IMG/VR virus record: IMGVR_UViG_3300048121_000547
Coordinates: 1 to 56,049 of that record
DNA length: 56,049 bases
Origin: a virus
Strand: one strand, 5' to 3'
This document shows positions 1-56,049 of this stretch, piece after piece. How positions within the stretch are numbered: the stretch's first letter is position 1; each line of letters begins with the position of its first letter. The position numbers were made by a program, and so were the translations under genes. The notes under the pieces were generated by a model that did no database searches, had not been told where the DNA came from, and was given only the letters and a program-made list of their open reading frames with translations.

Positions 1-140
1 AACGGTGGCACTACTCCTGCATTGGGTGTTCTGATGGGCGTAGAATATCAAGACGCAACGCAAAAGAAACCTGTGTTTCTAAATTACTGGCCCGGTTCCG
101 GTGCGGTTAGCGTCGATACAAACTACCCTGTAAAAGCTTT
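1..140. repeat. Terminal redundancy, left copy
   Basis: These 140 bases recur at 55910-56049 with one difference: base 14 is C here and A at 55923. The reading frame runs through the junction, so this is the overlap of a circular assembly rather than a true insertion. The mismatch changes Thr (ACT) to Asn (AAT) and probably reflects strain variation in the source population. Confidence 0.95.
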
Positions 141-477
141 TGTTGCAGACAATCCAAACCAGTTGTTTAAAGTTGCGTCCGACGCTTCTTTGACTGACCG
201 GGCCACGGCGCAAGCTGCGGTATTTGCTAACGCATCTTTGGGCACCTCTGCACGAACTGGTTCAACTGACACAGGTAGTTCCGACTCTGCATTGGGTGTT
301 TCAACAATTGCTGTCACCGCGACTCTTCCACTTCGCATTGTAGGCGTAATGGACGATGAAGCTAACAGTGACTTTGCTTCGGCAGGGATTCCAATGATTG
401 TTCGAATCAACGCTCACTACAATTCAAACACTAGCCGTTTTGATTCGCAGACTACCGCGACTTCAACGGGCGTATAA
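1..477 (+). CDS. Head protein next to capsid gene, C-terminal part (gene cut by contig ends)
   Basis: This is the 3' part of a gene that starts at 55736. Joined across the circular junction it gives a protein of about 216 residues. It is rich in Ala, Ser, Thr and Gly with many beta-prone stretches and no catalytic motif. It lies 16 bases before the major capsid gene and after the scaffold gene. Proteins of this type, opening with MANQNTAYGLRPIGLVGSG, are common in marine phages directly upstream of the capsid gene. A decoration or minor head protein is the likely role, inferred from position only. Confidence 0.75.
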   Translation, partial: NGGTTPALGVLMGVEYQDATQKKPVFLNYWPGSGAVSVDTNYPVKAFVADNPNQLFKVASDASLTDRATAQAAVFANASLGTSARTGSTDTGSSDSALGVSTIAVTATLPLRIVGVMDDEANSDFASAGIPMIVRINAHYNSNTSRFDSQTTATSTGV

Positions 478-493
478 GGAAGGGATTTAACAA

Positions 494-1408
494 ATGGCTA
501 TTTCTCGCGCACAACTGGCGAAAGAACTAGAACCCGGCCTTAACGCATTGTTTGGCTTGGAATATGACCGTTATGAAAACGAACATGCCGACATCTTCGA
601 TGAAGAAAGCTCAGACCGAGCATTCGAAGAGGAAGTTATGCTCGGAGGTTTCTCAACAGCCCCAGTTAAAGGTGAAGGTACTTCCATCACATTTGACGAC
701 GCTCAAGAGACCTACACAGCGCGTTACACACATGAAACCATCGCATTGGCCTTCTCCATCACTGAAGAAGCCATTGAGGATAACCTGTATGATCGTTTGG
801 CGTCTCGTTACACCAAAGCTCTGGCTCGCTCTATGGCGCAGACGAAGCAGATCAAATCAGCTTCTATCTTGAACAACGCGTTTTCGGCGACAGGTGGCAA
901 CGCCATCGGCGACGGTGCGGCTTTGTGTTCAAACGCTCACCCATCTTTGTCTGGTAACCAGACAAACCTACTGGCGGTTGCAGCCGACCTCAACGAGACT
1001 TCTCTTGAGCAAATGCTGATCGACATTGCTGGTTTGACAGATGAGCGTGGCCTTAAAATTGCGGTTCGTGGTATGAAACTTATCATTCCAAAAGAACTTC
1101 AGTTTATTGCCGAGCGTGTTATCAACTCAAATCTGCGTAGCGGAACAGCTGATAACGACAACAACGCAATGAAGTCTATGGGCATGTTGCCAGACGGTGC
1201 AGTGGTTAACCACTTCCTGAACGACAGCGACGCTTACTTCATTAAAACTGACGCTCCGAATGGTTTTAAATACTTTAACCGTTCACCTATCAAAACCGCT
1301 ATGGAAGGCGATTTTGATACGGGTAACATGCGGTTTAAAGCCCGCGAGCGTTATTCCTTCGGTGTATCCGATTGGCGTTCAGTGTTCGGCACTCCCGGCG
1401 CAGCATAA
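494..1408 (+). CDS. Major capsid protein
   Basis: This 304-residue protein is the likely HK97-fold shell subunit. It starts MAISRAQLAKELEPGLNALF, has an acidic N-terminal region, a middle segment resembling the P-domain/E-loop part of Mu gpT-like capsid proteins, and ends WRSVFGTPGAA. The size suits an HK97-fold capsid protein. An AGGAAGGG ribosome site precedes the ATG. It follows the scaffold and a small head gene and is followed by a strong terminator, the usual arrangement for the most highly expressed virion gene. The family call rests on recognising the sequence style and the position; no structure was computed. Confidence 0.85.
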   Translation: MAISRAQLAKELEPGLNALFGLEYDRYENEHADIFDEESSDRAFEEEVMLGGFSTAPVKGEGTSITFDDAQETYTARYTHETIALAFSITEEAIEDNLYDRLASRYTKALARSMAQTKQIKSASILNNAFSATGGNAIGDGAALCSNAHPSLSGNQTNLLAVAADLNETSLEQMLIDIAGLTDERGLKIAVRGMKLIIPKELQFIAERVINSNLRSGTADNDNNAMKSMGMLPDGAVVNHFLNDSDAYFIKTDAPNGFKYFNRSPIKTAMEGDFDTGNMRFKARERYSFGVSDWRSVFGTPGAA

Positions 1409-1438
1409 GTTAAGAAGCTTGCTTCTAATCTTATTGGA

Positions 1439-1469
1439 AGGGGTCTTGAAAGAGGCCCCTTTCTTTTTT
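1439..1469 (+). terminator. Rho-independent terminator after the capsid gene
   Basis: AGGGGTCT (1439-1446) pairs with AGGCCCCT (1453-1460), eight pairs including one G-T, around a six-base loop. TTTCTTTTTT follows directly. It closes the head operon 31 bases past the capsid stop codon. Confidence 0.9.
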
Positions 1470-1507
1470 GTAAAAGTTATCGTATAGTTTTATTAGGGCA
1501 AACATCA

Positions 1508-1556
1508 GCTTTGTAGACAGGTTATCGCCCTCCTGACGTTGCATAGACTACAAAGC
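1508..1556 (+). other. Structured intergenic element after the capsid terminator
   Basis: GCTTTGTAG (1508-1516) and CTACAAAGC (1548-1556) form a perfect 9-bp inverted repeat. Inside it CAGG (1518-1521) pairs with CCTG (1532-1535). No T-tract follows, so it is not an ordinary terminator. It sits in the 5' leader of the next gene at 1582. It could be an RNA processing or stability element or a protein-binding site. Confidence 0.5.
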
Positions 1557-1581
1557 GAATCCTTATGCAAAGGGTACTAAA

Positions 1582-1806
1582 ATGGCTTCGACTACATTTT
1601 CAGGTCCAGTGACCTCAACCGCTGGTTTTATTGGCGACATCAAAGTTCCAACATACACCGTTGCATCTGCTCCATCCGCATCTTCTGCGGGCGCAGGTAC
1701 GCTTGTGTACGTTTCAAACGGTGCCGCAGGCGCGGCAATTCTGGCGTTCTCTGACGGTACAAATTGGAAACGGTCTGATACGGGCGCTACTATAGCCGCC
1801 GCATAA
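1582..1806 (+). CDS. Small virion-type protein
   Basis: This 74-residue protein has a C-terminal part of a kind often seen in marine phage fibre or head-decoration proteins (IKVPTYTVASAPSASSAGAG, then a TLVYVSNG-like beta segment ending SDTGATIAAA). It has no enzyme motif. It is the first gene after the capsid terminator and has its own roughly 110-base leader. A small decoration or fibre-base protein is plausible. No precise function can be given. Confidence 0.7.
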   Translation: MASTTFSGPVTSTAGFIGDIKVPTYTVASAPSASSAGAGTLVYVSNGAAGAAILAFSDGTNWKRSDTGATIAAA

Positions 1807-1817
1807 GGAGTTGGGTT

Positions 1818-2006
1818 ATGAGTAGGTTTAAAGCGCCCTCTGCCGAAGAACTCGCCCGGCGTGGGCTTAACCCTGACGGCTCTCCTATAGAGGCAACAAA
1901 AGTTCGCGCTCGAAACAAAAATGGTACACTTAAAGCAGACGACCCTTCTACGCCTCATGTAAATGAGGCTTGGAAAGCAAAACCTGCAAAGAAAAAGAAG
2001 GGCTAA
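1818..2006 (+). CDS. Small basic protein of unknown function
   Basis: A 62-residue lysine/arginine-rich protein ending KPAKKKKG, preceded by AAGGAG. The middle (ARRGLNPDGSPIEATKVRAR) looks disordered. It belongs to a run of tightly spaced small genes from 1.6 to 4.2 kb that probably encode minor head components or DNA-binding virion peptides. Not recognised further. Confidence 0.7.
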   Translation: MSRFKAPSAEELARRGLNPDGSPIEATKVRARNKNGTLKADDPSTPHVNEAWKAKPAKKKKG

Positions 2007-2009
2007 CAA

Positions 2010-2282
2010 ATGGCTGGTTCAGACATTCGAACAAAACGTTTGGCTGCGACGGGTTCTGCGGCGGTTGGTTCCGCGCGTATTCGGCAGATTCAAATAAAGA
2101 CCACTACGGGTTCCCCCCGTCTTACCGTTACTAACGGCGACGGTGGCGCAGTTGTTTTGGACATGGATTTAAACGCTTCCGACACGCATTCTGTTAACAT
2201 TCCGGATGAGGGAATTCGGGTTGCCGACATTTTTATTTCTGTGTTTACAGCGTGTACGTCTGCAACGGTTTTTTACAGCTAA
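2010..2282 (+). CDS. Small beta-rich virion-type protein
   Basis: This 90-residue protein starts three bases after the previous stop. It begins MAGSDIRTKRLAATGSAAVG and alternates hydrophobic and polar residues like an all-beta domain (RIRQIQIKTTTGSPRLTV, then VLDMDLN). It resembles its downstream neighbour in length and composition, so the two may be paralogous head or neck decorations. No catalytic motif is visible. Confidence 0.7.
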   Translation: MAGSDIRTKRLAATGSAAVGSARIRQIQIKTTTGSPRLTVTNGDGGAVVLDMDLNASDTHSVNIPDEGIRVADIFISVFTACTSATVFYS

Positions 2283-2292
2283 GAGGGTTGTT

Positions 2293-2580
2293 ATGGCGGG
2301 GAATGAGGTAAAGTCGGTACACCGACACAACTCTGGGGCCTTTGCCACGGGTCGTGGTCGCTTAATGGGTTTTTTAATTAATCACTCATCTGGTTCGAGC
2401 GGTGACGTAATCATATATGACAACCCCTCGGCAGCTTCAGGAGACGAAATTCTTGAAATAGACGAAAAAGCGGCGGGTTTGTTTGGCATGGAGATTCCGG
2501 GAGACGGAATTTTGTTTTACAACGGCTTATACGCGACCTTACCTGCTGACGTTTCTTTGACTTTGTTTCTTCAGAAGTGA
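2293..2580 (+). CDS. Small beta-rich virion-type protein
   Basis: The start chosen is ATG 2293 (MAGNEVKSV), after an AAGAGGG ribosome site; an in-frame ATG at 2206 lies deep inside the previous gene and is rejected. The 95-residue product has the same beta-rich style as the gene before it, including GRGRLMGFLINHSSGSSGDV and a C-terminal LTLFLQK strand. Its place among small virion genes suggests a structural role. The function is unknown. Confidence 0.7.
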   Translation: MAGNEVKSVHRHNSGAFATGRGRLMGFLINHSSGSSGDVIIYDNPSAASGDEILEIDEKAAGLFGMEIPGDGILFYNGLYATLPADVSLTLFLQK

Positions 2581-2587
2581 GGAATTT

Positions 2588-2872
2588 ATGGCTACTACAA
2601 AAGACGTAACTAGAACACCCTCGGGACGAATAAAATACCGTGGGGAGACTTTTCCGGGTTTTAACAAGCCTAAAAGGACTCCAAAGGCGTCTAAAAAGAG
2701 TGCGGTTTTGGCTAAAAAAGGTTCTGAAATAAAGCTTGTTCGTTTCGGCGACCAAAACATGTCTATAAAAAAGGACCAGCCCGGTCGTCGTAAGAACTTT
2801 AGAGCTCGTCACTCGTGTGACACTGCAAAAGACAAGTTCACTGCGCGATATTGGTCATGTAAGGCTTGGTAA
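2588..2872 (+). CDS. Conserved-type basic marine phage protein
   Basis: This 94-residue protein has a Lys-rich N-terminal half (KPKRTPKASKKSAVLAKKGS) and a C-terminal part with GRRKNFRARHSCD and ARYWSCKAW. Two cysteines in a compact basic fold could bind metal or nucleic acid. Proteins with the same ending are familiar from marine phages, always in this head-gene neighbourhood, but have no assigned function. Confidence 0.7.
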   Translation: MATTKDVTRTPSGRIKYRGETFPGFNKPKRTPKASKKSAVLAKKGSEIKLVRFGDQNMSIKKDQPGRRKNFRARHSCDTAKDKFTARYWSCKAW

Positions 2873-2873
2873 T

Positions 2874-3068
2874 ATGGCATATTCTAGAAAATCTAAAAAA
2901 GCGTCGCCTAAAAGCAAGGGCAGCAAAATTTGCCCCGAAGGCAAGGCTTGGGCGCAACGAACTTTTGACACTTACCCGTCAGCCTATGCAAACATGGCGG
3001 CTTCTAAGTATTGTAAGGACCCTAATTACGCCAAAAAGTCTAAGGGCGGAAAAAGAAAGGGTTCGTAA
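2874..3068 (+). CDS. Small basic protein with paired cysteines
   Basis: The start is ATG 2874, one base after the previous stop codon, giving 64 residues. The sequence is very basic at both ends (SRKSKKASPKSKGSK and KKSKGGKRKGS) around a core with two cysteines (KICPEGKAWAQRTF, then SKYCKDPNY). It overlaps the next gene by one base, so translation is probably coupled. It may bind DNA in the virion, but this is inference. Confidence 0.7.
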   Translation: MAYSRKSKKASPKSKGSKICPEGKAWAQRTFDTYPSAYANMAASKYCKDPNYAKKSKGGKRKGS

Positions 3069-3445
3069 TGGGCAAATTAAAGGATTGGGTCGATGAAGAT
3101 TGGGTCAGAATTGATAGCCAAGGTAATATCGCAGGCAAGTGCGGGACTTCTAAGAATAAAAAGAACCCTGACAGATGCCTTCCACGAGCTAAGGCAAATA
3201 GTCTTAGTAAGTCTGAGCGAGCTTCTACGGCTCGCAAGAAAAAGCGTGAAGGCGCTAAAGGAAAGCAAGTTGTTTCGAATACGAAAGCAGCCAAAGTAAA
3301 GCGTTTAGCTTGCGGCGGAGAAGTCACTAGAGCTAAACGTCCTTACAACGGCAGGTCTCAGTCTGGCACGGCTGTAGCAAGAGGTTGCGGGAAAGTTATG
3401 GCAAATCGTCGTAAGATTACGAAAGGTTCGGTGACGCAAGGATGA
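3068..3445 (+). CDS. DUF6321-like basic protein
   Basis: This 125-residue protein contains the pattern DEDWVRIDSQGNIAGKCGTS followed by KNKKNPDRCLPRAKA and a Lys/Arg-rich second half. It matches my recollection of the DUF6321 family, small phage proteins of unknown function found with head genes. Four cysteines (two in the N-terminal motif, two near the end) might bind a metal. It overlaps the next gene by four bases (ATGA). Confidence 0.7.
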   Translation: MGKLKDWVDEDWVRIDSQGNIAGKCGTSKNKKNPDRCLPRAKANSLSKSERASTARKKKREGAKGKQVVSNTKAAKVKRLACGGEVTRAKRPYNGRSQSGTAVARGCGKVMANRRKITKGSVTQG

Positions 3446-4026
3446 ATCTAGCCTTTTACAGTGATCCCACCGAAAAAGCTCTGGTTACTGAGATCATGGG
3501 CTGGTCTAAGGTTGCTCTAGAAAAACCCAGTAAGTTTTTTAACGGACTTCCTCCATGTCCGTTTGCAAAGACGGCGTGGTTGGAGGACAAAGTTTCAATT
3601 ATCTTTAAGAAAGAAGCGTCTTATCAGACGTTGTATTCCTGCATTTCTAGATATGATGATGCGTTTGATCTGGTAATTATTGTTGACTTAAAAAACACAA
3701 AGAACCCGGAGGATTTTCACGAATACTTGGACGATTTAAACCACCGCATTTCTGAAGGTATGTTTATCGACAAGGACATTTGGGTAATGGGATTTAACCC
3801 GGAAGATGAGCCTAGTGATTTTGTAGAAGATGTTACGTTTAAATACGAGATTGACGATGAGTACAGTATGATTTTTGTTCAGAGGCTTTCAAAATTACAG
3901 GAAGCGGCAAACAGGTTGGACAAAAAGGGATACTATGATAGCTATGACGGTGAATACAACTCTACAGAAATATACTTTAACCGTGAAAAACTGTACAGGA
4001 GACTAAAAAATGGCGATGAAACCTAA
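3442..4026 (+). CDS. Hypothetical protein in head-gene cluster
   Basis: This 194-residue acidic, mixed alpha/beta protein starts MNLAFYSDPTEKALVTEIMG. Features include FNGLPPCPFAKTAW with a CPF segment, a DLVIIVDLKN strand, and an acidic C-terminal half with many Tyr and Asp. No catalytic site is recognised. It is more globular than its basic neighbours. Its last 17 bases overlap the start of the tiny repeat protein at 4010. Confidence 0.7.
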   Translation: MNLAFYSDPTEKALVTEIMGWSKVALEKPSKFFNGLPPCPFAKTAWLEDKVSIIFKKEASYQTLYSCISRYDDAFDLVIIVDLKNTKNPEDFHEYLDDLNHRISEGMFIDKDIWVMGFNPEDEPSDFVEDVTFKYEIDDEYSMIFVQRLSKLQEAANRLDKKGYYDSYDGEYNSTEIYFNREKLYRRLKNGDET

Positions 4027-4150
4027 AAAGATGCGTGGCGGCGGCATGGCAAAGAAGATGCGCGGTGGTGGCATGGTTAAGAAGCTGCGTGGCGGCGGCA
4101 TGGTTAAGAAACTTCGTAGCGGTGGAGCCGTTCGTAAATCTAAAAAGTAG
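4010..4150 (+). CDS. Tiny basic repeat protein (KKMRGGGM repeats)
   Basis: A 46-residue frame from ATG 4010 to TAG 4148 made of four near-identical units of the type KKMRGGGM, KKLRGGGM, KKLRSGGA. It is extremely basic and glycine-rich, like a DNA- or RNA-binding tail. It overlaps the previous gene by 17 bases and ends six bases before the next. Similar short repeats occur in marine phage virion genes, so it is probably real, though very short. Confidence 0.6.
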   Translation: MAMKPKKMRGGGMAKKMRGGGMVKKLRGGGMVKKLRSGGAVRKSKK

Positions 4151-4156
4151 GCTAAA

Positions 4157-4825
4157 ATGACGTTATCTGGAACATCGGACTTTGAACTAGACGTTGCTGA
4201 GTATATTGAAGAAGCTTTTGAACGTTGTGGTTTAGAGGTCAGGACCGGGTATGATTTAAGAACGGCAAAACGGTCTTTAAATCTTATGCTTGCGGAGTGG
4301 GCAAACCGCGGTCTAAATCAGTGGACTATAAAGCAAAGAAGCTTTACCTCGACTCAGGGGGATGGCGATATTTCGATAAGTGCCGATGTTATAGACGTTT
4401 TATCGGTTGTGGTCCGTCGAGGTAACACCGATTACGCTTTGGATCGGGTTAGTCGAGACACGTTTTTATCCATTCCAAACAAAACAAGTCAGGGCCGACC
4501 GTCTCAGTTTTTCTTAGATCGTCAAACTACGCCTGTTTTGCAGATATGGCCGCGACCTGAAAACAACACGGATGTAGTTATCTATGATGCGTTAACTCGT
4601 ATGAATGATGCGGATGGTCAAACAAACACGCTTGATATGCCCTTTCGTTTTTACCCGTGTTTAGCCGCAGGGTTGGCGTATTATATTTCCATGAAAAGAG
4701 CTCCAAACCGCGTTCAACTTTTGAAAGCTGTTTATGAAGAAGAGTTCGAAAGAGCCATGACTGAGGACCGGGATAGGTCCTCTTTTAACGTTGTTCCGCA
4801 GTATCAGTACTTTAGGACTAACTAA
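4157..4825 (+). CDS. Head-tail connector (P22 gp4/adaptor-like)
   Basis: This 222-residue protein opens with a helical region (DVAEYIEEAFERCGLEV, then TAKRSLNLMLAEWANRGLNQ) followed by beta-rich segments and a C-terminal helical arm. This helix-then-strand layout and the length suit the adaptor proteins that extend the portal of short-tailed phages (P22 gp4, T7 gp11). It lies upstream of a second adaptor-like gene (5592). The assignment is by pattern and position. Confidence 0.65.
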   Translation: MTLSGTSDFELDVAEYIEEAFERCGLEVRTGYDLRTAKRSLNLMLAEWANRGLNQWTIKQRSFTSTQGDGDISISADVIDVLSVVVRRGNTDYALDRVSRDTFLSIPNKTSQGRPSQFFLDRQTTPVLQIWPRPENNTDVVIYDALTRMNDADGQTNTLDMPFRFYPCLAAGLAYYISMKRAPNRVQLLKAVYEEEFERAMTEDRDRSSFNVVPQYQYFRTN

Positions 4826-5595
4826 TGAGTAAGTTTGCGTCTGGAAAAAACTCTTTTGCTATCTCTGACCGATCCGGGTTCCGGTATCGGTACAAAGACA
4901 TGCGTAAAGAGTGGACCGGGGCGCTTGTTGGTAAGGATGAGTTTGAGTCTAAGCAGCCTCAACTAGGTCCTTTTCCCAAAGTTATAGACCCGCAAGCTTT
5001 AAAAGATGCGCGTCCGGATACAGGCAACCCTACGAGTGCTTTTTTGGTGGTTACGACTAACGGCATTGTTTACTTAGGCAATGGGAACTGGAGTACGTCG
5101 GGCACCGCCGAGATGCCCTCAGAAATTGCCCTTACTTCGGCGCTTGTTAGTGGAGTGGGGTCTGTGACGGTTAATGAATCCGGAGCGGGCAATGAAACTG
5201 TTACTTTGACGGGTTTAGGGGCTTCCACTTCTGTCGAGGCCGTTTCGGTTAATGCTCTAACTACTTATACAATGACGGTATCAAACCCCGGCTCTGGAAA
5301 TGTCTACTACCAAGATGGTTCACTCCCGGGCTCCGGAGGTAAAGATGTTACTGAGGGTTATACATATCGCTACGATCAGTCCAACGGCTCAAATTCAGGG
5401 CATCCGTTGCGATTTTCAACAACTTCAGATGGCACACATGGCGGCGGCTCAGAGTATACAACGGGTGTTACTTACAATGGGACGCCGGGTTCATCCGGAG
5501 CCTACACTCAGATTACGGTCGCTATTGGTGCCCCGACATTATATACTTATTGTAGCGTCCATAGTGGCATGGGTTATAAGGTGAACACGCTATGA
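4825..5595 (+). CDS. Virion protein with C-terminal cupredoxin-like domain
   Basis: This 256-residue protein has an N-terminal segment (about 1-60) with FAISDRSGFRYRYKDMRKEW, a Gly/Ser/Thr-rich linker, and a C-terminal domain (about 140-256) shaped like a cupredoxin. The candidate type 1 copper ligands are His193 (SGHPLRF) and Cys243, His246 and Met249 (YTYCSVHSGMG). Related domains occur in marine phage fibre proteins. The spacing C-x2-H-x2-M is as in amicyanin-like cupredoxins. It sits between the two adaptor-like genes, so it probably decorates the neck or tail. Copper binding is untested. Confidence 0.65.
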   Translation: MSKFASGKNSFAISDRSGFRYRYKDMRKEWTGALVGKDEFESKQPQLGPFPKVIDPQALKDARPDTGNPTSAFLVVTTNGIVYLGNGNWSTSGTAEMPSEIALTSALVSGVGSVTVNESGAGNETVTLTGLGASTSVEAVSVNALTTYTMTVSNPGSGNVYYQDGSLPGSGGKDVTEGYTYRYDQSNGSNSGHPLRFSTTSDGTHGGGSEYTTGVTYNGTPGSSGAYTQITVAIGAPTLYTYCSVHSGMGYKVNTL

Positions 5596-6242
5596 GTTTT
5601 ACATATGCACAGCTAAAGCAGGCCATTAAGGACTATACAGAGTACGAAGAGACGGGTTTTGTTAACAACATTCCTTTGTTTATCCGGTTATCTGAAGAGC
5701 GCATTCTAAAAAATGTTCAGCTTAGTCTGTTTCGTAAAAACGCAACGGCTTTAACAAGCGAGTCGGGTCAGTACATTAAAGTCCCTAATGATTTTCTTGC
5801 TCCGTTTTCTTTGAGCATGACGGGAGCGGATGGGGATAAGTTTTTTGTTGAGTTCAAAGACCCCAGCTTTGTTCAGACGTACAATCCTGATCCTACCACA
5901 ACTGGAAAGCCTCAGTACTATTGCCAATTTGACGTTACTAATTTCTTGATGGCTCCGACCCCGAACCTGTCCTACACCGCAGAGCTTCATTATTTCTACC
6001 GTCCTCGTAGCATTACTTTGGATGGAGAGGATAATACTACTTGGCTTAGTGAAAACGCTGAAATGGCTCTTTTGTACGGCGCTCTTATTGAGGCGTATAT
6101 TTACATGAAGGGTGAACAAGATGTTATGGCTATGTACGCTCAGAGGTTCCAAGAAGCTATTATGGGAATTAAGATGCTGGGAGAGGCGAAAGAAACCACT
6201 GACGAATATCGTACAGGAAAAGTTATAAGGGCTAAACAATAA
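5592..6242 (+). CDS. Tail adaptor protein (SU10-adaptor-like)
   Basis: This 216-residue protein begins MSFTYAQLKQAIKDYTEYEE with NNIPLFIRLSEERILKNV, then beta strands and a C-terminal helical region. This pattern is shared by adaptor proteins of short-tailed phages of the SU10/phiEco32 kind, which bind below the portal. It overlaps both neighbours by a few bases, so the 4825-6538 genes are probably translated as one coupled set. I recognise the family from N-terminal pattern only. Confidence 0.65.
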   Translation: MSFTYAQLKQAIKDYTEYEETGFVNNIPLFIRLSEERILKNVQLSLFRKNATALTSESGQYIKVPNDFLAPFSLSMTGADGDKFFVEFKDPSFVQTYNPDPTTTGKPQYYCQFDVTNFLMAPTPNLSYTAELHYFYRPRSITLDGEDNTTWLSENAEMALLYGALIEAYIYMKGEQDVMAMYAQRFQEAIMGIKMLGEAKETTDEYRTGKVIRAKQ

Positions 6243-6538
6243 TGTTTAAACTAGACTTAAATGTACCTCAGTCTGAATCTTTGGTGCAAGTTAATACAAC
6301 AGATAACCGCGGGCTTACGCCCGATGAATTGTCTGAACAGTGCGTAGAGAAAATTATCGCAGTGTCAGACTCAGCGCATCCAGCGATCAGGGATCAGGCT
6401 CGTGCCTTCTCTAAGCATCTGGAGAAACTGGTGGCCTACTATATGAGGCAAGCTATTCACAGTGACCGTACTTCTGTGTATAATGCTCTCAAAGACGCAG
6501 GTCATCCTGATATGGCCGAGCTTATAAGGAGACTCTAA
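6242..6538 (+). CDS. Small conserved-type phage protein
   Basis: This 98-residue, mostly helical protein overlaps the adaptor stop codon by one base. It ends with YMRQAIHSDRTSVYNALKDA and MAELIRRL, a helical motif that I have seen in many marine phages. The N-terminal 25 residues look extended. It may help assemble the neck or tail, judged by location alone. Confidence 0.65.
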   Translation: MFKLDLNVPQSESLVQVNTTDNRGLTPDELSEQCVEKIIAVSDSAHPAIRDQARAFSKHLEKLVAYYMRQAIHSDRTSVYNALKDAGHPDMAELIRRL

Positions 6539-6539
6539 C

Positions 6540-6974
6540 ATGGCATTTAGCGGCAACTACATGTGTACATCATTCAAGAAAGAATTGATGACTGCTACAC
6601 ACAACTTCACTAACGGGGCTAACACCTTTAAGTTGGCCTTGTATGACAACAACGCTTCTTTCGACGCAGCTACTACAGCATATACTGCGTCCAACGAGGT
6701 TTCAAACTCAGGTACATACACCGCGGGTGGTGGTACGTTGACAAACGTAACTCCGACAACATCTGGCACAACAGCGTTGACAGACTTTGCGGACATTACG
6801 TTTACGTCAGCGACAATCACGGCGCGTGGGGCTTTGATTTACAACGACACGGCAGCGGGCGATCCATCTGTAATCGTTCTGGACTTTGGTTCAGACAAGT
6901 CATCTACTTCTGGTGACTTTCAGATTGTTTTCCCAACGGCGGATGCTTCAAACGCTATCATCCGTATTGCATAA
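6540..6974 (+). CDS. Tail or neck structural protein
   Basis: This 144-residue protein has an N-terminal MAFSGNYMCTSFKKELMTA and a Thr/Ala/Gly-rich body with repeated beta-strand patterns (FKLALYDNNASF, TARGALIYND, FQIVFPTADASN). It is the kind of small beta-sandwich protein seen at the base of fibres in marine phages. It directly precedes the fibre locus. No enzyme motif is seen. Confidence 0.7.
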   Translation: MAFSGNYMCTSFKKELMTATHNFTNGANTFKLALYDNNASFDAATTAYTASNEVSNSGTYTAGGGTLTNVTPTTSGTTALTDFADITFTSATITARGALIYNDTAAGDPSVIVLDFGSDKSSTSGDFQIVFPTADASNAIIRIA

Positions 6975-6996
6975 ACACTAAGTTCGGAGCGCCGCT

Positions 6997-8256
6997 ATGG
7001 TAGTATTGGTAAATCGTGCTAAGATGACGACCTCGACTACGGGGACAGGCACAATTACACTGGGTTCAGTCGTAGACGGCTACCAGACCTTTGCCGCAGC
7101 GGGGGTTTCGAACGGAGATTCCGTTCGATACGTCATAGAGGACGGCACTTCGAACTGGGAAATCGGGAGCGGAACATACACCGCTTCCGGCACAACACTG
7201 TCTCGAACTCCTTCAGAGAGTAGCGGCGGCGGCTCGGCTATTGATTTGTCGGGGGATGCTATTGTTTTCATCTCGGCAATCGCCTCTGACATTCAGCCTG
7301 TTACTTTAGTAACCACCACTTTTACAGCCACGGCTGGGCAAACGGCGTTTACAGTATCGTATACGGCGGGGCTTGTTGAGGTTTTTCTTAACGGGGCAAA
7401 ACTCTCCGCGGCAGATTTCACGGCAACGAATGGCACTTCCGTTGTACTGGCCTCTGGAGCGAATGTGGGAGATACCGTTGATGTAGTAGCCTACGGCACT
7501 GTATCTGTAAGCAACACTTACACCCAAGCGCAGGCAAATGCTTTGTTTGTTGATGTAGCTGGCGATACTATGACGGGTGATCTAAATCTTGGCGATAGCA
7601 TCAAAGTGCAGTTTGGTGCTGACCAAGACTTACAAATTTATCACGATGGTTCTAATAGCTATTTACGCGATGGTGGAACAGGTGATCTAAAGGTTTTGGC
7701 TACTAATTTTGCTGTAAAAAACCTCGGCGATAGCATCAACTTTATCACAACAAATTCGTCTACAGGTGCAATGGATTTGTACCACAATGGAACGTCACGC
7801 TTGACGACCACCAGCACAGGTGTAGACATCACTGGGACTTTGACCAGCGATGATACATTTACTCTTGAAGGTGCGCATCCAGACATTGCTTTAGGAGAAA
7901 CTGATACAACAAACTTAAACACAGGTCTTACTAGTGCTTCTGGTGCTTTCCAAGTTTCAACAATAAACGATAGTTATAATTTTGGTTCTAGGGTCAATCG
8001 TTTAAATATAGATCATTCCACAGGCGACATCTCCTTCTACGAGGACACAGGCACCACTGCAAAGTTAGTTTGGGATGCATCTGCTGAACAATTACAACTA
8101 GATGCTGGCGTTGCCCTAGAACTCAACGGTTGGACAATCACAGAGTCTGGCGGCTCACTGTACTTCGCTACAGGCGGCACAAACAAAATGAAACTGGACG
8201 CATCAGGCAACCTTGATGTTGTAGGCAACGTCAATTCCAACGCAACAATCACCTAG
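6997..8256 (+). CDS. Tail fibre-type protein
   Basis: This 419-residue protein is Gly/Ser/Thr/Asn-rich with repeated short strands. The N-terminal part (MVVLVNRAKMTTSTTGTG) carries a domain common at fibre attachment ends; the middle has TYTQAQANALFVDVAGDTMT, and later repeats resemble DLQIYHDGSNSYLRDG and MDLYHNGTSRLTTTSTGVDI. The same YHNG/TTSTGV module recurs in the gene at 9820. Receptor binding is the likely role, inferred from composition and location. Confidence 0.75.
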   Translation: MVVLVNRAKMTTSTTGTGTITLGSVVDGYQTFAAAGVSNGDSVRYVIEDGTSNWEIGSGTYTASGTTLSRTPSESSGGGSAIDLSGDAIVFISAIASDIQPVTLVTTTFTATAGQTAFTVSYTAGLVEVFLNGAKLSAADFTATNGTSVVLASGANVGDTVDVVAYGTVSVSNTYTQAQANALFVDVAGDTMTGDLNLGDSIKVQFGADQDLQIYHDGSNSYLRDGGTGDLKVLATNFAVKNLGDSINFITTNSSTGAMDLYHNGTSRLTTTSTGVDITGTLTSDDTFTLEGAHPDIALGETDTTNLNTGLTSASGAFQVSTINDSYNFGSRVNRLNIDHSTGDISFYEDTGTTAKLVWDASAEQLQLDAGVALELNGWTITESGGSLYFATGGTNKMKLDASGNLDVVGNVNSNATIT

Positions 8257-8270
8257 TAAAGGATACGAAG

Positions 8271-9815
8271 ATGGCGATTAAAGTAGGCGGCACAGAGGTT
8301 ATCAGCGATAGTCGAGGCTTGAACAACATTGCGTCTGTGGATGCGACTACAGTTGCGTCTCTCAGCGCAGCGGGCGTTGGTGCTGGTGGTGGTAGCTTAG
8401 ACGCAATTGCGTCTGGAACCATTTCCACAGGAGATACCATAATCATAAATTCTAATGGAACGGTATCGGCTGTTGGCATAGCTGGAACTTCTTTTTCATA
8501 CGGTTCAACTACAAATTACTATAACACAGAACCTGCGTTCTATGCAGTAGCTGCCTTTGATAGTGGGTCAAATAAAGTTGTCGTAGCTTACCGTAACGAT
8601 ACTCAATACCCAATGGCTGTTGTAGGTAACGTATCTGGAACATCAATTAGCTTCGGTACACCCGTCACTTTAAACTCAGTAGCTGCTAATGCTCAACGTC
8701 CTACATGCGTAGCTTATGACTCAAACAGTAACAAAGTAGTTGTGGGATACGCTGGCTACAACAACGCTTTTAAGGCTAAAGTTGGTACAGTCAGCGGAAC
8801 GTCTATATCTTTTGGGTCAGATACTAATATAAATGGTAATTACTCTGGTTATGATACCGTTGGTGTCTTTGACAGCAACAGAAACAAGGTTGTTTTTGCA
8901 AGTAGAAACATAAATAATAGTACATCCCTAGACGTTTGCATAGGTACGGTAAGTGGAACTAGCGTATCTTGGACAAGCCCTTATAGTGTAGACTCTTCAA
9001 CAGAGTCTTACTCAATGGTCTTTGATAGTAGCACTAATAAAACTGTTATCACTTTTAAGAAGTCTCAAACTGCCGCAGCCGTAGTTGGATTTGTTAATTC
9101 ATCGGGTAGTTGGACTGTGGGTAGTGTTTACACACTAAAGTCATCAGGTGCTGCTGGGGGGTTTACTGCCTCTGCATTTAATACTGCCGCAAACAAAATT
9201 GTTCATGTTTATACTGCTGGAAGTATCACTTATGCGAGGGTTGGTACAACTAATAGTTCAGATAACTCAATCAGTTTTGGAACTGAGAAGGTGATATACA
9301 ATGTAGGTACACTTTACGATTTAGCGGCGGATTATTCTGTAGAGTATGACAGGGTTATTGTTTCTGCGAGAAAAATAGTTGATGGTACGTCTTCTGTTAC
9401 ATACATACCCTTAGAGGTGTCAGGAACAGACATTATAGTTGGCTCAAGTGGAGGCTTGCCTACAGCATCAGGTAGTAATGGTGGCATAGTATACGATGCT
9501 AACGCTGAAAAAATGGTCAGCTTTTATACAAACTCTTCAACAAACAGAGGTGATGCTACGGTTATTGATGGCGGTGACGCAGCAACGAATCTTAGTTTAA
9601 CTAACTTTATAGGGTTTTCAGATAGTAACTATTCCAATTCTCAAACTGCATCAGTTCAATTAGTGAGTGCCGTTAATGAGAACCAATCTGGCCTAACCGC
9701 TACCAAAAAGTATTATGTAATGGCTGATGGTTCACTCGCTGAAACCGATCCAGATTTAAGAGATATATACGCTGGAACCGCTGTTAGCGCAACGAAAATT
9801 ATCGTAAAGGGATAA
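8271..9815 (+). CDS. Fibre-associated beta-propeller protein
   Basis: This 514-residue protein has a short N-terminal fibre-like segment (about 1-50) and then about seven repeats of the pattern FDSxSNKVVVxY...GxVSGTSISFG, about 45-50 residues each, as in a beta-propeller. The last 50 residues (SAVNENQSGLTATKKYYVMA) form a separate cap. A propeller on a fibre suggests binding to a surface glycan or protein. The propeller module is shared with the next gene. Confidence 0.7.
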   Translation: MAIKVGGTEVISDSRGLNNIASVDATTVASLSAAGVGAGGGSLDAIASGTISTGDTIIINSNGTVSAVGIAGTSFSYGSTTNYYNTEPAFYAVAAFDSGSNKVVVAYRNDTQYPMAVVGNVSGTSISFGTPVTLNSVAANAQRPTCVAYDSNSNKVVVGYAGYNNAFKAKVGTVSGTSISFGSDTNINGNYSGYDTVGVFDSNRNKVVFASRNINNSTSLDVCIGTVSGTSVSWTSPYSVDSSTESYSMVFDSSTNKTVITFKKSQTAAAVVGFVNSSGSWTVGSVYTLKSSGAAGGFTASAFNTAANKIVHVYTAGSITYARVGTTNSSDNSISFGTEKVIYNVGTLYDLAADYSVEYDRVIVSARKIVDGTSSVTYIPLEVSGTDIIVGSSGGLPTASGSNGGIVYDANAEKMVSFYTNSSTNRGDATVIDGGDAATNLSLTNFIGFSDSNYSNSQTASVQLVSAVNENQSGLTATKKYYVMADGSLAETDPDLRDIYAGTAVSATKIIVKG

Positions 9816-9819
9816 CCCA

Positions 9820-11973
9820 ATGACCAAAGCAAGAGACTTAGGAGATTTTATCTCAGACGGTACGATAGCCGAGACAGTCACGGCTGACGGTCTAAATCTT
9901 GGTGACAACGAGAAAGCCATCTTCGGCGCATCGTCAGATCTCCAGATTTTCCATAATGCTACTGACAGTATAATTGCTGACACAGGTGATGGGGAGTTAA
10001 GGCTACGGACGAACGGCGCAGGTGTGCGTTTGCAAAGCACCTCTGATGAAAACCTTGCCAATTTTGCAATCAATGGTGCAGTAACACTCTACCACAACAA
10101 TGCAGCCAAACTCGCCACCACCAGCACAGGCGTAAATGTCACAGGCACAATAGCCGTGAGCGGTGATTTCAACGCGACGAGCGGTACGTTCACGGTACAG
10201 TCGAACGGCACGGACATCTTGAACGTGACGAGTACGTTGATGTCTCCGCAGACGGACGGTGCGATTTCGATTGGTTCGGCAAGCAACGCCTTTAACGACC
10301 TTCACCTTGATGGCAGTGTGTACGCAGAATTAATTCGCAATAACGATGATACGGATACTTATATTCAATGGCCCGGAAGTAACACCCTTGCGTTTAATAC
10401 TGGCGGCTCAGAACGCATGCGCATCGGCTCCTCTGGTCAGATTGGTTTAAGTGGCGCAAACTACGGTACATCTGGACAAGTTCTAACATCTAGCGGCTCT
10501 GGTGGTGCGCCTGCTTGGGCTGATGCTGGGGGAGGCGGTGGTAGCTTTGACATGACCGCAACTGGTTCTATTACAGCGGGTAAGGTAGTAGCCCTAAACT
10601 CTAATGGCACAGTCTCTACGGTAGTTAATCAGGCGGGTGACCCAGCAACTCCCTTAAGTTCGGGTGTAAATGCCGCAGTTAAAGAACTTAATCTATTTCC
10701 CAGTCATGCTGTTGATGATGCACGGCAAAGAGTTGTCAGAGTTTACCTAGATAATGATAATAGCAATTATGGGACAGCGGTATGTGGTCAAATAAACAGT
10801 GATGGCAGTATTTCTTGGGGTACTCCTTTAGTATTCTATGGAGGCTCATTAGACTGCAATCTTGTTGTTACTTATCACGTTGACAGCAATCTAGATTATT
10901 ATGTTTTTTACAAGAGGCCCGGTAGTAACGAACCTAGAATCGGTAGAATTAGAAACACATCAGGTACTACTCTCAATAATATTAGTACTATCGGTAATCC
11001 CGGCAACTATGGTGTTTGCTCCGCAGAAGGTTTTTCGTCAGTATATGATCCAGACTCCCAGAGAGTCGTGTTTGCTTGGTATAGCACACAAGATGCCAAG
11101 GGATGTGTTGCTGCCGTTGATGGGGGCAGTGTTACGGGTAGTGCTCAGTTTACGTCTAATGATTGGGCGCAGTACGCCGACATGACGTATGACACTACAA
11201 ACAATAAATGCGTTCACCTAAGGCAATACAACAATGTTAGTGATGCTAGGGCTTTAGTTATCACTGTTGGCGCAAGTTCTGTTAGCGTTGGTAGTGAAGT
11301 CAATACTGGAGCACAGGGCGGTAGTATGCCTAGATGTACATTTGATCCTGACTCAGGAAAAGTAATTCTAGTGGGAGGCTATCCCAGTCAAGCTACTAAA
11401 ACTTACTACGGTATGGGTACGGTTAGTGGTACTTCTTCTTCTTGGACAAACGGGGTTGTAAATTCTACAGGTATGACGGACGGACAAGGGGAGTACGATA
11501 TAACCTACGACACAGGTGCGGATAAACTTGTAATGAGTTATAGAAAGGATGGTACAAACGCAACGTATATGCGTTTAGGAACAGTATCAGGCAGTAGTCT
11601 TACCTTTGGCTCAGAGGTTCAAATACAAACTCAACAGCCCTCTTTTATGCGAATAGATTACCTACCTACCTCTGGCGTATCAGTTATGACTTGCAGTGGA
11701 AACTCCCCAACTAGAGTACTAGCAAGTGCTGTAGTCACAGTAGTCGCATCTACTAACCCCAATTGGTTTGGGATAGCAGACGAAAGCATATCCAGCGGTT
11801 CAGCGGGTAAGATTACACACATCGGCGGGATTAACGAAAGTGTCTCTGGCTTAACAGCGGGGACAACGTATTACGCAGATAAGGTGGGCGGGTTAAGTGC
11901 CACAGACACAGGTTACAAAGTGGGCAAGGCTCTCTCAGCAACCAAGCTCCTTATCACAGAAGGTAATGCGTAA
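9820..11973 (+). CDS. Tail fibre protein with beta-propeller domain
   Basis: This 717-residue protein starts MTKARDLGDFISDGTIAE, an opening typical of marine phage fibres. Residues about 1-240 carry the YHNNAAKLATTSTGV-type repeats shared with the 6997 gene. The remainder is a propeller with DPDSQRVVFAWY and TNNKCVHLRQY-like repeats as in the 8271 gene, ending in a SVSGLTAGTTYYADK cap. It thus looks like a fusion of the modules of its two upstream neighbours. It is probably the main receptor-binding fibre. Confidence 0.75.
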   Translation: MTKARDLGDFISDGTIAETVTADGLNLGDNEKAIFGASSDLQIFHNATDSIIADTGDGELRLRTNGAGVRLQSTSDENLANFAINGAVTLYHNNAAKLATTSTGVNVTGTIAVSGDFNATSGTFTVQSNGTDILNVTSTLMSPQTDGAISIGSASNAFNDLHLDGSVYAELIRNNDDTDTYIQWPGSNTLAFNTGGSERMRIGSSGQIGLSGANYGTSGQVLTSSGSGGAPAWADAGGGGGSFDMTATGSITAGKVVALNSNGTVSTVVNQAGDPATPLSSGVNAAVKELNLFPSHAVDDARQRVVRVYLDNDNSNYGTAVCGQINSDGSISWGTPLVFYGGSLDCNLVVTYHVDSNLDYYVFYKRPGSNEPRIGRIRNTSGTTLNNISTIGNPGNYGVCSAEGFSSVYDPDSQRVVFAWYSTQDAKGCVAAVDGGSVTGSAQFTSNDWAQYADMTYDTTNNKCVHLRQYNNVSDARALVITVGASSVSVGSEVNTGAQGGSMPRCTFDPDSGKVILVGGYPSQATKTYYGMGTVSGTSSSWTNGVVNSTGMTDGQGEYDITYDTGADKLVMSYRKDGTNATYMRLGTVSGSSLTFGSEVQIQTQQPSFMRIDYLPTSGVSVMTCSGNSPTRVLASAVVTVVASTNPNWFGIADESISSGSAGKITHIGGINESVSGLTAGTTYYADKVGGLSATDTGYKVGKALSATKLLITEGNA

Positions 11974-12005
11974 TGACCAAAGCAAGAGACTTAGCTAGGA
12001 GATAA
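11973..12005 (+). pseudogene. Remnant of a fibre gene start (MTKARDLARR-stop)
   Basis: Bases 11973-11994 repeat the first 22 bases of the fibre gene at 9820 exactly, then run into a stop after ten codons. The following AGGAGATAACCC also mirrors the junction just before 9820 and now supplies the ribosome site of the gene at 12009. This is the scar of a lost or replaced fibre gene. Confidence 0.7.
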
Positions 12006-12008
12006 CCC

Positions 12009-12716
12009 ATGTTTTTCGGCTCAGTTGCCATTGCTCAAGTCCCGATAGGCGATGATGCGTCAGTAACTCGCGTGGGGGTTACGGGCCTTGTTGGCACGGG
12101 GACCGTGGGCCAAGTGACGCTGGTCACAGACAATAATCTCAATCAAACAGGGCTATCTGCTACAGGCACAGTCGGTTCGGCGGCGGTTAATACTGGCGGC
12201 GGGGTTCTTGTTATCGCGGGTGGCAGTGAGGCTACTTCTGCGGTCGGAACTGTACAGGCTATCATTAACGTACAGCCTGTTATTACGGGCATAGCCGCTA
12301 CGGCCGATGTCGGCGATGTAACGGTCAAAGCAAATGCTCTGGTTAATCTCACTGGGGTGGCGGGAACAGCTTCTGTTGGAACTGTCGGTGTAATTATCAA
12401 TGTCCAGCCCGTTATTGTAGGCCTTTCTGCTAACGGTGCGCTTAATGATGTTGAGGTTATTGGCGATGCGAACGTGCCGCAAACTGGACTGTCCGCCACT
12501 ACAGCGGTGGGTATAGTTTCTCAGCGCACCACGGCGGTTATTCCAATTACATTTGACCCGCAGGCACAGGGTCAATCCGGGTCTGTAACGGTAACAGGCG
12601 GCGCGACTATAAACCTAGTAGGTGTTGAGGGTAGCGGTCGCGTCGGAACTGTGGTAGTTTGGGGTAGAATTATTCCAGACGAAGACACAATCTGGACAGA
12701 AATAGTAGCTGCGTAG
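12009..12716 (+). CDS. Repetitive structural protein, fibre locus
   Basis: This 235-residue protein is built from about seven imperfect repeats of roughly 28-32 residues with the core GLSATGTVGSAAV / GIAATADVGDVTV / GVAGTASVGTVGV. Such regular Val-Gly repeats suggest an elongated beta-solenoid or fibre shaft. It starts in the scar left by the fibre remnant and lies among fibre genes. The C-terminus (IIPDEDTIWTEIVAA) is non-repetitive. Confidence 0.7.
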   Translation: MFFGSVAIAQVPIGDDASVTRVGVTGLVGTGTVGQVTLVTDNNLNQTGLSATGTVGSAAVNTGGGVLVIAGGSEATSAVGTVQAIINVQPVITGIAATADVGDVTVKANALVNLTGVAGTASVGTVGVIINVQPVIVGLSANGALNDVEVIGDANVPQTGLSATTAVGIVSQRTTAVIPITFDPQAQGQSGSVTVTGGATINLVGVEGSGRVGTVVVWGRIIPDEDTIWTEIVAA

Positions 12717-12724
12717 GGAACGAC

Positions 12725-13444
12725 ATGCCAAGTACATATGCAACGAACAGCGGTATAGAGCTTATCAGAAACGGTGAGCAGTCGGGTACTTGGGGTACAA
12801 CGACTAATAACAACTTGAACATTGTAGACCGCCTTACTAACGGAATAGGTACGATTAACCTATCTGGTTCTGGCGCGGCACACACTCTTTTGACTTCTGA
12901 TGGATCGTTATCTGACGGGCAGTACAAAACGCTGGTATTAAGTGGAGCCACCGAGGCTTGCGCAATTACAATATCTCCGAGCGACGGTCAGCACATTTAC
13001 TTTGTGGTAAACGGTTCGGGTCAAAGCTGTACTTTTACGCAGGGTTCTGGCGCGAACGTGACGATTGCTAACGGCACTAATGCCTTTATCTACTCTGACG
13101 GTGCGGGTGCGGGTGCGGCGGTAATAAACCTTACGGACGCTCTAGCAATGAGCAATGTTAAGATTACTGGCGGCTCAGTCACAGGCATTACGGACTTGGC
13201 GGTTTCTGACGGTGGTACGGGTGGCGGTACGGCCTCGGATGCTAGGACTAACCTTGGGCTTGCAATTGGCACAGATGTTTTAGCTTTTGACGCTAACTTA
13301 CAGGCGTTTGTTGCGGCTTTTACTTTACCTACTTCAGACGGCAGTTCAGGGCAGGCCGTTACAACAAATGGGTCAGGAACTCTTGGGTTTTCAGACTTCT
13401 CGTCAACAGGTAAGGCACTCGCCTTCAGCATGATATTCGGATAG
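12725..13444 (+). CDS. Tail fibre or fibre-tip protein
   Basis: This 239-residue protein starts MPSTYATNSGIELIRNGEQS and includes GTWGTTTNNNLNIVDRLTNG, a pattern widespread at the N-terminus of phage fibre proteins of marine phages. A later SDGGTGGGTASDARTNLGLA segment is the common collar-type linker (GGTG..A...LG). The C-terminus is short and unspecialised. It is probably an accessory fibre or collar. Confidence 0.75.
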   Translation: MPSTYATNSGIELIRNGEQSGTWGTTTNNNLNIVDRLTNGIGTINLSGSGAAHTLLTSDGSLSDGQYKTLVLSGATEACAITISPSDGQHIYFVVNGSGQSCTFTQGSGANVTIANGTNAFIYSDGAGAGAAVINLTDALAMSNVKITGGSVTGITDLAVSDGGTGGGTASDARTNLGLAIGTDVLAFDANLQAFVAAFTLPTSDGSSGQAVTTNGSGTLGFSDFSSTGKALAFSMIFG

Positions 13445-13453
13445 GAGAGCGAC

Positions 13454-13828
13454 ATGGCTGCGCCCAATATAGTCAACATTACAAGCATGATTGGCAAGAC
13501 AGACACTACAAGTCTTACAACCACAAGTGCAACAAACCTTCTAAATAACGCGGCATCTTCTGGGAAAGTGCTGCGAGTTACATTAATTCGAGCGGTCAAC
13601 ACCGACGGCTCGAACGCCGCGAACATTAGCGTAGGTTTGTACAGTGCGGCATCTTTGGGCGGCGCTCAGACCGAGCTTATTCAGGCCAAGGCGGTTGCCG
13701 TTAATACTAACTTAGACGTAGTTACAAAAGACACCCCACTTTACTTGGAGGAAGATACTTCGCTTGGTGCAACGGCTTCGGCTGCTAACGACATCAAAAT
13801 GATTGTAACTTATGAAGAGATTTCGTGA
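13454..13828 (+). CDS. Small beta-rich structural protein
   Basis: This 124-residue protein has Thr/Ser-rich opening (TDTTSLTTTSATNLLNNAAS) and a beta-sandwich-like body (KVLRVTLIRAVN, ISVGLYSAAS, IKMIVTYEEIS). It lies between fibre genes and the stabilisation protein, with an AGGAG ribosome site. A tail decoration or chaperone-like structural role is possible. No specific family is recognised. Confidence 0.7.
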   Translation: MAAPNIVNITSMIGKTDTTSLTTTSATNLLNNAASSGKVLRVTLIRAVNTDGSNAANISVGLYSAASLGGAQTELIQAKAVAVNTNLDVVTKDTPLYLEEDTSLGATASAANDIKMIVTYEEIS

Positions 13829-13831
13829 TAA

Positions 13832-15751
13832 ATGCCGCTGTCAAAGCTACAATTCAAACCGGGGGTAAACCGCGAAGTAACCGCCTACACCAATGAGGGC
13901 GGTTGGTTTGATATTGATTATGTTCGTTTTCAAAAAGGCTTTCCTGAGAAGATAGGCGGATGGCAAAAGCGATCCGCTAATTCATTTCTAGGCACCTGTC
14001 GTGCCTTGCATCCTTGGGTTGCGTTGAATTTAGACCAGTATCTAGGTGTGGGAACCAATCTTAAATACTACATAGATGAAGGCGGTTATTACAACGACAT
14101 CACACCTCTTCGTGTAACTACGTCAGCGGGAAGTGTAACTTTTTCCGCCACAACAGGTTCGTCAGTAATTACGGTATCAGACACGGCTCACGGCGCTGTA
14201 GTTAACGACTTTGTAACATTCAGTGGCGCGGCTAGTCTTGGTGGCAGCATTACGGCAGATGTTTTAAATCAAGAGTACTATGTAACCGAGGTTATTGACG
14301 CTGGCAGCTACACGATTGCAGCCCGTGCCGCAGGTACAAGCATTGCAGACATTACTGTTAACGGTCAGTTGGTTCCTTCTACTGTATCTGCAACAGGGTC
14401 CGACTCGGGTAACGGCGGGTCTTCTGTCATTGGCGCGTATCAAATCAACACAGGTTTGGACATTGATATTTCTGGGGCAGGCTGGGGTGCAGGGACATGG
14501 AGCCGCGGTGCTTGGTCCTCGGCGTCTTCTGACGCGATTGTAACAAACACACTGCGTCTTTGGACGCATGACAACTTTGGCGAAGACCTGCTAATGAACG
14601 TGCGAGATGGCGGTATTTATTACTGGGACCAAACCGGGACGCTTTCTTCTCGCGCCGTAGATATAACCTCTTTAGCGGGTGGTGCGTCAGTTCCTACTGT
14701 AGCAAAACAGATTTTAGTTTCGGATCGTGACAGACACGTTTTGGCTTTTGGCTGCGATACAGAAAGCAACCCCGGCGTACAAGACCCTCTCGCTATTCGG
14801 TTCTCCTCTCAGGAGTCTTTGACCGATTGGCAGACAACTGCGACCAACACCGCGGGTGAACTGCGCCTCGGTTCTGGATCAGAGATTGTAACGGCACTAG
14901 AAACTCGTCAGCAAATCCTTGTTTTTACGGATACTACTCTGTACTCTATGCAGTTTTTAGGTCCCCCATTTACTTTTGGCGTGAACTCTCTTTCTGAAAA
15001 CATTACTATTGCTGGGCCGAACGCGGCTATTGCAGTGGATGACAACGTATTTTGGATGGGACAGTCGGAGTTCTATGTTTACAGCGGTTCGGTTCAAAGA
15101 CTACCGTGCATGGTTCGAGACTTTGTGTTCTCTGACTTGAACGACGGGCAAATGGAGAAAGTTAATGCTGCTCTAAATACCCAACATTCCGAGATATGGT
15201 GGTTCTATCCCTCTTCAAACAGTGATGAAGTAGATAAATACGTTGTGTATAACTATCAAGAACAGGTCTGGTATTACGGCACGTTTGGCCGAACAGCATG
15301 GATTGACCGAGGTATTTTTGATTTTCCGTTTGCTGCGAACGCGGACGGTTTTGTTTACGAACATGAGATTGGTTTTGATGACGGAACAACTGATCCAGTT
15401 TCCGCTATTCCTGCGTATATACAATCTAGCCCCATAGATATTGGAGACGGGGAGCAGTTTATGCTTCTTAGCCGGATGATTCCAGACGTAGATTTTAAAG
15501 CATCCACGGCTATTTTACCCGATGTAAACATCACGCTTGATGTAAAGAATGCCCCGGATGGCACATATAGGCGTTCTCAAACCGATGCGTTTGTAAAAAC
15601 GCAGGCGGCATCTGTGGATGATCGAACAGAACAACTGTACTTCAGACTTCGTGGTCGGCAAATGCGGTTCAAGATTGCTTCTGATGAGTTAGGTGTGGAT
15701 TGGAGACTAGGTTCTCCTCGCATTGATATCCGACCAGATGGGAGGAGGTAA
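13832..15751 (+). CDS. Packaged-DNA stabilisation protein (P22 gp10-like)
   Basis: This 639-residue protein starts MPLSKLQFKPGVNREVTAYT followed by EGGWFDIDYVRFQKGFPEKI and GGW. This 'KPGVN...EGGW...VRF..G.PEKIGGW' signature is that of the P22 gp10/tail-hub family that closes the portal channel after packaging. A beta-rich central region and DKYVVYNYQEQVWYYGTFGR follow. It overlaps the next gene at one base. It indicates a P22-like tail machine. Confidence 0.75.
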   Translation: MPLSKLQFKPGVNREVTAYTNEGGWFDIDYVRFQKGFPEKIGGWQKRSANSFLGTCRALHPWVALNLDQYLGVGTNLKYYIDEGGYYNDITPLRVTTSAGSVTFSATTGSSVITVSDTAHGAVVNDFVTFSGAASLGGSITADVLNQEYYVTEVIDAGSYTIAARAAGTSIADITVNGQLVPSTVSATGSDSGNGGSSVIGAYQINTGLDIDISGAGWGAGTWSRGAWSSASSDAIVTNTLRLWTHDNFGEDLLMNVRDGGIYYWDQTGTLSSRAVDITSLAGGASVPTVAKQILVSDRDRHVLAFGCDTESNPGVQDPLAIRFSSQESLTDWQTTATNTAGELRLGSGSEIVTALETRQQILVFTDTTLYSMQFLGPPFTFGVNSLSENITIAGPNAAIAVDDNVFWMGQSEFYVYSGSVQRLPCMVRDFVFSDLNDGQMEKVNAALNTQHSEIWWFYPSSNSDEVDKYVVYNYQEQVWYYGTFGRTAWIDRGIFDFPFAANADGFVYEHEIGFDDGTTDPVSAIPAYIQSSPIDIGDGEQFMLLSRMIPDVDFKASTAILPDVNITLDVKNAPDGTYRRSQTDAFVKTQAASVDDRTEQLYFRLRGRQMRFKIASDELGVDWRLGSPRIDIRPDGRR

Positions 15752-16047
15752 TGTCTCGCCGTCTTTCTCGTCCGTACTTTCCGATTCCTCCGACTCAATA
15801 CCAACAGACATATTTTACTGAGGTCATTCGTGCCTTCTCAGTATTTTTGGAACAGGTGCAAAACCCCGGAGATGTTCGTGCTACGGAATTAACATTAACA
15901 GATTTACAGACAGATGATAGCGGTCTTGAAACAGGGGCATTGTTTCAACAGTCAGGGTTTGTTAAGATAGCATTAATCAACACGCCTCATGCTCGTGGTT
16001 CTACAGGAACAAGTGCAGTGGGCACAGTTACGGTGGTTACAACATGA
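15751..16047 (+). CDS. Small structural-region protein
   Basis: This 98-residue protein begins MSRRLSRPYFPIPPTQYQQT, then a helical stretch (YFTEVIRAFSVFLEQVQNPG) and a beta-rich end (TSAVGTVTVVTT). Its start overlaps the stop codon of the gp10-like gene (TAATG), so the two are coupled. It may be a small tail or head completion protein. Not recognised further. Confidence 0.65.
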   Translation: MSRRLSRPYFPIPPTQYQQTYFTEVIRAFSVFLEQVQNPGDVRATELTLTDLQTDDSGLETGALFQQSGFVKIALINTPHARGSTGTSAVGTVTVVTT

Positions 16048-16274
16048 GTGATGAACATATTATTGTACTTGGTAACGGGACGCATTGGAAACCTTCGACA
16101 AGCAGGGATTTAATTCACTGCGCATCTTGTGATAATGCGGTCGATACGCCTGAAGAGATTGCGTCTTATCCCGATGGTAACTGCCCTGATTGCGGCAATT
16201 CATGGACCGGGTCAGAAGCTACTGGGGTTAGTATATCGGTAACTGCCCCAGAAGCCATTTCAGGAGAAACATGA
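16044..16274 (+). CDS. Small zinc-ribbon protein
   Basis: This 76-residue protein has two CxxC pairs, IHCASCDNAV and NCPDCGNSW, spaced as in a zinc ribbon. It overlaps its upstream neighbour by four bases (ATGA) and its downstream one likewise. The rest is short and polar. Possible roles are a metal-stabilised virion peptide or a nucleic-acid-binding protein. Location in the virion operon favours the first. Confidence 0.65.
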   Translation: MSDEHIIVLGNGTHWKPSTSRDLIHCASCDNAVDTPEEIASYPDGNCPDCGNSWTGSEATGVSISVTAPEAISGET

Positions 16275-17938
16275 TGGCCGCTGCGCAACAGTACGAAACA
16301 ATTACAATGCCGGATTCTGGTATTGGCAGTTTTATTGCATCAAACATGGACGAGTTTGATGACAACGTTTTGATGTTTGGTCGCGAGTCAGGCATTAACT
16401 CTATGAAGGCTGTTGCGGATCGGATGGCCGCTCAAGGTCGAAATGGCGACAACTATATAATTCACGCCTCTGAAAAGGAGGTTATGGTTCCTCGTGAGGT
16501 AGCAGAAAATAATCCCGAGCTTATGGAGCGGGTTAATCAAGCTATATCTGCCGAGGGGGCCGATCCGGCAGCATATGTTGTTGGTTCAGAATTAAACTCA
16601 ATTAACCCTTACACGGGTCAACGGGAGTTTTTCTTAAAGAAGCTTGTTAAAAAAGTTAAGAACGTACTGAAAAAAGCGGCAAAAGTTATTTTGCCTGTTG
16701 CGATAAACTATTTTCTACCGGGCATTGGCACGATTGCGTCTGCCGCTATTGGTGCAGGTATCGGGGGCCTTGTTCAAGGCGAGAATTTTGGGGATGCGTT
16801 AAAAAGTGCGGCTTTGGGCGGAATAACCGCGGGCGTTGCATCGGGTATTTCCAGTTATTCTAGCGGCGGCACGTTTATGGAGGGCGTAAAAGGCGGTCTT
16901 CCAGCAAATTATAGCGGCTCGGGCTTAAAGGGAGCTTTGCCTAGTGGAACTGACTTTGATTTTCGCGGAACCAAAGCTCCGGGGTTCTTTGAACCCATGA
17001 AAACAGGTTTTGCCGGAACCCAAAAATATGCTGACATGGTGAGAGACAGTGCCGCTGCCGCTGCCGCTGCATCCAGTTTTGATGAGGCGGCGCGTGTGGA
17101 ACAGCTTGTAAATAGTGGTCTAACTCCCTCCACCGCGGCTGAGATCGCCAAAAAAGAAGCTGTGGCGGGCATTACCGCGGCAGGAAAATCAAGCGCCCTC
17201 GGCACGGCCGTTAAGTACGGGCTTCCAACACTCCTCGCCGCTGGAGCGGGGGGAGCTTTTGATCCGATCCCTGCCGAAGAGATTGACTTGTCCGGTTATG
17301 GTATAGACGTAGCCGACACCTCTGAGACTCGACTTGCTGAGGACCCCGGAAAATATAGCACTGGAGTTCCAACTCGGAGTCCCGGTTACATATCACCGTC
17401 TAACGCAATTTACTCTGGTCAACCTTTGACCACGGCGGCGTATCTTCCAAACCAAGGCTCATATAATCCTATCGTTCCGTCTAACACCTACGCAGCCTTA
17501 ACCGATCAAAACGCGGGAACAATGGTTCCAAGTGGCGGTGGTTCTTCAACTTATGTCCCACCTTCCCCGGTTAACATTCCCGGATACGACCCAACAGTAA
17601 CGGGTATGCGTCCTGCTCCGTTGTACGGCGTAGATCAATTTGGCAACCCGGTATATTCGCCTTACGCTGATCCGATAATGCCTGCACAATATGCTTCTAC
17701 GGCCCCAATTACTCCCGTAAACGCTGCAAGAGGTGGCGCGATGGACTTTCCGCGGCGCACGGGCCAGATAGAAGGCCCCGGCACAGAGACTTCTGACGAC
17801 ATTCCCGCGATGCTTTCTGACGGGGAGTTTGTTATGACCGCGCAGGCCGTTAGAAATGCGGGTCAAGGCGACCGTCAAAAAGGTTTCAGGAAGATGTACG
17901 ATATAATGCGGGCATATGAAGGAGGGGCGGTAGCATAA
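16271..17938 (+). CDS. Internal virion / ejection protein candidate
   Basis: This 555-residue protein has a charged N-terminus, a basic amphipathic stretch near 125-140 (FFLKKLVKKVKNVLKKAAK), and a Gly/Ala-rich hydrophobic segment right after (VAINYFLPGIGTIASAAIGA, then GIGGLVQG) like a glycine zipper. The C-terminal third is Pro/Ser/Tyr-rich, ending with DDIPAMLSDGEFVMTAQAVR, a motif often found near the end of marine phage internal proteins. This fits a membrane-interacting ejection protein. Confidence 0.65.
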   Translation: MMAAAQQYETITMPDSGIGSFIASNMDEFDDNVLMFGRESGINSMKAVADRMAAQGRNGDNYIIHASEKEVMVPREVAENNPELMERVNQAISAEGADPAAYVVGSELNSINPYTGQREFFLKKLVKKVKNVLKKAAKVILPVAINYFLPGIGTIASAAIGAGIGGLVQGENFGDALKSAALGGITAGVASGISSYSSGGTFMEGVKGGLPANYSGSGLKGALPSGTDFDFRGTKAPGFFEPMKTGFAGTQKYADMVRDSAAAAAAASSFDEAARVEQLVNSGLTPSTAAEIAKKEAVAGITAAGKSSALGTAVKYGLPTLLAAGAGGAFDPIPAEEIDLSGYGIDVADTSETRLAEDPGKYSTGVPTRSPGYISPSNAIYSGQPLTTAAYLPNQGSYNPIVPSNTYAALTDQNAGTMVPSGGGSSTYVPPSPVNIPGYDPTVTGMRPAPLYGVDQFGNPVYSPYADPIMPAQYASTAPITPVNAARGGAMDFPRRTGQIEGPGTETSDDIPAMLSDGEFVMTAQAVRNAGQGDRQKGFRKMYDIMRAYEGGAVA

Positions 17939-19065
17939 TGGCTGAAGAAGTTGTCCAGATAAGCAGACAGGACCCTGCTATTGAAGCCTACCGTTTAGGG
18001 CTTTTAGGTGATGTTCAAACATACATCAAAGATCAGATTGCGGCAGGAATGCCCGCGGAAACAGCGTATCAGGTTGCGGGTTTAACCGCTCCGGAGACGG
18101 CGGCTATTCAAGCGGCGGGTTCGGGCATCGGTGCTTACCAGCCTTTTTTGCAAGCGGGTGAAGCCGCTATTCAGGGTGGTCAAAACATTCTGACGGGCTC
18201 TGCAATGCCTTCTTTGCAGCAAGCTGAAACAACTACAGGCGCTTCTCAAGACATTATCAACCAAGCGGCGCAACTTGCTGGTGCGCAACGGGCTGTTCCT
18301 TACACATATCAACAGGCGGCGGCACAGACCGCGGCAGGAATAGGCGGCTTTAATCCTTTTGAAGAGCAGGTTGTTCAAAGGTCTCTTGATGATGTTGCTC
18401 GTCAGGCGGGAATACAGCAACAAGGGATTCGGGCTCAAGCCGTTGGCTCTGGAGCTTTTGGCGGTTCGCGTCAAGCGGTTGCCGAGCAAGAACTTTTCCG
18501 CAACGCTTTAGATCAAATGGGTCGAACATCGGGTCAGTTGCGTCAAGCAGGCTTTGATGCTTCTATGGCGCGTCGTCTTCAAGAAGCTCAGTTATACGGA
18601 AACCTCGGGGTTCAGTACGGTCAGCTAGGTCAGCAAGACGTTTCACAACTTGGTGATTTAGCCAAGACGCAGATGCAGCTTGGTCAGGGCCTCGGATCGT
18701 TGTCCGCGCAATACGGTCAGTTTGGTTCGGCATTGGGTCAGCTGGGCGTTCAACAGGCAGGCATTGGCGAGATCGGCCAGAACATTCGTGGGTCTCAGAT
18801 TCAAAACGCTCTTACCGCGGGCGGACTACAGCGCGGCATCGATCAGTCGGCGCTTGACGCGACTCGCCTTACAAATGTTCAGGCACAACAGTATCCGTAT
18901 CAACAGTATGGCTTCTTGTCAGACATTTATGCGGGTATACCGACTTCACAATCTACAATTACAGCATCTTCTGCACCTCAAGTCTCGCCTTTCCAAACGG
19001 CTCTGGGCTTGGGTATCTCAGGACTTAGCGCCGCGGCGGGCGCATCAAAAGCGGGGTTATTCTAA
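17938..19065 (+). CDS. Internal virion protein, Gln/Ala/Gly-rich
   Basis: This 375-residue protein is mostly helical and Gln/Ala/Gly-rich (QLAGAQRAVPYTYQQAAAQT, YGQLGQQDVSQLGDLAKTQM). A central VGSGAFGGSRQAVAEQELFR segment recurs in many marine phage virion proteins of this kind. The C-terminus is a hydrophobic Gly/Ala stretch (LGLGISGLSAAAGASKAGLF). It is one of four consecutive large virion genes that probably form the DNA-ejection apparatus. Confidence 0.65.
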   Translation: MAEEVVQISRQDPAIEAYRLGLLGDVQTYIKDQIAAGMPAETAYQVAGLTAPETAAIQAAGSGIGAYQPFLQAGEAAIQGGQNILTGSAMPSLQQAETTTGASQDIINQAAQLAGAQRAVPYTYQQAAAQTAAGIGGFNPFEEQVVQRSLDDVARQAGIQQQGIRAQAVGSGAFGGSRQAVAEQELFRNALDQMGRTSGQLRQAGFDASMARRLQEAQLYGNLGVQYGQLGQQDVSQLGDLAKTQMQLGQGLGSLSAQYGQFGSALGQLGVQQAGIGEIGQNIRGSQIQNALTAGGLQRGIDQSALDATRLTNVQAQQYPYQQYGFLSDIYAGIPTSQSTITASSAPQVSPFQTALGLGISGLSAAAGASKAGLF

Positions 19066-22000
19066 TGAACAAAGGCTTCAAATCATTACCTGAAAACGTT
19101 CAGCGGAAGATCGACCCTGAAATGGCTAAAAAATATATGGGCGGTGGTGCCGTTATGGACCGACCTTTATTCCGTCAGGCAGGAGGGCCCGCGGCCCGCA
19201 GTCCTGAAGAGATGGCGGCTATGGGGCAGCAATACTTGATGCAGCCCCCAGCGGCTGCGCCACAAGGCGAAGCGGATGCTATGGCAATGCTTCAACAGGG
19301 CGAAGCGGCTGGAATGCAGCAAGGTCAGCAAATAGGTGAAATGTACGGCGAAGCCACTATGGCAAGCTTAGACGCCGCTGAGGACCCGAAAAGCTTGATT
19401 GACGCAATCCGGGGAAACGCCGCTCCCCTTGAAGCGCGGTACACGGAACTTGCGGGTTTAGTTGGGGAAGAAGACGCCCAGCAAACTCCTGAAAGTGTGC
19501 TAGCTTTGGTTCAACCCACCATAATGATGACCGAAGAGGGCGCTATAGACAGCGGTATCGGGGAGCTTATGCAGGGTCTGATGGGCGAAGCGGAAATGAC
19601 CGAAGGCAGCGGCATGGATCAAGGGGTTGGCGAACTCATGGCAATGGGGGCGGGCAACACACCACCCGCAAATTTTAATCAGGGTGGGCCCGTAGAGGTC
19701 CGTAAGTTTGCTCCCGGGGGCTCTGTAATATCTGAAGCTCAAAGGATGGCCCCTGATTTTCAGAAATACTTTGAAGGCGCGTTTGACCAACAAGCGCGGG
19801 CCGCGGCACTTCAAGAGCAGCGAGAGATGTCTCAAGCGCAGATGCTGTTTGACATTGCAGGCACCGCTTTGAATTTTGCGGGTAATACGCAGGGTCGATC
19901 TATTGCGGAACGCTTGGCTAATGCGTCGGCTCAAACACAATTGACGGACAAGATCGGAACGCGGGCCGCGGGCATGTTGAGTGCTAAACAAGCGCAGGCT
20001 GCGGAAGATCGTCAGATGCGGATGGCTGGCTTGCAAGCAAGCTTGGGTCAGGCTCAGACTAACAAAGCTGCGGCGGATGCTTTAGAGTTAGCGACAGCTA
20101 AAAAGGCCGCGGGTAAGGAAGCGACCGTTAACGGCGTTCCACTTTCAATTTACAACGAGTTACCTAAAAACGAACAACGCATTATATTAGGCGTTGAAGA
20201 TAAAGCGCCCGCAACCATTAAGGGTGTGCCTTTTGAATTCTTTAACAAAATGAGTGAAGCAGACCAATCAAGGCTTATATTGGGAGACCCACAGGGCGTT
20301 AACGGCGTTCCAAGGGATATTTTTGACAAACTTGGAGGAGCGGCCCAAAAAGCCATTCTTGGAACTACAGAAGGGGATGTTAAAGGCATTCCCGCAAAAG
20401 TGTTTGAAACCTTATCTGACGAGGATAAAAAACGCGTTCTTCTTGGAGACCCTCAAGGTGTTAACGGCATTCCGATGTCCATATATGAAGGCTTGACAAA
20501 CGAGGATAAAAAAGCGGTTCTTGGTGTTGCAAAGTCCGTAAAGGGCATCCCGATGTCTGTATTTGAAGGCTTGACAAACGAGGATAAACAACGCGTTCTT
20601 CTTGGAGACCCTCAAGGTGTTAACGGCGTTCCGAGAGACATTTTTGAGACGTTGTCACAAGTTGCAAAGAACAAAGTCTTAGGAACTGGTGACGATCCTA
20701 TTAAAGGTCTTCCAAGAGACATTTTTGACACATTAAGTAAAGACGATCAGAACCGCTTTATTTTAGGAGACCCTCAAGGGGTTAAAGGCATTCCGCGGGA
20801 TATTTTTGATAAATTACCAAAAGACGCTCAAGCTCTTATCGTTGATCCGGCGGCTCAATCGGCACTCGAAGTTCAGGTTCAGAAAGATAAAGAACAACGC
20901 GCTATTGAACAAGAGGCCATTATCTACGGTAGAAATCGCGCCGACGAATTGGCCGACATTGCGGCCGCAACGGAACGGGAAATTGAAGCGGAAGAACGTC
21001 GGCAAGGGCGCACGTTGAGTCAAGAAGAACGCGATCAAATTACTTGGCAAGCTAGGTTCGACATAACCAGCAAAAACGATCGTGATAGGTTAGTCTTTGC
21101 GCAAGGTCTTCAAGATGAAAGTCAGATTTCGGAAGAAGAACGCCGCGCGATTGCGGAACAAAACAGGTTTGATCGAGACCAAGCCGCACTCAAGGCGCAA
21201 GAATTACGCGCTGTTGCTAACCGAGACACCATTGAGTTGCGTGAAATAAACGGTGAGCTTGTTCGAGTTGACACGCTCACCGGAGAGACTGAAGTTATCT
21301 TCGGCGATCCGACTGTTCCAGACCCGTCTATGGCGCAGGTTACTCTTCCAAACGCCGACGGCGTCCCTGTAACGACCGTGATCGACATTACAAGCCCGCA
21401 GGGCAAGGCTTTGATAGAGCAAGTTAACACTGCAAATGCCGCGGCTCCCGGCTCTGCCTCGTATCAAAAAGTTCCAACAGCAAGCACCACGGTCCGCGGC
21501 TTTCTTGTTCCGGGTGAGGGCGTATTTACTTCTTACGACGGCAGAACATACGTTGATGAAGATGGTAACGCTAAACCGCTTCCGGGTGGTGCATTTGAAG
21601 TGTCCAGCACGATTGCTTACGAGGTTGCTAAAAACGAGAAGATGGCGGCGGGCGCACAAGCTCAATTGGACGCTTTGGACGCAGAGCTTCTTAAAGGTAT
21701 GACCAAAATAGATGGTTCGCCCCTTTCCAGAGCGGACATGGCCGAAGTTAAAGACGCATTTGCTGCGGCTCGTAAAGGTACAGGGTTCTGGTCAAAAGTA
21801 TATGCCGGAATTGATGCTGTTGCTGGGGGCTTGGCTCCGGAAGCCTTTGGCGAACTGTTTAAGGACACTACGGATGCTCGTCAGTTTGTCAAAATGATTC
21901 GCGTTATGGGTCGTTCTGCTCTTGCTTCCTCTCCGAGATTTGCGGTTGCAGACTTACAAACAACTGAGCAGTTGTTTCCAAATGAGCAAGCTTTGTTGGC

Positions 22001-22253
22001 GAGCCCTAAAACGGAAGCTCGGAAGCTTAACGACATTGTGGGCTATCTGGCAGAAGAAAAGACTCGGATTCTAGAAATGTTTGCAGGCGGGACGCCTATG
22101 GACAGAACGATGAAGTCTACTCTTAATCAGAAGTTGTTTGAAATTGATCGCCTTGAAAGTATTCTGGGTCCAATTACACTGCTTGGTGAGGCCAGTATAA
22201 ACCAAGAAGCGATTGACGCTGCGAAAGCTTCGATGCGTAAGAAAAAAGGGTAG
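19065..22253 (+). CDS. Large internal virion protein with nine-unit repeat
   Basis: This 1062-residue protein has an N-terminal Met/Gln/Gly/Ala-rich region, a helical region with FAGNTQGRSIAERLANASAQ (about 270), a block of nine repeats of 26-29 residues (about 355-595), a charged helical region (EEERRAIAEQNRFDRDQ), and a C-terminal helical domain ending SMRKKKG. The repeat has the core GVP.DIF..L....Q..ILGDPQG. Size and location suggest an ejection or internal core protein; no enzyme motif is seen. Confidence 0.7.
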   Translation: MNKGFKSLPENVQRKIDPEMAKKYMGGGAVMDRPLFRQAGGPAARSPEEMAAMGQQYLMQPPAAAPQGEADAMAMLQQGEAAGMQQGQQIGEMYGEATMASLDAAEDPKSLIDAIRGNAAPLEARYTELAGLVGEEDAQQTPESVLALVQPTIMMTEEGAIDSGIGELMQGLMGEAEMTEGSGMDQGVGELMAMGAGNTPPANFNQGGPVEVRKFAPGGSVISEAQRMAPDFQKYFEGAFDQQARAAALQEQREMSQAQMLFDIAGTALNFAGNTQGRSIAERLANASAQTQLTDKIGTRAAGMLSAKQAQAAEDRQMRMAGLQASLGQAQTNKAAADALELATAKKAAGKEATVNGVPLSIYNELPKNEQRIILGVEDKAPATIKGVPFEFFNKMSEADQSRLILGDPQGVNGVPRDIFDKLGGAAQKAILGTTEGDVKGIPAKVFETLSDEDKKRVLLGDPQGVNGIPMSIYEGLTNEDKKAVLGVAKSVKGIPMSVFEGLTNEDKQRVLLGDPQGVNGVPRDIFETLSQVAKNKVLGTGDDPIKGLPRDIFDTLSKDDQNRFILGDPQGVKGIPRDIFDKLPKDAQALIVDPAAQSALEVQVQKDKEQRAIEQEAIIYGRNRADELADIAAATEREIEAEERRQGRTLSQEERDQITWQARFDITSKNDRDRLVFAQGLQDESQISEEERRAIAEQNRFDRDQAALKAQELRAVANRDTIELREINGELVRVDTLTGETEVIFGDPTVPDPSMAQVTLPNADGVPVTTVIDITSPQGKALIEQVNTANAAAPGSASYQKVPTASTTVRGFLVPGEGVFTSYDGRTYVDEDGNAKPLPGGAFEVSSTIAYEVAKNEKMAAGAQAQLDALDAELLKGMTKIDGSPLSRADMAEVKDAFAAARKGTGFWSKVYAGIDAVAGGLAPEAFGELFKDTTDARQFVKMIRVMGRSALASSPRFAVADLQTTEQLFPNEQALLASPKTEARKLNDIVGYLAEEKTRILEMFAGGTPMDRTMKSTLNQKLFEIDRLESILGPITLLGEASINQEAIDAAKASMRKKKG
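20127..20848 (+). repeat. Nine tandem protein-coding repeats
   Basis: Nine consecutive units of about 26-29 codons share the core (V/I)(N/K)G(I/V)P..(I/V)(F/Y)..L......(V/I)LG. Every second unit ends GDPQG, giving an alternating A/B pattern. Two DNA stretches are nearly exact copies: around 20488-20513 and 20566-20590, and CTTCTTGGAGACCCTCAAGG at 20438 and 20597. Expansion by unequal recombination is likely. Confidence 0.85.
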
Positions 22254-22259
22254 ATTAAC

Positions 22260-25200
22260 ATGGCAGACACTTTCCCTGTTCCCGTTGTTGAACCAGCCGG
22301 TGAACCCGTTGCTCCGTCGCTTCCTTTTTTAACGTATGACAAAGATGAGTTTGAAACGGATGTAGGTCTTTTTGGCGGAAACACCTCCGCCTTTACTTCT
22401 AGCATGGTCGAGGTTTTAGCCGAGGATTTTCCAGAGCAGCCTGACTACATGACTTACAGTGGTTTAAGAGACGGGACTGCACCGATCTTAGACACCATTC
22501 CAGAGTTGGCGGGTTTATCTCCAGCCGAACGCAGGTTGTCGGACAACGATATTATTGAGTTCTTTGCAAGAGATTTAGAGGGTGAGCCCATTCAAGCGGG
22601 TACTTTTCTTGGCGGAGCAAAACGTGAGATTATTCCTGCGGCAGCGTCTGTTCCAACCTTTATGGGCGGTTTTGCTTTAGGACAAACTGCGGTTGCGGGT
22701 GTTCCTCCTGTCGGACCTGCCGCGGTCCTGAGATTTGGGCTTCCGTTTGTAACAGGAACGGTTGGCGCGGGGCTTGGCTACTTTGTCGGAGAGCAAGTAA
22801 ACGATGCGATCCAAGGTGAAGAATCTCCAATCCTGCCGGGAACGGCAGCGGCTTACGAGGCGGGAAAGACTGCGGCTGGAGCTTTTGCATGGCTTCCGAT
22901 GCCGTACATGGTTCCGAAACAAATCAACTTTGGTGTGGAGTTAGCGGAAAACCTTGTAAAAGAAGGTAAGAAAATACCTTTAAGCCTCAAAGTAGCTAGA
23001 GGGCTAGAAAACACCGTAGGCACTATGGGCGCTCAAGCTCAAGCTAACAAGCTAAGGTTTGCCGCCGCTGAAACGGTGGCCGCAGCCGGGTCAACGGGCG
23101 GCGCTTATGCTGTAGAAAGTTCAGATTTAGAGGGAAGCACCCCCGCTAGAATAACTGGAGAATTAGCTGGCGGTGTAAGCGCCCTACTTCTTGGAAACCT
23201 TATTGCTAAGAGACTTCCAACAACGTTCGGGGCTTTAAAGTCCGGGTATGGGGCCGTTAAAGAAGGTCGTGTTCAAGAAGGCGCATATAATCTCGCCGTT
23301 GCTTTTAAAGGCAAACGAGAAACACAAGTTACAAACTACATCTTAGACCTTTTAGAAGAAAGCGGCGAAGATACGGAGGCCGTGATTGCTGCACTAAGCT
23401 CTAAAGAGTTTGAATCTTTGTTGATGGACGAGTCCGGCAAGCCTATTGCGCTTACTGCGGCTCTTAAATCAGGCTCACCAACGCTTGCAGCTTTAGAAAA
23501 ATCTTTGGAGCAGATGGCTGTTGGTCTCTCCAAGGAGCGTAGCTCTGCCAATGTGCAGGCGGACCGCGCACTGCGGAACACGATTGTTGCGTTGTACGGA
23601 ACAGGGGACAAAACCGCAATTCAAGAAGGCGCACTTTTGGCTCAAGCGGTTTTCGACGCGGACTTAGAAAATAATCTTCTCGGCGCAATGAACGAGGTAT
23701 TAACCGCTTTTGATAAGGTTGCGGGCAAGCGAGGACCAGATTGGGCCGCGGAGAGACAGGCAACACTTGGTCAAAAGTTATATGCAGTTATTGATGAACG
23801 CTTTAAAGCAGGTCGCGCTCAAGAAAGAACGCTTTGGAGAAATACGGGACCAAACCTAACTCTCACTGAGTTTGTTGACGCGGATGGTAATGCCACGAAT
23901 GTCCCTAACTTCATGTCATACTGGCAAGATACATTACCGGAAACGGTTGAAGCTGCCGATGAGGTCAAAAAACCACTTAATGCAATAAACGCTTTTGTTA
24001 CTCGAAAAAGAAACGAGTTGTTTCCAGAAGAAGGCGTGGCTGCGGAGGTTGCAGCTAGTCCAAGGTTAACGCAAGCACGAGAGCGGCTTGAGGATTCCTT
24101 AGACGCCATTAGTGGAGTGACGTACAACGTTGACCGTTTTAATTCAATAAGAGACCAAGCTAGTCAGATCGCAGACATAGACGAGCGCGTTACCTTTCTA
24201 CGTCAAAGGGCTAGTATAGTTCGCAGAGAAGCGGCTGACGCAGAAGATAAGCTTATAGAAAGACGCACGGCTAAAGCAATTGATGAGCTCGCCGATGTTG
24301 AGCGTTTGACGGCACGAGATACGGCCCGAGAGGGTGCGTTGGCGGCTACTGACGAGGCTACTGACGGCGCTGTTTCTATTCGAGAGCTTACAGAGATGAG
24401 AACTACTGCTTTGAGCAAAGCTCGTATGCTTGCCGCAGCGGGAGATAGTTCGGGTGCGCGAATTGCTTACGGCTTTGCTGAAGCTTTGATGCGCGATTTA
24501 GAAAGCTTCCCACAGGGTGTTGATCCCGCCTATGATACGGCCCGAGCCTATTCTCGCGCGTTTAACGACGCATACACTCGCACATTTGCCGGAGACATTC
24601 TTGGAGTGAGCAAAACGGGCGCGCCGAAAGTTGCCCCAGAGCAAATTGCAAACGACATCTTTAATGCTGACGCAGGGTACTTGCGGTCTTTACAGTTAGA
24701 TGGAATTGGCAAGTTTGAACTTACGCAAAGCTTGACAAACCTTGCCGGAAACGCACAGGGCGAGCTAAAGCCGCTTCTTGATGATATGATGTCTACAGTC
24801 ATTAACAAAGATAATGACATGATAGATACTCAGAAACTAACTAACTGGGTTTCGGAAAATGCGGATGCTTTGGCTCAGTTTCCACAGGCCCGAGATAACG
24901 TTCTACAAGCTGTTAACACAACGACCACGGTCCGCGGGACTACGGAAGCTATTCTTAGAAACATCAGAGCGTCGGACAGGATGTTTGATGCTGAAACAGG
25001 CGTTCTTAACGTCAATTCTCTAAAAGCTTGGATGGCGAAGCCGGAAAACGTCGATGTCTTAAACGCTATGCCTGCTCTAAAAGCGGACTTAGAGAACAGC
25101 ATTACAGCAAACCTTCTTTTGAAAGAAGGAACCGCGGCAAACAAAGAAGCTCAGAAAGAGCTTAACGGTCAAATCTCGTTTATGGATTTACTTCCAAATA

Positions 25201-26291
25201 CGACAGAAAACCCTGCCACCGCCTTTGCTCGCGCGTTTAACAAAAACAACAAAAGCCCGATTAAAAGCTTAAACAATCTCTGGGAGGTTGTTCAGAAAGC
25301 TCCAGAATCTTGGACGGACGCCACAGGCGTGACCCGCACAAAAGAAGAGGCTTTGGAAGGCTTCAGAAGCTCTTTGATAGAATCCCTGTACACAAGAAAC
25401 GGTCAGACCAGTAATTCGTTTAGCCCAAAAGGGTTGTACGAGGCTATCTTTCTTCCGCACCCCAACTCTCCGAGTAAAATAACTTTGGCAGAATGGCTTG
25501 TTGAAAAAGAAGTTATGCCAAAAGTAGAAGTTGATCGGCTCAAAAAGATCACCAGTGAAATGGTTAAAATGGAATCGTTCACCATGAAAGATGGTGTCGA
25601 TCTTGGGGATTTAGCCGAAACCGTAGGTCCTATGATGGACTTTTATTTGCGCATTGTCGGTTCATCGATTGGTACTAGAGCGCAAAGCCTTATACCCGGG
25701 GATTCCGCAGGCGGCTCCCTTGTCGCGGCCAGCGCAGGTTCAAAAGCCTTTCGGACAGCATACTCAAAAGTCTTTTCAAACATACCAGAGTCCATGAAAA
25801 TGGATGTTATGACTCAAATGATGCGAGACCCGGATTTATTGTCTGTGATGCTTAAAAAGGGTCGCACAGAAAGAGAGAAAAGTGCCATTGGTGGCAGACT
25901 GACCGAACTTCTGATAGAGAAGGGCCTTATTCCCGCAGGCCAAGGCGCGGCAAACGTTGGTCGTCGCGCTGTTCCATCGGTTACGCGAGAAGGTGTATTT
26001 GAAGATACTGAAGGTCAAACACCGCCTCAGTCTACACCTTTCTTTATTCAAAATGTTTTACCCTCTAACGACCAACAAGGCGCGGTAGCTCCCGCTCCGC
26101 GGCCCCCGGTCCAGAGACCTTCGCCTGTAGGACCTCCCACCACTCAGGCGTCGGCCGTACCTAGTCCTGCTCCAGACCCCGTGCCTGTTAATACGGGCCC
26201 GGTTGATAGGACTAGGTACGCTGCCCTGTTCCCTAACGACATGGCTTCTGGTATGATTAGACAATCTCAAGGAATAGGAAGTTTGATATGA
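22260..26291 (+). CDS. Largest internal virion / ejection protein
   Basis: This 1343-residue protein is the longest in the genome. After an acidic N-terminus it has a Gly/Ala-rich hydrophobic region near 120-180 (AASVPTFMGGFALGQTAVAG, LPFVTGTVGAGLGYFVGEQV) that could insert in membranes, then a long helical, charged middle (about 350-1150) and a Pro-rich tail (PAPRPPVQRPSPVGPPTTQA). Such architecture fits an internal core protein ejected with DNA. No peptidase or glycosidase motif is seen in it. Confidence 0.7.
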   Translation: MADTFPVPVVEPAGEPVAPSLPFLTYDKDEFETDVGLFGGNTSAFTSSMVEVLAEDFPEQPDYMTYSGLRDGTAPILDTIPELAGLSPAERRLSDNDIIEFFARDLEGEPIQAGTFLGGAKREIIPAAASVPTFMGGFALGQTAVAGVPPVGPAAVLRFGLPFVTGTVGAGLGYFVGEQVNDAIQGEESPILPGTAAAYEAGKTAAGAFAWLPMPYMVPKQINFGVELAENLVKEGKKIPLSLKVARGLENTVGTMGAQAQANKLRFAAAETVAAAGSTGGAYAVESSDLEGSTPARITGELAGGVSALLLGNLIAKRLPTTFGALKSGYGAVKEGRVQEGAYNLAVAFKGKRETQVTNYILDLLEESGEDTEAVIAALSSKEFESLLMDESGKPIALTAALKSGSPTLAALEKSLEQMAVGLSKERSSANVQADRALRNTIVALYGTGDKTAIQEGALLAQAVFDADLENNLLGAMNEVLTAFDKVAGKRGPDWAAERQATLGQKLYAVIDERFKAGRAQERTLWRNTGPNLTLTEFVDADGNATNVPNFMSYWQDTLPETVEAADEVKKPLNAINAFVTRKRNELFPEEGVAAEVAASPRLTQARERLEDSLDAISGVTYNVDRFNSIRDQASQIADIDERVTFLRQRASIVRREAADAEDKLIERRTAKAIDELADVERLTARDTAREGALAATDEATDGAVSIRELTEMRTTALSKARMLAAAGDSSGARIAYGFAEALMRDLESFPQGVDPAYDTARAYSRAFNDAYTRTFAGDILGVSKTGAPKVAPEQIANDIFNADAGYLRSLQLDGIGKFELTQSLTNLAGNAQGELKPLLDDMMSTVINKDNDMIDTQKLTNWVSENADALAQFPQARDNVLQAVNTTTTVRGTTEAILRNIRASDRMFDAETGVLNVNSLKAWMAKPENVDVLNAMPALKADLENSITANLLLKEGTAANKEAQKELNGQISFMDLLPNTTENPATAFARAFNKNNKSPIKSLNNLWEVVQKAPESWTDATGVTRTKEEALEGFRSSLIESLYTRNGQTSNSFSPKGLYEAIFLPHPNSPSKITLAEWLVEKEVMPKVEVDRLKKITSEMVKMESFTMKDGVDLGDLAETVGPMMDFYLRIVGSSIGTRAQSLIPGDSAGGSLVAASAGSKAFRTAYSKVFSNIPESMKMDVMTQMMRDPDLLSVMLKKGRTEREKSAIGGRLTELLIEKGLIPAGQGAANVGRRAVPSVTREGVFEDTEGQTPPQSTPFFIQNVLPSNDQQGAVAPAPRPPVQRPSPVGPPTTQASAVPSPAPDPVPVNTGPVDRTRYAALFPNDMASGMIRQSQGIGSLI

Positions 26292-26302
26292 GGAGAGATA
26301 AC

Positions 26303-28267
26303 ATGCCCAAGCAAGTCATGGCCTACGGAAATGGCGGCGGAATCTCTTCTTTGGCTTCTGTGCCGATGGAAACGACTTTGGCGGGCCAGCCTCACCGATT
26401 AGCGTATGTAAACCCTCAAGAAGAACAGATGATGCTTGCCGCGGGCGGGGCGGGTCTCCCCGGTCCCGGCGGTATTCCGGCTTACTGGAATTTGTTTGAG
26501 CCGTCCACTTGGGGCGACGGCAACGGCTTTGAAGGTTTTACGTCTAGTTCGAGTTCTTCGACTCCATCTAATGACGGTGGCAGTAGCAATAACGACTCAA
26601 CTCCAACTTTTAAAAGTTTGTCGGAAGCGTCTAAGGCGGGTTACCACGGAAAGGCCGTCAACATTGAGGGTAAGGGCCTTCAGAAAGTAGAGTTTGCAGA
26701 CGATAGCTACAACATTCAAATGTCAAATGCTTCGGCGGCAGCTTCTTCAAGCAACGACAGCCCCGGCATAATAGACAGCATCTTGATGGGCATAGGGGCT
26801 AAAGACAAAACGCCGGGATACAATGCTGCGACTGCCGCAGGTATAGCGGCACGAAAAGCCGCAGAAGATGCTGCTAGATTAAACCCAACCGCAGGAGATG
26901 ACGACAATGTTCCGGTTGTCAGTGGCGGCGGTGGCGGCGGTGGCGGTGGCGGTGCAACACCCGTTGTGGTTGAAGAAACCGTCACTCCTTTTACAGGATT
27001 AACAGACACTCAACTAGGAGCTCAGTCTGAGTACCTAAGCAATGTTGCAACTTATCTCGGTCAGTTTGACCAAAATCAATTAAGCGATGTAGGTCAGAGA
27101 CGTTCTATATACGGTTCAAACGAATTTAAGCCAACGACAGAGGAGTTTATAGCCATAACGGGGGCCGATGAAGAGCTTGCCCAAACGCTTATTAGATCCA
27201 TACCTAAAAATGATTTGCGGGATTGGTCTAAGATCATGGCGTCTGACAATCCTTTAGAGGCTGCACAAGCCGCGACGGCGGCATATTATATGACTCCCGG
27301 TCTATATGGGGGAGGCCAAACCATTCATACGGGTCAAATGGTTGACGCAGTAGATAATCTAATCGCTGAAACAGATCAGCTATATGCTTATTCAAAAGGT
27401 TATTCCCCCTTTAGGGAGCGTTATGGCGTTGGAAATGTAAAAATCGGCATTAAAACACCTGACGGCGTGCAACTTACTGAACTAGGACCTTTGAGCTCTC
27501 CCACGTTTGGAGAAAACCTAGCTAGATATGGGTACGGGTCGGAGGACCTCGCGGAATTAATACCTGCGATACAACAATACTATACAGATAACTTTGACTT
27601 TAATCCAAGTTATTACAATAATTTAACAAAAGTTTCGGATGGTCGTTACGTCGGCAATGGTCGAAATGTTATGTTCGGTGGGGGTGATGCTCAAACGAAT
27701 GAGCTTAGTCAACTATTGGGTCAAGACGTTGTAGTGCAACAACCGAACGGAACTTATTCAGTTATGGATACATTCGGGTTAGGTCAAGGCGCAATATCGG
27801 GCGAAAATATCGACCCTTTTGGATATATTTCTAATCTTCAATCTTATGAAAACCCGTATACCACATCTGCTTTAGACGTAGGTCAGGGTTACTTGTTTCA
27901 AAACACTCCCGGGTTCTATGGTCAGTCGGCTTTGAACATTATCGATGAAGACCTTTACAACGACAACCAAGCCGCTGCGGCAGCAACTGCCGCGGCTAAA
28001 GCTCAAGCCGATGCGATAGCTCAAGCACAAGCCGCGGGTATAAGCTCCGGAACGCCCACTGTAGGCTCTCAACAAAGCACAGGTGTGCAAAGCACGGGTT
28101 TGCAAAACTACAGCGCATTAGTACCTGCCGCGGGGACATCAACTCAGGGTATCGCGGGACTGCCCATGACGCCTGCCACAAACAATCCGTATGTCTTTAC
28201 TTCGTATAACCCCGGAACCTACAACCCCGTTGTTGGTGGCGGATTAATGCTGCCGCCTCTCGCTTAA
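26303..28267 (+). CDS. Virion protein with poly-glycine linker
   Basis: The start chosen is ATG 26303 (MPKQVMAYG) because AGGAGAG lies five bases upstream; an earlier in-frame ATG at 26288 overlaps the previous stop and lacks a site. The 654-residue product has Ser-rich (SSSSSSTPSNDGGSSNN) and poly-Gly (VVSGGGGGGGGGG) linkers that separate an N-terminal third from a globular domain beginning VTPFTGLTDTQLGAQSEYL. The C-terminus is Pro/Gly/Asn-rich. It is a virion protein by context; function unknown. Confidence 0.65.
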   Translation: MPKQVMAYGNGGGISSLASVPMETTLAGQPHRLAYVNPQEEQMMLAAGGAGLPGPGGIPAYWNLFEPSTWGDGNGFEGFTSSSSSSTPSNDGGSSNNDSTPTFKSLSEASKAGYHGKAVNIEGKGLQKVEFADDSYNIQMSNASAAASSSNDSPGIIDSILMGIGAKDKTPGYNAATAAGIAARKAAEDAARLNPTAGDDDNVPVVSGGGGGGGGGGATPVVVEETVTPFTGLTDTQLGAQSEYLSNVATYLGQFDQNQLSDVGQRRSIYGSNEFKPTTEEFIAITGADEELAQTLIRSIPKNDLRDWSKIMASDNPLEAAQAATAAYYMTPGLYGGGQTIHTGQMVDAVDNLIAETDQLYAYSKGYSPFRERYGVGNVKIGIKTPDGVQLTELGPLSSPTFGENLARYGYGSEDLAELIPAIQQYYTDNFDFNPSYYNNLTKVSDGRYVGNGRNVMFGGGDAQTNELSQLLGQDVVVQQPNGTYSVMDTFGLGQGAISGENIDPFGYISNLQSYENPYTTSALDVGQGYLFQNTPGFYGQSALNIIDEDLYNDNQAAAAATAAAKAQADAIAQAQAAGISSGTPTVGSQQSTGVQSTGLQNYSALVPAAGTSTQGIAGLPMTPATNNPYVFTSYNPGTYNPVVGGGLMLPPLA

Positions 28268-28280
28268 AGGAACACATTCT

Positions 28281-29561
28281 ATGCCCGGTATCGCTACTTT
28301 AAATGAGACCGCAAGGAACATGACTCGCAAGCCGCGGGGCATTGGCTTTTACCAACAGTATGCAATGGGTGGCGAGGTATCTGGACCTCCTCCAATGCGC
28401 GGCCCCGACCCGCAGGGGATTGCTCGGTACGCTCCCGGTGGTCCTGTGGAAAGTATTCGACCACAAGCTAGACCCGAGTCCGATCCGGAGTTTTCTGCAC
28501 CCTTGACCAGTTTACGTCCGCAACCGAGACCGGAGCCCTATTTAAATAATTTGCCAGAAGGAAAGTTTTTTGAAATAAACTCTATGGTCGATCAAAGAGA
28601 CGGCGTTGAAAAACCTGCTATTAACTTTAGAGACGGCGCAATCATGTTCTTAACAGATGTTGAGAACATGATTAGTAAAAATCAAAATGCGTCCGAACCT
28701 CTTGTCGGTAAATCAACCGCAACAGAAGTCTTGGAATTTTTACAAGAAAAAAACCCGACTAGCCAAGAGTTTTTAAACTACTTTAGTTCTGCGCGACTCG
28801 CGGAAGGCGGACCTGTTTATATGAATCAAGGCGGAGGGGTTGACGAAGTCTCGGCTCGACGCGCCTCAACAGAAGACTTAGATAACTTAGCTAAAATGGT
28901 ACGAGAGACTTACGGGTTTGACCCCGTTGCGGTAGCTTTGGAGCAGGGAGTTGATCCAGAGTTGGCTCTTCGGGTGATGTATGAGGAAAGCAAAGGTAAG
29001 CAAAGTGCGGGAAGCGAAAAAGGTGCTCGCGGTTTGATGCAATTAATGCCGGGAACTGCCAAAGAGTTGGGCGTGGACATAAACGACGCTTTGGATAATT
29101 ACACTGGTGGATTAAAATACCTTAAACAAATGACAACCAAGTTTGGTCTTGAAGTAGGTTTAGCAGCATATAATGCGGGTCCGGGTAATGTAGAAGAGTA
29201 TCAAGGCGTCCCACCGTTTAAAGAAACTCAAAACTATTTGAGGATTATTGCAGAACCTTTTACAGGAAACAGCGTAGAGGGGCTTATAAACACCGGAGCG
29301 GAAAACTTTATGATGAATCAGCCCGTGTTTAACGCCGAAGATGTAGCTAGAGGGCGCGGTGTTAGACCTATGTCACGGCCCCCTGAAATAGAGTTCTCTG
29401 CGCCTCTGACAAGCTTCCGGCCAGTAGCTAGGGATGAACCCGTTATTCCTCAGCAGCCCATAAACCGACCACTGGCGATGCCGGAGGGTCAGTCCATGAT
29501 CGAAAAGTATGGTCTTCCCGGTGACATGCCACAAGGCGGGATTATGACAGCCAGCCGCTAA
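28281..29561 (+). CDS. Virion-associated lytic transglycosylase (SLT fold)
   Basis: This 426-residue protein contains a soluble lytic transglycosylase domain at about 215-330. Glu236 in MYEESKGKQS is the probable catalytic acid, followed by GARGLMQLMPGTAKELGV and LAAYNAGPGNVEEY, the hallmark motifs of the fold. The flanks are low complexity, with EFSAPLTSLRPQPRPEP near residue 70 and EFSAPLTSFRPVARDEP near 375 as a repeated element. It probably cuts peptidoglycan locally during DNA entry. Its last 20 bases overlap the convergent SNF2 gene. Confidence 0.85.
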   Translation: MPGIATLNETARNMTRKPRGIGFYQQYAMGGEVSGPPPMRGPDPQGIARYAPGGPVESIRPQARPESDPEFSAPLTSLRPQPRPEPYLNNLPEGKFFEINSMVDQRDGVEKPAINFRDGAIMFLTDVENMISKNQNASEPLVGKSTATEVLEFLQEKNPTSQEFLNYFSSARLAEGGPVYMNQGGGVDEVSARRASTEDLDNLAKMVRETYGFDPVAVALEQGVDPELALRVMYEESKGKQSAGSEKGARGLMQLMPGTAKELGVDINDALDNYTGGLKYLKQMTTKFGLEVGLAAYNAGPGNVEEYQGVPPFKETQNYLRIIAEPFTGNSVEGLINTGAENFMMNQPVFNAEDVARGRGVRPMSRPPEIEFSAPLTSFRPVARDEPVIPQQPINRPLAMPEGQSMIEKYGLPGDMPQGGIMTASR

Positions 29562-30981
29562 CATCCTCTTTGAGCACCTGTCCGGCAAGATCAATCTTGC
29601 TGCGCAGGGCGTTCAGGACTTTCTCGTCAATGGTATTAGGCGACACCAAGTCGATATAGGTCACAGCATTCTTTTGCCCGATCCGGTGAGCGCGGTCCTC
29701 AGACTGTAGCCTTATCTCAAGATCGTATGAGTTGCTGTAGTAGATTACAGTATTGGCCGCGGTCAGGGTAATTCCGTATCCACCTGTCTTAGGCTGACCA
29801 ACAAAGAACCGCAGGGGATCGTTAACGTCTTGAAAGCGATTAACAATCTCCTGCCGTTCTTCTTGAGGTGTTTCCCCGTAATATAGTGCGACCGAATCGG
29901 GCCCGAAACGGTCGCGCAGGGTCTGGCAAATCTGTTGAATGTCGTGGGTATACGACGCCCAAATGATTGCCTTCCCTGATAGCTCGTCTGTAATGCTGGT
30001 TAGTTCACTCAGACGGTTGTTCTTTAGCGGTTGTATCTTTCCAACGTCGGGCTGGAAGAAACCGCAGCAAATTTGTTGTAAGCGCATGATTTGCGTCAGA
30101 ACGCTTTCTGTAGTTGCAAGCTCCCCATCCAACTGAGCCAACGCTAACTTCTTCATCTGCATGTAAACCTTGGCCTGTTCGTCCGTCAGTTCTACGTTCC
30201 GTCGCGTGTATATTTTATCCGGAAGGTCTAAGCACTCTTCTTTGAGGATGCGGGTAGAGAAGTTAAACAAGCGTTCGTTTAGCTCATCAAGGCGTCTATA
30301 CCCGGTTATTTCCTGAAAACTGCGCGCTCCCATCATACGCTTCTGCACTATAGCGTAACGGTTTTGAAACGCAAAGAAACTATTGTATCCAAGGGCGCGT
30401 TCGTCCAGAAAATTACACTGGCTAAACAAATCCATAGGGCTTTTTGTGACAGGAGAACCCGTAAGGATGCGGCGGTATTTGCTATACTTAGTCAGGACCA
30501 TAAGGTTCTTTGTGCGCTGGGCTTTGCGGTTCTTGATAGTCGTGCTTTCGTCTACAATCACCATGTTGTCAGGGTTCTGTACCAAAAAGCGTCCCGCCAT
30601 CCGCGCACCGCGAGGCGAGGAAAAAGCTTCAACATTAATGACAAATATCTTGAGACCGTCAAAGTCTTCCATAATCATTTCTTCAAGCTCGGCGGCATAC
30701 CTCTTACTAACCGTAGGCTTCCAGCTTAAAACTTTACGGTTGACCGACTCAGATAAATGCAACGGTATCTCGCCAAGTGCCCAGTTGTCGTAAACACCCT
30801 TGGGTGCAACTATCAAAGCCGCGTTAATTTCTCCTTTGTCGTAAAGAATACCCATGTTATCAATGGCTACCTTACTCTTACCAGTTCCCATCTCCATGAA
30901 GTACGCATGAAACTTCGCGGACCACGAGCCTTCAAGAGCTTTACGCTGATGGTCGAACGGTTCTGTTTTGAACTGATACAA
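29542..30981 (-). CDS. SNF2-family DNA helicase/translocase
   Basis: This is an SF2 ATPase of 479 residues. Visible motifs are Walker A MGTGKSK (31-37), motif II DEST (144-147), motif III ILTGSPVTKSPMDLF, and C-terminal motifs IIWASYTHDIQQ and RLQSEDRAHRIGQKNAVTYI. The start is a TTG at 30981, six bases after AGGAG; the longer in-frame reading to 31098 would run through both promoters and is rejected. It is the only convincing minus-strand gene. In phages such proteins act in replication or recombination. Confidence 0.85.
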   Translation of the reverse strand: MYQFKTEPFDHQRKALEGSWSAKFHAYFMEMGTGKSKVAIDNMGILYDKGEINAALIVAPKGVYDNWALGEIPLHLSESVNRKVLSWKPTVSKRYAAELEEMIMEDFDGLKIFVINVEAFSSPRGARMAGRFLVQNPDNMVIVDESTTIKNRKAQRTKNLMVLTKYSKYRRILTGSPVTKSPMDLFSQCNFLDERALGYNSFFAFQNRYAIVQKRMMGARSFQEITGYRRLDELNERLFNFSTRILKEECLDLPDKIYTRRNVELTDEQAKVYMQMKKLALAQLDGELATTESVLTQIMRLQQICCGFFQPDVGKIQPLKNNRLSELTSITDELSGKAIIWASYTHDIQQICQTLRDRFGPDSVALYYGETPQEERQEIVNRFQDVNDPLRFFVGQPKTGGYGITLTAANTVIYYSNSYDLEIRLQSEDRAHRIGQKNAVTYIDLVSPNTIDEKVLNALRSKIDLAGQVLKEDVSGWLS

Positions 30982-31000
30982 AGTTTTCTCCTTTTGACGC

Positions 31001-31029
31001 TTGACTATAGGAATGTATAAGAATATAAG
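31001..31029 (+). promoter_or_regulatory. Sigma70-like promoter of the replication operon
   Basis: TTGACT (31001-31006), a 17-base spacer and TATAAG (31024-31029) drive transcription rightward into the gene at 31080. It overlaps the leftward promoter at 31014-31041. Confidence 0.7.
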
Positions 31030-31041
31030 CGTCTTTGTCAA
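31014..31041 (-). promoter_or_regulatory. Sigma70-like promoter of the SNF2 gene
   Basis: On the minus strand TTGACA (31041-31036), a 16-base spacer and TATACA (31019-31014) point leftward to the TTG start at 30981. The two promoters interlock, so polymerase cannot occupy both at once. Confidence 0.65.
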
Positions 31042-31079
31042 GGCCGTAAAAGGGTCTTTAACAACGAAAGAGAGAAAAC

Positions 31080-31649
31080 ATGAACGATATACTATCAATG
31101 ATGGAATCCGACTTTGAAGATACAGTCGCTAACTCCGTCGAAAAGGGTAACCTTGGTGAGATTTCCACCCTAGCCCGAAAAATCCGACAAGCGCAACAAG
31201 AAGTCGAAGAGATTGAGAAAGACCTCAAATCTCGGAAGAAAGACTTGTTGAAGCTGACTGATGAAGAACTGCCGTCTGCTATGCAGGAGTTGGGCATGTC
31301 TTCGTTTTCATTAGATGACGGTTCTACTGTGGATGTTAAACCTACATATGGAGCCAGCATATTAGTGGCTAACCGCCCTCTTGCTTATGAATGGCTGCGT
31401 GAAAACGGTTACGACGATATTATTAAGAATGTCGTAGCTTGTGAATTTGGTCGTGGAGAAGACGATCAGGCAAGTGCCTTTAAAGCTTTTGCTGCAAAAG
31501 AAGGCTTTCCCGCCGATCAGACCGAAAGTGTTCATTCCGGAACGCTCAAGGCTTTTGTTCGGGAACGTGTCGAAGCCGGGGATGATTTCCCTATGGAATT
31601 GTTTGGGGCCTATGTAGGCCAACGCGCTATAATCAAAGGAGCAAAATAA
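31080..31649 (+). CDS. First gene of replication operon, unknown function
   Basis: This 189-residue protein has a coiled-coil-like N-terminal third (ARKIRQAQQEVEEIEKDLKS, then RKKDLLKLTDEELPSAMQEL) and a C-terminal globular part with FAAKEGFPADQTESVHSGTL and FVRERVEAGDDFPMELFG. It lies 51 bases after the rightward promoter with an AGAGAG ribosome site and abuts the SSB-like gene. Its position suggests a replication or recombination accessory factor. The family is not recognised with certainty. Confidence 0.7.
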   Translation: MNDILSMMESDFEDTVANSVEKGNLGEISTLARKIRQAQQEVEEIEKDLKSRKKDLLKLTDEELPSAMQELGMSSFSLDDGSTVDVKPTYGASILVANRPLAYEWLRENGYDDIIKNVVACEFGRGEDDQASAFKAFAAKEGFPADQTESVHSGTLKAFVRERVEAGDDFPMELFGAYVGQRAIIKGAK

Positions 31650-32431
31650 TGGCGAATGCAGTTGCAAAAACAAAAAAGTCTGACGTAGTACAGTTTGATG
31701 GGGCTATGTTTGAACAGGATGCTGGTCAAGGTAACCAAAACATCAGCAGTGATGATCTGGCGCTGCCGTTTCTCAAGCTTCTAAGCGGCTTGGACTCTGT
31801 TCTGGACACCCATGAGACCGCCCGGAAGGGTGACATCTATAACACCGTCTCAGGAGAGGCTATAAGCGGTAAGGAGGGCCTGTTGGTCATTCCATGCGCC
31901 TATCAGCGTGTATTCATTCAGTGGCTTCCACGGGGCTCAGGATCGGGCGCACCTATGGCTATATACCAGCCTAACGATTCCACTCGCCCTAAAACTGAGC
32001 GTAGCAGCGAAGACAACAAAGAATACGTTGTTGGCGGCGACGGTGATTACATCGAAGAAACTCACCAGCACTATGTTCTGGTAGTCAAAGAAGACGGCTC
32101 AACCGAGACCGCTCTGATTGCGATGAAGTCCACGCAGTTGAAGAAGTCTCGCAAGTGGAACAGCATGATCCAATCGGTCACCATGCAGGGGAAAAACGGT
32201 CCTTTCAACCCGCCGCGCTTCTCTCACATCTACCGTATCAAATCGGTAGCAGAAGAAAACTCTAAGGGTTCTTGGCACGGCTGGGAAATGTCGCGTGAAG
32301 AACCAATCCAAGATGCGAACATTTACGCACAGGCTAAAGCTTTCTCTGAAAGCGTCTTGAGCGGCGATGTAGTGGTAAAGCATGAAAACGATAAAGCTGA
32401 GAACACAAACTCAGACGACATCCCGTTTTAA
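31649..32431 (+). CDS. Single-stranded DNA-binding protein candidate
   Basis: This 260-residue protein has a beta-rich core (LLVIPCAYQRVFIQWLP, HYVLVVKEDGSTETALIAM, FSHIYRIKSVAEENSKGSWH) and an acidic disordered tail ending SDDIPF. The final DDIPF is identical to the tip of E. coli SSB, which recruits partner proteins. T7 gp2.5 also has an acidic tail. It sits just before the primase and DNA polymerase. Core family is not named here; the tail and context make an SSB role likely. Confidence 0.7.
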   Translation: MANAVAKTKKSDVVQFDGAMFEQDAGQGNQNISSDDLALPFLKLLSGLDSVLDTHETARKGDIYNTVSGEAISGKEGLLVIPCAYQRVFIQWLPRGSGSGAPMAIYQPNDSTRPKTERSSEDNKEYVVGGDGDYIEETHQHYVLVVKEDGSTETALIAMKSTQLKKSRKWNSMIQSVTMQGKNGPFNPPRFSHIYRIKSVAEENSKGSWHGWEMSREEPIQDANIYAQAKAFSESVLSGDVVVKHENDKAENTNSDDIPF

Positions 32432-32479
32432 GTTTTACTAGGGGGCTGCTACGGCAGTCCCCACCGCAAGGACATCACC

Positions 32480-34018
32480 ATGACAGTTAAAAAGTTCTCG
32501 TCTATCTTTGATGGACTAAAAGAAGCTTACGGCACATATCGCGTAGAAAAAACGCAGTCCAACGGCAAGAATACAGGAAAAGCAGGGATTGTTCGTGAAC
32601 CGCGGAACGCGGGTCTATGGGAGGGCCACCTGTCCGGCAAGGGCAACTCGATTGGCATCATCCCGATTAATGCCGACAACATGTGCAAATGGGGTTGCGT
32701 TGATATCGATCAGTATCCGTTAGACCACAAGCTCCTGTTGGAAAAGATTAGAAAATTAAAGATACCTCTGGTTGTCTGCCGTTCTAAGTCCGGTGGGGCT
32801 CACTGCTTCCTCTTTTCTACAGATTGGGTTGAAGCAAAGGACATGCAGAAATCATTGAAGAGCGTGGCCGCTGCGCTGGGCTACGGTGAGAGCGAGATAT
32901 TTCCAAAGCAGATCAAACTGCACTTGGACCGCGGAGATGTAGGAAACTTTCTAAACCTACCTTATTACAACGCGGAAGAAGGTTTACGCTACGGCATCTT
33001 GGACGACGGCACATCGGCTTCTCTTGAAGAGTTTTTTGAGCTTTACGAAAAGTATGCTCAGACCCCGGAACAGATACAAAAGTTACAGATTACAGAAAGC
33101 GCCGAGGGTACGCCTGTTCGGGACGGCCCGCCGTGCTTGCAGCACCTTGTCAAAGAGAAAATCTCCGAAGGTGGGCGCAATAACGGTCTGTTTAATATCG
33201 GCGTCTATTTGCGCAAAGCGTACCCTGATAGCTGGGAAACAGAAATCCTAACGTACAACATGCAGTACTTAGAGCCGCCCTTGCCCCTGTCAGAAGTGAC
33301 AGTGGTGGCAAAGCAGCTTGATCGCAAGGATTATGCCTACAGGTGCAGCGACGCGCCAATTAACGCGCACTGTAACAAGGAACTCTGTCAAACCCGCAAG
33401 TTTGGCATTGGGAGCGCCGTACAGAACGCTACAGTAGCCAATTTGCGTAAGTATAACTCAACACCCCCGGTTTGGTTTATGGACGTTAACGGCGAGCCTC
33501 TGGAGCTAGACACCGACGCCCTAATGAGCCAGCCCATGTTCCAGAAGGCTTGCATGGAGCAACTAAACTTCATGCCGCGTAGCGTGGCAAAGCAACAGTG
33601 GGAGGGCCGGATCAGCGCCCTGCTTACAGAAATGCGCGAGAACGAAAGCGCCATCATGGAAGTAGCCGTGGACGCCAGCATCAGCGGGCAGTTCTACGAT
33701 TACCTAGAAGAGTTTTGCCGCTTCCTACAGCAAGCACAGGACAAAGAAGAAATCTTGCTTCGCCGCCCTTGGACCGACGAGGACGCAATGGTCACTTACT
33801 TCCGCCTCAAAGACTTTGAGAACTTTCTAAAGAAGAACAAATTCTTTGAGTATAAGTCTCACCGAATTGCTCAACGCCTGCGGGACATCAACGGTGACAG
33901 CACCGTGCTCAAGATCAAAGGTCGAGCCGTCCGCGTCTGGCAGATACCTGCCTACAATGTAGGGGACATGGACATATCTACACCGGACTTTGCGCCAAAA
34001 CATGGGAGCCCGTTTTGA
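32480..34018 (+). CDS. Archaeo-eukaryotic-type primase
   Basis: This 512-residue protein has the AEP catalytic pattern: GCVDIDQYPLD with Asp75 and Asp77 (motif I), CRSKSGGAHCFLF with Ser104-His108 (motif II), and KLHLDRGDVGNFLNLPYYN downstream (motif III region). It is of the type found in TOTE systems and phages. A PriCT-like helical region (EGGRNNGLFNIGVYLRKAYP) and a cysteine cluster (YRCSDAPINAHCNKELCQTR) follow, then a C-terminal helical domain. It should start replication with RNA or DNA primers. Confidence 0.8.
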   Translation: MTVKKFSSIFDGLKEAYGTYRVEKTQSNGKNTGKAGIVREPRNAGLWEGHLSGKGNSIGIIPINADNMCKWGCVDIDQYPLDHKLLLEKIRKLKIPLVVCRSKSGGAHCFLFSTDWVEAKDMQKSLKSVAAALGYGESEIFPKQIKLHLDRGDVGNFLNLPYYNAEEGLRYGILDDGTSASLEEFFELYEKYAQTPEQIQKLQITESAEGTPVRDGPPCLQHLVKEKISEGGRNNGLFNIGVYLRKAYPDSWETEILTYNMQYLEPPLPLSEVTVVAKQLDRKDYAYRCSDAPINAHCNKELCQTRKFGIGSAVQNATVANLRKYNSTPPVWFMDVNGEPLELDTDALMSQPMFQKACMEQLNFMPRSVAKQQWEGRISALLTEMRENESAIMEVAVDASISGQFYDYLEEFCRFLQQAQDKEEILLRRPWTDEDAMVTYFRLKDFENFLKKNKFFEYKSHRIAQRLRDINGDSTVLKIKGRAVRVWQIPAYNVGDMDISTPDFAPKHGSPF

Positions 34019-34212
34019 GTAAGAACGTCTTTAAAGAAATGCGTAACGCCGAAATCGTTCACATGATCGATCAAAGGCACATGACAAAAACAGCAGTGGC
34101 TAAATGGTTCAACATTAGCAAGCAGCGCGTCTGGCAGATTTACCAAAGGGAGAAAGAGAATGTTCAGGATATTCGGCCCACCGGGGACGGGGAAGACAAC
34201 TCGACTTCTTAA
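34015..34212 (+). CDS. Small helix-turn-helix protein
   Basis: A 65-residue protein starting at TTG 34015, six bases after GGGAG and overlapping the primase stop codon (TTGA). Residues about 12-45 form a helix-turn-helix: IVHMIDQRHMTKTAVAKWFN and ISKQRVWQIYQREKEN. Its 3' end overlaps the following helicase gene by 53 bases. It may be a transcription regulator of the phage, or a DNA-binding helper of the helicase operon. Confidence 0.65.
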   Translation: MSKNVFKEMRNAEIVHMIDQRHMTKTAVAKWFNISKQRVWQIYQREKENVQDIRPTGDGEDNSTS

Positions 34213-35680
34213 TATGGTCGATGACGCCCTCCAGAAGGGTGTCGAACCTCGCAGCATTGCTTTCCTAGCCTTTACACGCAAAGCGGCTAATGAGGCCAAA
34301 GAACGCGCGGCTAAACGCTTTAACCTAGACCCAAAGAAAGACCTATTCTACTTTAGAACCCTGCACAGTCTGGCCCTGACCTGTTCCGACATCCGGACAG
34401 AGCAAGTCATGCAGGACGAAAACTACAGAGAACTTTCTGAAAAAATGGGTGTGGAGCTTCAAATCACCCGCTCAAACAGCTTTGACGACGATCTGCCCGA
34501 TATGACCAAAGCCACAGACCCCATCTTGGGCATGATAAACCTTGCCAGAATGCGTAAAGTGTCTCTGCGTGACCAGTACAACTCTATGGATAGCCCGATT
34601 GAGTGGAACATTATAAAGTATGTGGATGAATGCCTGCGCAGCTACAAAGAAAACCTAGAGATGTACGACTTCACAGACATGCTCGAAAGCTTTCCAGAAG
34701 AGGGCTTCCGCTCATGCCCCGCGTTTAAACTCTGCTTTGTAGATGAGGCACAAGACCTTTCCCCTATCCAGTGGGACATTGCTCATATTTTAGATGAAAA
34801 ATCTGACCGTATGTATTGCGCTGGGGACGATGACCAAGCTATCTATAGGTGGGCTGGGGCAGACGTAGATCACTTCATTAACCTCGACGGTGGGTCAGAG
34901 ACCCTGTCTCAGTCCTACCGAATTCCGCTAGAGGTACACCGCCTCGCAGAGCGGGTCGTGGGACGCATAGATAAAAGGTTCCTAAAAGATTACGAACCAA
35001 GAGTAGACAGTCTCGGATCAGTGCGCCGCATCTTTAGTATAGAAGAAATGGACATGTCAGAAGGAACGTGGCTCGTGCTTGCTCAAGCCGGATACCAACT
35101 CCAGCCCGTGGCTACCGAACTAAAGTCCAGCGGATACCTGTACGAATACCGCGGCCATCGGTCCATCTCAGAAAAACTAAGTGACGCCGTGAACGGCTGG
35201 GAGCAACTGCGCAAAGGTAAAGACATCCCCGGCGCAACCGCTAGAAAAATCTACGCATACATGTCAGTCGGGGACCGTATCACCCGAGGGTTTAAGAAAC
35301 TGCCCGGTCTGGAGGACCAAGACATCGTAAACATGCAATCTCTGACCGCGCACCACGGGCTTTTAGCCGACGACAGCATGATCTGGTCTGAGGCGATGAA
35401 CAAAATACCGGACAACGACAGGGCATATGTAACGGCGCTTCTGCGTCGAGGGGAAAGATTTAATGGTGAGCCCAGAATAACGGTCTCTACCATCCACGGG
35501 GCAAAAGGTGGGGAAGCGGACAACGTCGTATTGTTTACCGATTTATCACCCGCAGCCGAGCAACAGATGAATGTTAACTCTGATGACATGCACCGCGTAT
35601 TTTACGTCGGTGTAACTAGAACCAAAGAGAATTTATTCATCGTTGAACCACAAGACTTCACAAGGAGCTATAATCTATGA
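34160..35680 (+). CDS. UvrD/Rep-like SF1 DNA helicase
   Basis: This 506-residue protein has all SF1A motifs: Walker A GPPGTGKTT (6-14), motif Ia AFLAFTRKAANEA, motif II LCFVDEAQDLSPIQW, motif III AGDDDQAIYRWAGA, motif IV SQSYRIPLEV, motif V VSTIHGAKGGEADNVV and motif VI FYVGVTRTKENLFI. It is shorter than bacterial UvrD (about 720 residues), lacking part of the accessory domains. No hexameric replicative helicase is present, so this 3'-5' helicase and the SNF2 protein may open the fork. Confidence 0.85.
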   Translation: MFRIFGPPGTGKTTRLLNMVDDALQKGVEPRSIAFLAFTRKAANEAKERAAKRFNLDPKKDLFYFRTLHSLALTCSDIRTEQVMQDENYRELSEKMGVELQITRSNSFDDDLPDMTKATDPILGMINLARMRKVSLRDQYNSMDSPIEWNIIKYVDECLRSYKENLEMYDFTDMLESFPEEGFRSCPAFKLCFVDEAQDLSPIQWDIAHILDEKSDRMYCAGDDDQAIYRWAGADVDHFINLDGGSETLSQSYRIPLEVHRLAERVVGRIDKRFLKDYEPRVDSLGSVRRIFSIEEMDMSEGTWLVLAQAGYQLQPVATELKSSGYLYEYRGHRSISEKLSDAVNGWEQLRKGKDIPGATARKIYAYMSVGDRITRGFKKLPGLEDQDIVNMQSLTAHHGLLADDSMIWSEAMNKIPDNDRAYVTALLRRGERFNGEPRITVSTIHGAKGGEADNVVLFTDLSPAAEQQMNVNSDDMHRVFYVGVTRTKENLFIVEPQDFTRSYNL

Positions 35681-36006
35681 AACGCGACGAAGTATTAAAC
35701 ACAGCAAAAGAGCTTATCAACGGCCAACGCGCCAAAGATTACGGGGATGCTTACAACAATCATGCTCGAATTGCAGATGGATGGAACATTATAATAAGCG
35801 GAGCTTTAAAAAGCCACGGTTATCTGACCCCGGCCCACGTTACGTTGATGATGGATTGGGTTAAAACAAGCCGTCTGATAGAAACGATAGGCCATGAGGA
35901 TTCGTGGGTGGATAAAGCCGGATACACCGGGCTGGGAGCGGAATTTGTCGAGAGAGACGCGCTACCTGTAGACAAAATTATAAAGAGAATAAAAGATGAA
36001 GCTTAA
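35677..36006 (+). CDS. DUF6378-like protein
   Basis: This 109-residue protein has RAKDYGDAYNNHARIADGWN and the characteristic HVTLMMDWVKTSRLIETIGHED-type helix with HEDSWVDKAGYTGLG. The combination matches my recollection of DUF6378, short phage proteins next to replication genes with unknown function. Conserved His, Asp and Glu residues could bind metal, as in HD- or MazG-like helical nucleotide hydrolases. It overlaps both neighbours (ATGA before, 11 bases after). Confidence 0.7.
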   Translation: MKRDEVLNTAKELINGQRAKDYGDAYNNHARIADGWNIIISGALKSHGYLTPAHVTLMMDWVKTSRLIETIGHEDSWVDKAGYTGLGAEFVERDALPVDKIIKRIKDEA

Positions 36007-37888
36007 AATGGCTACACCATCCCTGAATTCAGAGTGGGTTCCACCCGCAGAACTGCCCGATCTTACAGATGCAAAGACAATTGCTATCGATGTTGAGACC
36101 AGAGACCCAAATATCAAGAAAAACGGCCCCGGTTGGGCTGTGGGTGACGGTGAAGTGGTCGGATATGCCGTCGCAACAGCCGATTGGGCGGGTTATATCC
36201 CTACAAGACACCGCGGCGGAGGTAATTTAGACGAAAAAATCGTCAATAAATGGCTCAAAAAGGTTTTTGAGTGCCCCGCAGACAAAGTTATGCACAACGC
36301 TCAGTATGATGTGGGCTGGATCAAGCGCATGGGCTTCGAAATTAACGGTCGGATCATCGATACAATGGTTGTCGCGTCCCTTTTGGACGAAAATAAGTTT
36401 TCCTATGCACTAAACTCACTAGCTTTCGAGTTTCTAGGTCTTGCAAAGAACGAAAGCCTGCTCAGAGAGGCCGCAAAAGAATTTGGGTTCGATCCAAAGG
36501 CCGATATGTGGAAAATGCCCGCCATGTACGTCGGACCGTATGCCCAAACAGACGCCGAAGTGACCTTACAGCTATGGGATTATCTAAGAGTTGAGGTCGG
36601 AAAGCAAAATCTTTGGAATATTGTCAATCTAGAGTTGGATTTGCTCCCCTGCTTGGTCAATATGACATGGAGAGGCGTCCGCGTTGACATGGACAAGACA
36701 GAAAGAACACGCGACGCGATCCTCAAGCGAGAAAAGACCGTATTAAAAGAAATAAGGGGACTTGTTGGTAATGATGTGGAAATATGGGCGGCAAACTCTG
36801 TGGCGAAAGCCTTTGATAAGTTATCAATACCATATCCAAAGACAGAAAAGGGCGCTCCATCGTTTAAAAAGCAGTTTCTGGCCGAACATCCGGAAAAATT
36901 ACCGCAATTAATCGTTCAAGCCCGAAATCTTAACAAGACCAGCGGAACTTTTATAAATAACATCCTAAAATTCTGTCACGGCGACGGTCGAGTGCATTCG
37001 CACATCAATCAGATCAGAGGGGACGACGGCGGCACGGTCTCTGGCCGCTTTTCGATGAATAACCCCAACCTACAACAAATCCCGGCCCGCGATCCTGAAA
37101 TCGGGCCCCTTATTCGGTCATTGTTCTTGCCAGAAGAGGGCGAACAGTGGGCGTCAATCGATTACTCGCAACAAGAACCGCGCATCTTGGTTCATTATGC
37201 TCATGTATATGGCAAAAGCCGGGGGATCGCGCTCCGCGGGGTTGAAGAGTTTGTTGAGAGCTACAAAAACGATCCAAACATGGATTTTCACACAATGGTC
37301 GCTGAAATGGCAGACATCCCTCGAAAACAGGCCAAAACAATCAATCTGGGCATGATGTATGGCATGGGGGTCGCCAAACTGGCGGACCAGCTAGACATTG
37401 AAGCCAGCGAAGCCAAAGGTCTGGTGAAACAGTACCATGACCGTGTGCCATTCGTAAAAGCGTTGATGAACGGGGTTACAGAGCGCCTGAACAGCAAAGC
37501 CAGTGGCGGCGCAATAAGCTCTATCCTCGGACGCAAGTGCCGTTTTAATCTCTGGGAACCCGATTCGTTCGAAATGACCAAGGCGCTGCCATACCAAGAG
37601 GCTGTCTTGGAATATGGGGACACTTGCCGTCTCAAGCGGGCGTTTACCTACAAAGCTTTGAACAGGCTAATCCAAGCGTCTGCCGCGGATATGACAAAGA
37701 AAGCGATGGTCGATCTGTACAAAGAAGGTCATCTGCCGATGCTACAAGTGCATGACGAGCTTTGTATGTCTGTAAAGACAAAAGAAGAGGCTGAAGGTAT
37801 TGCAAAGATAATGATAAATGCAGTACCATTAGAAATCCCTAGCAAATGTGATGTTGAAGTGGGTCCAAACTGGGGAGAAGCTGTTTAG
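35996..37888 (+). CDS. polA: Family A DNA polymerase with 3'-5' exonuclease domain
   Basis: This 630-residue replicative polymerase has exonuclease motifs IAIDVETRDP (Asp32, Glu34), MHNAQYDVGW and YAQTDAEV. Polymerase motif A is ASIDYSQQEPRIL (Asp389), motif B RKQAKTINLGMMYGMG (Arg443, Lys447, Leu451, Tyr455) and motif C LQVHDELCM (Asp587, Glu588). Leu451 is at the position of E. coli Phe762. No DnaJ-like insert is present. It is last in the replication operon, before a terminator. A second in-frame ATG at 36008 is possible but has a poorer ribosome site. Confidence 0.92.
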   Translation: MKLKMATPSLNSEWVPPAELPDLTDAKTIAIDVETRDPNIKKNGPGWAVGDGEVVGYAVATADWAGYIPTRHRGGGNLDEKIVNKWLKKVFECPADKVMHNAQYDVGWIKRMGFEINGRIIDTMVVASLLDENKFSYALNSLAFEFLGLAKNESLLREAAKEFGFDPKADMWKMPAMYVGPYAQTDAEVTLQLWDYLRVEVGKQNLWNIVNLELDLLPCLVNMTWRGVRVDMDKTERTRDAILKREKTVLKEIRGLVGNDVEIWAANSVAKAFDKLSIPYPKTEKGAPSFKKQFLAEHPEKLPQLIVQARNLNKTSGTFINNILKFCHGDGRVHSHINQIRGDDGGTVSGRFSMNNPNLQQIPARDPEIGPLIRSLFLPEEGEQWASIDYSQQEPRILVHYAHVYGKSRGIALRGVEEFVESYKNDPNMDFHTMVAEMADIPRKQAKTINLGMMYGMGVAKLADQLDIEASEAKGLVKQYHDRVPFVKALMNGVTERLNSKASGGAISSILGRKCRFNLWEPDSFEMTKALPYQEAVLEYGDTCRLKRAFTYKALNRLIQASAADMTKKAMVDLYKEGHLPMLQVHDELCMSVKTKEEAEGIAKIMINAVPLEIPSKCDVEVGPNWGEAV

Positions 37889-37931
37889 AGGCTTGGCGTA
37901 CTGCTCGATATACGCCCACCACTTCCAACTG

Positions 37932-37963
37932 CCCTCCTGCCTTAAACGGCAAGAGGGTTTTTT
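37932..37963 (+). terminator. Terminator after DNA polymerase
   Basis: CCCTC-C-TGCC (37932-37940) pairs with GGCA-A-GAGGG (37948-37957) around TTAAAC, followed by TTTTTT. It ends the replication operon. Confidence 0.85.
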
Positions 37964-37978
37964 ATTTATATAAACATA

Positions 37979-38007
37979 TTTACAGCGCAAGTTATCTGGT
38001 GTATTTG
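37979..38007 (+). promoter_or_regulatory. Possible promoter of the gene at 38037
   Basis: TTTACA (37979-37984), a 17-base spacer and TATTTG (38002-38007). The -10 is weak, but a new transcript is expected here because a terminator precedes and the gene starts 30 bases downstream. Confidence 0.4.
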
Positions 38008-38036
38008 TTAAACCCTATAACCAGAAAGGAAATAAA

Positions 38037-38312
38037 ATGGGCAACTCTTTAAGAGCCGTTATCGTTATTGATTTTGAAGCAAACACCTTCGAAGATGCAA
38101 GCGCACTTGACACGGCGATACGGAAAAAAGCAAAAACCCTTTGTGATGAGCTAGTCGATCCATCCAACACTTCTAAAGATGACTTATGTATTGTAGATCA
38201 TAAAGCTGGCGTTCTTCTTTCAGAAAGACGAGGACCAACGGGTTCAATTCACAAAATTGTTTTTAGAGGCACAAGGGGTAAAAATAAACCAAAATTGCCG
38301 GATTGGTTATAG
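38037..38312 (+). CDS. Small hypothetical protein
   Basis: This 91-residue protein begins MGNSLRAVIVIDFEANTFED with a beta-strand, a helix with TAIRKKAKTLCDELVDPS and a basic C-terminus (IVFRGTRGKNKPKLPDWL). It has a good AGAAAGGAAA ribosome site. It is the first gene after the polymerase terminator and lies in the region of small regulatory genes. No family is recognised. Confidence 0.65.
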   Translation: MGNSLRAVIVIDFEANTFEDASALDTAIRKKAKTLCDELVDPSNTSKDDLCIVDHKAGVLLSERRGPTGSIHKIVFRGTRGKNKPKLPDWL

Positions 38313-38326
38313 TAAAAAGGTTTTTC

Positions 38327-38355
38327 TTGCAGGTTCCCATAAACTCCTATATGGT
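38327..38355 (+). promoter_or_regulatory. Promoter of RHH gene with CCCATA site
   Basis: TTGCAG (38327-38332), 17 bases, TATGGT (38350-38355). CCATA (38337-38341) and TATGG (38350-38354) form an inverted repeat that spans the spacer and the -10, so it could be an operator for autoregulation. Confidence 0.5.
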
Positions 38356-38382
38356 CGGCCGTGAAGCGACGAGGATTGCCTT

Positions 38383-38559
38383 ATGGATACTACAAAATGG
38401 AAAAGTGTTCTTGTACCAATTGAGGTTTACAAGGAAATTAAACTGGATTCCGCGGCCAACGGGCGTACAATAAGTGGACAGCTTAGAGTTATGTTCGATG
38501 TATATGCTAAAAACCGCGATAAGAACGTTGACACATCCCATAAAGTCGCGTATAAATGA
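38383..38559 (+). CDS. Ribbon-helix-helix-type regulator
   Basis: A 58-residue protein from ATG 38383 to TGA 38557. It has the Arc/MetJ-like layout: a strand (WKSVLVPIEV), helix 1 (YKEIKLDSAANG), a turn (RTISG) and helix 2 (QLRVMFDVYAKN). Such proteins bind DNA as dimers through the paired strand. It is alone between a promoter with a CCCATA palindrome and a strong terminator, which fits an autoregulated repressor of the neighbouring CCCATA promoters. Confidence 0.65.
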   Translation: MDTTKWKSVLVPIEVYKEIKLDSAANGRTISGQLRVMFDVYAKNRDKNVDTSHKVAYK

Positions 38560-38590
38560 CTTAGACATTCTCCAATGTTTGATAAATGTT

Positions 38591-38632
38591 AAAACCCTCA
38601 GTTCATGTCCTGACTGAGGGTTTTTTCTTTTC
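38591..38632 (+). terminator. Terminator after RHH gene
   Basis: CCCTCAGT (38595-38602) pairs perfectly with ACTGAGGG (38613-38620). Flanking AAAA and TTTTTT extend the stem. The T-rich run TTTTTTCTTTTC follows. Confidence 0.9.
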
Positions 38633-38644
38633 TAGAAATAAAGG

Positions 38645-38673
38645 TTGACTTTATCCCATATCATTTTTATTCT
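38645..38673 (+). promoter_or_regulatory. Promoter with TTGACTTTATCCCATAT element
   Basis: TTGACT (38645-38650), a 17-base spacer holding CCCATA (38655-38660), and TATTCT (38668-38673). The same TTGACTTTnTCCCATAT string occurs at 41567. A GGAGAATG leader follows. Confidence 0.7.
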
Positions 38674-38699
38674 CTAATTAGTAAAACAGGAGAATGTTA

Positions 38700-39089
38700 A
38701 TGGGACTTGATATGTTTCTAATGGGTGAGAAATTCATCCCCACGCATGACAATAAACACACGCGGCCTACCGTCGATGGATACAAAGTGTCCAGCACAAT
38801 TCTCGATTTGGGACAGTGGCGCAAGCATTGGGCTCTGCATGAGTGCATCGAACAAGATTACGTTAAGTCTGGCGGGCGCATTTTGCTAGAGCCGGAGTTC
38901 CTGCTTGAAATTGCTGACGCAGTTAAGCAAGGTAATTTGCCCGAAGCAAACTATTCACCCCAAACAGACGCCTTTCACAAAGAACCGAAAGAGGTTGCAA
39001 AGACCGTAAAGATTTTTCGCGATGCTTACGATTGGGTCAACCGAGAAGACGGCTTTTGGCGCAGCGTTTATTATGAAGGAAGCTGGTAA
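38700..39089 (+). CDS. MGLDMFL-type phage protein of unknown function
   Basis: The start is ATG 38700, seven bases after GGAGAA; an in-frame ATG two codons earlier is too close to the site. The 129-residue protein begins MGLDMFLMGEKFI and has WRKHWALHECIEQDY, GGRILLEPEFLLEIADAV and a final DAYDWVNREDGFWRSVYYEG. Proteins with the MGLDM-Y/F-L start are common in phages and are often mislabelled as phosphoglycerate kinases. Their function is unknown. Confidence 0.75.
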   Translation: MGLDMFLMGEKFIPTHDNKHTRPTVDGYKVSSTILDLGQWRKHWALHECIEQDYVKSGGRILLEPEFLLEIADAVKQGNLPEANYSPQTDAFHKEPKEVAKTVKIFRDAYDWVNREDGFWRSVYYEGSW

Positions 39090-39274
39090 TGACCCTCGTC
39101 GTAACACACTGCCCCGAATGCAAAGTAAAAATGCAAGCCGTAGATAGTAGAGAGCACACGGCCTACGGCTTTCCAACCGTGCGCCGCCGCCGTGCATGTA
39201 TGAAATGCTCTTTCAGAATAACAACAATAGAGCTGCCTATCGATTTAGGTAACTCCATTTTTGAGGAAGAATAA
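39089..39274 (+). CDS. NrdR-like zinc-ribbon protein
   Basis: This 61-residue protein has CPEC (Cys8, Cys11), AVDSREH, a VRRRRAC run, CMKC (Cys37, Cys40) and FRITTIEL. That order is the zinc-ribbon of the ribonucleotide reductase repressor NrdR (CPxC..DSR..RRRR..C..CxxRFTTxE). NrdR's ATP-cone domain is absent. It overlaps both neighbours by one base. It may bind DNA at NrdR-like sites or act as a small transcription factor; the phage has no reductase gene of its own. Confidence 0.65.
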   Translation: MTLVVTHCPECKVKMQAVDSREHTAYGFPTVRRRRACMKCSFRITTIELPIDLGNSIFEEE

Positions 39275-40362
39275 TGAGCGACATCACAAAAGTCACAGGC
39301 ATTAAAGGCGCTACCGTTGCAGAGCAAATTAACTTGCAAAACTCCATGCGGCCTCATCCTCAGATGAGCGGTCGGGGGCACGGTAGGCTTGGAAAGCGCC
39401 ACTTTCCGATCAAAGAAGGTAAAAAGATAAAGAAGCTAAAGTCCGCCCCTAAAAAAGCAGACTTTCGATACATGGTGCAGGATGTTGTCCGGCAGTGTCG
39501 AAGCGCCCCGGAAAAAGATGTCTTTGGTATCGAAAATAATACGTTGGGCACAGGTTTAAAATTCGGGTGGAGCTCATATGACTTCGCGCAGTCTTTAGTG
39601 TCTCAATATCAATACTTTGATTGCAGCCTGCTGTGTTCCTACATTCGAAGCAACTTAGACGAAATGTTTCCATTGTTTGAAACGCCGCCAACTCAGGATG
39701 TAATTTTACCATCTACAGAAGTCGGGCTGTACTTTAAAGACATCAATGACTTTGAAGCCGACGAATTCCATGTCTACAAATGGACAGAAGAATTTGACGA
39801 AAAAGAAGTAATGTTTCTGTGTAATATGATTGCTCCAGACAACCCTCGGAAATTCTATGTCGTGCTTTTAGAACGATACTCGGAGAACGCTAATTTTCTT
39901 GGAACGGTGGACAGCGAAAAAGGTGAAATCCAGTTAGCTCCACTTTGGATGGATCAAGACCATAAAATAGTAACGTATGAAACGTTTTTGAGAATTGTTT
40001 GTGCAGCGTTGGACACACTAAACCAACCGCGGCTCGTGGTTCAAAAGCCCATGCCGTTAAACTTTCTTCAAAAGCAGGGCTTTCGTAAATCGACAGGGTC
40101 TTTCGCTCCAGAAGCGTGGAACATGGTTTCTTGGAACGTAGAAGAACCCGTCGTAGCGCGGACATATGACGAGGGAAGAGGTGGGCGGCAAGCCCTTCAC
40201 TTTCGCCGAGGCCACTGGAGAAAAGCTGAAGAGCATCACAAGAACGCTCAATGGAGCGAAAAACGAAACCGTTGGGAAAAGTGGATAGCAGGCTACACCG
40301 CCGGAGACACCGCTTTCGGCGTGAAAAAGAATTACCATTTACCAAGAAAGGAAGACACATGA
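39274..40362 (+). CDS. Hypothetical protein with C-terminal HFRRGHWR motif
   Basis: This 362-residue protein has a basic N-terminal 60 residues (GKRHFPIKEGKKIKKLKSAP), a mixed middle domain (about 90-280) and a compact C-terminal motif, LHFRRGHWRKAEEHHKNAQW then GYTAGDTAFGVKKNYHL. The closing motif, with His, Arg and Trp residues, occurs on unrelated phage and plasmid proteins, but I cannot name it. It is the longest gene in the accessory region and is coupled to genes on both sides. Confidence 0.65.
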   Translation: MSDITKVTGIKGATVAEQINLQNSMRPHPQMSGRGHGRLGKRHFPIKEGKKIKKLKSAPKKADFRYMVQDVVRQCRSAPEKDVFGIENNTLGTGLKFGWSSYDFAQSLVSQYQYFDCSLLCSYIRSNLDEMFPLFETPPTQDVILPSTEVGLYFKDINDFEADEFHVYKWTEEFDEKEVMFLCNMIAPDNPRKFYVVLLERYSENANFLGTVDSEKGEIQLAPLWMDQDHKIVTYETFLRIVCAALDTLNQPRLVVQKPMPLNFLQKQGFRKSTGSFAPEAWNMVSWNVEEPVVARTYDEGRGGRQALHFRRGHWRKAEEHHKNAQWSEKRNRWEKWIAGYTAGDTAFGVKKNYHLPRKEDT

Positions 40363-40565
40363 TCGATGACAGAGTGTGTATTTACTATATGATAGACCGT
40401 ATCGAAGGAATTAAATCCGACGATGGACTGATAGACCTGAGAGACGAATTGCTTCGGAACCTCGGCGTCAATGCTAGACATAAACACAAAAATCCCGACG
40501 CGCTGGTCGCGGACCTCCCGCCTATAAAACCAGCCAAAAAAGGAAGACCTCGTAAAAATGGATAA
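40359..40565 (+). CDS. Small protein with AT-hook-like tail
   Basis: The start is ATG 40359, overlapping the previous stop (ATGA), giving 68 residues. The N-terminal half is helical (VCIYYMIDRIEGIKSDDGLI), and the C-terminus is PAKKGRPRKNG, whose GRPRK core resembles an AT hook that binds the minor groove of AT-rich DNA. It overlaps the next tiny gene. A DNA-binding accessory role is possible. Confidence 0.6.
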   Translation: MIDDRVCIYYMIDRIEGIKSDDGLIDLRDELLRNLGVNARHKHKNPDALVADLPPIKPAKKGRPRKNG

Positions 40566-40653
40566 AATCGAACTGGCCGGATTAGTAGGCTTTATTGTAG
40601 GTTTAACGGTGGGAGCCGTACTCTCAGGAATAATTATAGGAGTGCTATTATGA
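40558..40653 (+). CDS. 31-residue single-pass membrane peptide
   Basis: A short frame from ATG 40558 to TGA 40651: MDKIELAG then a glycine-rich hydrophobic helix (LVGFIVGLTVGAVLSGIIIG) to the end. It overlaps both neighbours, which supports real translation. The repeated Gly spacing suggests helix packing in the inner membrane. It could modulate host membrane functions or lysis timing. Such a short gene cannot be certain. Confidence 0.5.
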   Translation: MDKIELAGLVGFIVGLTVGAVLSGIIIGVLL

Positions 40654-40814
40654 GTAGAGAAGACATGGATTATGCTTTAGATCAGGCCTTTAAAGCGGTG
40701 TTCGGCAAAATGCCGCCAAGCGGAACAGAACTGCGCCGCCAAGAAATAGAAAAAAGAGTGCTGGCTAAAAAAGAAATATCTTTCGAAGACATGAACTTTA
40801 TATTTGAAGGATAA
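40650..40814 (+). CDS. Small acidic/helical protein
   Basis: A 54-residue protein from ATG 40650 (overlapping the previous stop) to TAA 40812. It is helical and charged (MSREDMDYALDQAFKAVFGK, then RRQEIEKRVLAKKEISFED). An ATTATAGGAG ribosome site lies inside the upstream gene. Its stop is five bases before the structured RNA candidate at 40819. No family is recognised. Confidence 0.55.
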   Translation: MSREDMDYALDQAFKAVFGKMPPSGTELRRQEIEKRVLAKKEISFEDMNFIFEG

Positions 40815-40818
40815 AAAT

Positions 40819-40899
40819 GAGGCCAGCTTGATCGGAAAGTGGCGCTTTCTGGTAGTGCTCAACCAACAAACAACAGTGGTTAAAATTACAGCTGGCCTC
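40819..40899 (+). ncRNA. Three-way-junction RNA element candidate
   Basis: GAGGCCAGCT (40819-40828) pairs perfectly with AGCTGGCCTC (40890-40899). Inside, GAAAG pairs with CTTTC around TGGCG (hairpin 1); GTAGT pairs with ATTAC, directly abutting the outer stem, and within that AACCA pairs with TGGTT around ACAAACAACAG (hairpin 2). The result is an 81-base junction fold. It lacks a U-tract and has no open frame, so neither a terminator nor a gene explains it. Confidence 0.55.
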
Positions 40900-40936
40900 T
40901 AAAATAACTTAAATCAAAAACAAAAGGTGCGCAACG

Positions 40937-41125
40937 ATGTTAGACTTAGAAAAGACCGTGAAAGACATTTTAGAAGTCTGCCCGCCAGACCTGTCCGGTC
41001 CAGACATCGCAGTCATAATAGCCAATATCGTATCCGCATATAATTCCGAAAGAATATGGCCCCTCGTGTCAGAAATGGCTGGGGCCTTTCTATATGAAGA
41101 AATCGACAAACAAAAAATGCACTGA
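40937..41125 (+). CDS. Small helical protein
   Basis: A 62-residue, mostly helical protein (MLDLEKTVKDILEVCPPDLS, then PDIAVIIANIVSAYNSERIW). The AAAGGTG ribosome site lies in the leader after the structured RNA, so that RNA could control this gene and those after it. The function is unknown. Confidence 0.6.
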   Translation: MLDLEKTVKDILEVCPPDLSGPDIAVIIANIVSAYNSERIWPLVSEMAGAFLYEEIDKQKMH

Positions 41126-41136
41126 GGGAAAGCAAC

Positions 41137-41340
41137 ATGGATGACGATAAACTAAACTCGTTCCAACAAAACGAACTGAAATGGCTCAGACGCCAAGTCG
41201 ATAGACTGCAAGACGAAAAATATAAAACCGATAACGAGCAATATACCCGACGACTGAATATCGAACGAGAGCTATGGTCCGCTAAAGAAGAACTAAGCAC
41301 CTTCGTCAAAAATCTACGAAAAGCCGGAAAACAAATATGA
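41137..41340 (+). CDS. Small coiled-coil protein
   Basis: A 67-residue protein that is charged and helical throughout, with heptad-like spacing (WLRRQVDRLQDEKYKTDNEQ, then RLNIERELWSAKEELSTFVK). Its stop overlaps the next start (ATGA). It probably oligomerises. Nothing indicates a particular partner. Confidence 0.6.
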   Translation: MDDDKLNSFQQNELKWLRRQVDRLQDEKYKTDNEQYTRRLNIERELWSAKEELSTFVKNLRKAGKQI

Positions 41341-41570
41341 TACTCGACATATCTCTACATGCCCTCGCAAAAATGACCTTCGAAGAAGCACTGAAAACCA
41401 CGCGATATGGAGACACAATAATATACCATGTCGGATCATACGCAGGCGGTAAACATAAATTCGCGGCCCTCCAAGCTGCAAGAAATGGCCTCGTCTCGCT
41501 GGTGCAAAAACGTAAAGGAAAAGGCCTGTTCGAGTACACAGCACAACGAACTAAAAAAAGGGTAAGTTGA
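41337..41570 (+). CDS. Small basic protein
   Basis: This 77-residue protein has a helix with ISLHALAKMTFEEALKTTRY, a strand with DTIIYHVGSYAGGKHKFAAL and a basic C-terminal helix (LVSLVQKRKGKGLFEY, QRTKKRVS). It overlaps the upstream gene by four bases. The 3' end overlaps the -35 box of the following promoter. The function is unknown. Confidence 0.6.
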   Translation: MILDISLHALAKMTFEEALKTTRYGDTIIYHVGSYAGGKHKFAALQAARNGLVSLVQKRKGKGLFEYTAQRTKKRVS

Positions 41571-41595
41571 CTTTCTCCCATATTTGTGTTAAGAT
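41567..41595 (+). promoter_or_regulatory. Promoter with TTGACTTTCTCCCATAT element
   Basis: TTGACT (41567-41572), a 17-base spacer with CCCATA (41577-41582), and TAAGAT (41590-41595). The -35 and left spacer are the same as at 38645. Confidence 0.75.
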
Positions 41596-41651
41596 GGTTT
41601 TGAGGGTTAGGACAACTCTCAAACGCTTTTTGACAATTTGGAGAATGTACT

Positions 41652-41882
41652 ATGAAGTATAAAGCTATGGTAAACCCAATGGGGGGAACTTGCTGGGCAA
41701 TCGCTAAAACCAAAGGCGAAGCCATGAGGATGCTGAAAGGTGAACTCAAAAGAAGCTGGTCACACCTGTTCGATATCAAAGGATGGCTTAAATCAGGAGA
41801 AGCAACCTGCGATATATACGAGGATGCCGGAACCGATAGCCATAACGATGATAAATACATCGAAACAGTCCCGTTGATATAA
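41652..41882 (+). CDS. Small protein behind a GGAGAATG leader
   Basis: A 76-residue protein (MKYKAMVNPMGGTCWAIAKT, GELKRSWSHLFDIKGWLKSG, then an acidic end). It is preceded by TTTGGAGAATGTACT, the leader shared by several accessory genes, and by a strong promoter with a CCCATA site. Its stop overlaps the start of the next tiny gene (TAATG). The family is unknown. Confidence 0.65.
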   Translation: MKYKAMVNPMGGTCWAIAKTKGEAMRMLKGELKRSWSHLFDIKGWLKSGEATCDIYEDAGTDSHNDDKYIETVPLI

Positions 41883-41977
41883 TGTACGGCCAAACACTAA
41901 GAGAATACGTTATGGCTATGCACCAGTTCGATATCGTCTGGATGCCTAAACATAAAGATCAAGAACCACCGTTCTGA
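41882..41977 (+). CDS. 31-residue peptide coupled to upstream gene
   Basis: A frame from ATG 41882 to TGA 41975 (MYGQTLREYVMAMHQFDIVW to KDQEPPF). The TAATG overlap with the previous gene allows translational coupling, and a terminator follows within four bases. Both favour a real, very small gene. No function can be given. Confidence 0.45.
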   Translation: MYGQTLREYVMAMHQFDIVWMPKHKDQEPPF

Positions 41978-41980
41978 AAA

Positions 41981-42010
41981 TAAGGCCCTGCGCTAAATGC
42001 GTGGGGCCTT
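41981..42010 (+). terminator. Terminator after the 41.6-42.0 kb operon
   Basis: AAGGCCC (41981-41987) pairs with GGGCCTT (42003-42009), with an inner CGC/GCG pair. The T-run is short (TTTGGTTTGG), so it may be weak. Confidence 0.65.
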
Positions 42011-42346
42011 TGGTTTGGGGAGCATGGATCGAAGAGCGGGGATCGCGGGCCGCGGAACTTAAATTACGCGGTTATAGTATATAGGCCAGAAAAAAAAAAA
42101 AAAAAAAAAACTGTTTTCAAGCCGTAACCACCGTAACTTATGTAACTTGGCATTTAACAGTATATATATAAAGAATAAATTTGGTTACATAAGTGGTTAC
42201 ACAGAGAAAGTACAAATATGTAACCAGAAAGATCGATATTGCGTTAAGGGGGGCGGGGGAAATTTTTTATAAAAAGTTTTTTCTGGCCTATATAACTGTA
42301 GCGGTTATATAAGGGATTTATCTGATAGTTAATTAATGAGGATAGC
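42011..42346. other. Non-coding block before terS: candidate origin or control region
   Basis: No gene is seen in these 336 bases. TATATAGGCCAGAAAAAA (42078-42095) and its exact complement (42277-42294) form an 18-bp inverted repeat. Between them lie a run of 21 A (42090-42110), six GTAAC/GTTAC copies (42124-42224), an alternating TATATATATA stretch (42161-42170) and a G-rich stretch (42245-42259). The right arm leads into CTGGCCTATATAACTGTAGC, a possible promoter for terS. Origin, operator or packaging functions are all possible. Confidence 0.5.
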
Positions 42347-42988
42347 ATGACCAAAGCGAAACGAGGTCGCCCTGTTAAGAAAACCAAATATGGAAGCATC
42401 CCTTCCCCACTTTTGATAAAAGAGCGCGCAGTGCCAAAACATAACAAACTGGTCGATCCTGACAGTCCCCGCAGTGACCCCCGGGGTCAGAAGAGAATGA
42501 CGGTTGATAAACGCCTGACCCGAAAGCAAGAGCTTTTTGTAAAAGAGCTTGTAAGCAATGACGGCCTGATAACTTTCAAAGAGGCTGCAATCCGCGCGGG
42601 CTATCCAGAAACATCCGCTCATACCCGAGCCTATGAATTGACCAACCCACATAAGTGTCCACATGTAGTCGCAGCTATCAAAGCTTACCGGGCCGAGCTC
42701 GACGCTAAGTTTGACATAAACTATGGCCGTCATATTAGAGACCTTCAGAAAATTCGCGATCTGGCTTTGGAAAACGGTGCTTACTCTGCCGCTGTTCAAG
42801 CTGAGTATCGGAGGGGTCAAGCCCAAGGCGACATCTATGTGAGCAAGTCAGAGATACGCCACGGCAGTATCGACAGCATGAGCAAAGAGGAAGTTCTGAA
42901 AGCGTTGAATGAATTGAAGGGCGGATATGACGAAGACGTTATCGATATTACCCCAACAGAAGATGACCAACGAAGCGGGCCTGTATAG
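42347..42988 (+). CDS. terS: Terminase small subunit
   Basis: This 213-residue protein has a basic N-terminal tail (MTKAKRGRPVKKTKYG) and then the Terminase_2-type region: LTRKQELFVKELVSND, FKEAAIRAGYPETSAHTRAY, CPHVVAAIKAYRAELDAKF. This DNA-recognition helix-turn-helix plus oligomerisation segment picks viral DNA for packaging. The C-terminus is acidic (DEDVIDITPTEDD). It lies 4.3 kb before terL instead of next to it. A GAGGATAGC ribosome site precedes the ATG. Confidence 0.8.
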   Translation: MTKAKRGRPVKKTKYGSIPSPLLIKERAVPKHNKLVDPDSPRSDPRGQKRMTVDKRLTRKQELFVKELVSNDGLITFKEAAIRAGYPETSAHTRAYELTNPHKCPHVVAAIKAYRAELDAKFDINYGRHIRDLQKIRDLALENGAYSAAVQAEYRRGQAQGDIYVSKSEIRHGSIDSMSKEEVLKALNELKGGYDEDVIDITPTEDDQRSGPV

Positions 42989-43364
42989 GCAGTTTAAGAC
43001 CGCTAACAAATCGCGTCGCAATTGGACACTGACTCGGATAGAGAACTGGGTCGGCCAAGGAATCCCGGATCTTCTGGCCTGTGATGAGAACGGTGGATTG
43101 CACTTTGTAGAGTTAAAGTTTTGTAAGGCTAACGCGGTTAATTTAAGCCCGCATCAAGTTGCGTGGCTCACAAGGCATCAAAAGAGCAGTAGTTGGGTTT
43201 TAATTAAGCAACAGGCCCGAGCAGACGTTAAGCCCACCCTGCACCTTTACAGGGCGTCTCAGGCTATATCCCTTGCAGAGGATGGTTTGAAAACTTCCGC
43301 AGCTGGTACGTTCGAACACCCTTTTGATTGGAACGCTGTTTTTCAGTTGATCTCTCCCATATAA
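42927..43364 (+). CDS. PD-(D/E)XK nuclease (VRR-NUC/Hjc-like)
   Basis: This 145-residue protein has the catalytic layout GQGIPDLLACDENGGLHF (Asp48), VELKF (Glu62, Lys64) and SPHQVAWL (Gln77), the PD-(D/E)XK fold of small phage nucleases and Holliday-junction resolvases. A second in-frame ATG at 42963 (MTNEAGLYRQF) would shorten the overlap with terS from 62 to 26 bases and may be the true start. It could trim replication intermediates before packaging. Confidence 0.7.
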   Translation: MTKTLSILPQQKMTNEAGLYRQFKTANKSRRNWTLTRIENWVGQGIPDLLACDENGGLHFVELKFCKANAVNLSPHQVAWLTRHQKSSSWVLIKQQARADVKPTLHLYRASQAISLAEDGLKTSAAGTFEHPFDWNAVFQLISPI

Positions 43365-43375
43365 TCCCATATGCT
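43347..43375 (+). promoter_or_regulatory. Promoter with two CCCATAT sites and a palindrome
   Basis: TTGATC (43347-43352), 17 bases, TATGCT (43370-43375). CCCATA occurs at 43356-43361 and 43366-43371. CCATAT (43367-43372) and ATATGG (43377-43382) form an inverted repeat over the -10, a likely operator. Confidence 0.65.
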
Positions 43376-43404
43376 TATATGGCGTAAACTAATTGGAGAA
43401 GGTT

Positions 43405-43554
43405 ATGACCGATAAGAAAGAACAAACCCCTGCCCAAAAAATCCGCCACCAGTTGAGCGTGTTTCAAATGATGATGCTGGCTGGCCGTGATGAGGCGGCG
43501 ATAAAATGTTTAAAAAACCTGTATCAAATAGCCGATGATTTGGAGGCCGCGTGA
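43405..43554 (+). CDS. 49-residue helical protein
   Basis: From ATG 43405 to TGA 43552, preceded by AATTGGAGAAGGTT, a variant of the shared leader. The sequence is helical (AQKIRHQLSVFQMMMLAGRD, then AAIKCLKNLYQIADDLEAA). Its stop overlaps the next start (TGATG). It was called from promoter, leader and coupling rather than family knowledge. Confidence 0.55.
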   Translation: MTDKKEQTPAQKIRHQLSVFQMMMLAGRDEAAIKCLKNLYQIADDLEAA

Positions 43555-43760
43555 TGAACATAACTTGCAGCAGAAAACTAAGCTTGGATGAAATAGAAGA
43601 ACTGGCGGGCATTGCAAAATTAATGGATCGGCAAAATTTAATAAAAGATTGGACCGGGGATGGTATGCTGTACAAAACCACTGGCGGTAACTTTCATTTT
43701 ATAGATCAGGATAAATTGCACGTTAACGGGAAAGGGGGCCGCAAAAATGTTTCTGTTTAG
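43554..43760 (+). CDS. Small protein coupled to upstream gene
   Basis: A 68-residue protein from ATG 43554 (a GTG one codon earlier is possible). It has a helical first half (SLDEIEELAGIAKLMDRQNL) and a Gly/Lys-rich end (HVNGKGGRKNVSV). It overlaps both neighbours. The function is unknown. Confidence 0.55.
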   Translation: MNITCSRKLSLDEIEELAGIAKLMDRQNLIKDWTGDGMLYKTTGGNFHFIDQDKLHVNGKGGRKNVSV

Positions 43761-43845
43761 TTTTCTGGGGCGGCTAATCTATGGCAAGGATTATGACAAG
43801 CTAAGTCGCAGGGCCAGCAAACCCCGGCGCAAAAGGCGGCGATAA
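43747..43845 (+). CDS. 32-residue hydrophobic-then-basic peptide
   Basis: ATG 43747 to TAA 43843, overlapping the previous gene by 14 bases. A hydrophobic start (MFLFSFLGRLIYG) precedes a strongly basic tail (SRRASKPRRKRRR). It could associate with membranes or nucleic acid. The next base region holds AAACTTTCTAAAGTTTTT, a possible weak terminator. Confidence 0.45.
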   Translation: MFLFSFLGRLIYGKDYDKLSRRASKPRRKRRR

Positions 43846-43859
43846 ACTTTCTAAAGTTT

Positions 43860-43887
43860 TTGCTTGCAGTCTATGCGACAATATGCG
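43860..43887 (+). promoter_or_regulatory. Promoter of the DUF932 cassette
   Basis: TTGCTT (43860-43865), 16 bases, TATGCG (43882-43887), followed by AGAAA. The promoter at 45119 has the same TATGCGAGAAA end and a TTGTTT -35. Confidence 0.55.
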
Positions 43888-43893
43888 AGAAAG

Positions 43894-43917
43894 AGGGCGG
43901 GGCTATCCTGCCCTTTT
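43894..43917 (+). promoter_or_regulatory. Leader hairpin, possible attenuator
   Basis: AGGGCGGG (43894-43901) pairs with CCTGCCCT (43907-43914) and TTTT follows. It lies between the promoter and the GGAGAATG leader of the DUF932 gene, so it could end transcription early. Confidence 0.45.
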
Positions 43918-43937
43918 ACTTTTGGAGAATGTAAAAC

Positions 43938-45068
43938 ATGACACATAATATTGAAAACAGCAAAAACACCCTGACCGCACTTATGATGAAAGTGCAGGAC
44001 CAAGCCGCAAGATCGGCGGATTATCTGGCCCCAACAAACGATTTGCAAAAAACCACCACTTTGGATGGCAAACCCCAGATTGTTATTGAGGCCAACCGGG
44101 GTGTGCCGACAAAACGTTTTGACATAAACGATACAGCCTTTGGTCAAATCGCTACACATGCCGGGATCGACACCCGTACAGCCCGCCGTTTGCAGTCTAA
44201 TTATCCCCGGGAATTCGACAATTTGACCAACGCTATCTGGCAAAAAGAACCGACCCGCCGCATGATCCGCACCCATGCCGATGATCGGTTTGATACTGAC
44301 GGCACTGCGCGGGCTTTTGTTTCTGACAAATTCAAAACTTTTGATAACGTCAATTTGCTTGAAGCCTGCCTTCCCCAGCTGATCGATAACCCGGCACAGT
44401 TTCAAGTTGTGTCCGCCGATGTTTCAGAAAAGCGGATGTACCTACGTTTAAAATCTTTGGAGCAATTGGGCACTGGTGCTAATGTCGGCGACCACATGGC
44501 AAACGGGATTGGTTTTGGCAATTCCGAAGTCGGCGCGGGATCAGTTACTGTTTATCAAATCGCTTGGACGCTGGCTTGCTTGAACGGGATGCAAACCCAA
44601 AACAAAACCCGGTCAAGCCACATCACATCCGCCCGCGATGGCGACGATTGGGGCCTTTTGTCCGATGATGCAAAAAATGCGGACAATCGGGCTTTGGAAT
44701 TGAAGCTGCGCGATTTGGTTGGGCACTATTCAAGCCGCGAAACTTTTGACGATATATGCCAGCAAATGCGCGCCGCAGCTGCGGATGTGATCGAAGGCGA
44801 GGCCACCGATGTGACCGACGTTGTCAACAATCTGGGCCGCGTCATGCAGCTGACCAAAAAAGAAAACAGCGACGTTCTAAATGGCTTGATGGCAACAATC
44901 GGTCAGGCTGGCTATGAAAACAGCCGCCCGCTTTCCCGTGCAACACTTGTGAACGCCGTGACCGCGGTATCACACCGTGCCGATATTGATGATGTTGACA
45001 CATGGCAGCAACGCGGCGGGCAGCTGCTCAATATGTCCGCCCGCGATTGGCAGCGCGTCGCCGCCTAA
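43938..45068 (+). CDS. DUF932-family phage/plasmid-like protein
   Basis: This 376-residue protein matches the DUF932 type: KPQIVIEANRGVPTKRFDIN, FGQIATHAGIDTRTARRLQS, then YLRLKSLEQLGTGANVGDHM, GIGFGNSEVGAGSVTVYQIA, LACLNGMQTQNKTRSSHITS, with a helical C-terminal third. The family occurs on plasmids and phages and its biochemical role is unsettled. It is the first of three GC-rich cassettes with own promoter and terminator, and its codon use differs from neighbouring phage genes. Confidence 0.75.
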   Translation: MTHNIENSKNTLTALMMKVQDQAARSADYLAPTNDLQKTTTLDGKPQIVIEANRGVPTKRFDINDTAFGQIATHAGIDTRTARRLQSNYPREFDNLTNAIWQKEPTRRMIRTHADDRFDTDGTARAFVSDKFKTFDNVNLLEACLPQLIDNPAQFQVVSADVSEKRMYLRLKSLEQLGTGANVGDHMANGIGFGNSEVGAGSVTVYQIAWTLACLNGMQTQNKTRSSHITSARDGDDWGLLSDDAKNADNRALELKLRDLVGHYSSRETFDDICQQMRAAAADVIEGEATDVTDVVNNLGRVMQLTKKENSDVLNGLMATIGQAGYENSRPLSRATLVNAVTAVSHRADIDDVDTWQQRGGQLLNMSARDWQRVAA

Positions 45069-45093
45069 TCCCTGCAATATATACCGCCCAACT

Positions 45094-45120
45094 GGCCCGC
45101 CTTAGAGCGGGCCTTTTTTT
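45094..45120 (+). terminator. Terminator of the DUF932 cassette
   Basis: GGCCCGC (45094-45100) pairs with GCGGGCC (45107-45113), then seven T. Nearly the same hairpin ends the next two cassettes. Confidence 0.9.
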
Positions 45121-45146
45121 GTTTGATCTTTATAAATTTATATGCG
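45119..45146 (+). promoter_or_regulatory. Promoter of the second cassette, touching the terminator
   Basis: TTGTTT (45119-45124) begins in the T-run of the preceding terminator; after 16 bases comes TATGCG (45141-45146) with AGAA following. A leader hairpin CGGGCGG-CTA-CCGTCCG follows. Confidence 0.5.
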
Positions 45147-45203
45147 AGAAATCTTATATCGGGCGGCTACCGTCCGACAACTTTACATTTTGGAGAATGT
45201 ACC

Positions 45204-45632
45204 ATGACACACCCAATCGAAAATATGCCTATTACACGCGGCAACTTTGTTGATGCTTTGGTGGTTGATAAAGACCAAGCGCAGGCGGATTTGGCCGCTG
45301 CTCAAAAAGCGGCAATGGACCTTATCGCAGAACGTGATCGGTTGCAGGCTGAACTGGCCGACGCTAATCGTTTTAAAGAGGGCTTTGCTAATTTGTTTGC
45401 CGATCAAATCGACGCCGCTGTAAAATCCGCCATGGTCGATTATGAAAGCGATTTTGATATTAGCGTCTATGAAAGCGAAATTCAGGAAATGGCCCGCGAT
45501 GGTTTTGATGCCAGCGACCACAGCGACGATATAGCCGACGCGGTTGGCTTTGATATGTACGATTACAAGTCTGAGGTGGCCGACATTGTTAGCGATATTT
45601 TGCGCGACGCTACGGTTAAATTGGAGGTTTAA
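45204..45632 (+). CDS. Acidic coiled-coil protein of second cassette
   Basis: The start is ATG 45204, after TTTTGGAGAATGTACC. The 142-residue protein has a coiled-coil-like middle (DQAQADLAAAQKAAMDLIAE, RDRLQAELADANRF) and a very acidic second half (YESDFDISVYESEIQEMARD, then SDHSDDIADAVGFDMYDY). Its first codons (MTHPIEN) mirror MTHNIEN of the DUF932 protein, as do the leaders. The acidic character might mimic DNA or bind a basic partner, but that is speculation. Confidence 0.65.
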   Translation: MTHPIENMPITRGNFVDALVVDKDQAQADLAAAQKAAMDLIAERDRLQAELADANRFKEGFANLFADQIDAAVKSAMVDYESDFDISVYESEIQEMARDGFDASDHSDDIADAVGFDMYDYKSEVADIVSDILRDATVKLEV

Positions 45633-45634
45633 AG

Positions 45635-45829
45635 ATGCGGCTTACTAAACCACAGGCCCAAACCTTGCACCGCAAGTGGATCGACGGCCAGCACGAGCAC
45701 GGTAGCACCCGCGACATTTCTTTTCTGGCCTTTCGTCGGACTGTTGAGCCGACATACGATGAGAGCGTCATGGTCAAATGGTGCGGAATGTATATTGGGA
45801 TTGAAGCGGACGGCTACCCCCACAGCTAA
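45635..45829 (+). CDS. Small protein, second gene of the cassette
   Basis: This 64-residue protein starts two bases after the previous stop with a GGAGG ribosome site upstream. It is basic at the front (MRLTKPQAQTLHRKWIDGQH) with LAFRRTVEPTYDESVMVKWC and GMYIGIEADGYPHS at the end. Its start and terminator position show it is co-transcribed with the acidic protein. Not recognised. Confidence 0.65.
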   Translation: MRLTKPQAQTLHRKWIDGQHEHGSTRDISFLAFRRTVEPTYDESVMVKWCGMYIGIEADGYPHS

Positions 45830-45850
45830 AAACTTCTAAAAATTAAGATT

Positions 45851-45880
45851 GGCCCGCCCTATTGATTGGCGGGCCTTTTT
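45851..45880 (+). terminator. Terminator of second cassette
   Basis: GGCCCGCC (45851-45858) pairs perfectly with GGCGGGCC (45868-45875), then TTTTT. The nine-base loop contains most of the -35 box of the next promoter. Confidence 0.9.
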
Positions 45881-45891
45881 CGTTTTATAAT
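45862..45891 (+). promoter_or_regulatory. Promoter of third cassette inside the terminator
   Basis: TTGATT (45862-45867) lies in the terminator loop; after 18 bases comes a consensus TATAAT (45886-45891). TATGGG (45891-45896), the reverse of CCCATA, overlaps its end. Confidence 0.6.
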
Positions 45892-45923
45892 ATGGGATAA
45901 ACCGCATATATTGGAGAATGCAA

Positions 45924-46640
45924 ATGTTAAAGACTGTTGAAACAAGCCGCGCCCAAAAGACCAAAGGTCTGGCCGTAACCTATCGCGCCGGGTCGCAAGA
46001 GAAATTCGGCACTTGCCCGGCCAGCTGCGAATTAAACCCGTCTGGCTGTGGCGCGTCAAAGGTCGATCTGGACTATTTAAACGCGCTTTCGGATGCCGTC
46101 CCAACTAAGGGGATCGCCTTTACCTATTCCCACTTTGCGCCGATCCATTGGTTCAAGAAAAACGGGCCGGGTAAAACTGTCATAAATTACTCGTGCAAAA
46201 CTATTGCCCAAGCCGCGATTTATGTCAGCCGCAAAACCCGCGCCCTAAATGTTCCCGTTGTGGTTACTGTCGCGCTTGATTTTTGGAGCGGCCGCAAAAC
46301 TGTTGATAGTGACGGCGCGCGGTTCGTTAGATGCCCGGCCGAATATCTGCCCAAGTTTGGTTGCGCCCAATGCGGCAATGGCGACCCACTTTGCGCCCGC
46401 TTAGACCGCGATTATGTAATTGGATTTACAGCGCACGGGATCCACAAAAAGAAAGCCGCCAATCCTGACGACCCCGGCGGATGCTATGCCAGCAGCGGCC
46501 ATGTGGTCCTGCATTGGGAAGCCACGGCCGATCAAGCGCAGGATGAGAGGGACGCGGACAAGGTGACCCGGTTTGCTAAAAGCTTAGCCCCCCGCACGAT
46601 ATTGCGCCACCATATCGCCGGGGATATTGGCGACGATTAA
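45924..46640 (+). CDS. Cysteine-rich phage protein (DUF7227-like)
   Basis: The start is ATG 45924, seven bases after GGAG in the shared leader; ATG 45918 is part of the leader. The 238-residue protein has two cysteine clusters, FGTCPASCELNPSGCGASK and GCAQCGNGDPLCARLDRDYV, with VINYSCKTIAQAAIYVSRKT between. Then VIGFTAHGIHKKKA follows. It resembles a family of phage proteins I know as DUF7227, with no proven role. The cysteines suggest a metal or Fe-S site. Confidence 0.65.
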   Translation: MLKTVETSRAQKTKGLAVTYRAGSQEKFGTCPASCELNPSGCGASKVDLDYLNALSDAVPTKGIAFTYSHFAPIHWFKKNGPGKTVINYSCKTIAQAAIYVSRKTRALNVPVVVTVALDFWSGRKTVDSDGARFVRCPAEYLPKFGCAQCGNGDPLCARLDRDYVIGFTAHGIHKKKAANPDDPGGCYASSGHVVLHWEATADQAQDERDADKVTRFAKSLAPRTILRHHIAGDIGDD

Positions 46641-46668
46641 AACCGCGACCCCATCAATTGACGATCTG

Positions 46669-46691
46669 GCCCGCCATTGTGCGGGCTTTTT
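46669..46691 (+). terminator. Terminator of third cassette
   Basis: GCCCGC (46669-46674) pairs with GCGGGC (46681-46686), then TTTTT. It is the same type as at 45094 and 45851. Confidence 0.85.
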
Positions 46692-47250
46692 CGTGCCCTC
46701 TGGCCGACCTTATCGCCCGATTACCCGATCCAATCTAACGAGATCGACCACAGCGCCGGGTATTCTCTAAAATAGTTAAACAAGGCGGGCCTCGCCCCTT
46801 GCACCCCGGCCAAACGTACGGGGCGCGCGATCCGCGGGCGGACATCGATGCGCTTCCTGTCCCTTCCAGACCCGCCACCATGGTCGTTTTCATCGGCCAG
46901 CTGGCCCCGGCGCGCAGAAAATTCGTGCAGCTGCGGCTCACTTTTGCCCGTTAATATCGACCAGCTGGCCGTAATTCTTGCCCGCTGCTGACAGAAAATC
47001 GTGCGAGATAAATAGTTATCGGTCCGCGATCCGCGGTCTATCGGCCCGGGAAAATCGCCCGGGTCCCTCGGATATCGGGTCAGAAAACCATGATTTTAAA
47101 CGATAAAACGCGATCCGCGCGACGCGGCCCGGGGTTTGCCGAGACGGGGGCTAGGGCCATGTTTCTCTCAAATATTTACATAAAATTTCGTTTGGCCTAT
47201 AACTATCCTATAAAGCAGTATATTATCCCATAAATAGCTAGGGTCCCCCG
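46692..47250. other. Palindrome-rich non-coding region before terL
   Basis: No believable gene is seen here. CGATCCGCG occurs three times (46828, 47027, 47111). CCAGCTGGCC occurs at 46897 and 46961, each followed by CAGAAAAT(T)CGTGC (46915 and 46992), giving a roughly 65-80 bp imperfect direct repeat. Two CCCGGG palindromes lie around 47045-47062. The last 90 bases turn AT-rich (AAATATTTACATAAAATTTC) with TTGGCCTATA at 47192 and CCCATA at 47227. It is GC-rich elsewhere. It is a candidate replication origin or packaging site. Confidence 0.5.
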
Positions 47251-48714
47251 ATGAATGTTAACCTAAATCCGATCCAACAAGAGAAGGCCCTGAAGCTTCA
47301 ATTGAGGCTCGCCCAAATCGCCAAGAACGAGGGTTGTCAGGAAAACTTTTTGGACTTTGTTAGGTCCCAGTGGCCGGAGTTTATTGCTGGTAGGCATCAT
47401 AAAATAATTGCGGACAAGCTTGAGCGGGTCGCGAGCGGCGAACTAAAGCGTTTGATTATCAACATGGCTCCGCGGCACACGAAGAGTGAGTTTGCTTCGT
47501 TTTTGTTTCCTGCTTGGATGATGGGCAAGAACCCGAGTATGAAGATTATTCAGGCGACTCACACGACGGAGTTGGCTGTTAACTTTGGTCGGAAGACTAA
47601 GAACCTTTTGGACATGGACAGTTACAAGGAGGTTTTCCCTGACGTTAAGTTGGCTGCGGACAGTAAGGCGAGTGGTCGTTGGGACACGAGTGCTGGTGGT
47701 ATGTATTATGCTGTTGGTGTTGGTTCGAATTTGGCTGGTCGTGGTGGTGATTTAATTATCATTGACGACCCTCATTCTGAGCAGACGGCGATGAGTGCTC
47801 ATGGTTTTGAGGATGCTTGGGATTGGTATACTGGTGGTCCTCGGCAGCGTTTACAGCCGGGTGGTTCTATAGTTTTGGTACAGACTCGTTGGTCAGAGAA
47901 GGACATGACGGGTCAGTTATTGCGAGCGATGGCGAAGGACCCTTTATCGGATCAGTGGGAGGTTGTTGAGTTACCTGCTATTTTTGAGGATGAGACTCCT
48001 TGTTGGCCTGAGTACTGGAGTTTAGAGGATTTAACCGCGGTCCGCGCATCTATACCTCCGAGCAAGTGGAATGCTCAGTATCAGCAGAATCCTACTGGTG
48101 AGGAGAATGCGATCATTCCTCGGGAGTGGTGGCGTCGTTGGGACCGTGAGGTTGTTCCTCAGTTAGAGTATGTGATTCAGAGTTATGACACTGCGTTTAG
48201 CAAGCGTGAGACGAGTGACTTTAGTGCTATTACGACGTGGGGTGTATTTTATCCGAACGAGGGTGGTTCGGGTCCTAATTTAATATTGTTGGACAGTAAG
48301 AAGGGTCGCTGGGATTTTCCAGAATTAAAGTCTATAGCGTTTGAGGAGTATAAGTTTTGGGACCCCGACACTGTAATTATTGAGGCGAAGGCGAGTGGTT
48401 TACCTTTGACTCACGAGCTTCGCAATGTTGGTATACCTGTTGTAAATTTCACGCCTAGTCGTGGTAATGACAAGGTTAGCCGGGTACATGCCATTAGTCC
48501 TATGTTAGAGTCTGGCATGGTTTGGGCTCCTGACAAGCCTTGGGCTGATGAGTTAATTGAGGAGGTTGCGGCGTTTCCGAACGGCGAGCATGACGATTTG
48601 GTTGACAGCATGACCCAAGCTCTGATGAGGTATCGTCAGGGTAATTTTGTCCAGTTACCAACAGATGATTGGCAAAACGAAGAAGAATCTGTTAAGGTGC
48701 GGGCATATTATTGA
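47251..48714 (+). CDS. terL: Terminase large subunit
   Basis: This 487-residue packaging motor has an ATPase domain with a Walker-A-like MAPRHTKSE (72-80), Walker B DLIIIDDPHS (Asp172, Asp173) and VQTRWSEKDMTG (motif III). The RNase H-like nuclease shows SYDTAFSK (Asp313), VIIEAKASG (Glu378) and GEHDDLVDS (Asp448, Asp449). The ribosome site is weak (AGGG, then CCCCCG). It is followed two bases before the portal's ribosome site. Together with the headful-type portal it suggests pac-type packaging, which is inference. Confidence 0.92.
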   Translation: MNVNLNPIQQEKALKLQLRLAQIAKNEGCQENFLDFVRSQWPEFIAGRHHKIIADKLERVASGELKRLIINMAPRHTKSEFASFLFPAWMMGKNPSMKIIQATHTTELAVNFGRKTKNLLDMDSYKEVFPDVKLAADSKASGRWDTSAGGMYYAVGVGSNLAGRGGDLIIIDDPHSEQTAMSAHGFEDAWDWYTGGPRQRLQPGGSIVLVQTRWSEKDMTGQLLRAMAKDPLSDQWEVVELPAIFEDETPCWPEYWSLEDLTAVRASIPPSKWNAQYQQNPTGEENAIIPREWWRRWDREVVPQLEYVIQSYDTAFSKRETSDFSAITTWGVFYPNEGGSGPNLILLDSKKGRWDFPELKSIAFEEYKFWDPDTVIIEAKASGLPLTHELRNVGIPVVNFTPSRGNDKVSRVHAISPMLESGMVWAPDKPWADELIEEVAAFPNGEHDDLVDSMTQALMRYRQGNFVQLPTDDWQNEEESVKVRAYY

Positions 48715-48725
48715 CGGAGGGCCTT

Positions 48726-51161
48726 ATGGCTATTGGCGGATTGATGGATACGACTAACGTTCCGAGTCAGTTAGACGAGGAAGATTTACGCGCAGAAGTT
48801 GAGTTAGAGGTTCCGGATTCTGGTGCTGACCCTTATTTGATGTCTTCTGACGTAGGTTCTGATGGTCTTGAGATTGAGATCATTGAGGAGGACAACGGCG
48901 ACGTTACCGTTGATTTTGACCCGAGTGCGTCTTTTGATGACATGGAGGGCGGTTTTAGCGATAACTTGGCGGAGTACTTGTCGGATTATGAGCTTTCTCG
49001 CATTTCCAGTGATTTATCTAGCGAGTTTGACAGTAACAAGGCGTCTCGTCAGGAGTGGGAAGATACTTATTCCAATGGCTTAGAGTTGTTAGGATTCAGT
49101 TATTCGGAGCGCAGTCAGCCGTTTCGTGGTGCAAGCGGCGTTACGCATCCTTTGTTAGCGGAGGCTGCGACTCAGTTTCAGGCTCAAGCGTTTAATGAGT
49201 TATTGCCTTCTTCGGGTCCCGTCCGGACGGCTATTATGGGTGAAGAGAACCGTGAAAAGGCGTCTCAAGCGCAGCGTGTTCGTCAGTTTATGAATTATTA
49301 TCTGACTAATGTTATGGAGGATTACACTCCTGACATGGATCAGATGCTGTTTTATTTACCGCTGGCGGGGAGTACGTTTAAAAAGGTTTACTTTGACGAG
49401 GCTCTGGGCCGGATTGTTAGTAAGTTTGTGCCTGCGGAGCAGTTAGTTGTTCCTTATGAGACTTCTGACTTGGACACTTGTCCTAATATCACGCAGGTTG
49501 TCCGCATGGGTTTGAACGATTTGCGCAAGATGCAGGTCGGCGGCTTTTATTTAGACATTCCTGTGACTCCGGTTCAACAAGATTTGGACTCTGTAGAGAC
49601 TGAAATGGACCGTATTAACGGCATGGAGAGCTCTCAGATCGATTATGACTGCACTTTGTTAGAGTGTCATGTTGATTTGGACTTAGAGGGTTACGAGGAC
49701 CGCGATGAAGAGGGCGAGCCTACTGGTATTAAGTTGCCTTACATTGTTACGATTTCTCAGGACAACGGTCAGGTGTTGTCTGTCCGCCGCAATTATTTAG
49801 AGGATGATGAGCAGCGTAAGAAGATACAGTATTTTGTTCATTACAAGTTTTTGCCGGGGTTTGGTTTTTACGGTCTTGGCTTGATTCATACTATTGGTGG
49901 TTTGTCGCGCACAGCTACATCTTCGCTTCGTCAATTGATTGACGCTGGTACGTTGTCGAATCTTCCTGCGGGTTTCAAGGCCCGCGGCCTGCGGATCAGG
50001 GACGACGATGAGCCTTTACAGCCGGGTGAGTTTAGGGATGTTGACGCTCCGGGCGGTGCTATTCGTGACAGTTTGATGCCGTTGCCTTTCAAGGGACCGG
50101 ATCAGACGTTGTTTCAGTTGTTGGGTTTTGTTGTTCAGGCTGGTCAGCGGTTTGCGACTATTACTGATATGAAGGTTGGCGACGGCAATCAGGGCGCGGC
50201 CGTCGGAACTACTATAGCGATGTTGGAGCAGGGTTCTCGTGTTATGAGTGCTGTTCACAAGCGGCTTCATTATGCGATGCGTCAGGAGTTCAAGATTTTG
50301 GCTCGTGTTATGAGCGAGACTTTACCTCAAGAGTATCCTTATAGCATTGAGGGTGCGGATCAGTCGGTTATGGCAACGGACTTTGATGACCGTGTGGACG
50401 TTATTCCTGTTTCGAACCCGAATGCTTTCAGTCAGTCTCAGCGTATTTTGTTGGCTCAGACGAAGTTGCAGTTAGCTACTCAGGCTCCTGAGATGCACAA
50501 CATGCACGAGGTTTTCCGTGACATGTATGAGGCTTTAGGTGTTACGGATGTGGATCGTTTAATGAAGTCGGTTCCTGACGAGGATTCGATTCCTTTGGAC
50601 CCTGCGCAGGAAAACATCAACGCTTTGGACAACATGAAGCTGGAAGCGTTTCCGGGTCAGAATCACCAAGCGCACATCATGGCTCACTTGGTATTTGGCG
50701 CGAGTCCGATGGTTGGTCAGTTACCTCCTGTTGCTTTGTCTATGCAGAAGCACATTATGGAGCACGTTAAGATTGGTGCGGAAGAGCAGGCTATGTCTCA
50801 GATGCAGCAAGCTGGACCGCTGCCCGCGGATCAGCAAGAGATGCAGTATCAGATGATGGTTGCACAGTTTGTTGCGGAGGGTATGCAACAGGTCAAGCAG
50901 CTTTCTGGACAAGTCTCTGGTCAGGGTCCCGATCCTTTGCTACAGTTGAAAGAGAAAGAGTTGGAGATAAAGGCTCAGTCCGAGCAGGCGGATTCTCAGT
51001 TAGATCAAGCGAAGTTGCAGCTTGACGCTCAGAACCAGCAGATGCGGGCCGAGCAGTTCCAGCAGCGTCTGGCAAGTCAAGAGAATCAGACGGACAAACG
51101 GATTGAGAGTGCTATGCAACGCGAGTTGTTAAAACAGAGAGGACAGAACAATGGCGGGTAA
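48726..51161 (+). CDS. Portal protein (P22-like)
   Basis: The start is ATG 48726, five bases after GGAGG; the in-frame TTG at 48711 has no site. The 811-residue protein has an acidic N-terminal 85 residues, then P22-type portal segments: FSYSERSQPFRGASGVTHPL, RQFMNYYLTNVMEDYTPDMD, KKVYFDEALGRIVSKFVPAE, FVHYKFLPGFGFYGLGLIHT and a helical barrel-like C-terminus with long Gln-rich coils. P22 gp1 is about 725 residues. It forms the dodecameric DNA entry vertex. Confidence 0.88.
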   Translation: MAIGGLMDTTNVPSQLDEEDLRAEVELEVPDSGADPYLMSSDVGSDGLEIEIIEEDNGDVTVDFDPSASFDDMEGGFSDNLAEYLSDYELSRISSDLSSEFDSNKASRQEWEDTYSNGLELLGFSYSERSQPFRGASGVTHPLLAEAATQFQAQAFNELLPSSGPVRTAIMGEENREKASQAQRVRQFMNYYLTNVMEDYTPDMDQMLFYLPLAGSTFKKVYFDEALGRIVSKFVPAEQLVVPYETSDLDTCPNITQVVRMGLNDLRKMQVGGFYLDIPVTPVQQDLDSVETEMDRINGMESSQIDYDCTLLECHVDLDLEGYEDRDEEGEPTGIKLPYIVTISQDNGQVLSVRRNYLEDDEQRKKIQYFVHYKFLPGFGFYGLGLIHTIGGLSRTATSSLRQLIDAGTLSNLPAGFKARGLRIRDDDEPLQPGEFRDVDAPGGAIRDSLMPLPFKGPDQTLFQLLGFVVQAGQRFATITDMKVGDGNQGAAVGTTIAMLEQGSRVMSAVHKRLHYAMRQEFKILARVMSETLPQEYPYSIEGADQSVMATDFDDRVDVIPVSNPNAFSQSQRILLAQTKLQLATQAPEMHNMHEVFRDMYEALGVTDVDRLMKSVPDEDSIPLDPAQENINALDNMKLEAFPGQNHQAHIMAHLVFGASPMVGQLPPVALSMQKHIMEHVKIGAEEQAMSQMQQAGPLPADQQEMQYQMMVAQFVAEGMQQVKQLSGQVSGQGPDPLLQLKEKELEIKAQSEQADSQLDQAKLQLDAQNQQMRAEQFQQRLASQENQTDKRIESAMQRELLKQRGQNNGG

Positions 51162-51345
51162 TAAAGCTCCAAAGATAACGGATTTTGACACACTTGAGGC
51201 TTATGTTAATGCAACTTTGGCTGCGGACGGTCCTCCTAAAAGCATGGGTAGAGTGGGTCCGGGTATGCCGAAAAGACAGCAGAAGGGACAAAAAATGGGT
51301 CCGGGTATGCAGAAACCTCCACAGAAAGGACAGAACAATGGCTAA
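51151..51345 (+). CDS. Small Gln/Gly/Lys-rich protein
   Basis: This 64-residue protein starts inside the portal's 3' end. After ITDFDTLEAYVNATLAADGP it has repeats MGPGMPKRQQKGQ / MGPGMQKPPQKGQ-like and ends GQNNG. The portal itself ends RGQNNGG, and the DNA around both stop codons is alike, a sign of local duplication. It may be a minor head peptide. Confidence 0.6.
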   Translation: MAGNKAPKITDFDTLEAYVNATLAADGPPKSMGRVGPGMPKRQQKGQKMGPGMQKPPQKGQNNG

Positions 51346-51532
51346 AGTAAAGGTAAACGGTTCAGCACCGGGTCCCGCTCCGAAAGCGGTTCCTTACGCA
51401 GATATTAAGGGCCAAGGCCGCATTCCTTATGGGAAGACTGCGGATGTTAAGGTTCCTACCATGTCGGGTCGTCGCGGCGTTGCTCGTGGAATGGGAGCGG
51501 CCAAAAAGGGTGGCGGCTACATCGAGTGTTGA
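51338..51532 (+). CDS. Small basic glycine-rich protein
   Basis: The start is ATG 51338 after AAAGGA. The 64 residues are Gly/Pro/Lys-rich (SAPGPAPKAVPYADIKGQGR, then SGRRGVARGMGAAKKGGGYI). It overlaps the previous gene by eight bases. Proteins of this size and style follow the portal in many marine phages, but their role is unknown. Confidence 0.6.
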   Translation: MAKVKVNGSAPGPAPKAVPYADIKGQGRIPYGKTADVKVPTMSGRRGVARGMGAAKKGGGYIEC

Positions 51533-51541
51533 TCGGTGGAC

Positions 51542-51769
51542 ATGTCGGAACTTTGGAATGTCGGATTAACCGCGGCGCTAGGCTTTGTTGTTTGGTGGGC
51601 TAAGACTCAGCACGAAGAGCTTCGCCGAGTTCAGATTCTTTTAAACCGGACTCGGGAAGACATAGCAAAAGAATATGTAACAAAGTCAGATAGTTCCGAG
51701 GTCCTGTCTCAGATTATGAATAAGTTTGACAGGATAGAGGAAAAAATAGATCGCTTGATGGAGAGGTAA
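51542..51769 (+). CDS. Small membrane-anchored coiled-coil protein
   Basis: ATG 51542 is preferred over a GTG two codons before it. The 75-residue protein has an N-terminal membrane helix (LWNVGLTAALGFVVWWA) followed by a charged coiled coil (EELRRVQILLNRTREDIAKE and MNKFDRIEEKIDRLMER). This shape occurs in phage membrane accessory proteins near lysis genes. It abuts the next start. It could be a holin regulator or spanin-like, but evidence is limited to topology. Confidence 0.6.
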   Translation: MSELWNVGLTAALGFVVWWAKTQHEELRRVQILLNRTREDIAKEYVTKSDSSEVLSQIMNKFDRIEEKIDRLMER

Positions 51770-52243
51770 ATGATTGATCCCTTAACAGCGGTCGGTCTAG
51801 CTACTAGCGCATTTAATATTCTGAAACAGGGTATAAGTGCGGGCAAGGATATTCAAGAAATGAGCGGCACCCTAGCGAAATGGGGTGCCGCTTTTTCTGA
51901 TTTTCAGTACGCTGAAGACAAAACAAAAAACCCTCCTTTTTACAAGATGATGGCGGATAACAGCTCCAGCGCCATTGAAATCTTTGCTCAGAAAAAGAAG
52001 ATGGAGGCCATGAGGAAGGAAATAAAAGACCATATATCATGGACTTACGGGCCATCTGCTTGGGAAGAGGTGCTTGCTATAGAGGGCGAAATGCGTAGAA
52101 TACGTCGAGAAGAGGCTTATAAGAAGCAGGAGATGATAGACAACGTCATTAATTTTGTTATTGGCTCAGTTGTATTCATCATTGCGGCTTTAGGGATTGT
52201 CACAGGCTTCTATTACTGGGGCCGTTATCAGGGGCGTTGGTGA
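51770..52243 (+). CDS. C-terminally membrane-anchored protein
   Basis: This 157-residue protein has a helical soluble part with MIDPLTAVGLATSAFNILKQ, basic helices (KKKMEAMRKEIKDHISWTYG) and a strong C-terminal membrane helix (VINFVIGSVVFIIAALGIVT). Similar proteins occur between portal and lysis genes in marine phages. It overlaps the next start (TGATG). A role in lysis control or in the membrane phase of assembly is possible. Confidence 0.65.
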   Translation: MIDPLTAVGLATSAFNILKQGISAGKDIQEMSGTLAKWGAAFSDFQYAEDKTKNPPFYKMMADNSSSAIEIFAQKKKMEAMRKEIKDHISWTYGPSAWEEVLAIEGEMRRIRREEAYKKQEMIDNVINFVIGSVVFIIAALGIVTGFYYWGRYQGRW

Positions 52244-52407
52244 TGTGGTTTTTAATCTGGTTTCAAGTTATCAATAACAATATTGAACACTATCAACTCA
52301 ATCAGTTTCCCACTCAGAGCGAGTGCGAAGAAGCACTTGAAGATGCAAAAGTCTTGATAACTACGAGCCAAACTACGGTGTATTGTTTTGAGGTTATTCC
52401 GAAATAA
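52243..52407 (+). CDS. 54-residue exported or membrane-bound peptide
   Basis: ATG 52243 to TAA 52405. It has a short hydrophobic start (MWFLIWFQVI), then a polar domain with two cysteines (TQSECEEALEDAKVL and TVYCFEVIPK) that could form a disulphide in the periplasm. Coupling to the previous gene supports it. The layout resembles small periplasmic phage peptides. Confidence 0.55.
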   Translation: MWFLIWFQVINNNIEHYQLNQFPTQSECEEALEDAKVLITTSQTTVYCFEVIPK

Positions 52408-52427
52408 ACGAGGGGATTACGTTGTAT

Positions 52428-52455
52428 ATGACAAATACGAAAAAGTTGTTATAAT
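52428..52455 (+). promoter_or_regulatory. Promoter of the lysis genes
   Basis: ATGACA (52428-52433), a 16-base spacer and consensus TATAAT (52450-52455). The EF-hand membrane protein starts 48 bases further on. Confidence 0.6.
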
Positions 52456-52502
52456 CACTCACCACAAGCACCACGCAATAGCGTATGCAAGGAGTTTAGA
52501 AG

Positions 52503-52817
52503 ATGGCGGCAAAGAAGCTGGAAGATCAAAGTAAGTACGATGCTTACGATATGGATGGTGATGGCGTTGTATCGGATGCCGAGATGACGAAGGCCAAAGA
52601 GATTAGAGAAACTGAGGATGCGCTGCGCAAACATTTGGCGCAGCTTCGCATGGCTCGGTGGACTTTAATCGGTATGGGTGTCTTTACGGTCACAATGTTC
52701 TTTATACCTCTGGATCGTGTTACGGCACTGAGCGACATTTCTAACTTGTTCTACATTTCAGGCGCAGGGATTGTCGGTGCTTTCATGGGCGCAACAGCGT
52801 GGATGGGTAGAAAATGA
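52503..52817 (+). CDS. EF-hand membrane protein, holin-like
   Basis: This 104-residue protein has a perfect EF-hand loop at 16-27 (DMDGDGVVSDAE: Asp16, Asp18, Asp20, Gly21, Glu27), a charged helix (TKAKEIRETEDALRKHLAQL) and two membrane helices (about 51-70 and 79-101, YISGAGIVGAFMGATAWM). The cytoplasmic or periplasmic EF-hand would sense calcium. It overlaps the holin gene by four bases and is probably a lysis-timing partner or second holin. Confidence 0.65.
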   Translation: MAAKKLEDQSKYDAYDMDGDGVVSDAEMTKAKEIRETEDALRKHLAQLRMARWTLIGMGVFTVTMFFIPLDRVTALSDISNLFYISGAGIVGAFMGATAWMGRK

Positions 52818-53203
52818 GTATATTCACTGCCGCACTAGGACCGATAGCCAACCTCGCAGGCTCGTGGTTGCAGGGTAAAGCTGACAAGAACGCTGCCGCC
52901 GCGGAGCTAAAGCTCACAGAGGCTAAGGCGAAAGCGCAAATACTTTTGTCGAAAGAGACTAGCGTTGCCGATTGGGAACGCATCATGGCAGAAGGCGCGA
53001 AATCAAGCTGGAAAGACGAGTGGTTTGTAATTGTTCTGTCAATCCCGCTTGTTCTGGCCTTCATACCCGGTGCAGAGGGATGGGTAGATCGTGGGTTTGA
53101 GCAGCTTTCCAAAGCGCCCGACTGGTATTTTTATAGTTTAGGTATCGCAATAAGCGCCAGTTTTGGTGTTCGCGGTGCGCAGGCTTTGTTCAAGAGGAAA
53201 TGA
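52814..53203 (+). CDS. Holin, GTA-type with three membrane segments
   Basis: This 129-residue protein has an amphipathic start, an Ala/Lys-rich helix (ADKNAAAAELKLTEAKAKAQ), SSWKDEWFVIVLSIPLVLAF, IPGAEGWVDRGFEQLSKAPD and WYFYSLGIAISASFGVRGAQ. The DEW...SIPL..AFIPG...DWY pattern matches the GTA_holin_3TM family used by alphaproteobacterial gene-transfer agents. It makes the membrane lesion that releases the endolysin. It directly precedes the endolysin. Confidence 0.8.
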   Translation: MSIFTAALGPIANLAGSWLQGKADKNAAAAELKLTEAKAKAQILLSKETSVADWERIMAEGAKSSWKDEWFVIVLSIPLVLAFIPGAEGWVDRGFEQLSKAPDWYFYSLGIAISASFGVRGAQALFKRK

Positions 53204-53204
53204 A

Positions 53205-53660
53205 ATGACATACAAACTGGGAAACCGTAGCAACGAGCGGCTAGAGGGCGTTGATCCCTCGTTACAGACAGTTGTCCGCAGCGCCATTGGGCGTTCCGAA
53301 CAGGATTTTAGTGTGATTTGCGGTCTTAGAACTCGCAAGGAGCAGGAAGAGTTGGTCGCCAAGGGTGCTTCACAGACTATGAAAAGTAAGCATTTGGGCG
53401 GCTATGCCGTTGATTTAATGGCTTATATTGACGGCGGCCGGTGGGAGTTGAATCTTTATGATGAGATCGCTGACGCCATGAAAGCTGCTGCCAAGGATTG
53501 CGGCGTCAAACTTCGCTGGGGCGCGGCTTGGCATATTGACGATTTTGGTGCTTATGAGGGTACGGCTGAAGAGGCTATGAACGAGTATGTAGACTTACGC
53601 CGTTCACAGGGCCGTCGTCCATTTATTGATGCGCCTCACTTTGAGTTAATGGAGGACTAA
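53205..53660 (+). CDS. Endolysin, M15-type peptidase
   Basis: The start is ATG 53205, shortly after AAGAGGAAA. The 151-residue protein has SKHLGGYAVDLMAY (His63, Asp70) and IDAPHFEL (His145, Glu147), the zinc ligands of M15 L-alanyl-D-glutamate/D-Ala peptidases, plus RWGAAWH. There is no signal peptide, so it needs the holin. It cuts peptide stems in peptidoglycan at lysis. Confidence 0.85.
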   Translation: MTYKLGNRSNERLEGVDPSLQTVVRSAIGRSEQDFSVICGLRTRKEQEELVAKGASQTMKSKHLGGYAVDLMAYIDGGRWELNLYDEIADAMKAAAKDCGVKLRWGAAWHIDDFGAYEGTAEEAMNEYVDLRRSQGRRPFIDAPHFELMED

Positions 53661-53724
53661 ATCTTCTTGCCTTTCCCTTAAATCTCGCTAATGTCTGTAT
53701 CAGATAAAGTGGGAGTTTATAGGA

Positions 53725-53922
53725 ATGGATGAGATATTCATTGCGGAAGCCGTCTTTCGCATGATAAGAGAACGAAGGCAAGCCATTGTTGACTTAATGC
53801 AGTACAACAATGTCAAGTCTATGGAGCAATATCGTGAGCTCATAGGGAACTTAGAAGCCCTGAATCATGTGGAACAGGAACTCAAGGGCCTGCTAGATAA
53901 ACAGGAGCAATCTGTTGACTAA
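53725..53922 (+). CDS. Small helical phage protein
   Basis: This 65-residue protein is helical throughout (AEAVFRMIRERRQAIVDLMQ, then RELIGNLEALNHVEQELKGL). A 64-base gap with a possible weak promoter precedes it. Its end overlaps the TTG start of the GroES-like gene. Short proteins like this occur next to capsid genes in marine phages; their role is unknown. Confidence 0.65.
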   Translation: MDEIFIAEAVFRMIRERRQAIVDLMQYNNVKSMEQYRELIGNLEALNHVEQELKGLLDKQEQSVD

Positions 53923-54358
53923 AGTTAATTTAGAGGCCGCTCAAGAAGCGGTCGCCAGCCTCTCCGAGGCATATGCCGCACCCGAAGAAAGGGTTTTAAA
54001 CCCAGACTCCATTGGTGCTTCTCTCTTAGAAAAAATGCCCACGCCTACAGGGTGGCGTCTTTTAATTCTTCCGTATCGGGGGAAAGGAAAGACCGAGGGC
54101 GGTGTTTACTTGCCGCAAGCTGCGGTAAGTCAGCAAGAGGTTTCCACTCAAGTTGGTTACGTTTTGAAGGTAGGCGAGCTTGCTTACAAGGATACTGAAA
54201 AGTTCCCAAACGGGCCGTGGTGTGAACAAGGTGATTGGGTCATGTTTGCTCGTTATGCGGGTTCTCGCTTTGCCATTGACGGCGGTAACGTGAGTATTTT
54301 GAACGACGACGAAATATTGGCCCGAATATCGGAACCCTCAGACGTTTTGCATTATTAG
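53915..54358 (+). CDS. GroES-like co-chaperonin
   Basis: This 147-residue protein begins at TTG 53915, eight bases after AGGAG. Residues about 45-145 show the cpn10 barrel: PTGWRLLILPYRGKGKTEGG, VYLPQAAVSQQEVSTQVGYV (mobile-loop region), CEQGDWVMFARYAGSRFAID and VSILNDDEILARI. The N-terminal 40 residues are extra. As in T4 gp31, it probably adapts host GroEL to fold the capsid protein. It stands just before the scaffold gene. Confidence 0.8.
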   Translation: MTKVNLEAAQEAVASLSEAYAAPEERVLNPDSIGASLLEKMPTPTGWRLLILPYRGKGKTEGGVYLPQAAVSQQEVSTQVGYVLKVGELAYKDTEKFPNGPWCEQGDWVMFARYAGSRFAIDGGNVSILNDDEILARISEPSDVLHY

Positions 54359-54368
54359 GAGAGAATAG

Positions 54369-55220
54369 ATGGCTGAAGACCAAATTGAACTGGACCTTGC
54401 GTCCGACGAAGACACTGAGGTGGAAGTAGATTCCCCTGAAATTGAGGATTCTGGTTTAGAGGTTGCCTCTTCGGATCAGTTTGAAAAAGCGGATAACGCA
54501 ACTCAAAAACGTATTGATCGGTTGACTAAAAAGATGCGTGAGGCTGAGCGTCGTGAAAACGAAGCTATTAATTACGCTAAACAGGTTCAGCAGGAGTCTG
54601 AAACTTTAAAGCAACGCTTTTCTAATTTGGACAATAGCTACGTTGCGGAATACAGCAACCGTGTTCAAAACGAGATGTCGCAAGCTGAATCTGAGTTTGC
54701 CCGAGCAATGGAAATGGGTGATACGCAAGCTGCGGTTGAAGCTAACAAACGCATGATTGCTTTGACTTCTCAAAGCGAACGCGCGGCTCAAGCAAAGCAG
54801 GCTCAAGAGCGTCAGCAACAGACGCAGGCGCAACAGCAACAGCCTATGCAACAAGCTGCTCCACAGGTTAAACGGCCCGACCCAAAAGCTGAAGAGTGGG
54901 CTCAACGTAACGAGTGGTTTGGGCAAGATGACGCTAAGACTTTTGCGGCTTTTGGGATTCACAAAAAGCTTGTCGAAGACGAAGGATTTGACCCGACGAG
55001 CAATGACTACTATACTGAGCTTGATCGAAGGATTTCCGACACGTTTGGAGGTTCCTCGCAAGCACCCGGCAAACGGGCCGTCCAGACGGTTGCGGGTGTT
55101 TCTAGAAATAATTCTGGGCGCAGTAGTGGGAAAAAGGTTCGACTCACCCCGAGCCAAGTCGCAATTGCGAAGAAATTGGGTGTGCCGCTAGAAGCATACG
55201 CGAAATACGTTAAGGAGTAA
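54369..55220 (+). CDS. Scaffolding protein
   Basis: This 283-residue protein is acidic at the start (DLASDEDTEVEVDSPEIEDS), coiled-coil and Gln-rich in the middle (RIDRLTKKMREAERRENEAI, QAQERQQQTQAQQQQPMQQA), and has a basic conserved end (KKVRLTPSQVAIAKKLGVPL). That end is typical of scaffolds of marine podovirus-type phages and would bind the capsid protein. It is upstream of two head genes and the capsid gene. Confidence 0.8.
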   Translation: MAEDQIELDLASDEDTEVEVDSPEIEDSGLEVASSDQFEKADNATQKRIDRLTKKMREAERRENEAINYAKQVQQESETLKQRFSNLDNSYVAEYSNRVQNEMSQAESEFARAMEMGDTQAAVEANKRMIALTSQSERAAQAKQAQERQQQTQAQQQQPMQQAAPQVKRPDPKAEEWAQRNEWFGQDDAKTFAAFGIHKKLVEDEGFDPTSNDYYTELDRRISDTFGGSSQAPGKRAVQTVAGVSRNNSGRSSGKKVRLTPSQVAIAKKLGVPLEAYAKYVKE

Positions 55221-55225
55221 GACTG

Positions 55226-55708
55226 ATGAGCGAAGATACAAATGTAAACGGTTCTATCAAGCGCACTCCTCGCGCAAACCAAACTCGGGAAAAAACGGCG
55301 CAGCGTAAGCCGTGGGCTCCCCCATCTATGTTGGATGCACCGCCTGCACCGGAAGGTTTTAAGCATCGTTGGATTCGTGCGGAAACGCGCGGATATGATG
55401 ATCGAAAAAACATCAGCGCAAAAATGCGCGAAGGTTGGGAACTTGTTCGTCAAGACGAATACCCTGACTTTGAGTCCCCGGTAGTTGAATCAGGAAAATA
55501 TGAGGGTGTGTTTGGAGTGGGTGGCTTAATGCTGGCTCGCATTCCTGTCGAAACAATTCAAGAGCGTACCGAATACTTTAAGCAGCGTAATGCTGACCAA
55601 ATGGAAGCTGTTGATTCTGACATGATGCGCGAGAACGCACATTCAACCATGACGATTCATAAACCGGATCGTCAGTCTCGTGTAACCTTTGGCGGTCCTC
55701 GAAAATAA
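55226..55708 (+). CDS. Head-assembly region protein
   Basis: This 160-residue protein has a basic, disordered start (GSIKRTPRANQTREKTAQRK), then PPAPEGFKHRWIRAETRGYD, KMREGWELVRQDEYPDF and FGVGGLMLARIPVETIQERT. It ends in a basic tail. The pattern is common between scaffold and capsid genes of marine phages. A role in head assembly is inferred from context. Confidence 0.7.
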   Translation: MSEDTNVNGSIKRTPRANQTREKTAQRKPWAPPSMLDAPPAPEGFKHRWIRAETRGYDDRKNISAKMREGWELVRQDEYPDFESPVVESGKYEGVFGVGGLMLARIPVETIQERTEYFKQRNADQMEAVDSDMMRENAHSTMTIHKPDRQSRVTFGGPRK

Positions 55709-55735
55709 GGGCCTCCTATTTAGGAGAAAAATCTT

Positions 55736-56049
55736 ATGGCAAACCAAAACACTGCCTACGGTCTTCGTCCTATCGGTCTTGTTGGCTCGGGCGCAAACTC
55801 TACTGGTGTAACTCAGTACGAAATTGCGTCTAACAACACTAACCCAATTTTTCAATATTCGCTCTGTGTCCCTACGGCCGCAGGCGTTGTTGACCACGCA
55901 GGCGCTACCAACGGTGGCACTAATCCTGCATTGGGTGTTCTGATGGGCGTAGAATATCAAGACGCAACGCAAAAGAAACCTGTGTTTCTAAATTACTGGC
56001 CCGGTTCCGGTGCGGTTAGCGTCGATACAAACTACCCTGTAAAAGCTTT
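55736..56049 (+). CDS. Head protein upstream of capsid, N-terminal part (cut by contig end)
   Basis: ATG 55736 follows TTTAGGAGAAAAATCTT. The frame runs to the contig end and continues at base 1 of the window, stopping at 477 after joining at 55909/1. The start reads MANQNTAYGLRPIGLVGSG and SLCVPTAAGVVDHAG follows. It matches a widespread marine phage head protein type. The duplicated stretch carries one Thr/Asn difference. Confidence 0.8.
   Translation, partial: MANQNTAYGLRPIGLVGSGANSTGVTQYEIASNNTNPIFQYSLCVPTAAGVVDHAGATNGGTNPALGVLMGVEYQDATQKKPVFLNYWPGSGAVSVDTNYPVKA
55910..56049. repeat. Terminal redundancy, right copy
   Basis: This is the partner of bases 1-140. It shows that the assembly closes on itself. 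Confidence 0.95.

Follow-up and report, generated by a model that had tools for sequence, protein, structure and literature searches.

A predicted ribbon-helix-helix repressor and an overlapping candidate anti-Shine-Dalgarno small RNA may control the same dispersed operons in marine phages

Few small RNAs (sRNAs) are known from phages, and most of them have one mRNA or the host as their target. The 68/69-nt sar RNA of phage P22 pairs with ant mRNA and blocks translation initiation, and trans-acting sRNAs encoded by phages include PreS of lambda, whose target is host dnaN, and VpdS of phage VP882, which works via Hfq on host and phage RNA (review PMC12197685). Among ribbon-helix-helix (RHH) proteins, dimers of Omega (ParB) from plasmid pSM19035 bind short non-palindromic repeats that lie, direct or inverted, over several promoters including its own, with low affinity for one repeat and high affinity for two (PMC9499535).

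The window analyzed here is the whole 56,049-nt stretch of IMG/VR record IMGVR_UViG_3300048121_000547 (positions 1-56,049). Its locus resembles P22 immI, where a small RHH repressor (Arc) and a phage RNA (sar) occupy one region. Unlike in immI, the predicted sRNA overlaps the RHH gene and has a promoter with an RHH-type operator, the operators take the form of directly repeated decamers, and changes of the seed between clades are matched by changes of the leaders. While sar has one target, ant, and is encoded antisense on the strand opposite to it, the sRNA described here has about 6 dispersed predicted targets and shares its strand with them and with the RHH gene. Unlike the targets of PreS and VpdS, they are predicted to be a leader common to the phage's own operons. 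The likeness to Omega is in the repeats, direct or inverted, which overlap several promoters including the regulator's own, binding being predicted in our case; Omega sites are a 7-bp WATCACW in runs of 7-10, whereas here TCNYATA recurs with a 10-bp period, usually in 2-3 units.

The initial annotation had drawn attention to CCCATA inside several promoters. The motif does lie at 38327, 38645, 41567, and 43347 within sigma70-like hexamers separated by a 17-bp spacer (CCCATA on the plus strand at 38336, 38655, 41577, 43356, and 43366), and the reverse TATGGG reported for the 45862 promoter is present at 45891. The string said to be shared by two promoters, TTGACTTTNTCCCATAT, has exactly 2 genomic copies, one at 38645 and one at 41567; these two promoters have 17 letters in common. 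As had been cautioned, the hexamer alone is common by chance, and it is no more than slightly enriched, with 29 occurrences versus 19.6 expected, a count that 3 of 100 shuffles reach; 6 of the 29 are intergenic, in a window where intergenic DNA makes up 4.6% (binomial p 0.002). CCCATA alone was too weak and was dropped as the motif unit in favor of TCNYATA, of which it is one form, together with helical phasing. TCNYATA gives a much stronger signal, 17 of its 48 occurrences in the window being intergenic (p 2e-11). A half-site matrix trained on other phages only, with the window left out, places 11 of 13 hits scoring at least 12 in intergenic DNA (p 1.5e-13), and it recovers the five promoters first named as well as those of TerL, the DUF932-like gene, the SNF2 helicase, and the gene at 45204.

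The decisive evidence comes from spacing. TCNYATA is arranged in tandem at exactly 10, 20, or 30 bp and back-to-back at 11 or 21 bp. Same-strand spacings of 10 (53 pairs), 20 (28), and 30 (5) stand against a mean of 0.8 elsewhere, and 14 opposite-strand pairs occur at spacing 11; refinement of the half-site drew on this phage group too, but involved no selection for spacing. These peaks are absent from the reversed sequence used as a control. The window itself holds 6 helically phased pairs versus 0.10 in shuffles, and none at non-phased spacings within 8-33 bp. The inverted repeat proposed previously, which covers the -10 of the 38327 promoter, was rejected as the operator; relatives do not keep it, the window's TATGGT being mostly TATGCT, TATGAT, or TATACT there, and they retain TCCCATAAACTCCTATAT instead. 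Judged by conservation, the unit kept is a direct decamer repeat. Half-sites are kept upstream of orthologous genes at 63-75% protein identity. Equal motif density in non-promoter DNA and a lack of conservation in relatives had been named beforehand as refuting outcomes, and neither occurred. The coordinates first given were too narrow because operator-type sites extend over 31006-47232, with a lone site at 1480. Promoters and predicted operators are as follows.

1480-1486, plus strand: single half-site in the gap that follows the capsid gene (matrix score 13.4 alone)
31006-31022, minus strand: tandem operators before the SNF2-like helicase gene (29542 to ~31000), the sole minus-strand gene; kept in G008 and G009
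38327-38355, plus strand: RHH gene promoter TTGCAG-17-TATGGT with tandem half-sites TCCCATA (38335-38341) and TCCTATA (38345-38351); kept upstream of relatives' RHH genes
38528-38556, plus strand: promoter TTGACA-17-TATAAA within the RHH gene 3' end, operator TCCCATA at 38536-38542; invariant in relatives with SHKVAYK
38645-38673, plus strand: promoter of gene 38700-39089, operator TCCCATA at 38654-38660 (matrix, hexamers)
41567-41595, plus strand: promoter of gene 41652-41882, operator TCCCATA at 41576-41582 (matrix, hexamers)
43347-43375, plus strand: promoter of gene 43405-43554, tandem operators at 43355-43361 and 43365-43371 (matrix, phasing, hexamers)
43872-43888, minus strand: tandem operators in the promoter that serves the DUF932-like gene 43938-45068, TATGCGACAATATGCGA on the plus strand (matrix; kept in relatives)
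45141-45158, no strand assigned: back-to-back operator pair TATGCGA-N4-TCTTATA of gene 45204-45632 (matrix, phasing)
45891-45897, minus strand: single operator, TATGGGA on the plus strand, of gene 45918/45924-46640 (DUF7227); top matrix score, 18.2, and kept upstream of orthologues
47206-47232, plus strand: operators TCCTATA and TCCCATA at a 20-bp spacing, upstream of the TerL gene (47251-48714) (matrix, phasing)

The initial annotation attributed these sites to a dedicated regulator of accessory genes. Accessory promoters do carry them, but TerL and other core genes belong to the predicted regulon too. The proposal of a dedicated regulator is supported by linkage to the RHH gene, by the sites in that gene's own promoter, and by the lack of phased sites in RHH-less relatives; the best candidate is the following protein.

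38383-38559, plus strand: 58-aa RHH protein, the proposed regulator (Pfam, PDB profile, AlphaFold, Foldseek)

Of 16 family members, 14 match Pfam RHH_5, at best with E 1.5e-6, while the window protein by itself gives a weak match below the Pfam cut-off (E 0.012). A family profile searched against the PDB matches Arc (E 0.001) and also AvtR. The AlphaFold monomer (pLDDT 77.5) has two helices, residues 13-26 and 30-45, and residues 1-12 are not assigned a strand, and the top Foldseek matches, MatP, Arc, CdbA, and CopG, are weak (best E 0.24). There are 520 relatives in IMG/VR. Across clades RHH gene promoters carry the tandem site, which is the best conserved site of all.

A second operator-bearing promoter, of sigma70 type, is embedded in the final codons of the RHH gene and is followed by an intrinsic terminator with no ORF in between. 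Neither the decamer repeat nor this putatively co-regulated sRNA, encoded at the regulator gene's 3' end, figured in the initial annotation.

38564-38626, plus strand: predicted sRNA of ~63 nt, with 5' GACATTCTCCAATGT (anti-Shine-Dalgarno CUCC), linker, and intrinsic terminator

An operator promoter in or directly after the RHH gene, together with a terminator, is conserved in relatives. The TTGAC promoter, its operator, and the 17-bp spacer are preserved at synonymous positions of the RHH gene, and codon identity is 0.97 over codons 49-54 versus 0.60 over codons 1-46. Across 17 sequences compared, ACATTCTCCA(A)ATGT is nearly invariant and the linker drifts. The predicted fold has a z of -4.4; the 5' hairpin of the window-type sRNA is short and differs from the predicted minimum-energy structure. 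No Rfam family matched at gathering score in the window. The sRNAs of different clades have a common architecture and not a common sequence.

Six window genes have Shine-Dalgarno leaders to which the 5' end of the predicted sRNA is complementary.

38689-38697, plus strand: leader GGAGAATGT, gene 38700-39089
41638-41648, plus strand: leader TTGGAGAATGT, gene 41652-41882
43392-43400, plus strand: leader ATTGGAGAA, gene 43405-43554
43922-43932, plus strand: leader TTGGAGAATGT, DUF932-like gene 43938-45068
45190-45200, plus strand: leader TTGGAGAATGT, gene 45204-45632
45911-45920, plus strand: leader TTGGAGAATG, DUF7227 gene 45918/45924-46640

When the 73 window leaders are ranked by duplex energy, these six take ranks 1-6, with a mean of -18.1 versus -8.1 for a shuffled sRNA. 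Operator promoters precede all six (hypergeometric p 1e-6). The TerL leader, downstream of the 47206-47232 operators, has no seed match.

A seed complementary to the Shine-Dalgarno sequence will always pair with some leaders, and only its flanking bases discriminate. In other clades the RNA seed and the leaders are altered together. Leaders with at least 9 nt complementary to their own sRNA number 45, compared with 9.9 +/- 3.0 for sRNAs of other types (2,000 draws, maximum 21). The G012 type is represented by one contig with a single match of at least 9 nt, and the contigs L457 and L484, which have a different 3' element and mostly A-rich leader matches, were excluded from this support. Leader matches are few or short in G003, G011, and G012. 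We also scanned 10 genomes, blind to the seed, for an operator promoter followed by a terminator without an ORF. This yielded 8 units, 6 of which have a seed matching their own genome's leaders. The units of G007 (TTATTACGGAG) and G015 (TCAACTACGGGA) lie away from the RHH gene and their seeds still match their own leaders; G004 and G005 yielded no sRNA.

The reading we favor, with a probability of roughly 0.74, is operator repression by the RHH protein combined with a trans-acting anti-Shine-Dalgarno sRNA that would close the same regulon. RHH dimers would bind TCNYATA half-sites on one helix face, repeated directly every 10 bp or inverted at 11 bp, and sit between and over the -35 and -10 hexamers of host sigma70 promoters, shutting off the RHH gene itself, about 10 phage operons, and one small RNA. 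The sRNA would be transcribed from the operator-bearing promoter in the RHH gene 3' end, and its exposed seed would pair with the ribosome-binding leaders of six operons and block their translation. The RHH protein would halt new transcription and the sRNA silence existing mRNA, so that a sharp early-gene pulse would result, after which the RHH protein would end synthesis of itself and of the sRNA. That the RHH protein binds, that the sRNA is transcribed, that both steps repress, and when they act is what we infer from sequence.

The same data could arise if only the RHH operators were real and the RNA were simply where the RHH mRNA ends, terminator included, its seed a generic anti-Shine-Dalgarno. 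GGAG leaders pair with any RNA that contains CUCC, and type A and type B sRNAs partly cross-match each other's leaders. This explanation is nonetheless unlikely given that the seed's flanking bases change with the leaders in several clades, that the sRNA promoter is held at synonymous positions, and that the detached units of G007 and G015 still match their leaders. Either step might instead be positive, the RHH protein activating its promoters or the sRNA opening leaders, since sequence cannot tell the direction of regulation and activators exist among RHH proteins. Sites between or over good -35 and -10 hexamers with 17-bp spacers have the usual placement for repression, however, and the predicted sRNA covers the Shine-Dalgarno sequence itself, which makes a positive role improbable.

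To a proposal that the decamer serves as a promoter element, or as the operator of a host or other phage factor, we give equally little credence. Promoters of marine T4-like contigs carry TCGTATATAATCGTATATAATCGTATA in the absence of a 38383-type RHH gene, so decamers are not exclusive to the RHH system, and their phased TCGTATA promoter arrays hold repeated TATAAT-like words. Against this, sites in both orientations and back-to-back fit a dimeric repressor and not a sigma factor, the RHH gene's own promoter holds the best conserved site, and clade members have the RHH gene and phased sites together, both being missing from HTVC027P, HTVC023P, and DSL-LC04. That the motif reflects chance hexamers or recent promoter duplicates, as the barely enriched CCCATA and the 17 letters common to 38645 and 41567 might suggest, is refuted by the spacing distribution, and the use of both orientations, the different flanks, and conservation at orthologues of 63-75% protein identity leave it next to no probability.

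Phages HTVC027P and HTVC023P infect SAR11 alphaproteobacteria. These Pelagibacter phages have a related terminase (62% and 55%) and a similar gene order, and differ in that an RHH gene match and phased sites are both absent. The four RHH-less relatives (HTVC027P, HTVC023P, DSL-LC04, and 023Pt) together have 1 phased pair in 224 kb; it is in 023Pt, and the other three have zero. Within the clade, the RHH gene lies inside the polA-terS interval in 10 of 10 contigs that span it. G006 was dismissed as an RHH-less exception, its contig being without this interval. No RHH relatives were found among named phages, and the only 2 in bacterial genomes are on MAG contigs labelled Flavobacteriaceae and Maricaulis. 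Both are probably binned viral contigs, and we therefore claim no host.

From these sequence comparisons, a large, little-studied marine phage group appears to control its early genes at two levels. We lean towards a broader reading in which this widespread group has a two-layer switch, one compact locus supplying an RHH repressor and an anti-Shine-Dalgarno sRNA for the same dispersed operons, with seed and leaders rewritten together several times into a lineage-private, possibly mutually incompatible translational code. If true, this would be a clear viral case of mixed transcription-translation shut-off, in which a phage sRNA silences a set of the phage's own operons and is under the same operator as those operons' repressor. 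The repeated co-change of seed and leaders would offer a natural series of specificity shifts in an sRNA with many targets. Hundreds of uncultured marine virus contigs without an annotated regulator contain a conserved protein and non-coding element of this kind, and both would gain a function.

A scan of viral contigs for triple decamers returned mostly TCGTATA arrays of T4-like marine contigs, tandem repeats, and coding repeats; few of these contigs have the RHH family, and the triple pattern alone is therefore no predictor of the system. In a de novo search for enriched noncoding 6-mers, based on a crude gene caller, ATGGGA/TCCCAT emerged only with four genomes pooled, and ATGCGA/TCGCAT emerged in single genomes too.

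The initial annotation proposed a CCCATA operator-like motif in several accessory-gene promoters. All the sites it named are present in the sequence, and the promoters at 38327, 38645, 41567 and 43347 have sigma70-like hexamers and 17-bp spacers with the motif inside the spacer. It also noted that the hexamer alone is common by chance; CCCATA by itself is only slightly enriched. The half-site TCNYATA shows a distinctive spacing across 78 non-redundant contigs (1.06 Mb), with 53 same-strand pairs at 10 bp, 28 at 20 bp and 5 at 30 bp versus a mean of 0.8 at other spacings, and 14 opposite-strand pairs at 11 bp. The same sequences read backwards gave no spacing peaks. The window contains 6 phased pairs, where dinucleotide shuffles predict 0.10, and no unphased pairs within 8-33 bp. 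When the window was scanned with a matrix, intergenic DNA accounted for only 4.6% of its length yet held 11 of the 13 best sites, with the matrix built from other phages only. In the spacer, the single half-sites at 38645 and 41567 stand where paired sites have their first unit. A dimeric repressor that binds cooperatively would be expected to leave this pattern, in which sigma70 promoters carry sites of either orientation on one face of the helix.

Conservation, on which the proposal also depended, is seen in orthologous promoters of relatives. Upstream of the ribbon-helix-helix (RHH) gene, TTGCAG..TCCCATAAACTCCTATAT is kept, containing TCCCATA and then TCCTATA 10 bp on. The DUF932-like gene is preceded by two TATGCGA units 10 bp apart in the opposite orientation, TerL by TCYTATA and TCCCATA 20 bp apart, and the DUF7227 gene by a retained TATGGGA. 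The sole minus-strand gene, encoding the SNF2-like helicase, is served by a separate promoter (29542-31022 for gene and promoter together), whose tandem half-sites at 31006-31022 are kept in two related genomes (G008 and G009).

For the 58-aa RHH protein (ORF 38383-38559), 520 relatives were detected in IMG/VR, and a search of 50,697 phage records found none. Pfam RHH_5 matches 14 of 16 family members (best 1.5e-6), a family profile searched against the PDB found Arc repressor (E 0.001), and the predicted fold has both RHH helices. MatP, Arc, CdbA and CopG are among the closest Foldseek chains, at E-values that are not significant for a protein this short. W6, K7, S8 and V11, presumed to lie in the DNA-contacting strand, do not vary, even among members only about 30% identical elsewhere. 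Highly divergent RHH proteins, about 30% identical, in contigs L226 and L289 and in G005 (L186) retain a DKWKS/TKWKS strand; L226 was reached from the motif side and has no operator promoter before its own RHH gene.

The RHH gene is found in the polA-terS interval of all 10 clade contigs spanning it, and contigs that seemed to be without the gene turned out not to extend over this interval. In 224 kb from four related phages that lack the gene (HTVC027P, HTVC023P, DSL-LC04 and 023Pt), there is one phased pair. From this linkage we infer that the RHH protein binds the phased sites. Promoters of marine T4-like contigs without this RHH family also contain decamers of the TCGTATATAA form, and a similar layout can therefore serve another factor. 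In these contigs (L212, L217, L220, L236, L273 and others, up to 170 kb), a triple decamer, TTGACAAA-TCGTATATAATCGTATATAATCGTATA, stands before a 5'-exonuclease-like gene and several others, and the RHH family of the window is absent.

Position 38536, within the last RHH codons, scores as an operator with the matrix. Relatives whose protein ends in SHKVAYK carry TTGAC-N3-TCCCATAAARTCGCKTAYAARTA at this point, with one exception in the -35, giving a promoter whose spacer is 17 bp. Of the synonymous comparisons, 97% are identical for codons 49-54 versus 60% for codons 1-46, and therefore DNA, not protein alone, appears conserved; the next-best 6-codon window reaches 0.93, which makes the contrast suggestive but not overwhelming. 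About 7 nt past the -10 comes GACATTCTCCAATGT, followed by a linker that drifts and then an intrinsic terminator. These elements define one feature:

38564-38626, about 63 nt, same strand as the RHH gene: predicted sRNA (GACATTCTCCAATGT, linker, terminator)

It has no Rfam match. In other clades, the corresponding operator-bearing promoter is found just past the RHH stop codon and would drive a different RNA of identical layout. Two further RHH contigs (L457 and L484) carry a 3' element of differing conserved structure (GAAATCTAGTTTCCC... GTCTTCTTGCCTGTGGAC).

The 5' segment of the predicted sRNA is complementary to TTGGAGAATGT, a recurrent leader of accessory-region genes. In 56 kb, all 4 occurrences of TTGGAGAATG and 5 of 6 of GGAGAATG are ribosome-binding leaders. 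Ranked by duplex energy among 73 genes, the leaders of 38700, 41652, 43405, 43938, 45204 and 45924 take places 1-6, with a mean of -18.1 kcal/mol versus -8.1 +/- 1.5 (minimum -13.8) for shuffled RNA. Each of the six is the gene that directly follows an operator promoter, and therefore both control layers would fall on the same genes. The RHH, TerL and SNF2 genes have no seed match, though operators are present.

Seeds and leaders differ among clades and change in step with each other.

Seeds of the predicted sRNAs and corresponding leaders, by type
Window type: seed CATTCTCCA, leader TGGAGAATG
G001 type: seed GTTCTCCAA, leader TTGGAGAAC
G003 and G011: seed CTCCGTAG, leader CTACGGAG
G007: seed CTCCGTAATAA, leader TTATTACGGAG
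G015: seed TCCCGTAGTTGA, leader TCAACTACGGGA
G012 (single contig): seed ACCTCATGA, leader TCATGAGGT

A seed-blind scan of 10 genomes looked for units in which an operator promoter leads to a terminator without an intervening ORF. Of the 8 units obtained, 6 match the leaders of their own genome; the G007 and G015 types were found in this way. In 38 non-redundant contigs, 45 leaders have at least 9 contiguous bases complementary to their own sRNA, versus 9.9 +/- 3.0 (maximum 21 in 2,000 draws) after swapping in sRNAs of other types, a test weakest for G003, G011 and G012. The evidence is all comparative and the relatives are mostly fragments; the half-site and the seed types were both derived from these same phages, and circularity is least likely to affect the spacing, the swap test and the seed-blind scan.

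Early in infection, host RNA polymerase would use the operator promoters to produce accessory proteins, RHH and the sRNA. Accumulating RHH would then cover the decamers and shut these promoters, including its own and that of the sRNA, while the sRNA would block the Shine-Dalgarno of mRNA already present, resulting in a brief, sharp pulse of early-gene expression. Repression is suggested by the operator position and a seed covering the Shine-Dalgarno, and early timing solely by the sigma70-like character of the promoters.

P22 Arc is an RHH repressor that limits ant, and Arc/sar is the closest functional precedent for an RHH and sRNA module. The 68/69-nt sar RNA also limits ant (PMC12197685). 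In the window module, the RNA is predicted to act in trans on many targets, and it lies on the same strand as the repressor gene and overlaps it. The omega protein of pSM19035, also RHH, acts on non-palindromic repeats of 7 bp that overlie several promoters (PMC9499535); the DNA side of the window module resembles this, with a period of 10 bp. No paper on such a module was found among open-access literature, and the HTVC023P-type genome paper mentions no sRNA or promoters (PMC9599517).

The 56,049-base IMG/VR record is close to complete, since its two ends (1-140 and 55910-56049) are repeats of each other, about 140 bases long and differing at one position or more; this suggests a complete, circularly permuted or terminally redundant genome. 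Its gene order is capsid, tail, SNF2-like helicase (minus strand), helicase, DNA polymerase A and accessory genes, then small terminase, VRR-like nuclease, DUF932-like gene, DUF7227 gene, large terminase and portal, where the SNF2-like, VRR-like and DUF932-like labels are our reading of the sequences, library matches not being above cut-off. By terminase, the nearest named phages are the Pelagibacter phages HTVC027P (62%), HTVC023P and two others. Intergenic DNA before TerS (42060-42340) holds a run of 20 A residues and an inverted repeat that is long but imperfect, CGCGGTTATAGTATATAGGCCAGAAAA versus TTTTCTGGCCTATATAACTGTAGCGGTTATAT; the right arm of this repeat is kept upstream of TerS in relatives. 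CTGGCC is the top enriched non-coding 6-mer of the window (18 versus 5.7 expected). The 610 bp of non-coding DNA before TerL (46641-47250) contain many CAGCTGGCC words and are a possible packaging or replication site.

Follow-up and report, generated by a model that had tools for sequence, protein, structure and literature searches.

Introduction

Phage morons are single-gene or two-gene units, each with a promoter and a terminator, that lie between otherwise adjacent phage genes. Among described phages, the HTVC023P-type pelagiphages and phage DSL-LC04 share the genome plan of the virus analysed here, with terS, an accessory interval of 3–5 kb, terL, and the portal and capsid genes. DSL-LC04 encodes a DUF7227 protein and a TIGR03299 protein close together ahead of terL. 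The families concerned are DUF7227 (PF23872, PHROG 2554) and the phage-plasmid family DUF932 (PF06067)/TIGR03299 (PHROG 1362 and 1221); a literature search yielded nothing functional on DUF932 and no papers on DUF7227. Small ribbon-helix-helix (RHH) proteins are known as the Arc and Mnt repressors of phage P22. A preliminary description of the present DNA had recognized three consecutive gene cassettes and read them as G+C-rich morons added one after another. Here we compare this locus with its relatives.

Results

Genome setting and related phages

The window, that is, the whole stretch of DNA analysed, is a virus record of 56,049 bases. We judged it to be a virus map that is complete or close to it, since the 140 bases at its end match the 140 at its start apart from 1 difference. 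Terminase, portal, capsid, DNA polymerase, primase, and helicase genes were identified, and the gene order runs from replication genes through small genes to terS, the interval carrying the cassettes, terL, portal, and capsid. By gene content and order, and by TerL identity of 54–62%, the record is placed near the HTVC023P-type pelagiphages and DSL-LC04, although the former carry other genes in the terS–terL interval. At the DNA level, relatives among isolated phages were found for terL only, and the G+C content of about 48% would speak against a SAR11 host. Comparison by hhalign of two alignments (A1, which represents the DUF7227 protein C7227, and A2) with the DSL-LC04 DUF932 protein, and with Cys-rich pelagiphage proteins from the same interval, was negative; hence the likeness by eye of HTVC027P gp33 and HTVC023P gp26 is a mere lead.

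Anatomy of the three cassettes

The features of the locus are as follows.

43864–43892, + strand: promoter-like site of cassette 1 (TTGCAG, 17-base spacer, GAGAAA)
43894–43914, + strand: hairpin followed by a T-run in the 5' leader of A932, between promoter and ribosome-binding site (RBS), from leader folding
43922–43931, + strand: TTGGAGAATG ribosome-binding leader of cassette 1, from the excess of exact copies
43938–45068, + strand: A932, DUF932-superfamily protein, 376 aa, from PHROG and tblastn homology
45094–45113, + strand: intrinsic terminator of cassette 1
45123–45151, + strand: promoter-like site of cassette 2 (TTGATC, 17-base spacer, GAGAAA), with TATGCGAGAA at 45141
45160–45176, + strand: leader hairpin of cassette 2, from leader folding
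45184–45201, + strand: RBS hairpin of cassette 2, TACATT-TTGGAG-AATGTA
45204–45632, + strand: Bcc, acidic protein (pI 4.05), 142 aa
45635–45829, + strand: 64-aa ORF; in the closest relatives it is predicted to share a transcript with Bcc
45851–45875, + strand: terminator of cassette 2 fused to the next promoter, with -35 hexamer TTGATT at 45862 within the loop
45862–45909, + strand: putative promoter of cassette 3 (TTGATT-N18-TATAAT, 10/12), then an operator-like inverted repeat, ATATGGGATAAACCGCATAT
45911–45920, + strand: TTGGAGAATG leader of cassette 3
45924–46640, + strand: C7227, Cys-rich DUF7227 protein, 238 aa, from Pfam and alignment (start set from relatives; another in-frame ATG lies at 45918)
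46668–46687, + strand: terminator of cassette 3

The architecture given in the preliminary description was borne out by this analysis: each of the three cassettes has a GGCCCGCC-type predicted terminator (45094–45113, 45851–45875, and 46668–46687), a promoter-like site of its own, and a TTGGAGAATG leader, and their genes indeed encode a DUF932-type, an acidic, and a Cys-rich protein. The pattern GGCCCGCC-N4-6-GCGGGC was found twice, against 0.00 occurrences expected by chance, the copy at 45851 being an additional one with a longer loop. Exact copies of TTGGAGAATG numbered 5 in the window against 0.1 expected; one stands ahead of each cassette (43922, 45190, and 45911), one more is located at 41638, and 4 copies lie immediately 5' of a + strand gene. 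The contacts between promoters and preceding terminators were likewise recovered: the putative promoter at 45862 sits within the terminator of cassette 2, and that near 45123 begins a few bases past the T-run of the cassette 1 terminator. Rfam matches at the terminators (Trp_leader) were below threshold and taken as chance, and Rfam gave no other matches.

Every cassette promoter contains a TATGSGATA-like site. In cassette 1, two TATGCGA copies in tandem (43872 and 43882, a 10-bp step) occupy the spacer and -10 region, and relatives at 67–100% protein identity have the same arrangement of TTGCA or TTGAC, N17, and a -10 region with TATGNGA.

The cassette design is kept in relatives. For C7227, 25 of 41 distinct relatives have the promoter's -35 hexamer inside the terminator that precedes it, in either the loop or the 3' arm, and at these seams a TTGAC, TTTACA, or TTGATT hexamer is kept though the terminator stems differ between relatives; the -35 hexamer of the Bcc promoter lies at most 12 nt past the terminator in 15/17 distinct relatives. 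Leaders of both A932 and Bcc contain a GC hairpin past the presumed start site (mean z -2.0 for Bcc). Among the 60 folded A932 leaders the mean z was -2.5, with z < -2 in 37, and the sequence of the stem diverged strongly between relatives. With a T-run behind it, this A932 hairpin might act either as an attenuator or as a stabiliser. In many leaders the RBS falls within a small hairpin; its pairing rose above the shuffled-partner level in C7227 and Bcc and did not do so in A932, so that an RBS hairpin in the cassette leaders is suggestive only.

Conservation, reordering, and base composition

In relatives fetched via A932 or C7227, both genes are located between the VRR-type nuclease gene or terS and terL, in either order, with identities of 67–100% and about 50–97%, respectively. 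Because this set is biased and overstates the presence of A932, loci were also fetched by TerL alone. Among the 15 TerL-fetched loci spanning the interval, a DUF932-superfamily gene was present in 14, a DUF7227 gene in 12, and both in 11, and the interval from terS or the VRR-type nuclease gene to terL measured 4.1 kb (sd 0.7); where A932 is absent, another DUF932 lineage usually fills the slot. The acidic (Bcc) cassette is common but patchy and variable among relatives.

A 61-row TerL tree required at least 14 changes of cassette order and at least 7 changes of DUF932 lineage, on a topology that is partly open (28/58 inner branches) and with import by recombination also scoring as an order change. 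Inside one 99% (starred) clade of this tree, the order in locus L062 differs from that in L076, L081, and L082. Both cassette orders thus occur in close relatives, though recombination may explain some of the changes. Since cassette order varies, as do the DUF932 lineage and the acidic gene, modular exchange is real.

These data bear directly on the reading of the cassettes as classic morons, that is, as independently acquired, autonomously expressed genes that help the phage withstand host defence or serve host takeover. Each cassette would have the promoter and terminator of its own that characterize a moron; in addition, order and the third cassette vary, and plasmids also carry DUF932 genes. 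However, sporadic gain is not what was observed: the cassettes occur group-wide and are reordered rather than gained, and they have one promoter motif in common. The near-universal presence of DUF932-superfamily (14/15) and DUF7227 (12/15) genes at one locus in the TerL-fetched set leaves the proposed stepwise addition unsupported, and on this ground we rejected stepwise moron gain. Conservation in the whole phage group, which the preliminary description had named as evidence against its own reading, was largely found for two of the three cassettes, the acidic one being patchy. By group-wide conservation and reordering in close relatives, the moron reading therefore fails its own test and the reading as conserved cassettes gains.

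The claim that the cassettes are G+C-rich survives as a mild excess in three of the four genes, with one gene showing no enrichment and none an exceptional composition: genes of the window average 47.3% G+C (sd 3.6), the four cassette genes have 51.7, 47.6, 54.9, and 55.0%, deviations of 0 to +8 points, and larger departures in codon use are seen in other core genes. Primase and helicase have GC3 values similar to those of the cassette genes, TerL and portal stand out far more strongly in codon usage, and much of the local G+C peak is made up by the noncoding stretch 46690–47140. In this comparison of G+C and codon use with other genes, the signal was too weak to serve as a sign of foreign origin. 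Plasmid searches matched A932 at 24–31% identity only and did not match DUF7227 (C7227), and PADLOC gave no match, so that a defence or counter-defence role is neither favoured nor disfavoured by these searches. Taken together, we regard the moron reading as very unlikely.

Encoded proteins

A932 matched phrog_1362 at E=1.4e-26 and plasmid proteins annotated DUF932 at 30% identity (tblastn, E=1e-35), and has more than 400 relatives in IMG/VR. The Pfam model PF06067 was below cut-off for A932 itself and was found in 19/31 relatives, again below cut-off (best E=0.0039). Membership of A932 in the DUF932 superfamily holds by homology, as a distant member, and in other loci its position is taken by other DUF932 lineages. 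C7227 matched PF23872 far above the Pfam cut-off (E=1.6e-28; 100.3 bits vs 27), with its best stretch spanning profile positions 91–218 of 223 and an identical Cys pattern. Seven of its 9 Cys residues (31, 35, 137, 147, 150, 157, and 187) are invariant in 32 relatives (alignment A1), a pattern that would fit metal binding. PDB sequence and fold searches gave nothing significant for either protein; the C7227 model was mediocre (pLDDT 70), and for A932 (pLDDT 76) the best fold matches had E>=0.03, with OB-fold proteins among these insignificant matches.

One reading of the locus takes A932 as a ssDNA-binding/annealing protein acting with the VRR-type nuclease, in a module for recombination or packaging preparation. 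The VRR nuclease and terminase genes are its constant neighbours, DUF932 relatives adjoin toprim-domain primase genes on two plasmids bearing conjugation genes, another DUF932 relative lies a few genes ahead of a nuclease gene in pelagiphage HTVC112P, and weak OB-fold matches linking the structure model with RMI1 and RPA (E about 0.05–0.2) may hint in the same direction. However, the structural matches were not significant (TM-scores 0.14–0.18 on the query), and known annealing proteins gave no sequence match, leaving single-strand annealing or ssDNA binding by A932 without a significant match of either kind; we consider this role rather doubtful.

A second reading sees a counter-defence set required by the whole group, with swaps of the DUF932 lineage reflecting an arms race. 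Its expectations agree with the repeated exchange of that lineage (7 changes) and with Bcc, which is acidic and fast-evolving (relatives 25–90% identical) and recalls DNA-mimic inhibitors by resemblance only. However, A932 and DUF7227 evolve slowly inside the group, with more than 60 invariant residues each in the alignments, and a search of the defence library (PADLOC-DB) for known anti-phage defence components gave no match. We think a counter-defence set unlikely.

Promoter motif and candidate regulator

All 7 occurrences of TATGNGANAA in the window are intergenic, whereas intergenic bases make up 6.6%; the motif was picked after looking at the window, so an independent test over other loci matters. 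Over about 85 loci, TAT[CG]3ATA was enriched 14-fold in intergenic sequence, and TAT[CG]2ATA and TAT[CG]4ATA showed no such enrichment.

The motif could be an extended -10 element of the RNA polymerase of an alphaproteobacterial host. Upstream of A932 it was found 53 times in sense and 9 times in antisense orientation, and upstream of C7227 47 and 3 times, near the -10 position in both cases, and TGNGANAA resembles an extended -10. On the other hand, the motif lies antisense within the -35/-10 spacer in some relatives and at window sites 38651 and 41573, it is placed after a perfect TATAAT in cassette 3, and the spacing within the near-palindrome TAT-SSS-ATA is exactly preserved. The exactly spaced near-palindrome, the 10-bp tandem copies, and the antisense spacer copies seem more in keeping with an operator than with a -10 element.

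A candidate for the protein that would bind such operators is encoded just past the DNA polymerase gene.

38383–38559, + strand: RHH58, 58-aa ribbon-helix-helix protein, candidate cassette regulator

RHH58 itself matched PF07878 below the Pfam cut-off (E=0.012), and its orthologues in L046 and L085 passed the cut-off of Pfam RHH_5 (26.4 bits vs 26); the orthologue in L089 also matches Arc. Against solved structures, Mnt was the sole match (E=1). Every locus of the A932 set whose sequence covers the region past the DNA polymerase gene (14 locus entries) has kept the RHH58 gene, which occurs in more than 500 virus stretches; clear copies of the motif in its own promoter are confined to near relatives. 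Neither an RHH58 match nor TATGSGATA was found in the whole of DSL-LC04 or in the examined half of HTVC027P, and the HTVC023P-type pelagiphages have almost no TATGSGATA sites. This absence of the motif from related phages without RHH58 argues against reading the motif as an extended -10 element, with RHH58 unrelated to the cassettes; we hold that reading to be a serious possibility, somewhat short of an even chance.

RHH58, a protein of Arc/Mnt type, is the best candidate to bind the TATGSGATA sites. It resembles the P22 repressors in being a small RHH protein whose orthologues match the RHH_5 and Arc models. In contrast to P22, no integrase was seen in the phage carrying RHH58, and the TATGSGATA site is proposed from conservation alone.

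Discussion

Our preferred explanation, to which we assign a probability of roughly 55%, is that the region between terS or the VRR-type nuclease gene and terL is a conserved locus of interchangeable, self-insulated units under one phage RHH regulator. Such a locus would be composed of transcription units of one or two genes apiece, each with a presumed host sigma-70 type promoter at its start, adjoining or overlapping the terminator of the previous unit; with promoter and terminator in contact, any unit could be moved or replaced while its neighbours stay undisturbed. The DUF932-superfamily unit and the DUF7227 unit, with its metal-site-like protein, would be needed by nearly all members of the group, and the acidic third unit would be common and fast-evolving. 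RHH58 would probably bind the TATGSGATA-like sites and shut off all units in common. A counterpoint to this explanation is that TATGNGA appears mostly on the sense strand at -10, as would also be expected of an extended -10 element.

The genomic company of DUF932 and DUF7227, namely VRR nuclease and terminase genes here and toprim-domain primase genes on two plasmids, suggests that these proteins may act in phage DNA transactions; from company alone, this is our first guess and counter-defence the second. We also put forward, as a tentative extension, that the units are plug-in cassettes of essential genes, in which hybrid terminator–promoter seams would insulate each gene and a shared operator together with RBS-hairpin leaders would subject inserted genes to one RHH repressor; these elements may double as recombination seams, and gene order and gene variant could then be swapped with regulation intact.

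In our assessment, the locus is made of ordinary parts in an unusual design. If the preferred explanation is true, what had looked like three morons would become a testable rule, by which a common marine virus group swaps genes and keeps control. The genomic place of DUF932 and DUF7227, next to nuclease and terminase genes, is a conserved one, and RHH58 (58 residues) and TATGSGATA (a short DNA site) form a predicted regulator–operator pair.

Occupants of the interval in relatives

The interval between terS/VRR-nuclease and terL, which holds the three cassettes in this virus, contains the following genes at loci (L-numbers) of related viruses:
L128:5031-5855, phrog_11344 protein
L183:6816-7538, phrog_11344 protein
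L092:4211-4810 (-), Cys-rich protein of pelagiphage HTVC027P
L094:6006-6704, Cys-rich protein of pelagiphage HTVC023P

The two relatives in which a phrog_11344 protein lies in this interval lack a match to DUF7227, the family of the Cys-rich protein of the third cassette. The Cys-rich proteins of HTVC027P and HTVC023P resemble DUF7227 by eye; profile comparison with this family was negative.

Genes and noncoding DNA around the cassettes

Surrounding features of the window were as follows:
39089-39274, free-standing NrdR-type zinc ribbon (61 aa)
41883-42346, intergenic stretch with long inverted repeat and repeated words
42347-43364, overlapping terS and VRR-NUC-like nuclease genes
46690-47250, G+C-rich noncoding stretch upstream of terL
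47251-51161, terL and portal, with deviant codon usage

The zinc ribbon matched PF22811 above the cut-off (E=4.1e-9). terS and the nuclease gene, which lie in different frames, share 62 bases and remain paired in relatives. Codon usage of terL and portal was far from that of the remaining genes (z 22.5 and 31.7, respectively), and the GC skew shifts abruptly at 47 kb. The noncoding stretch ahead of terL is kept in ten close relatives, among which indels ignore codon frame and the final 190 bases are almost invariant; an Rfam search of it returned no match. It is possibly a packaging site, origin or leader. The intergenic stretch carries inverted-repeat arms TATATAGGCCAGAAAA ... TTTTCTGGCCTATATA and recurring GGTTACA/GTAACTT words, which are also enriched in intergenic DNA of relatives; the stretch is a candidate replication origin.
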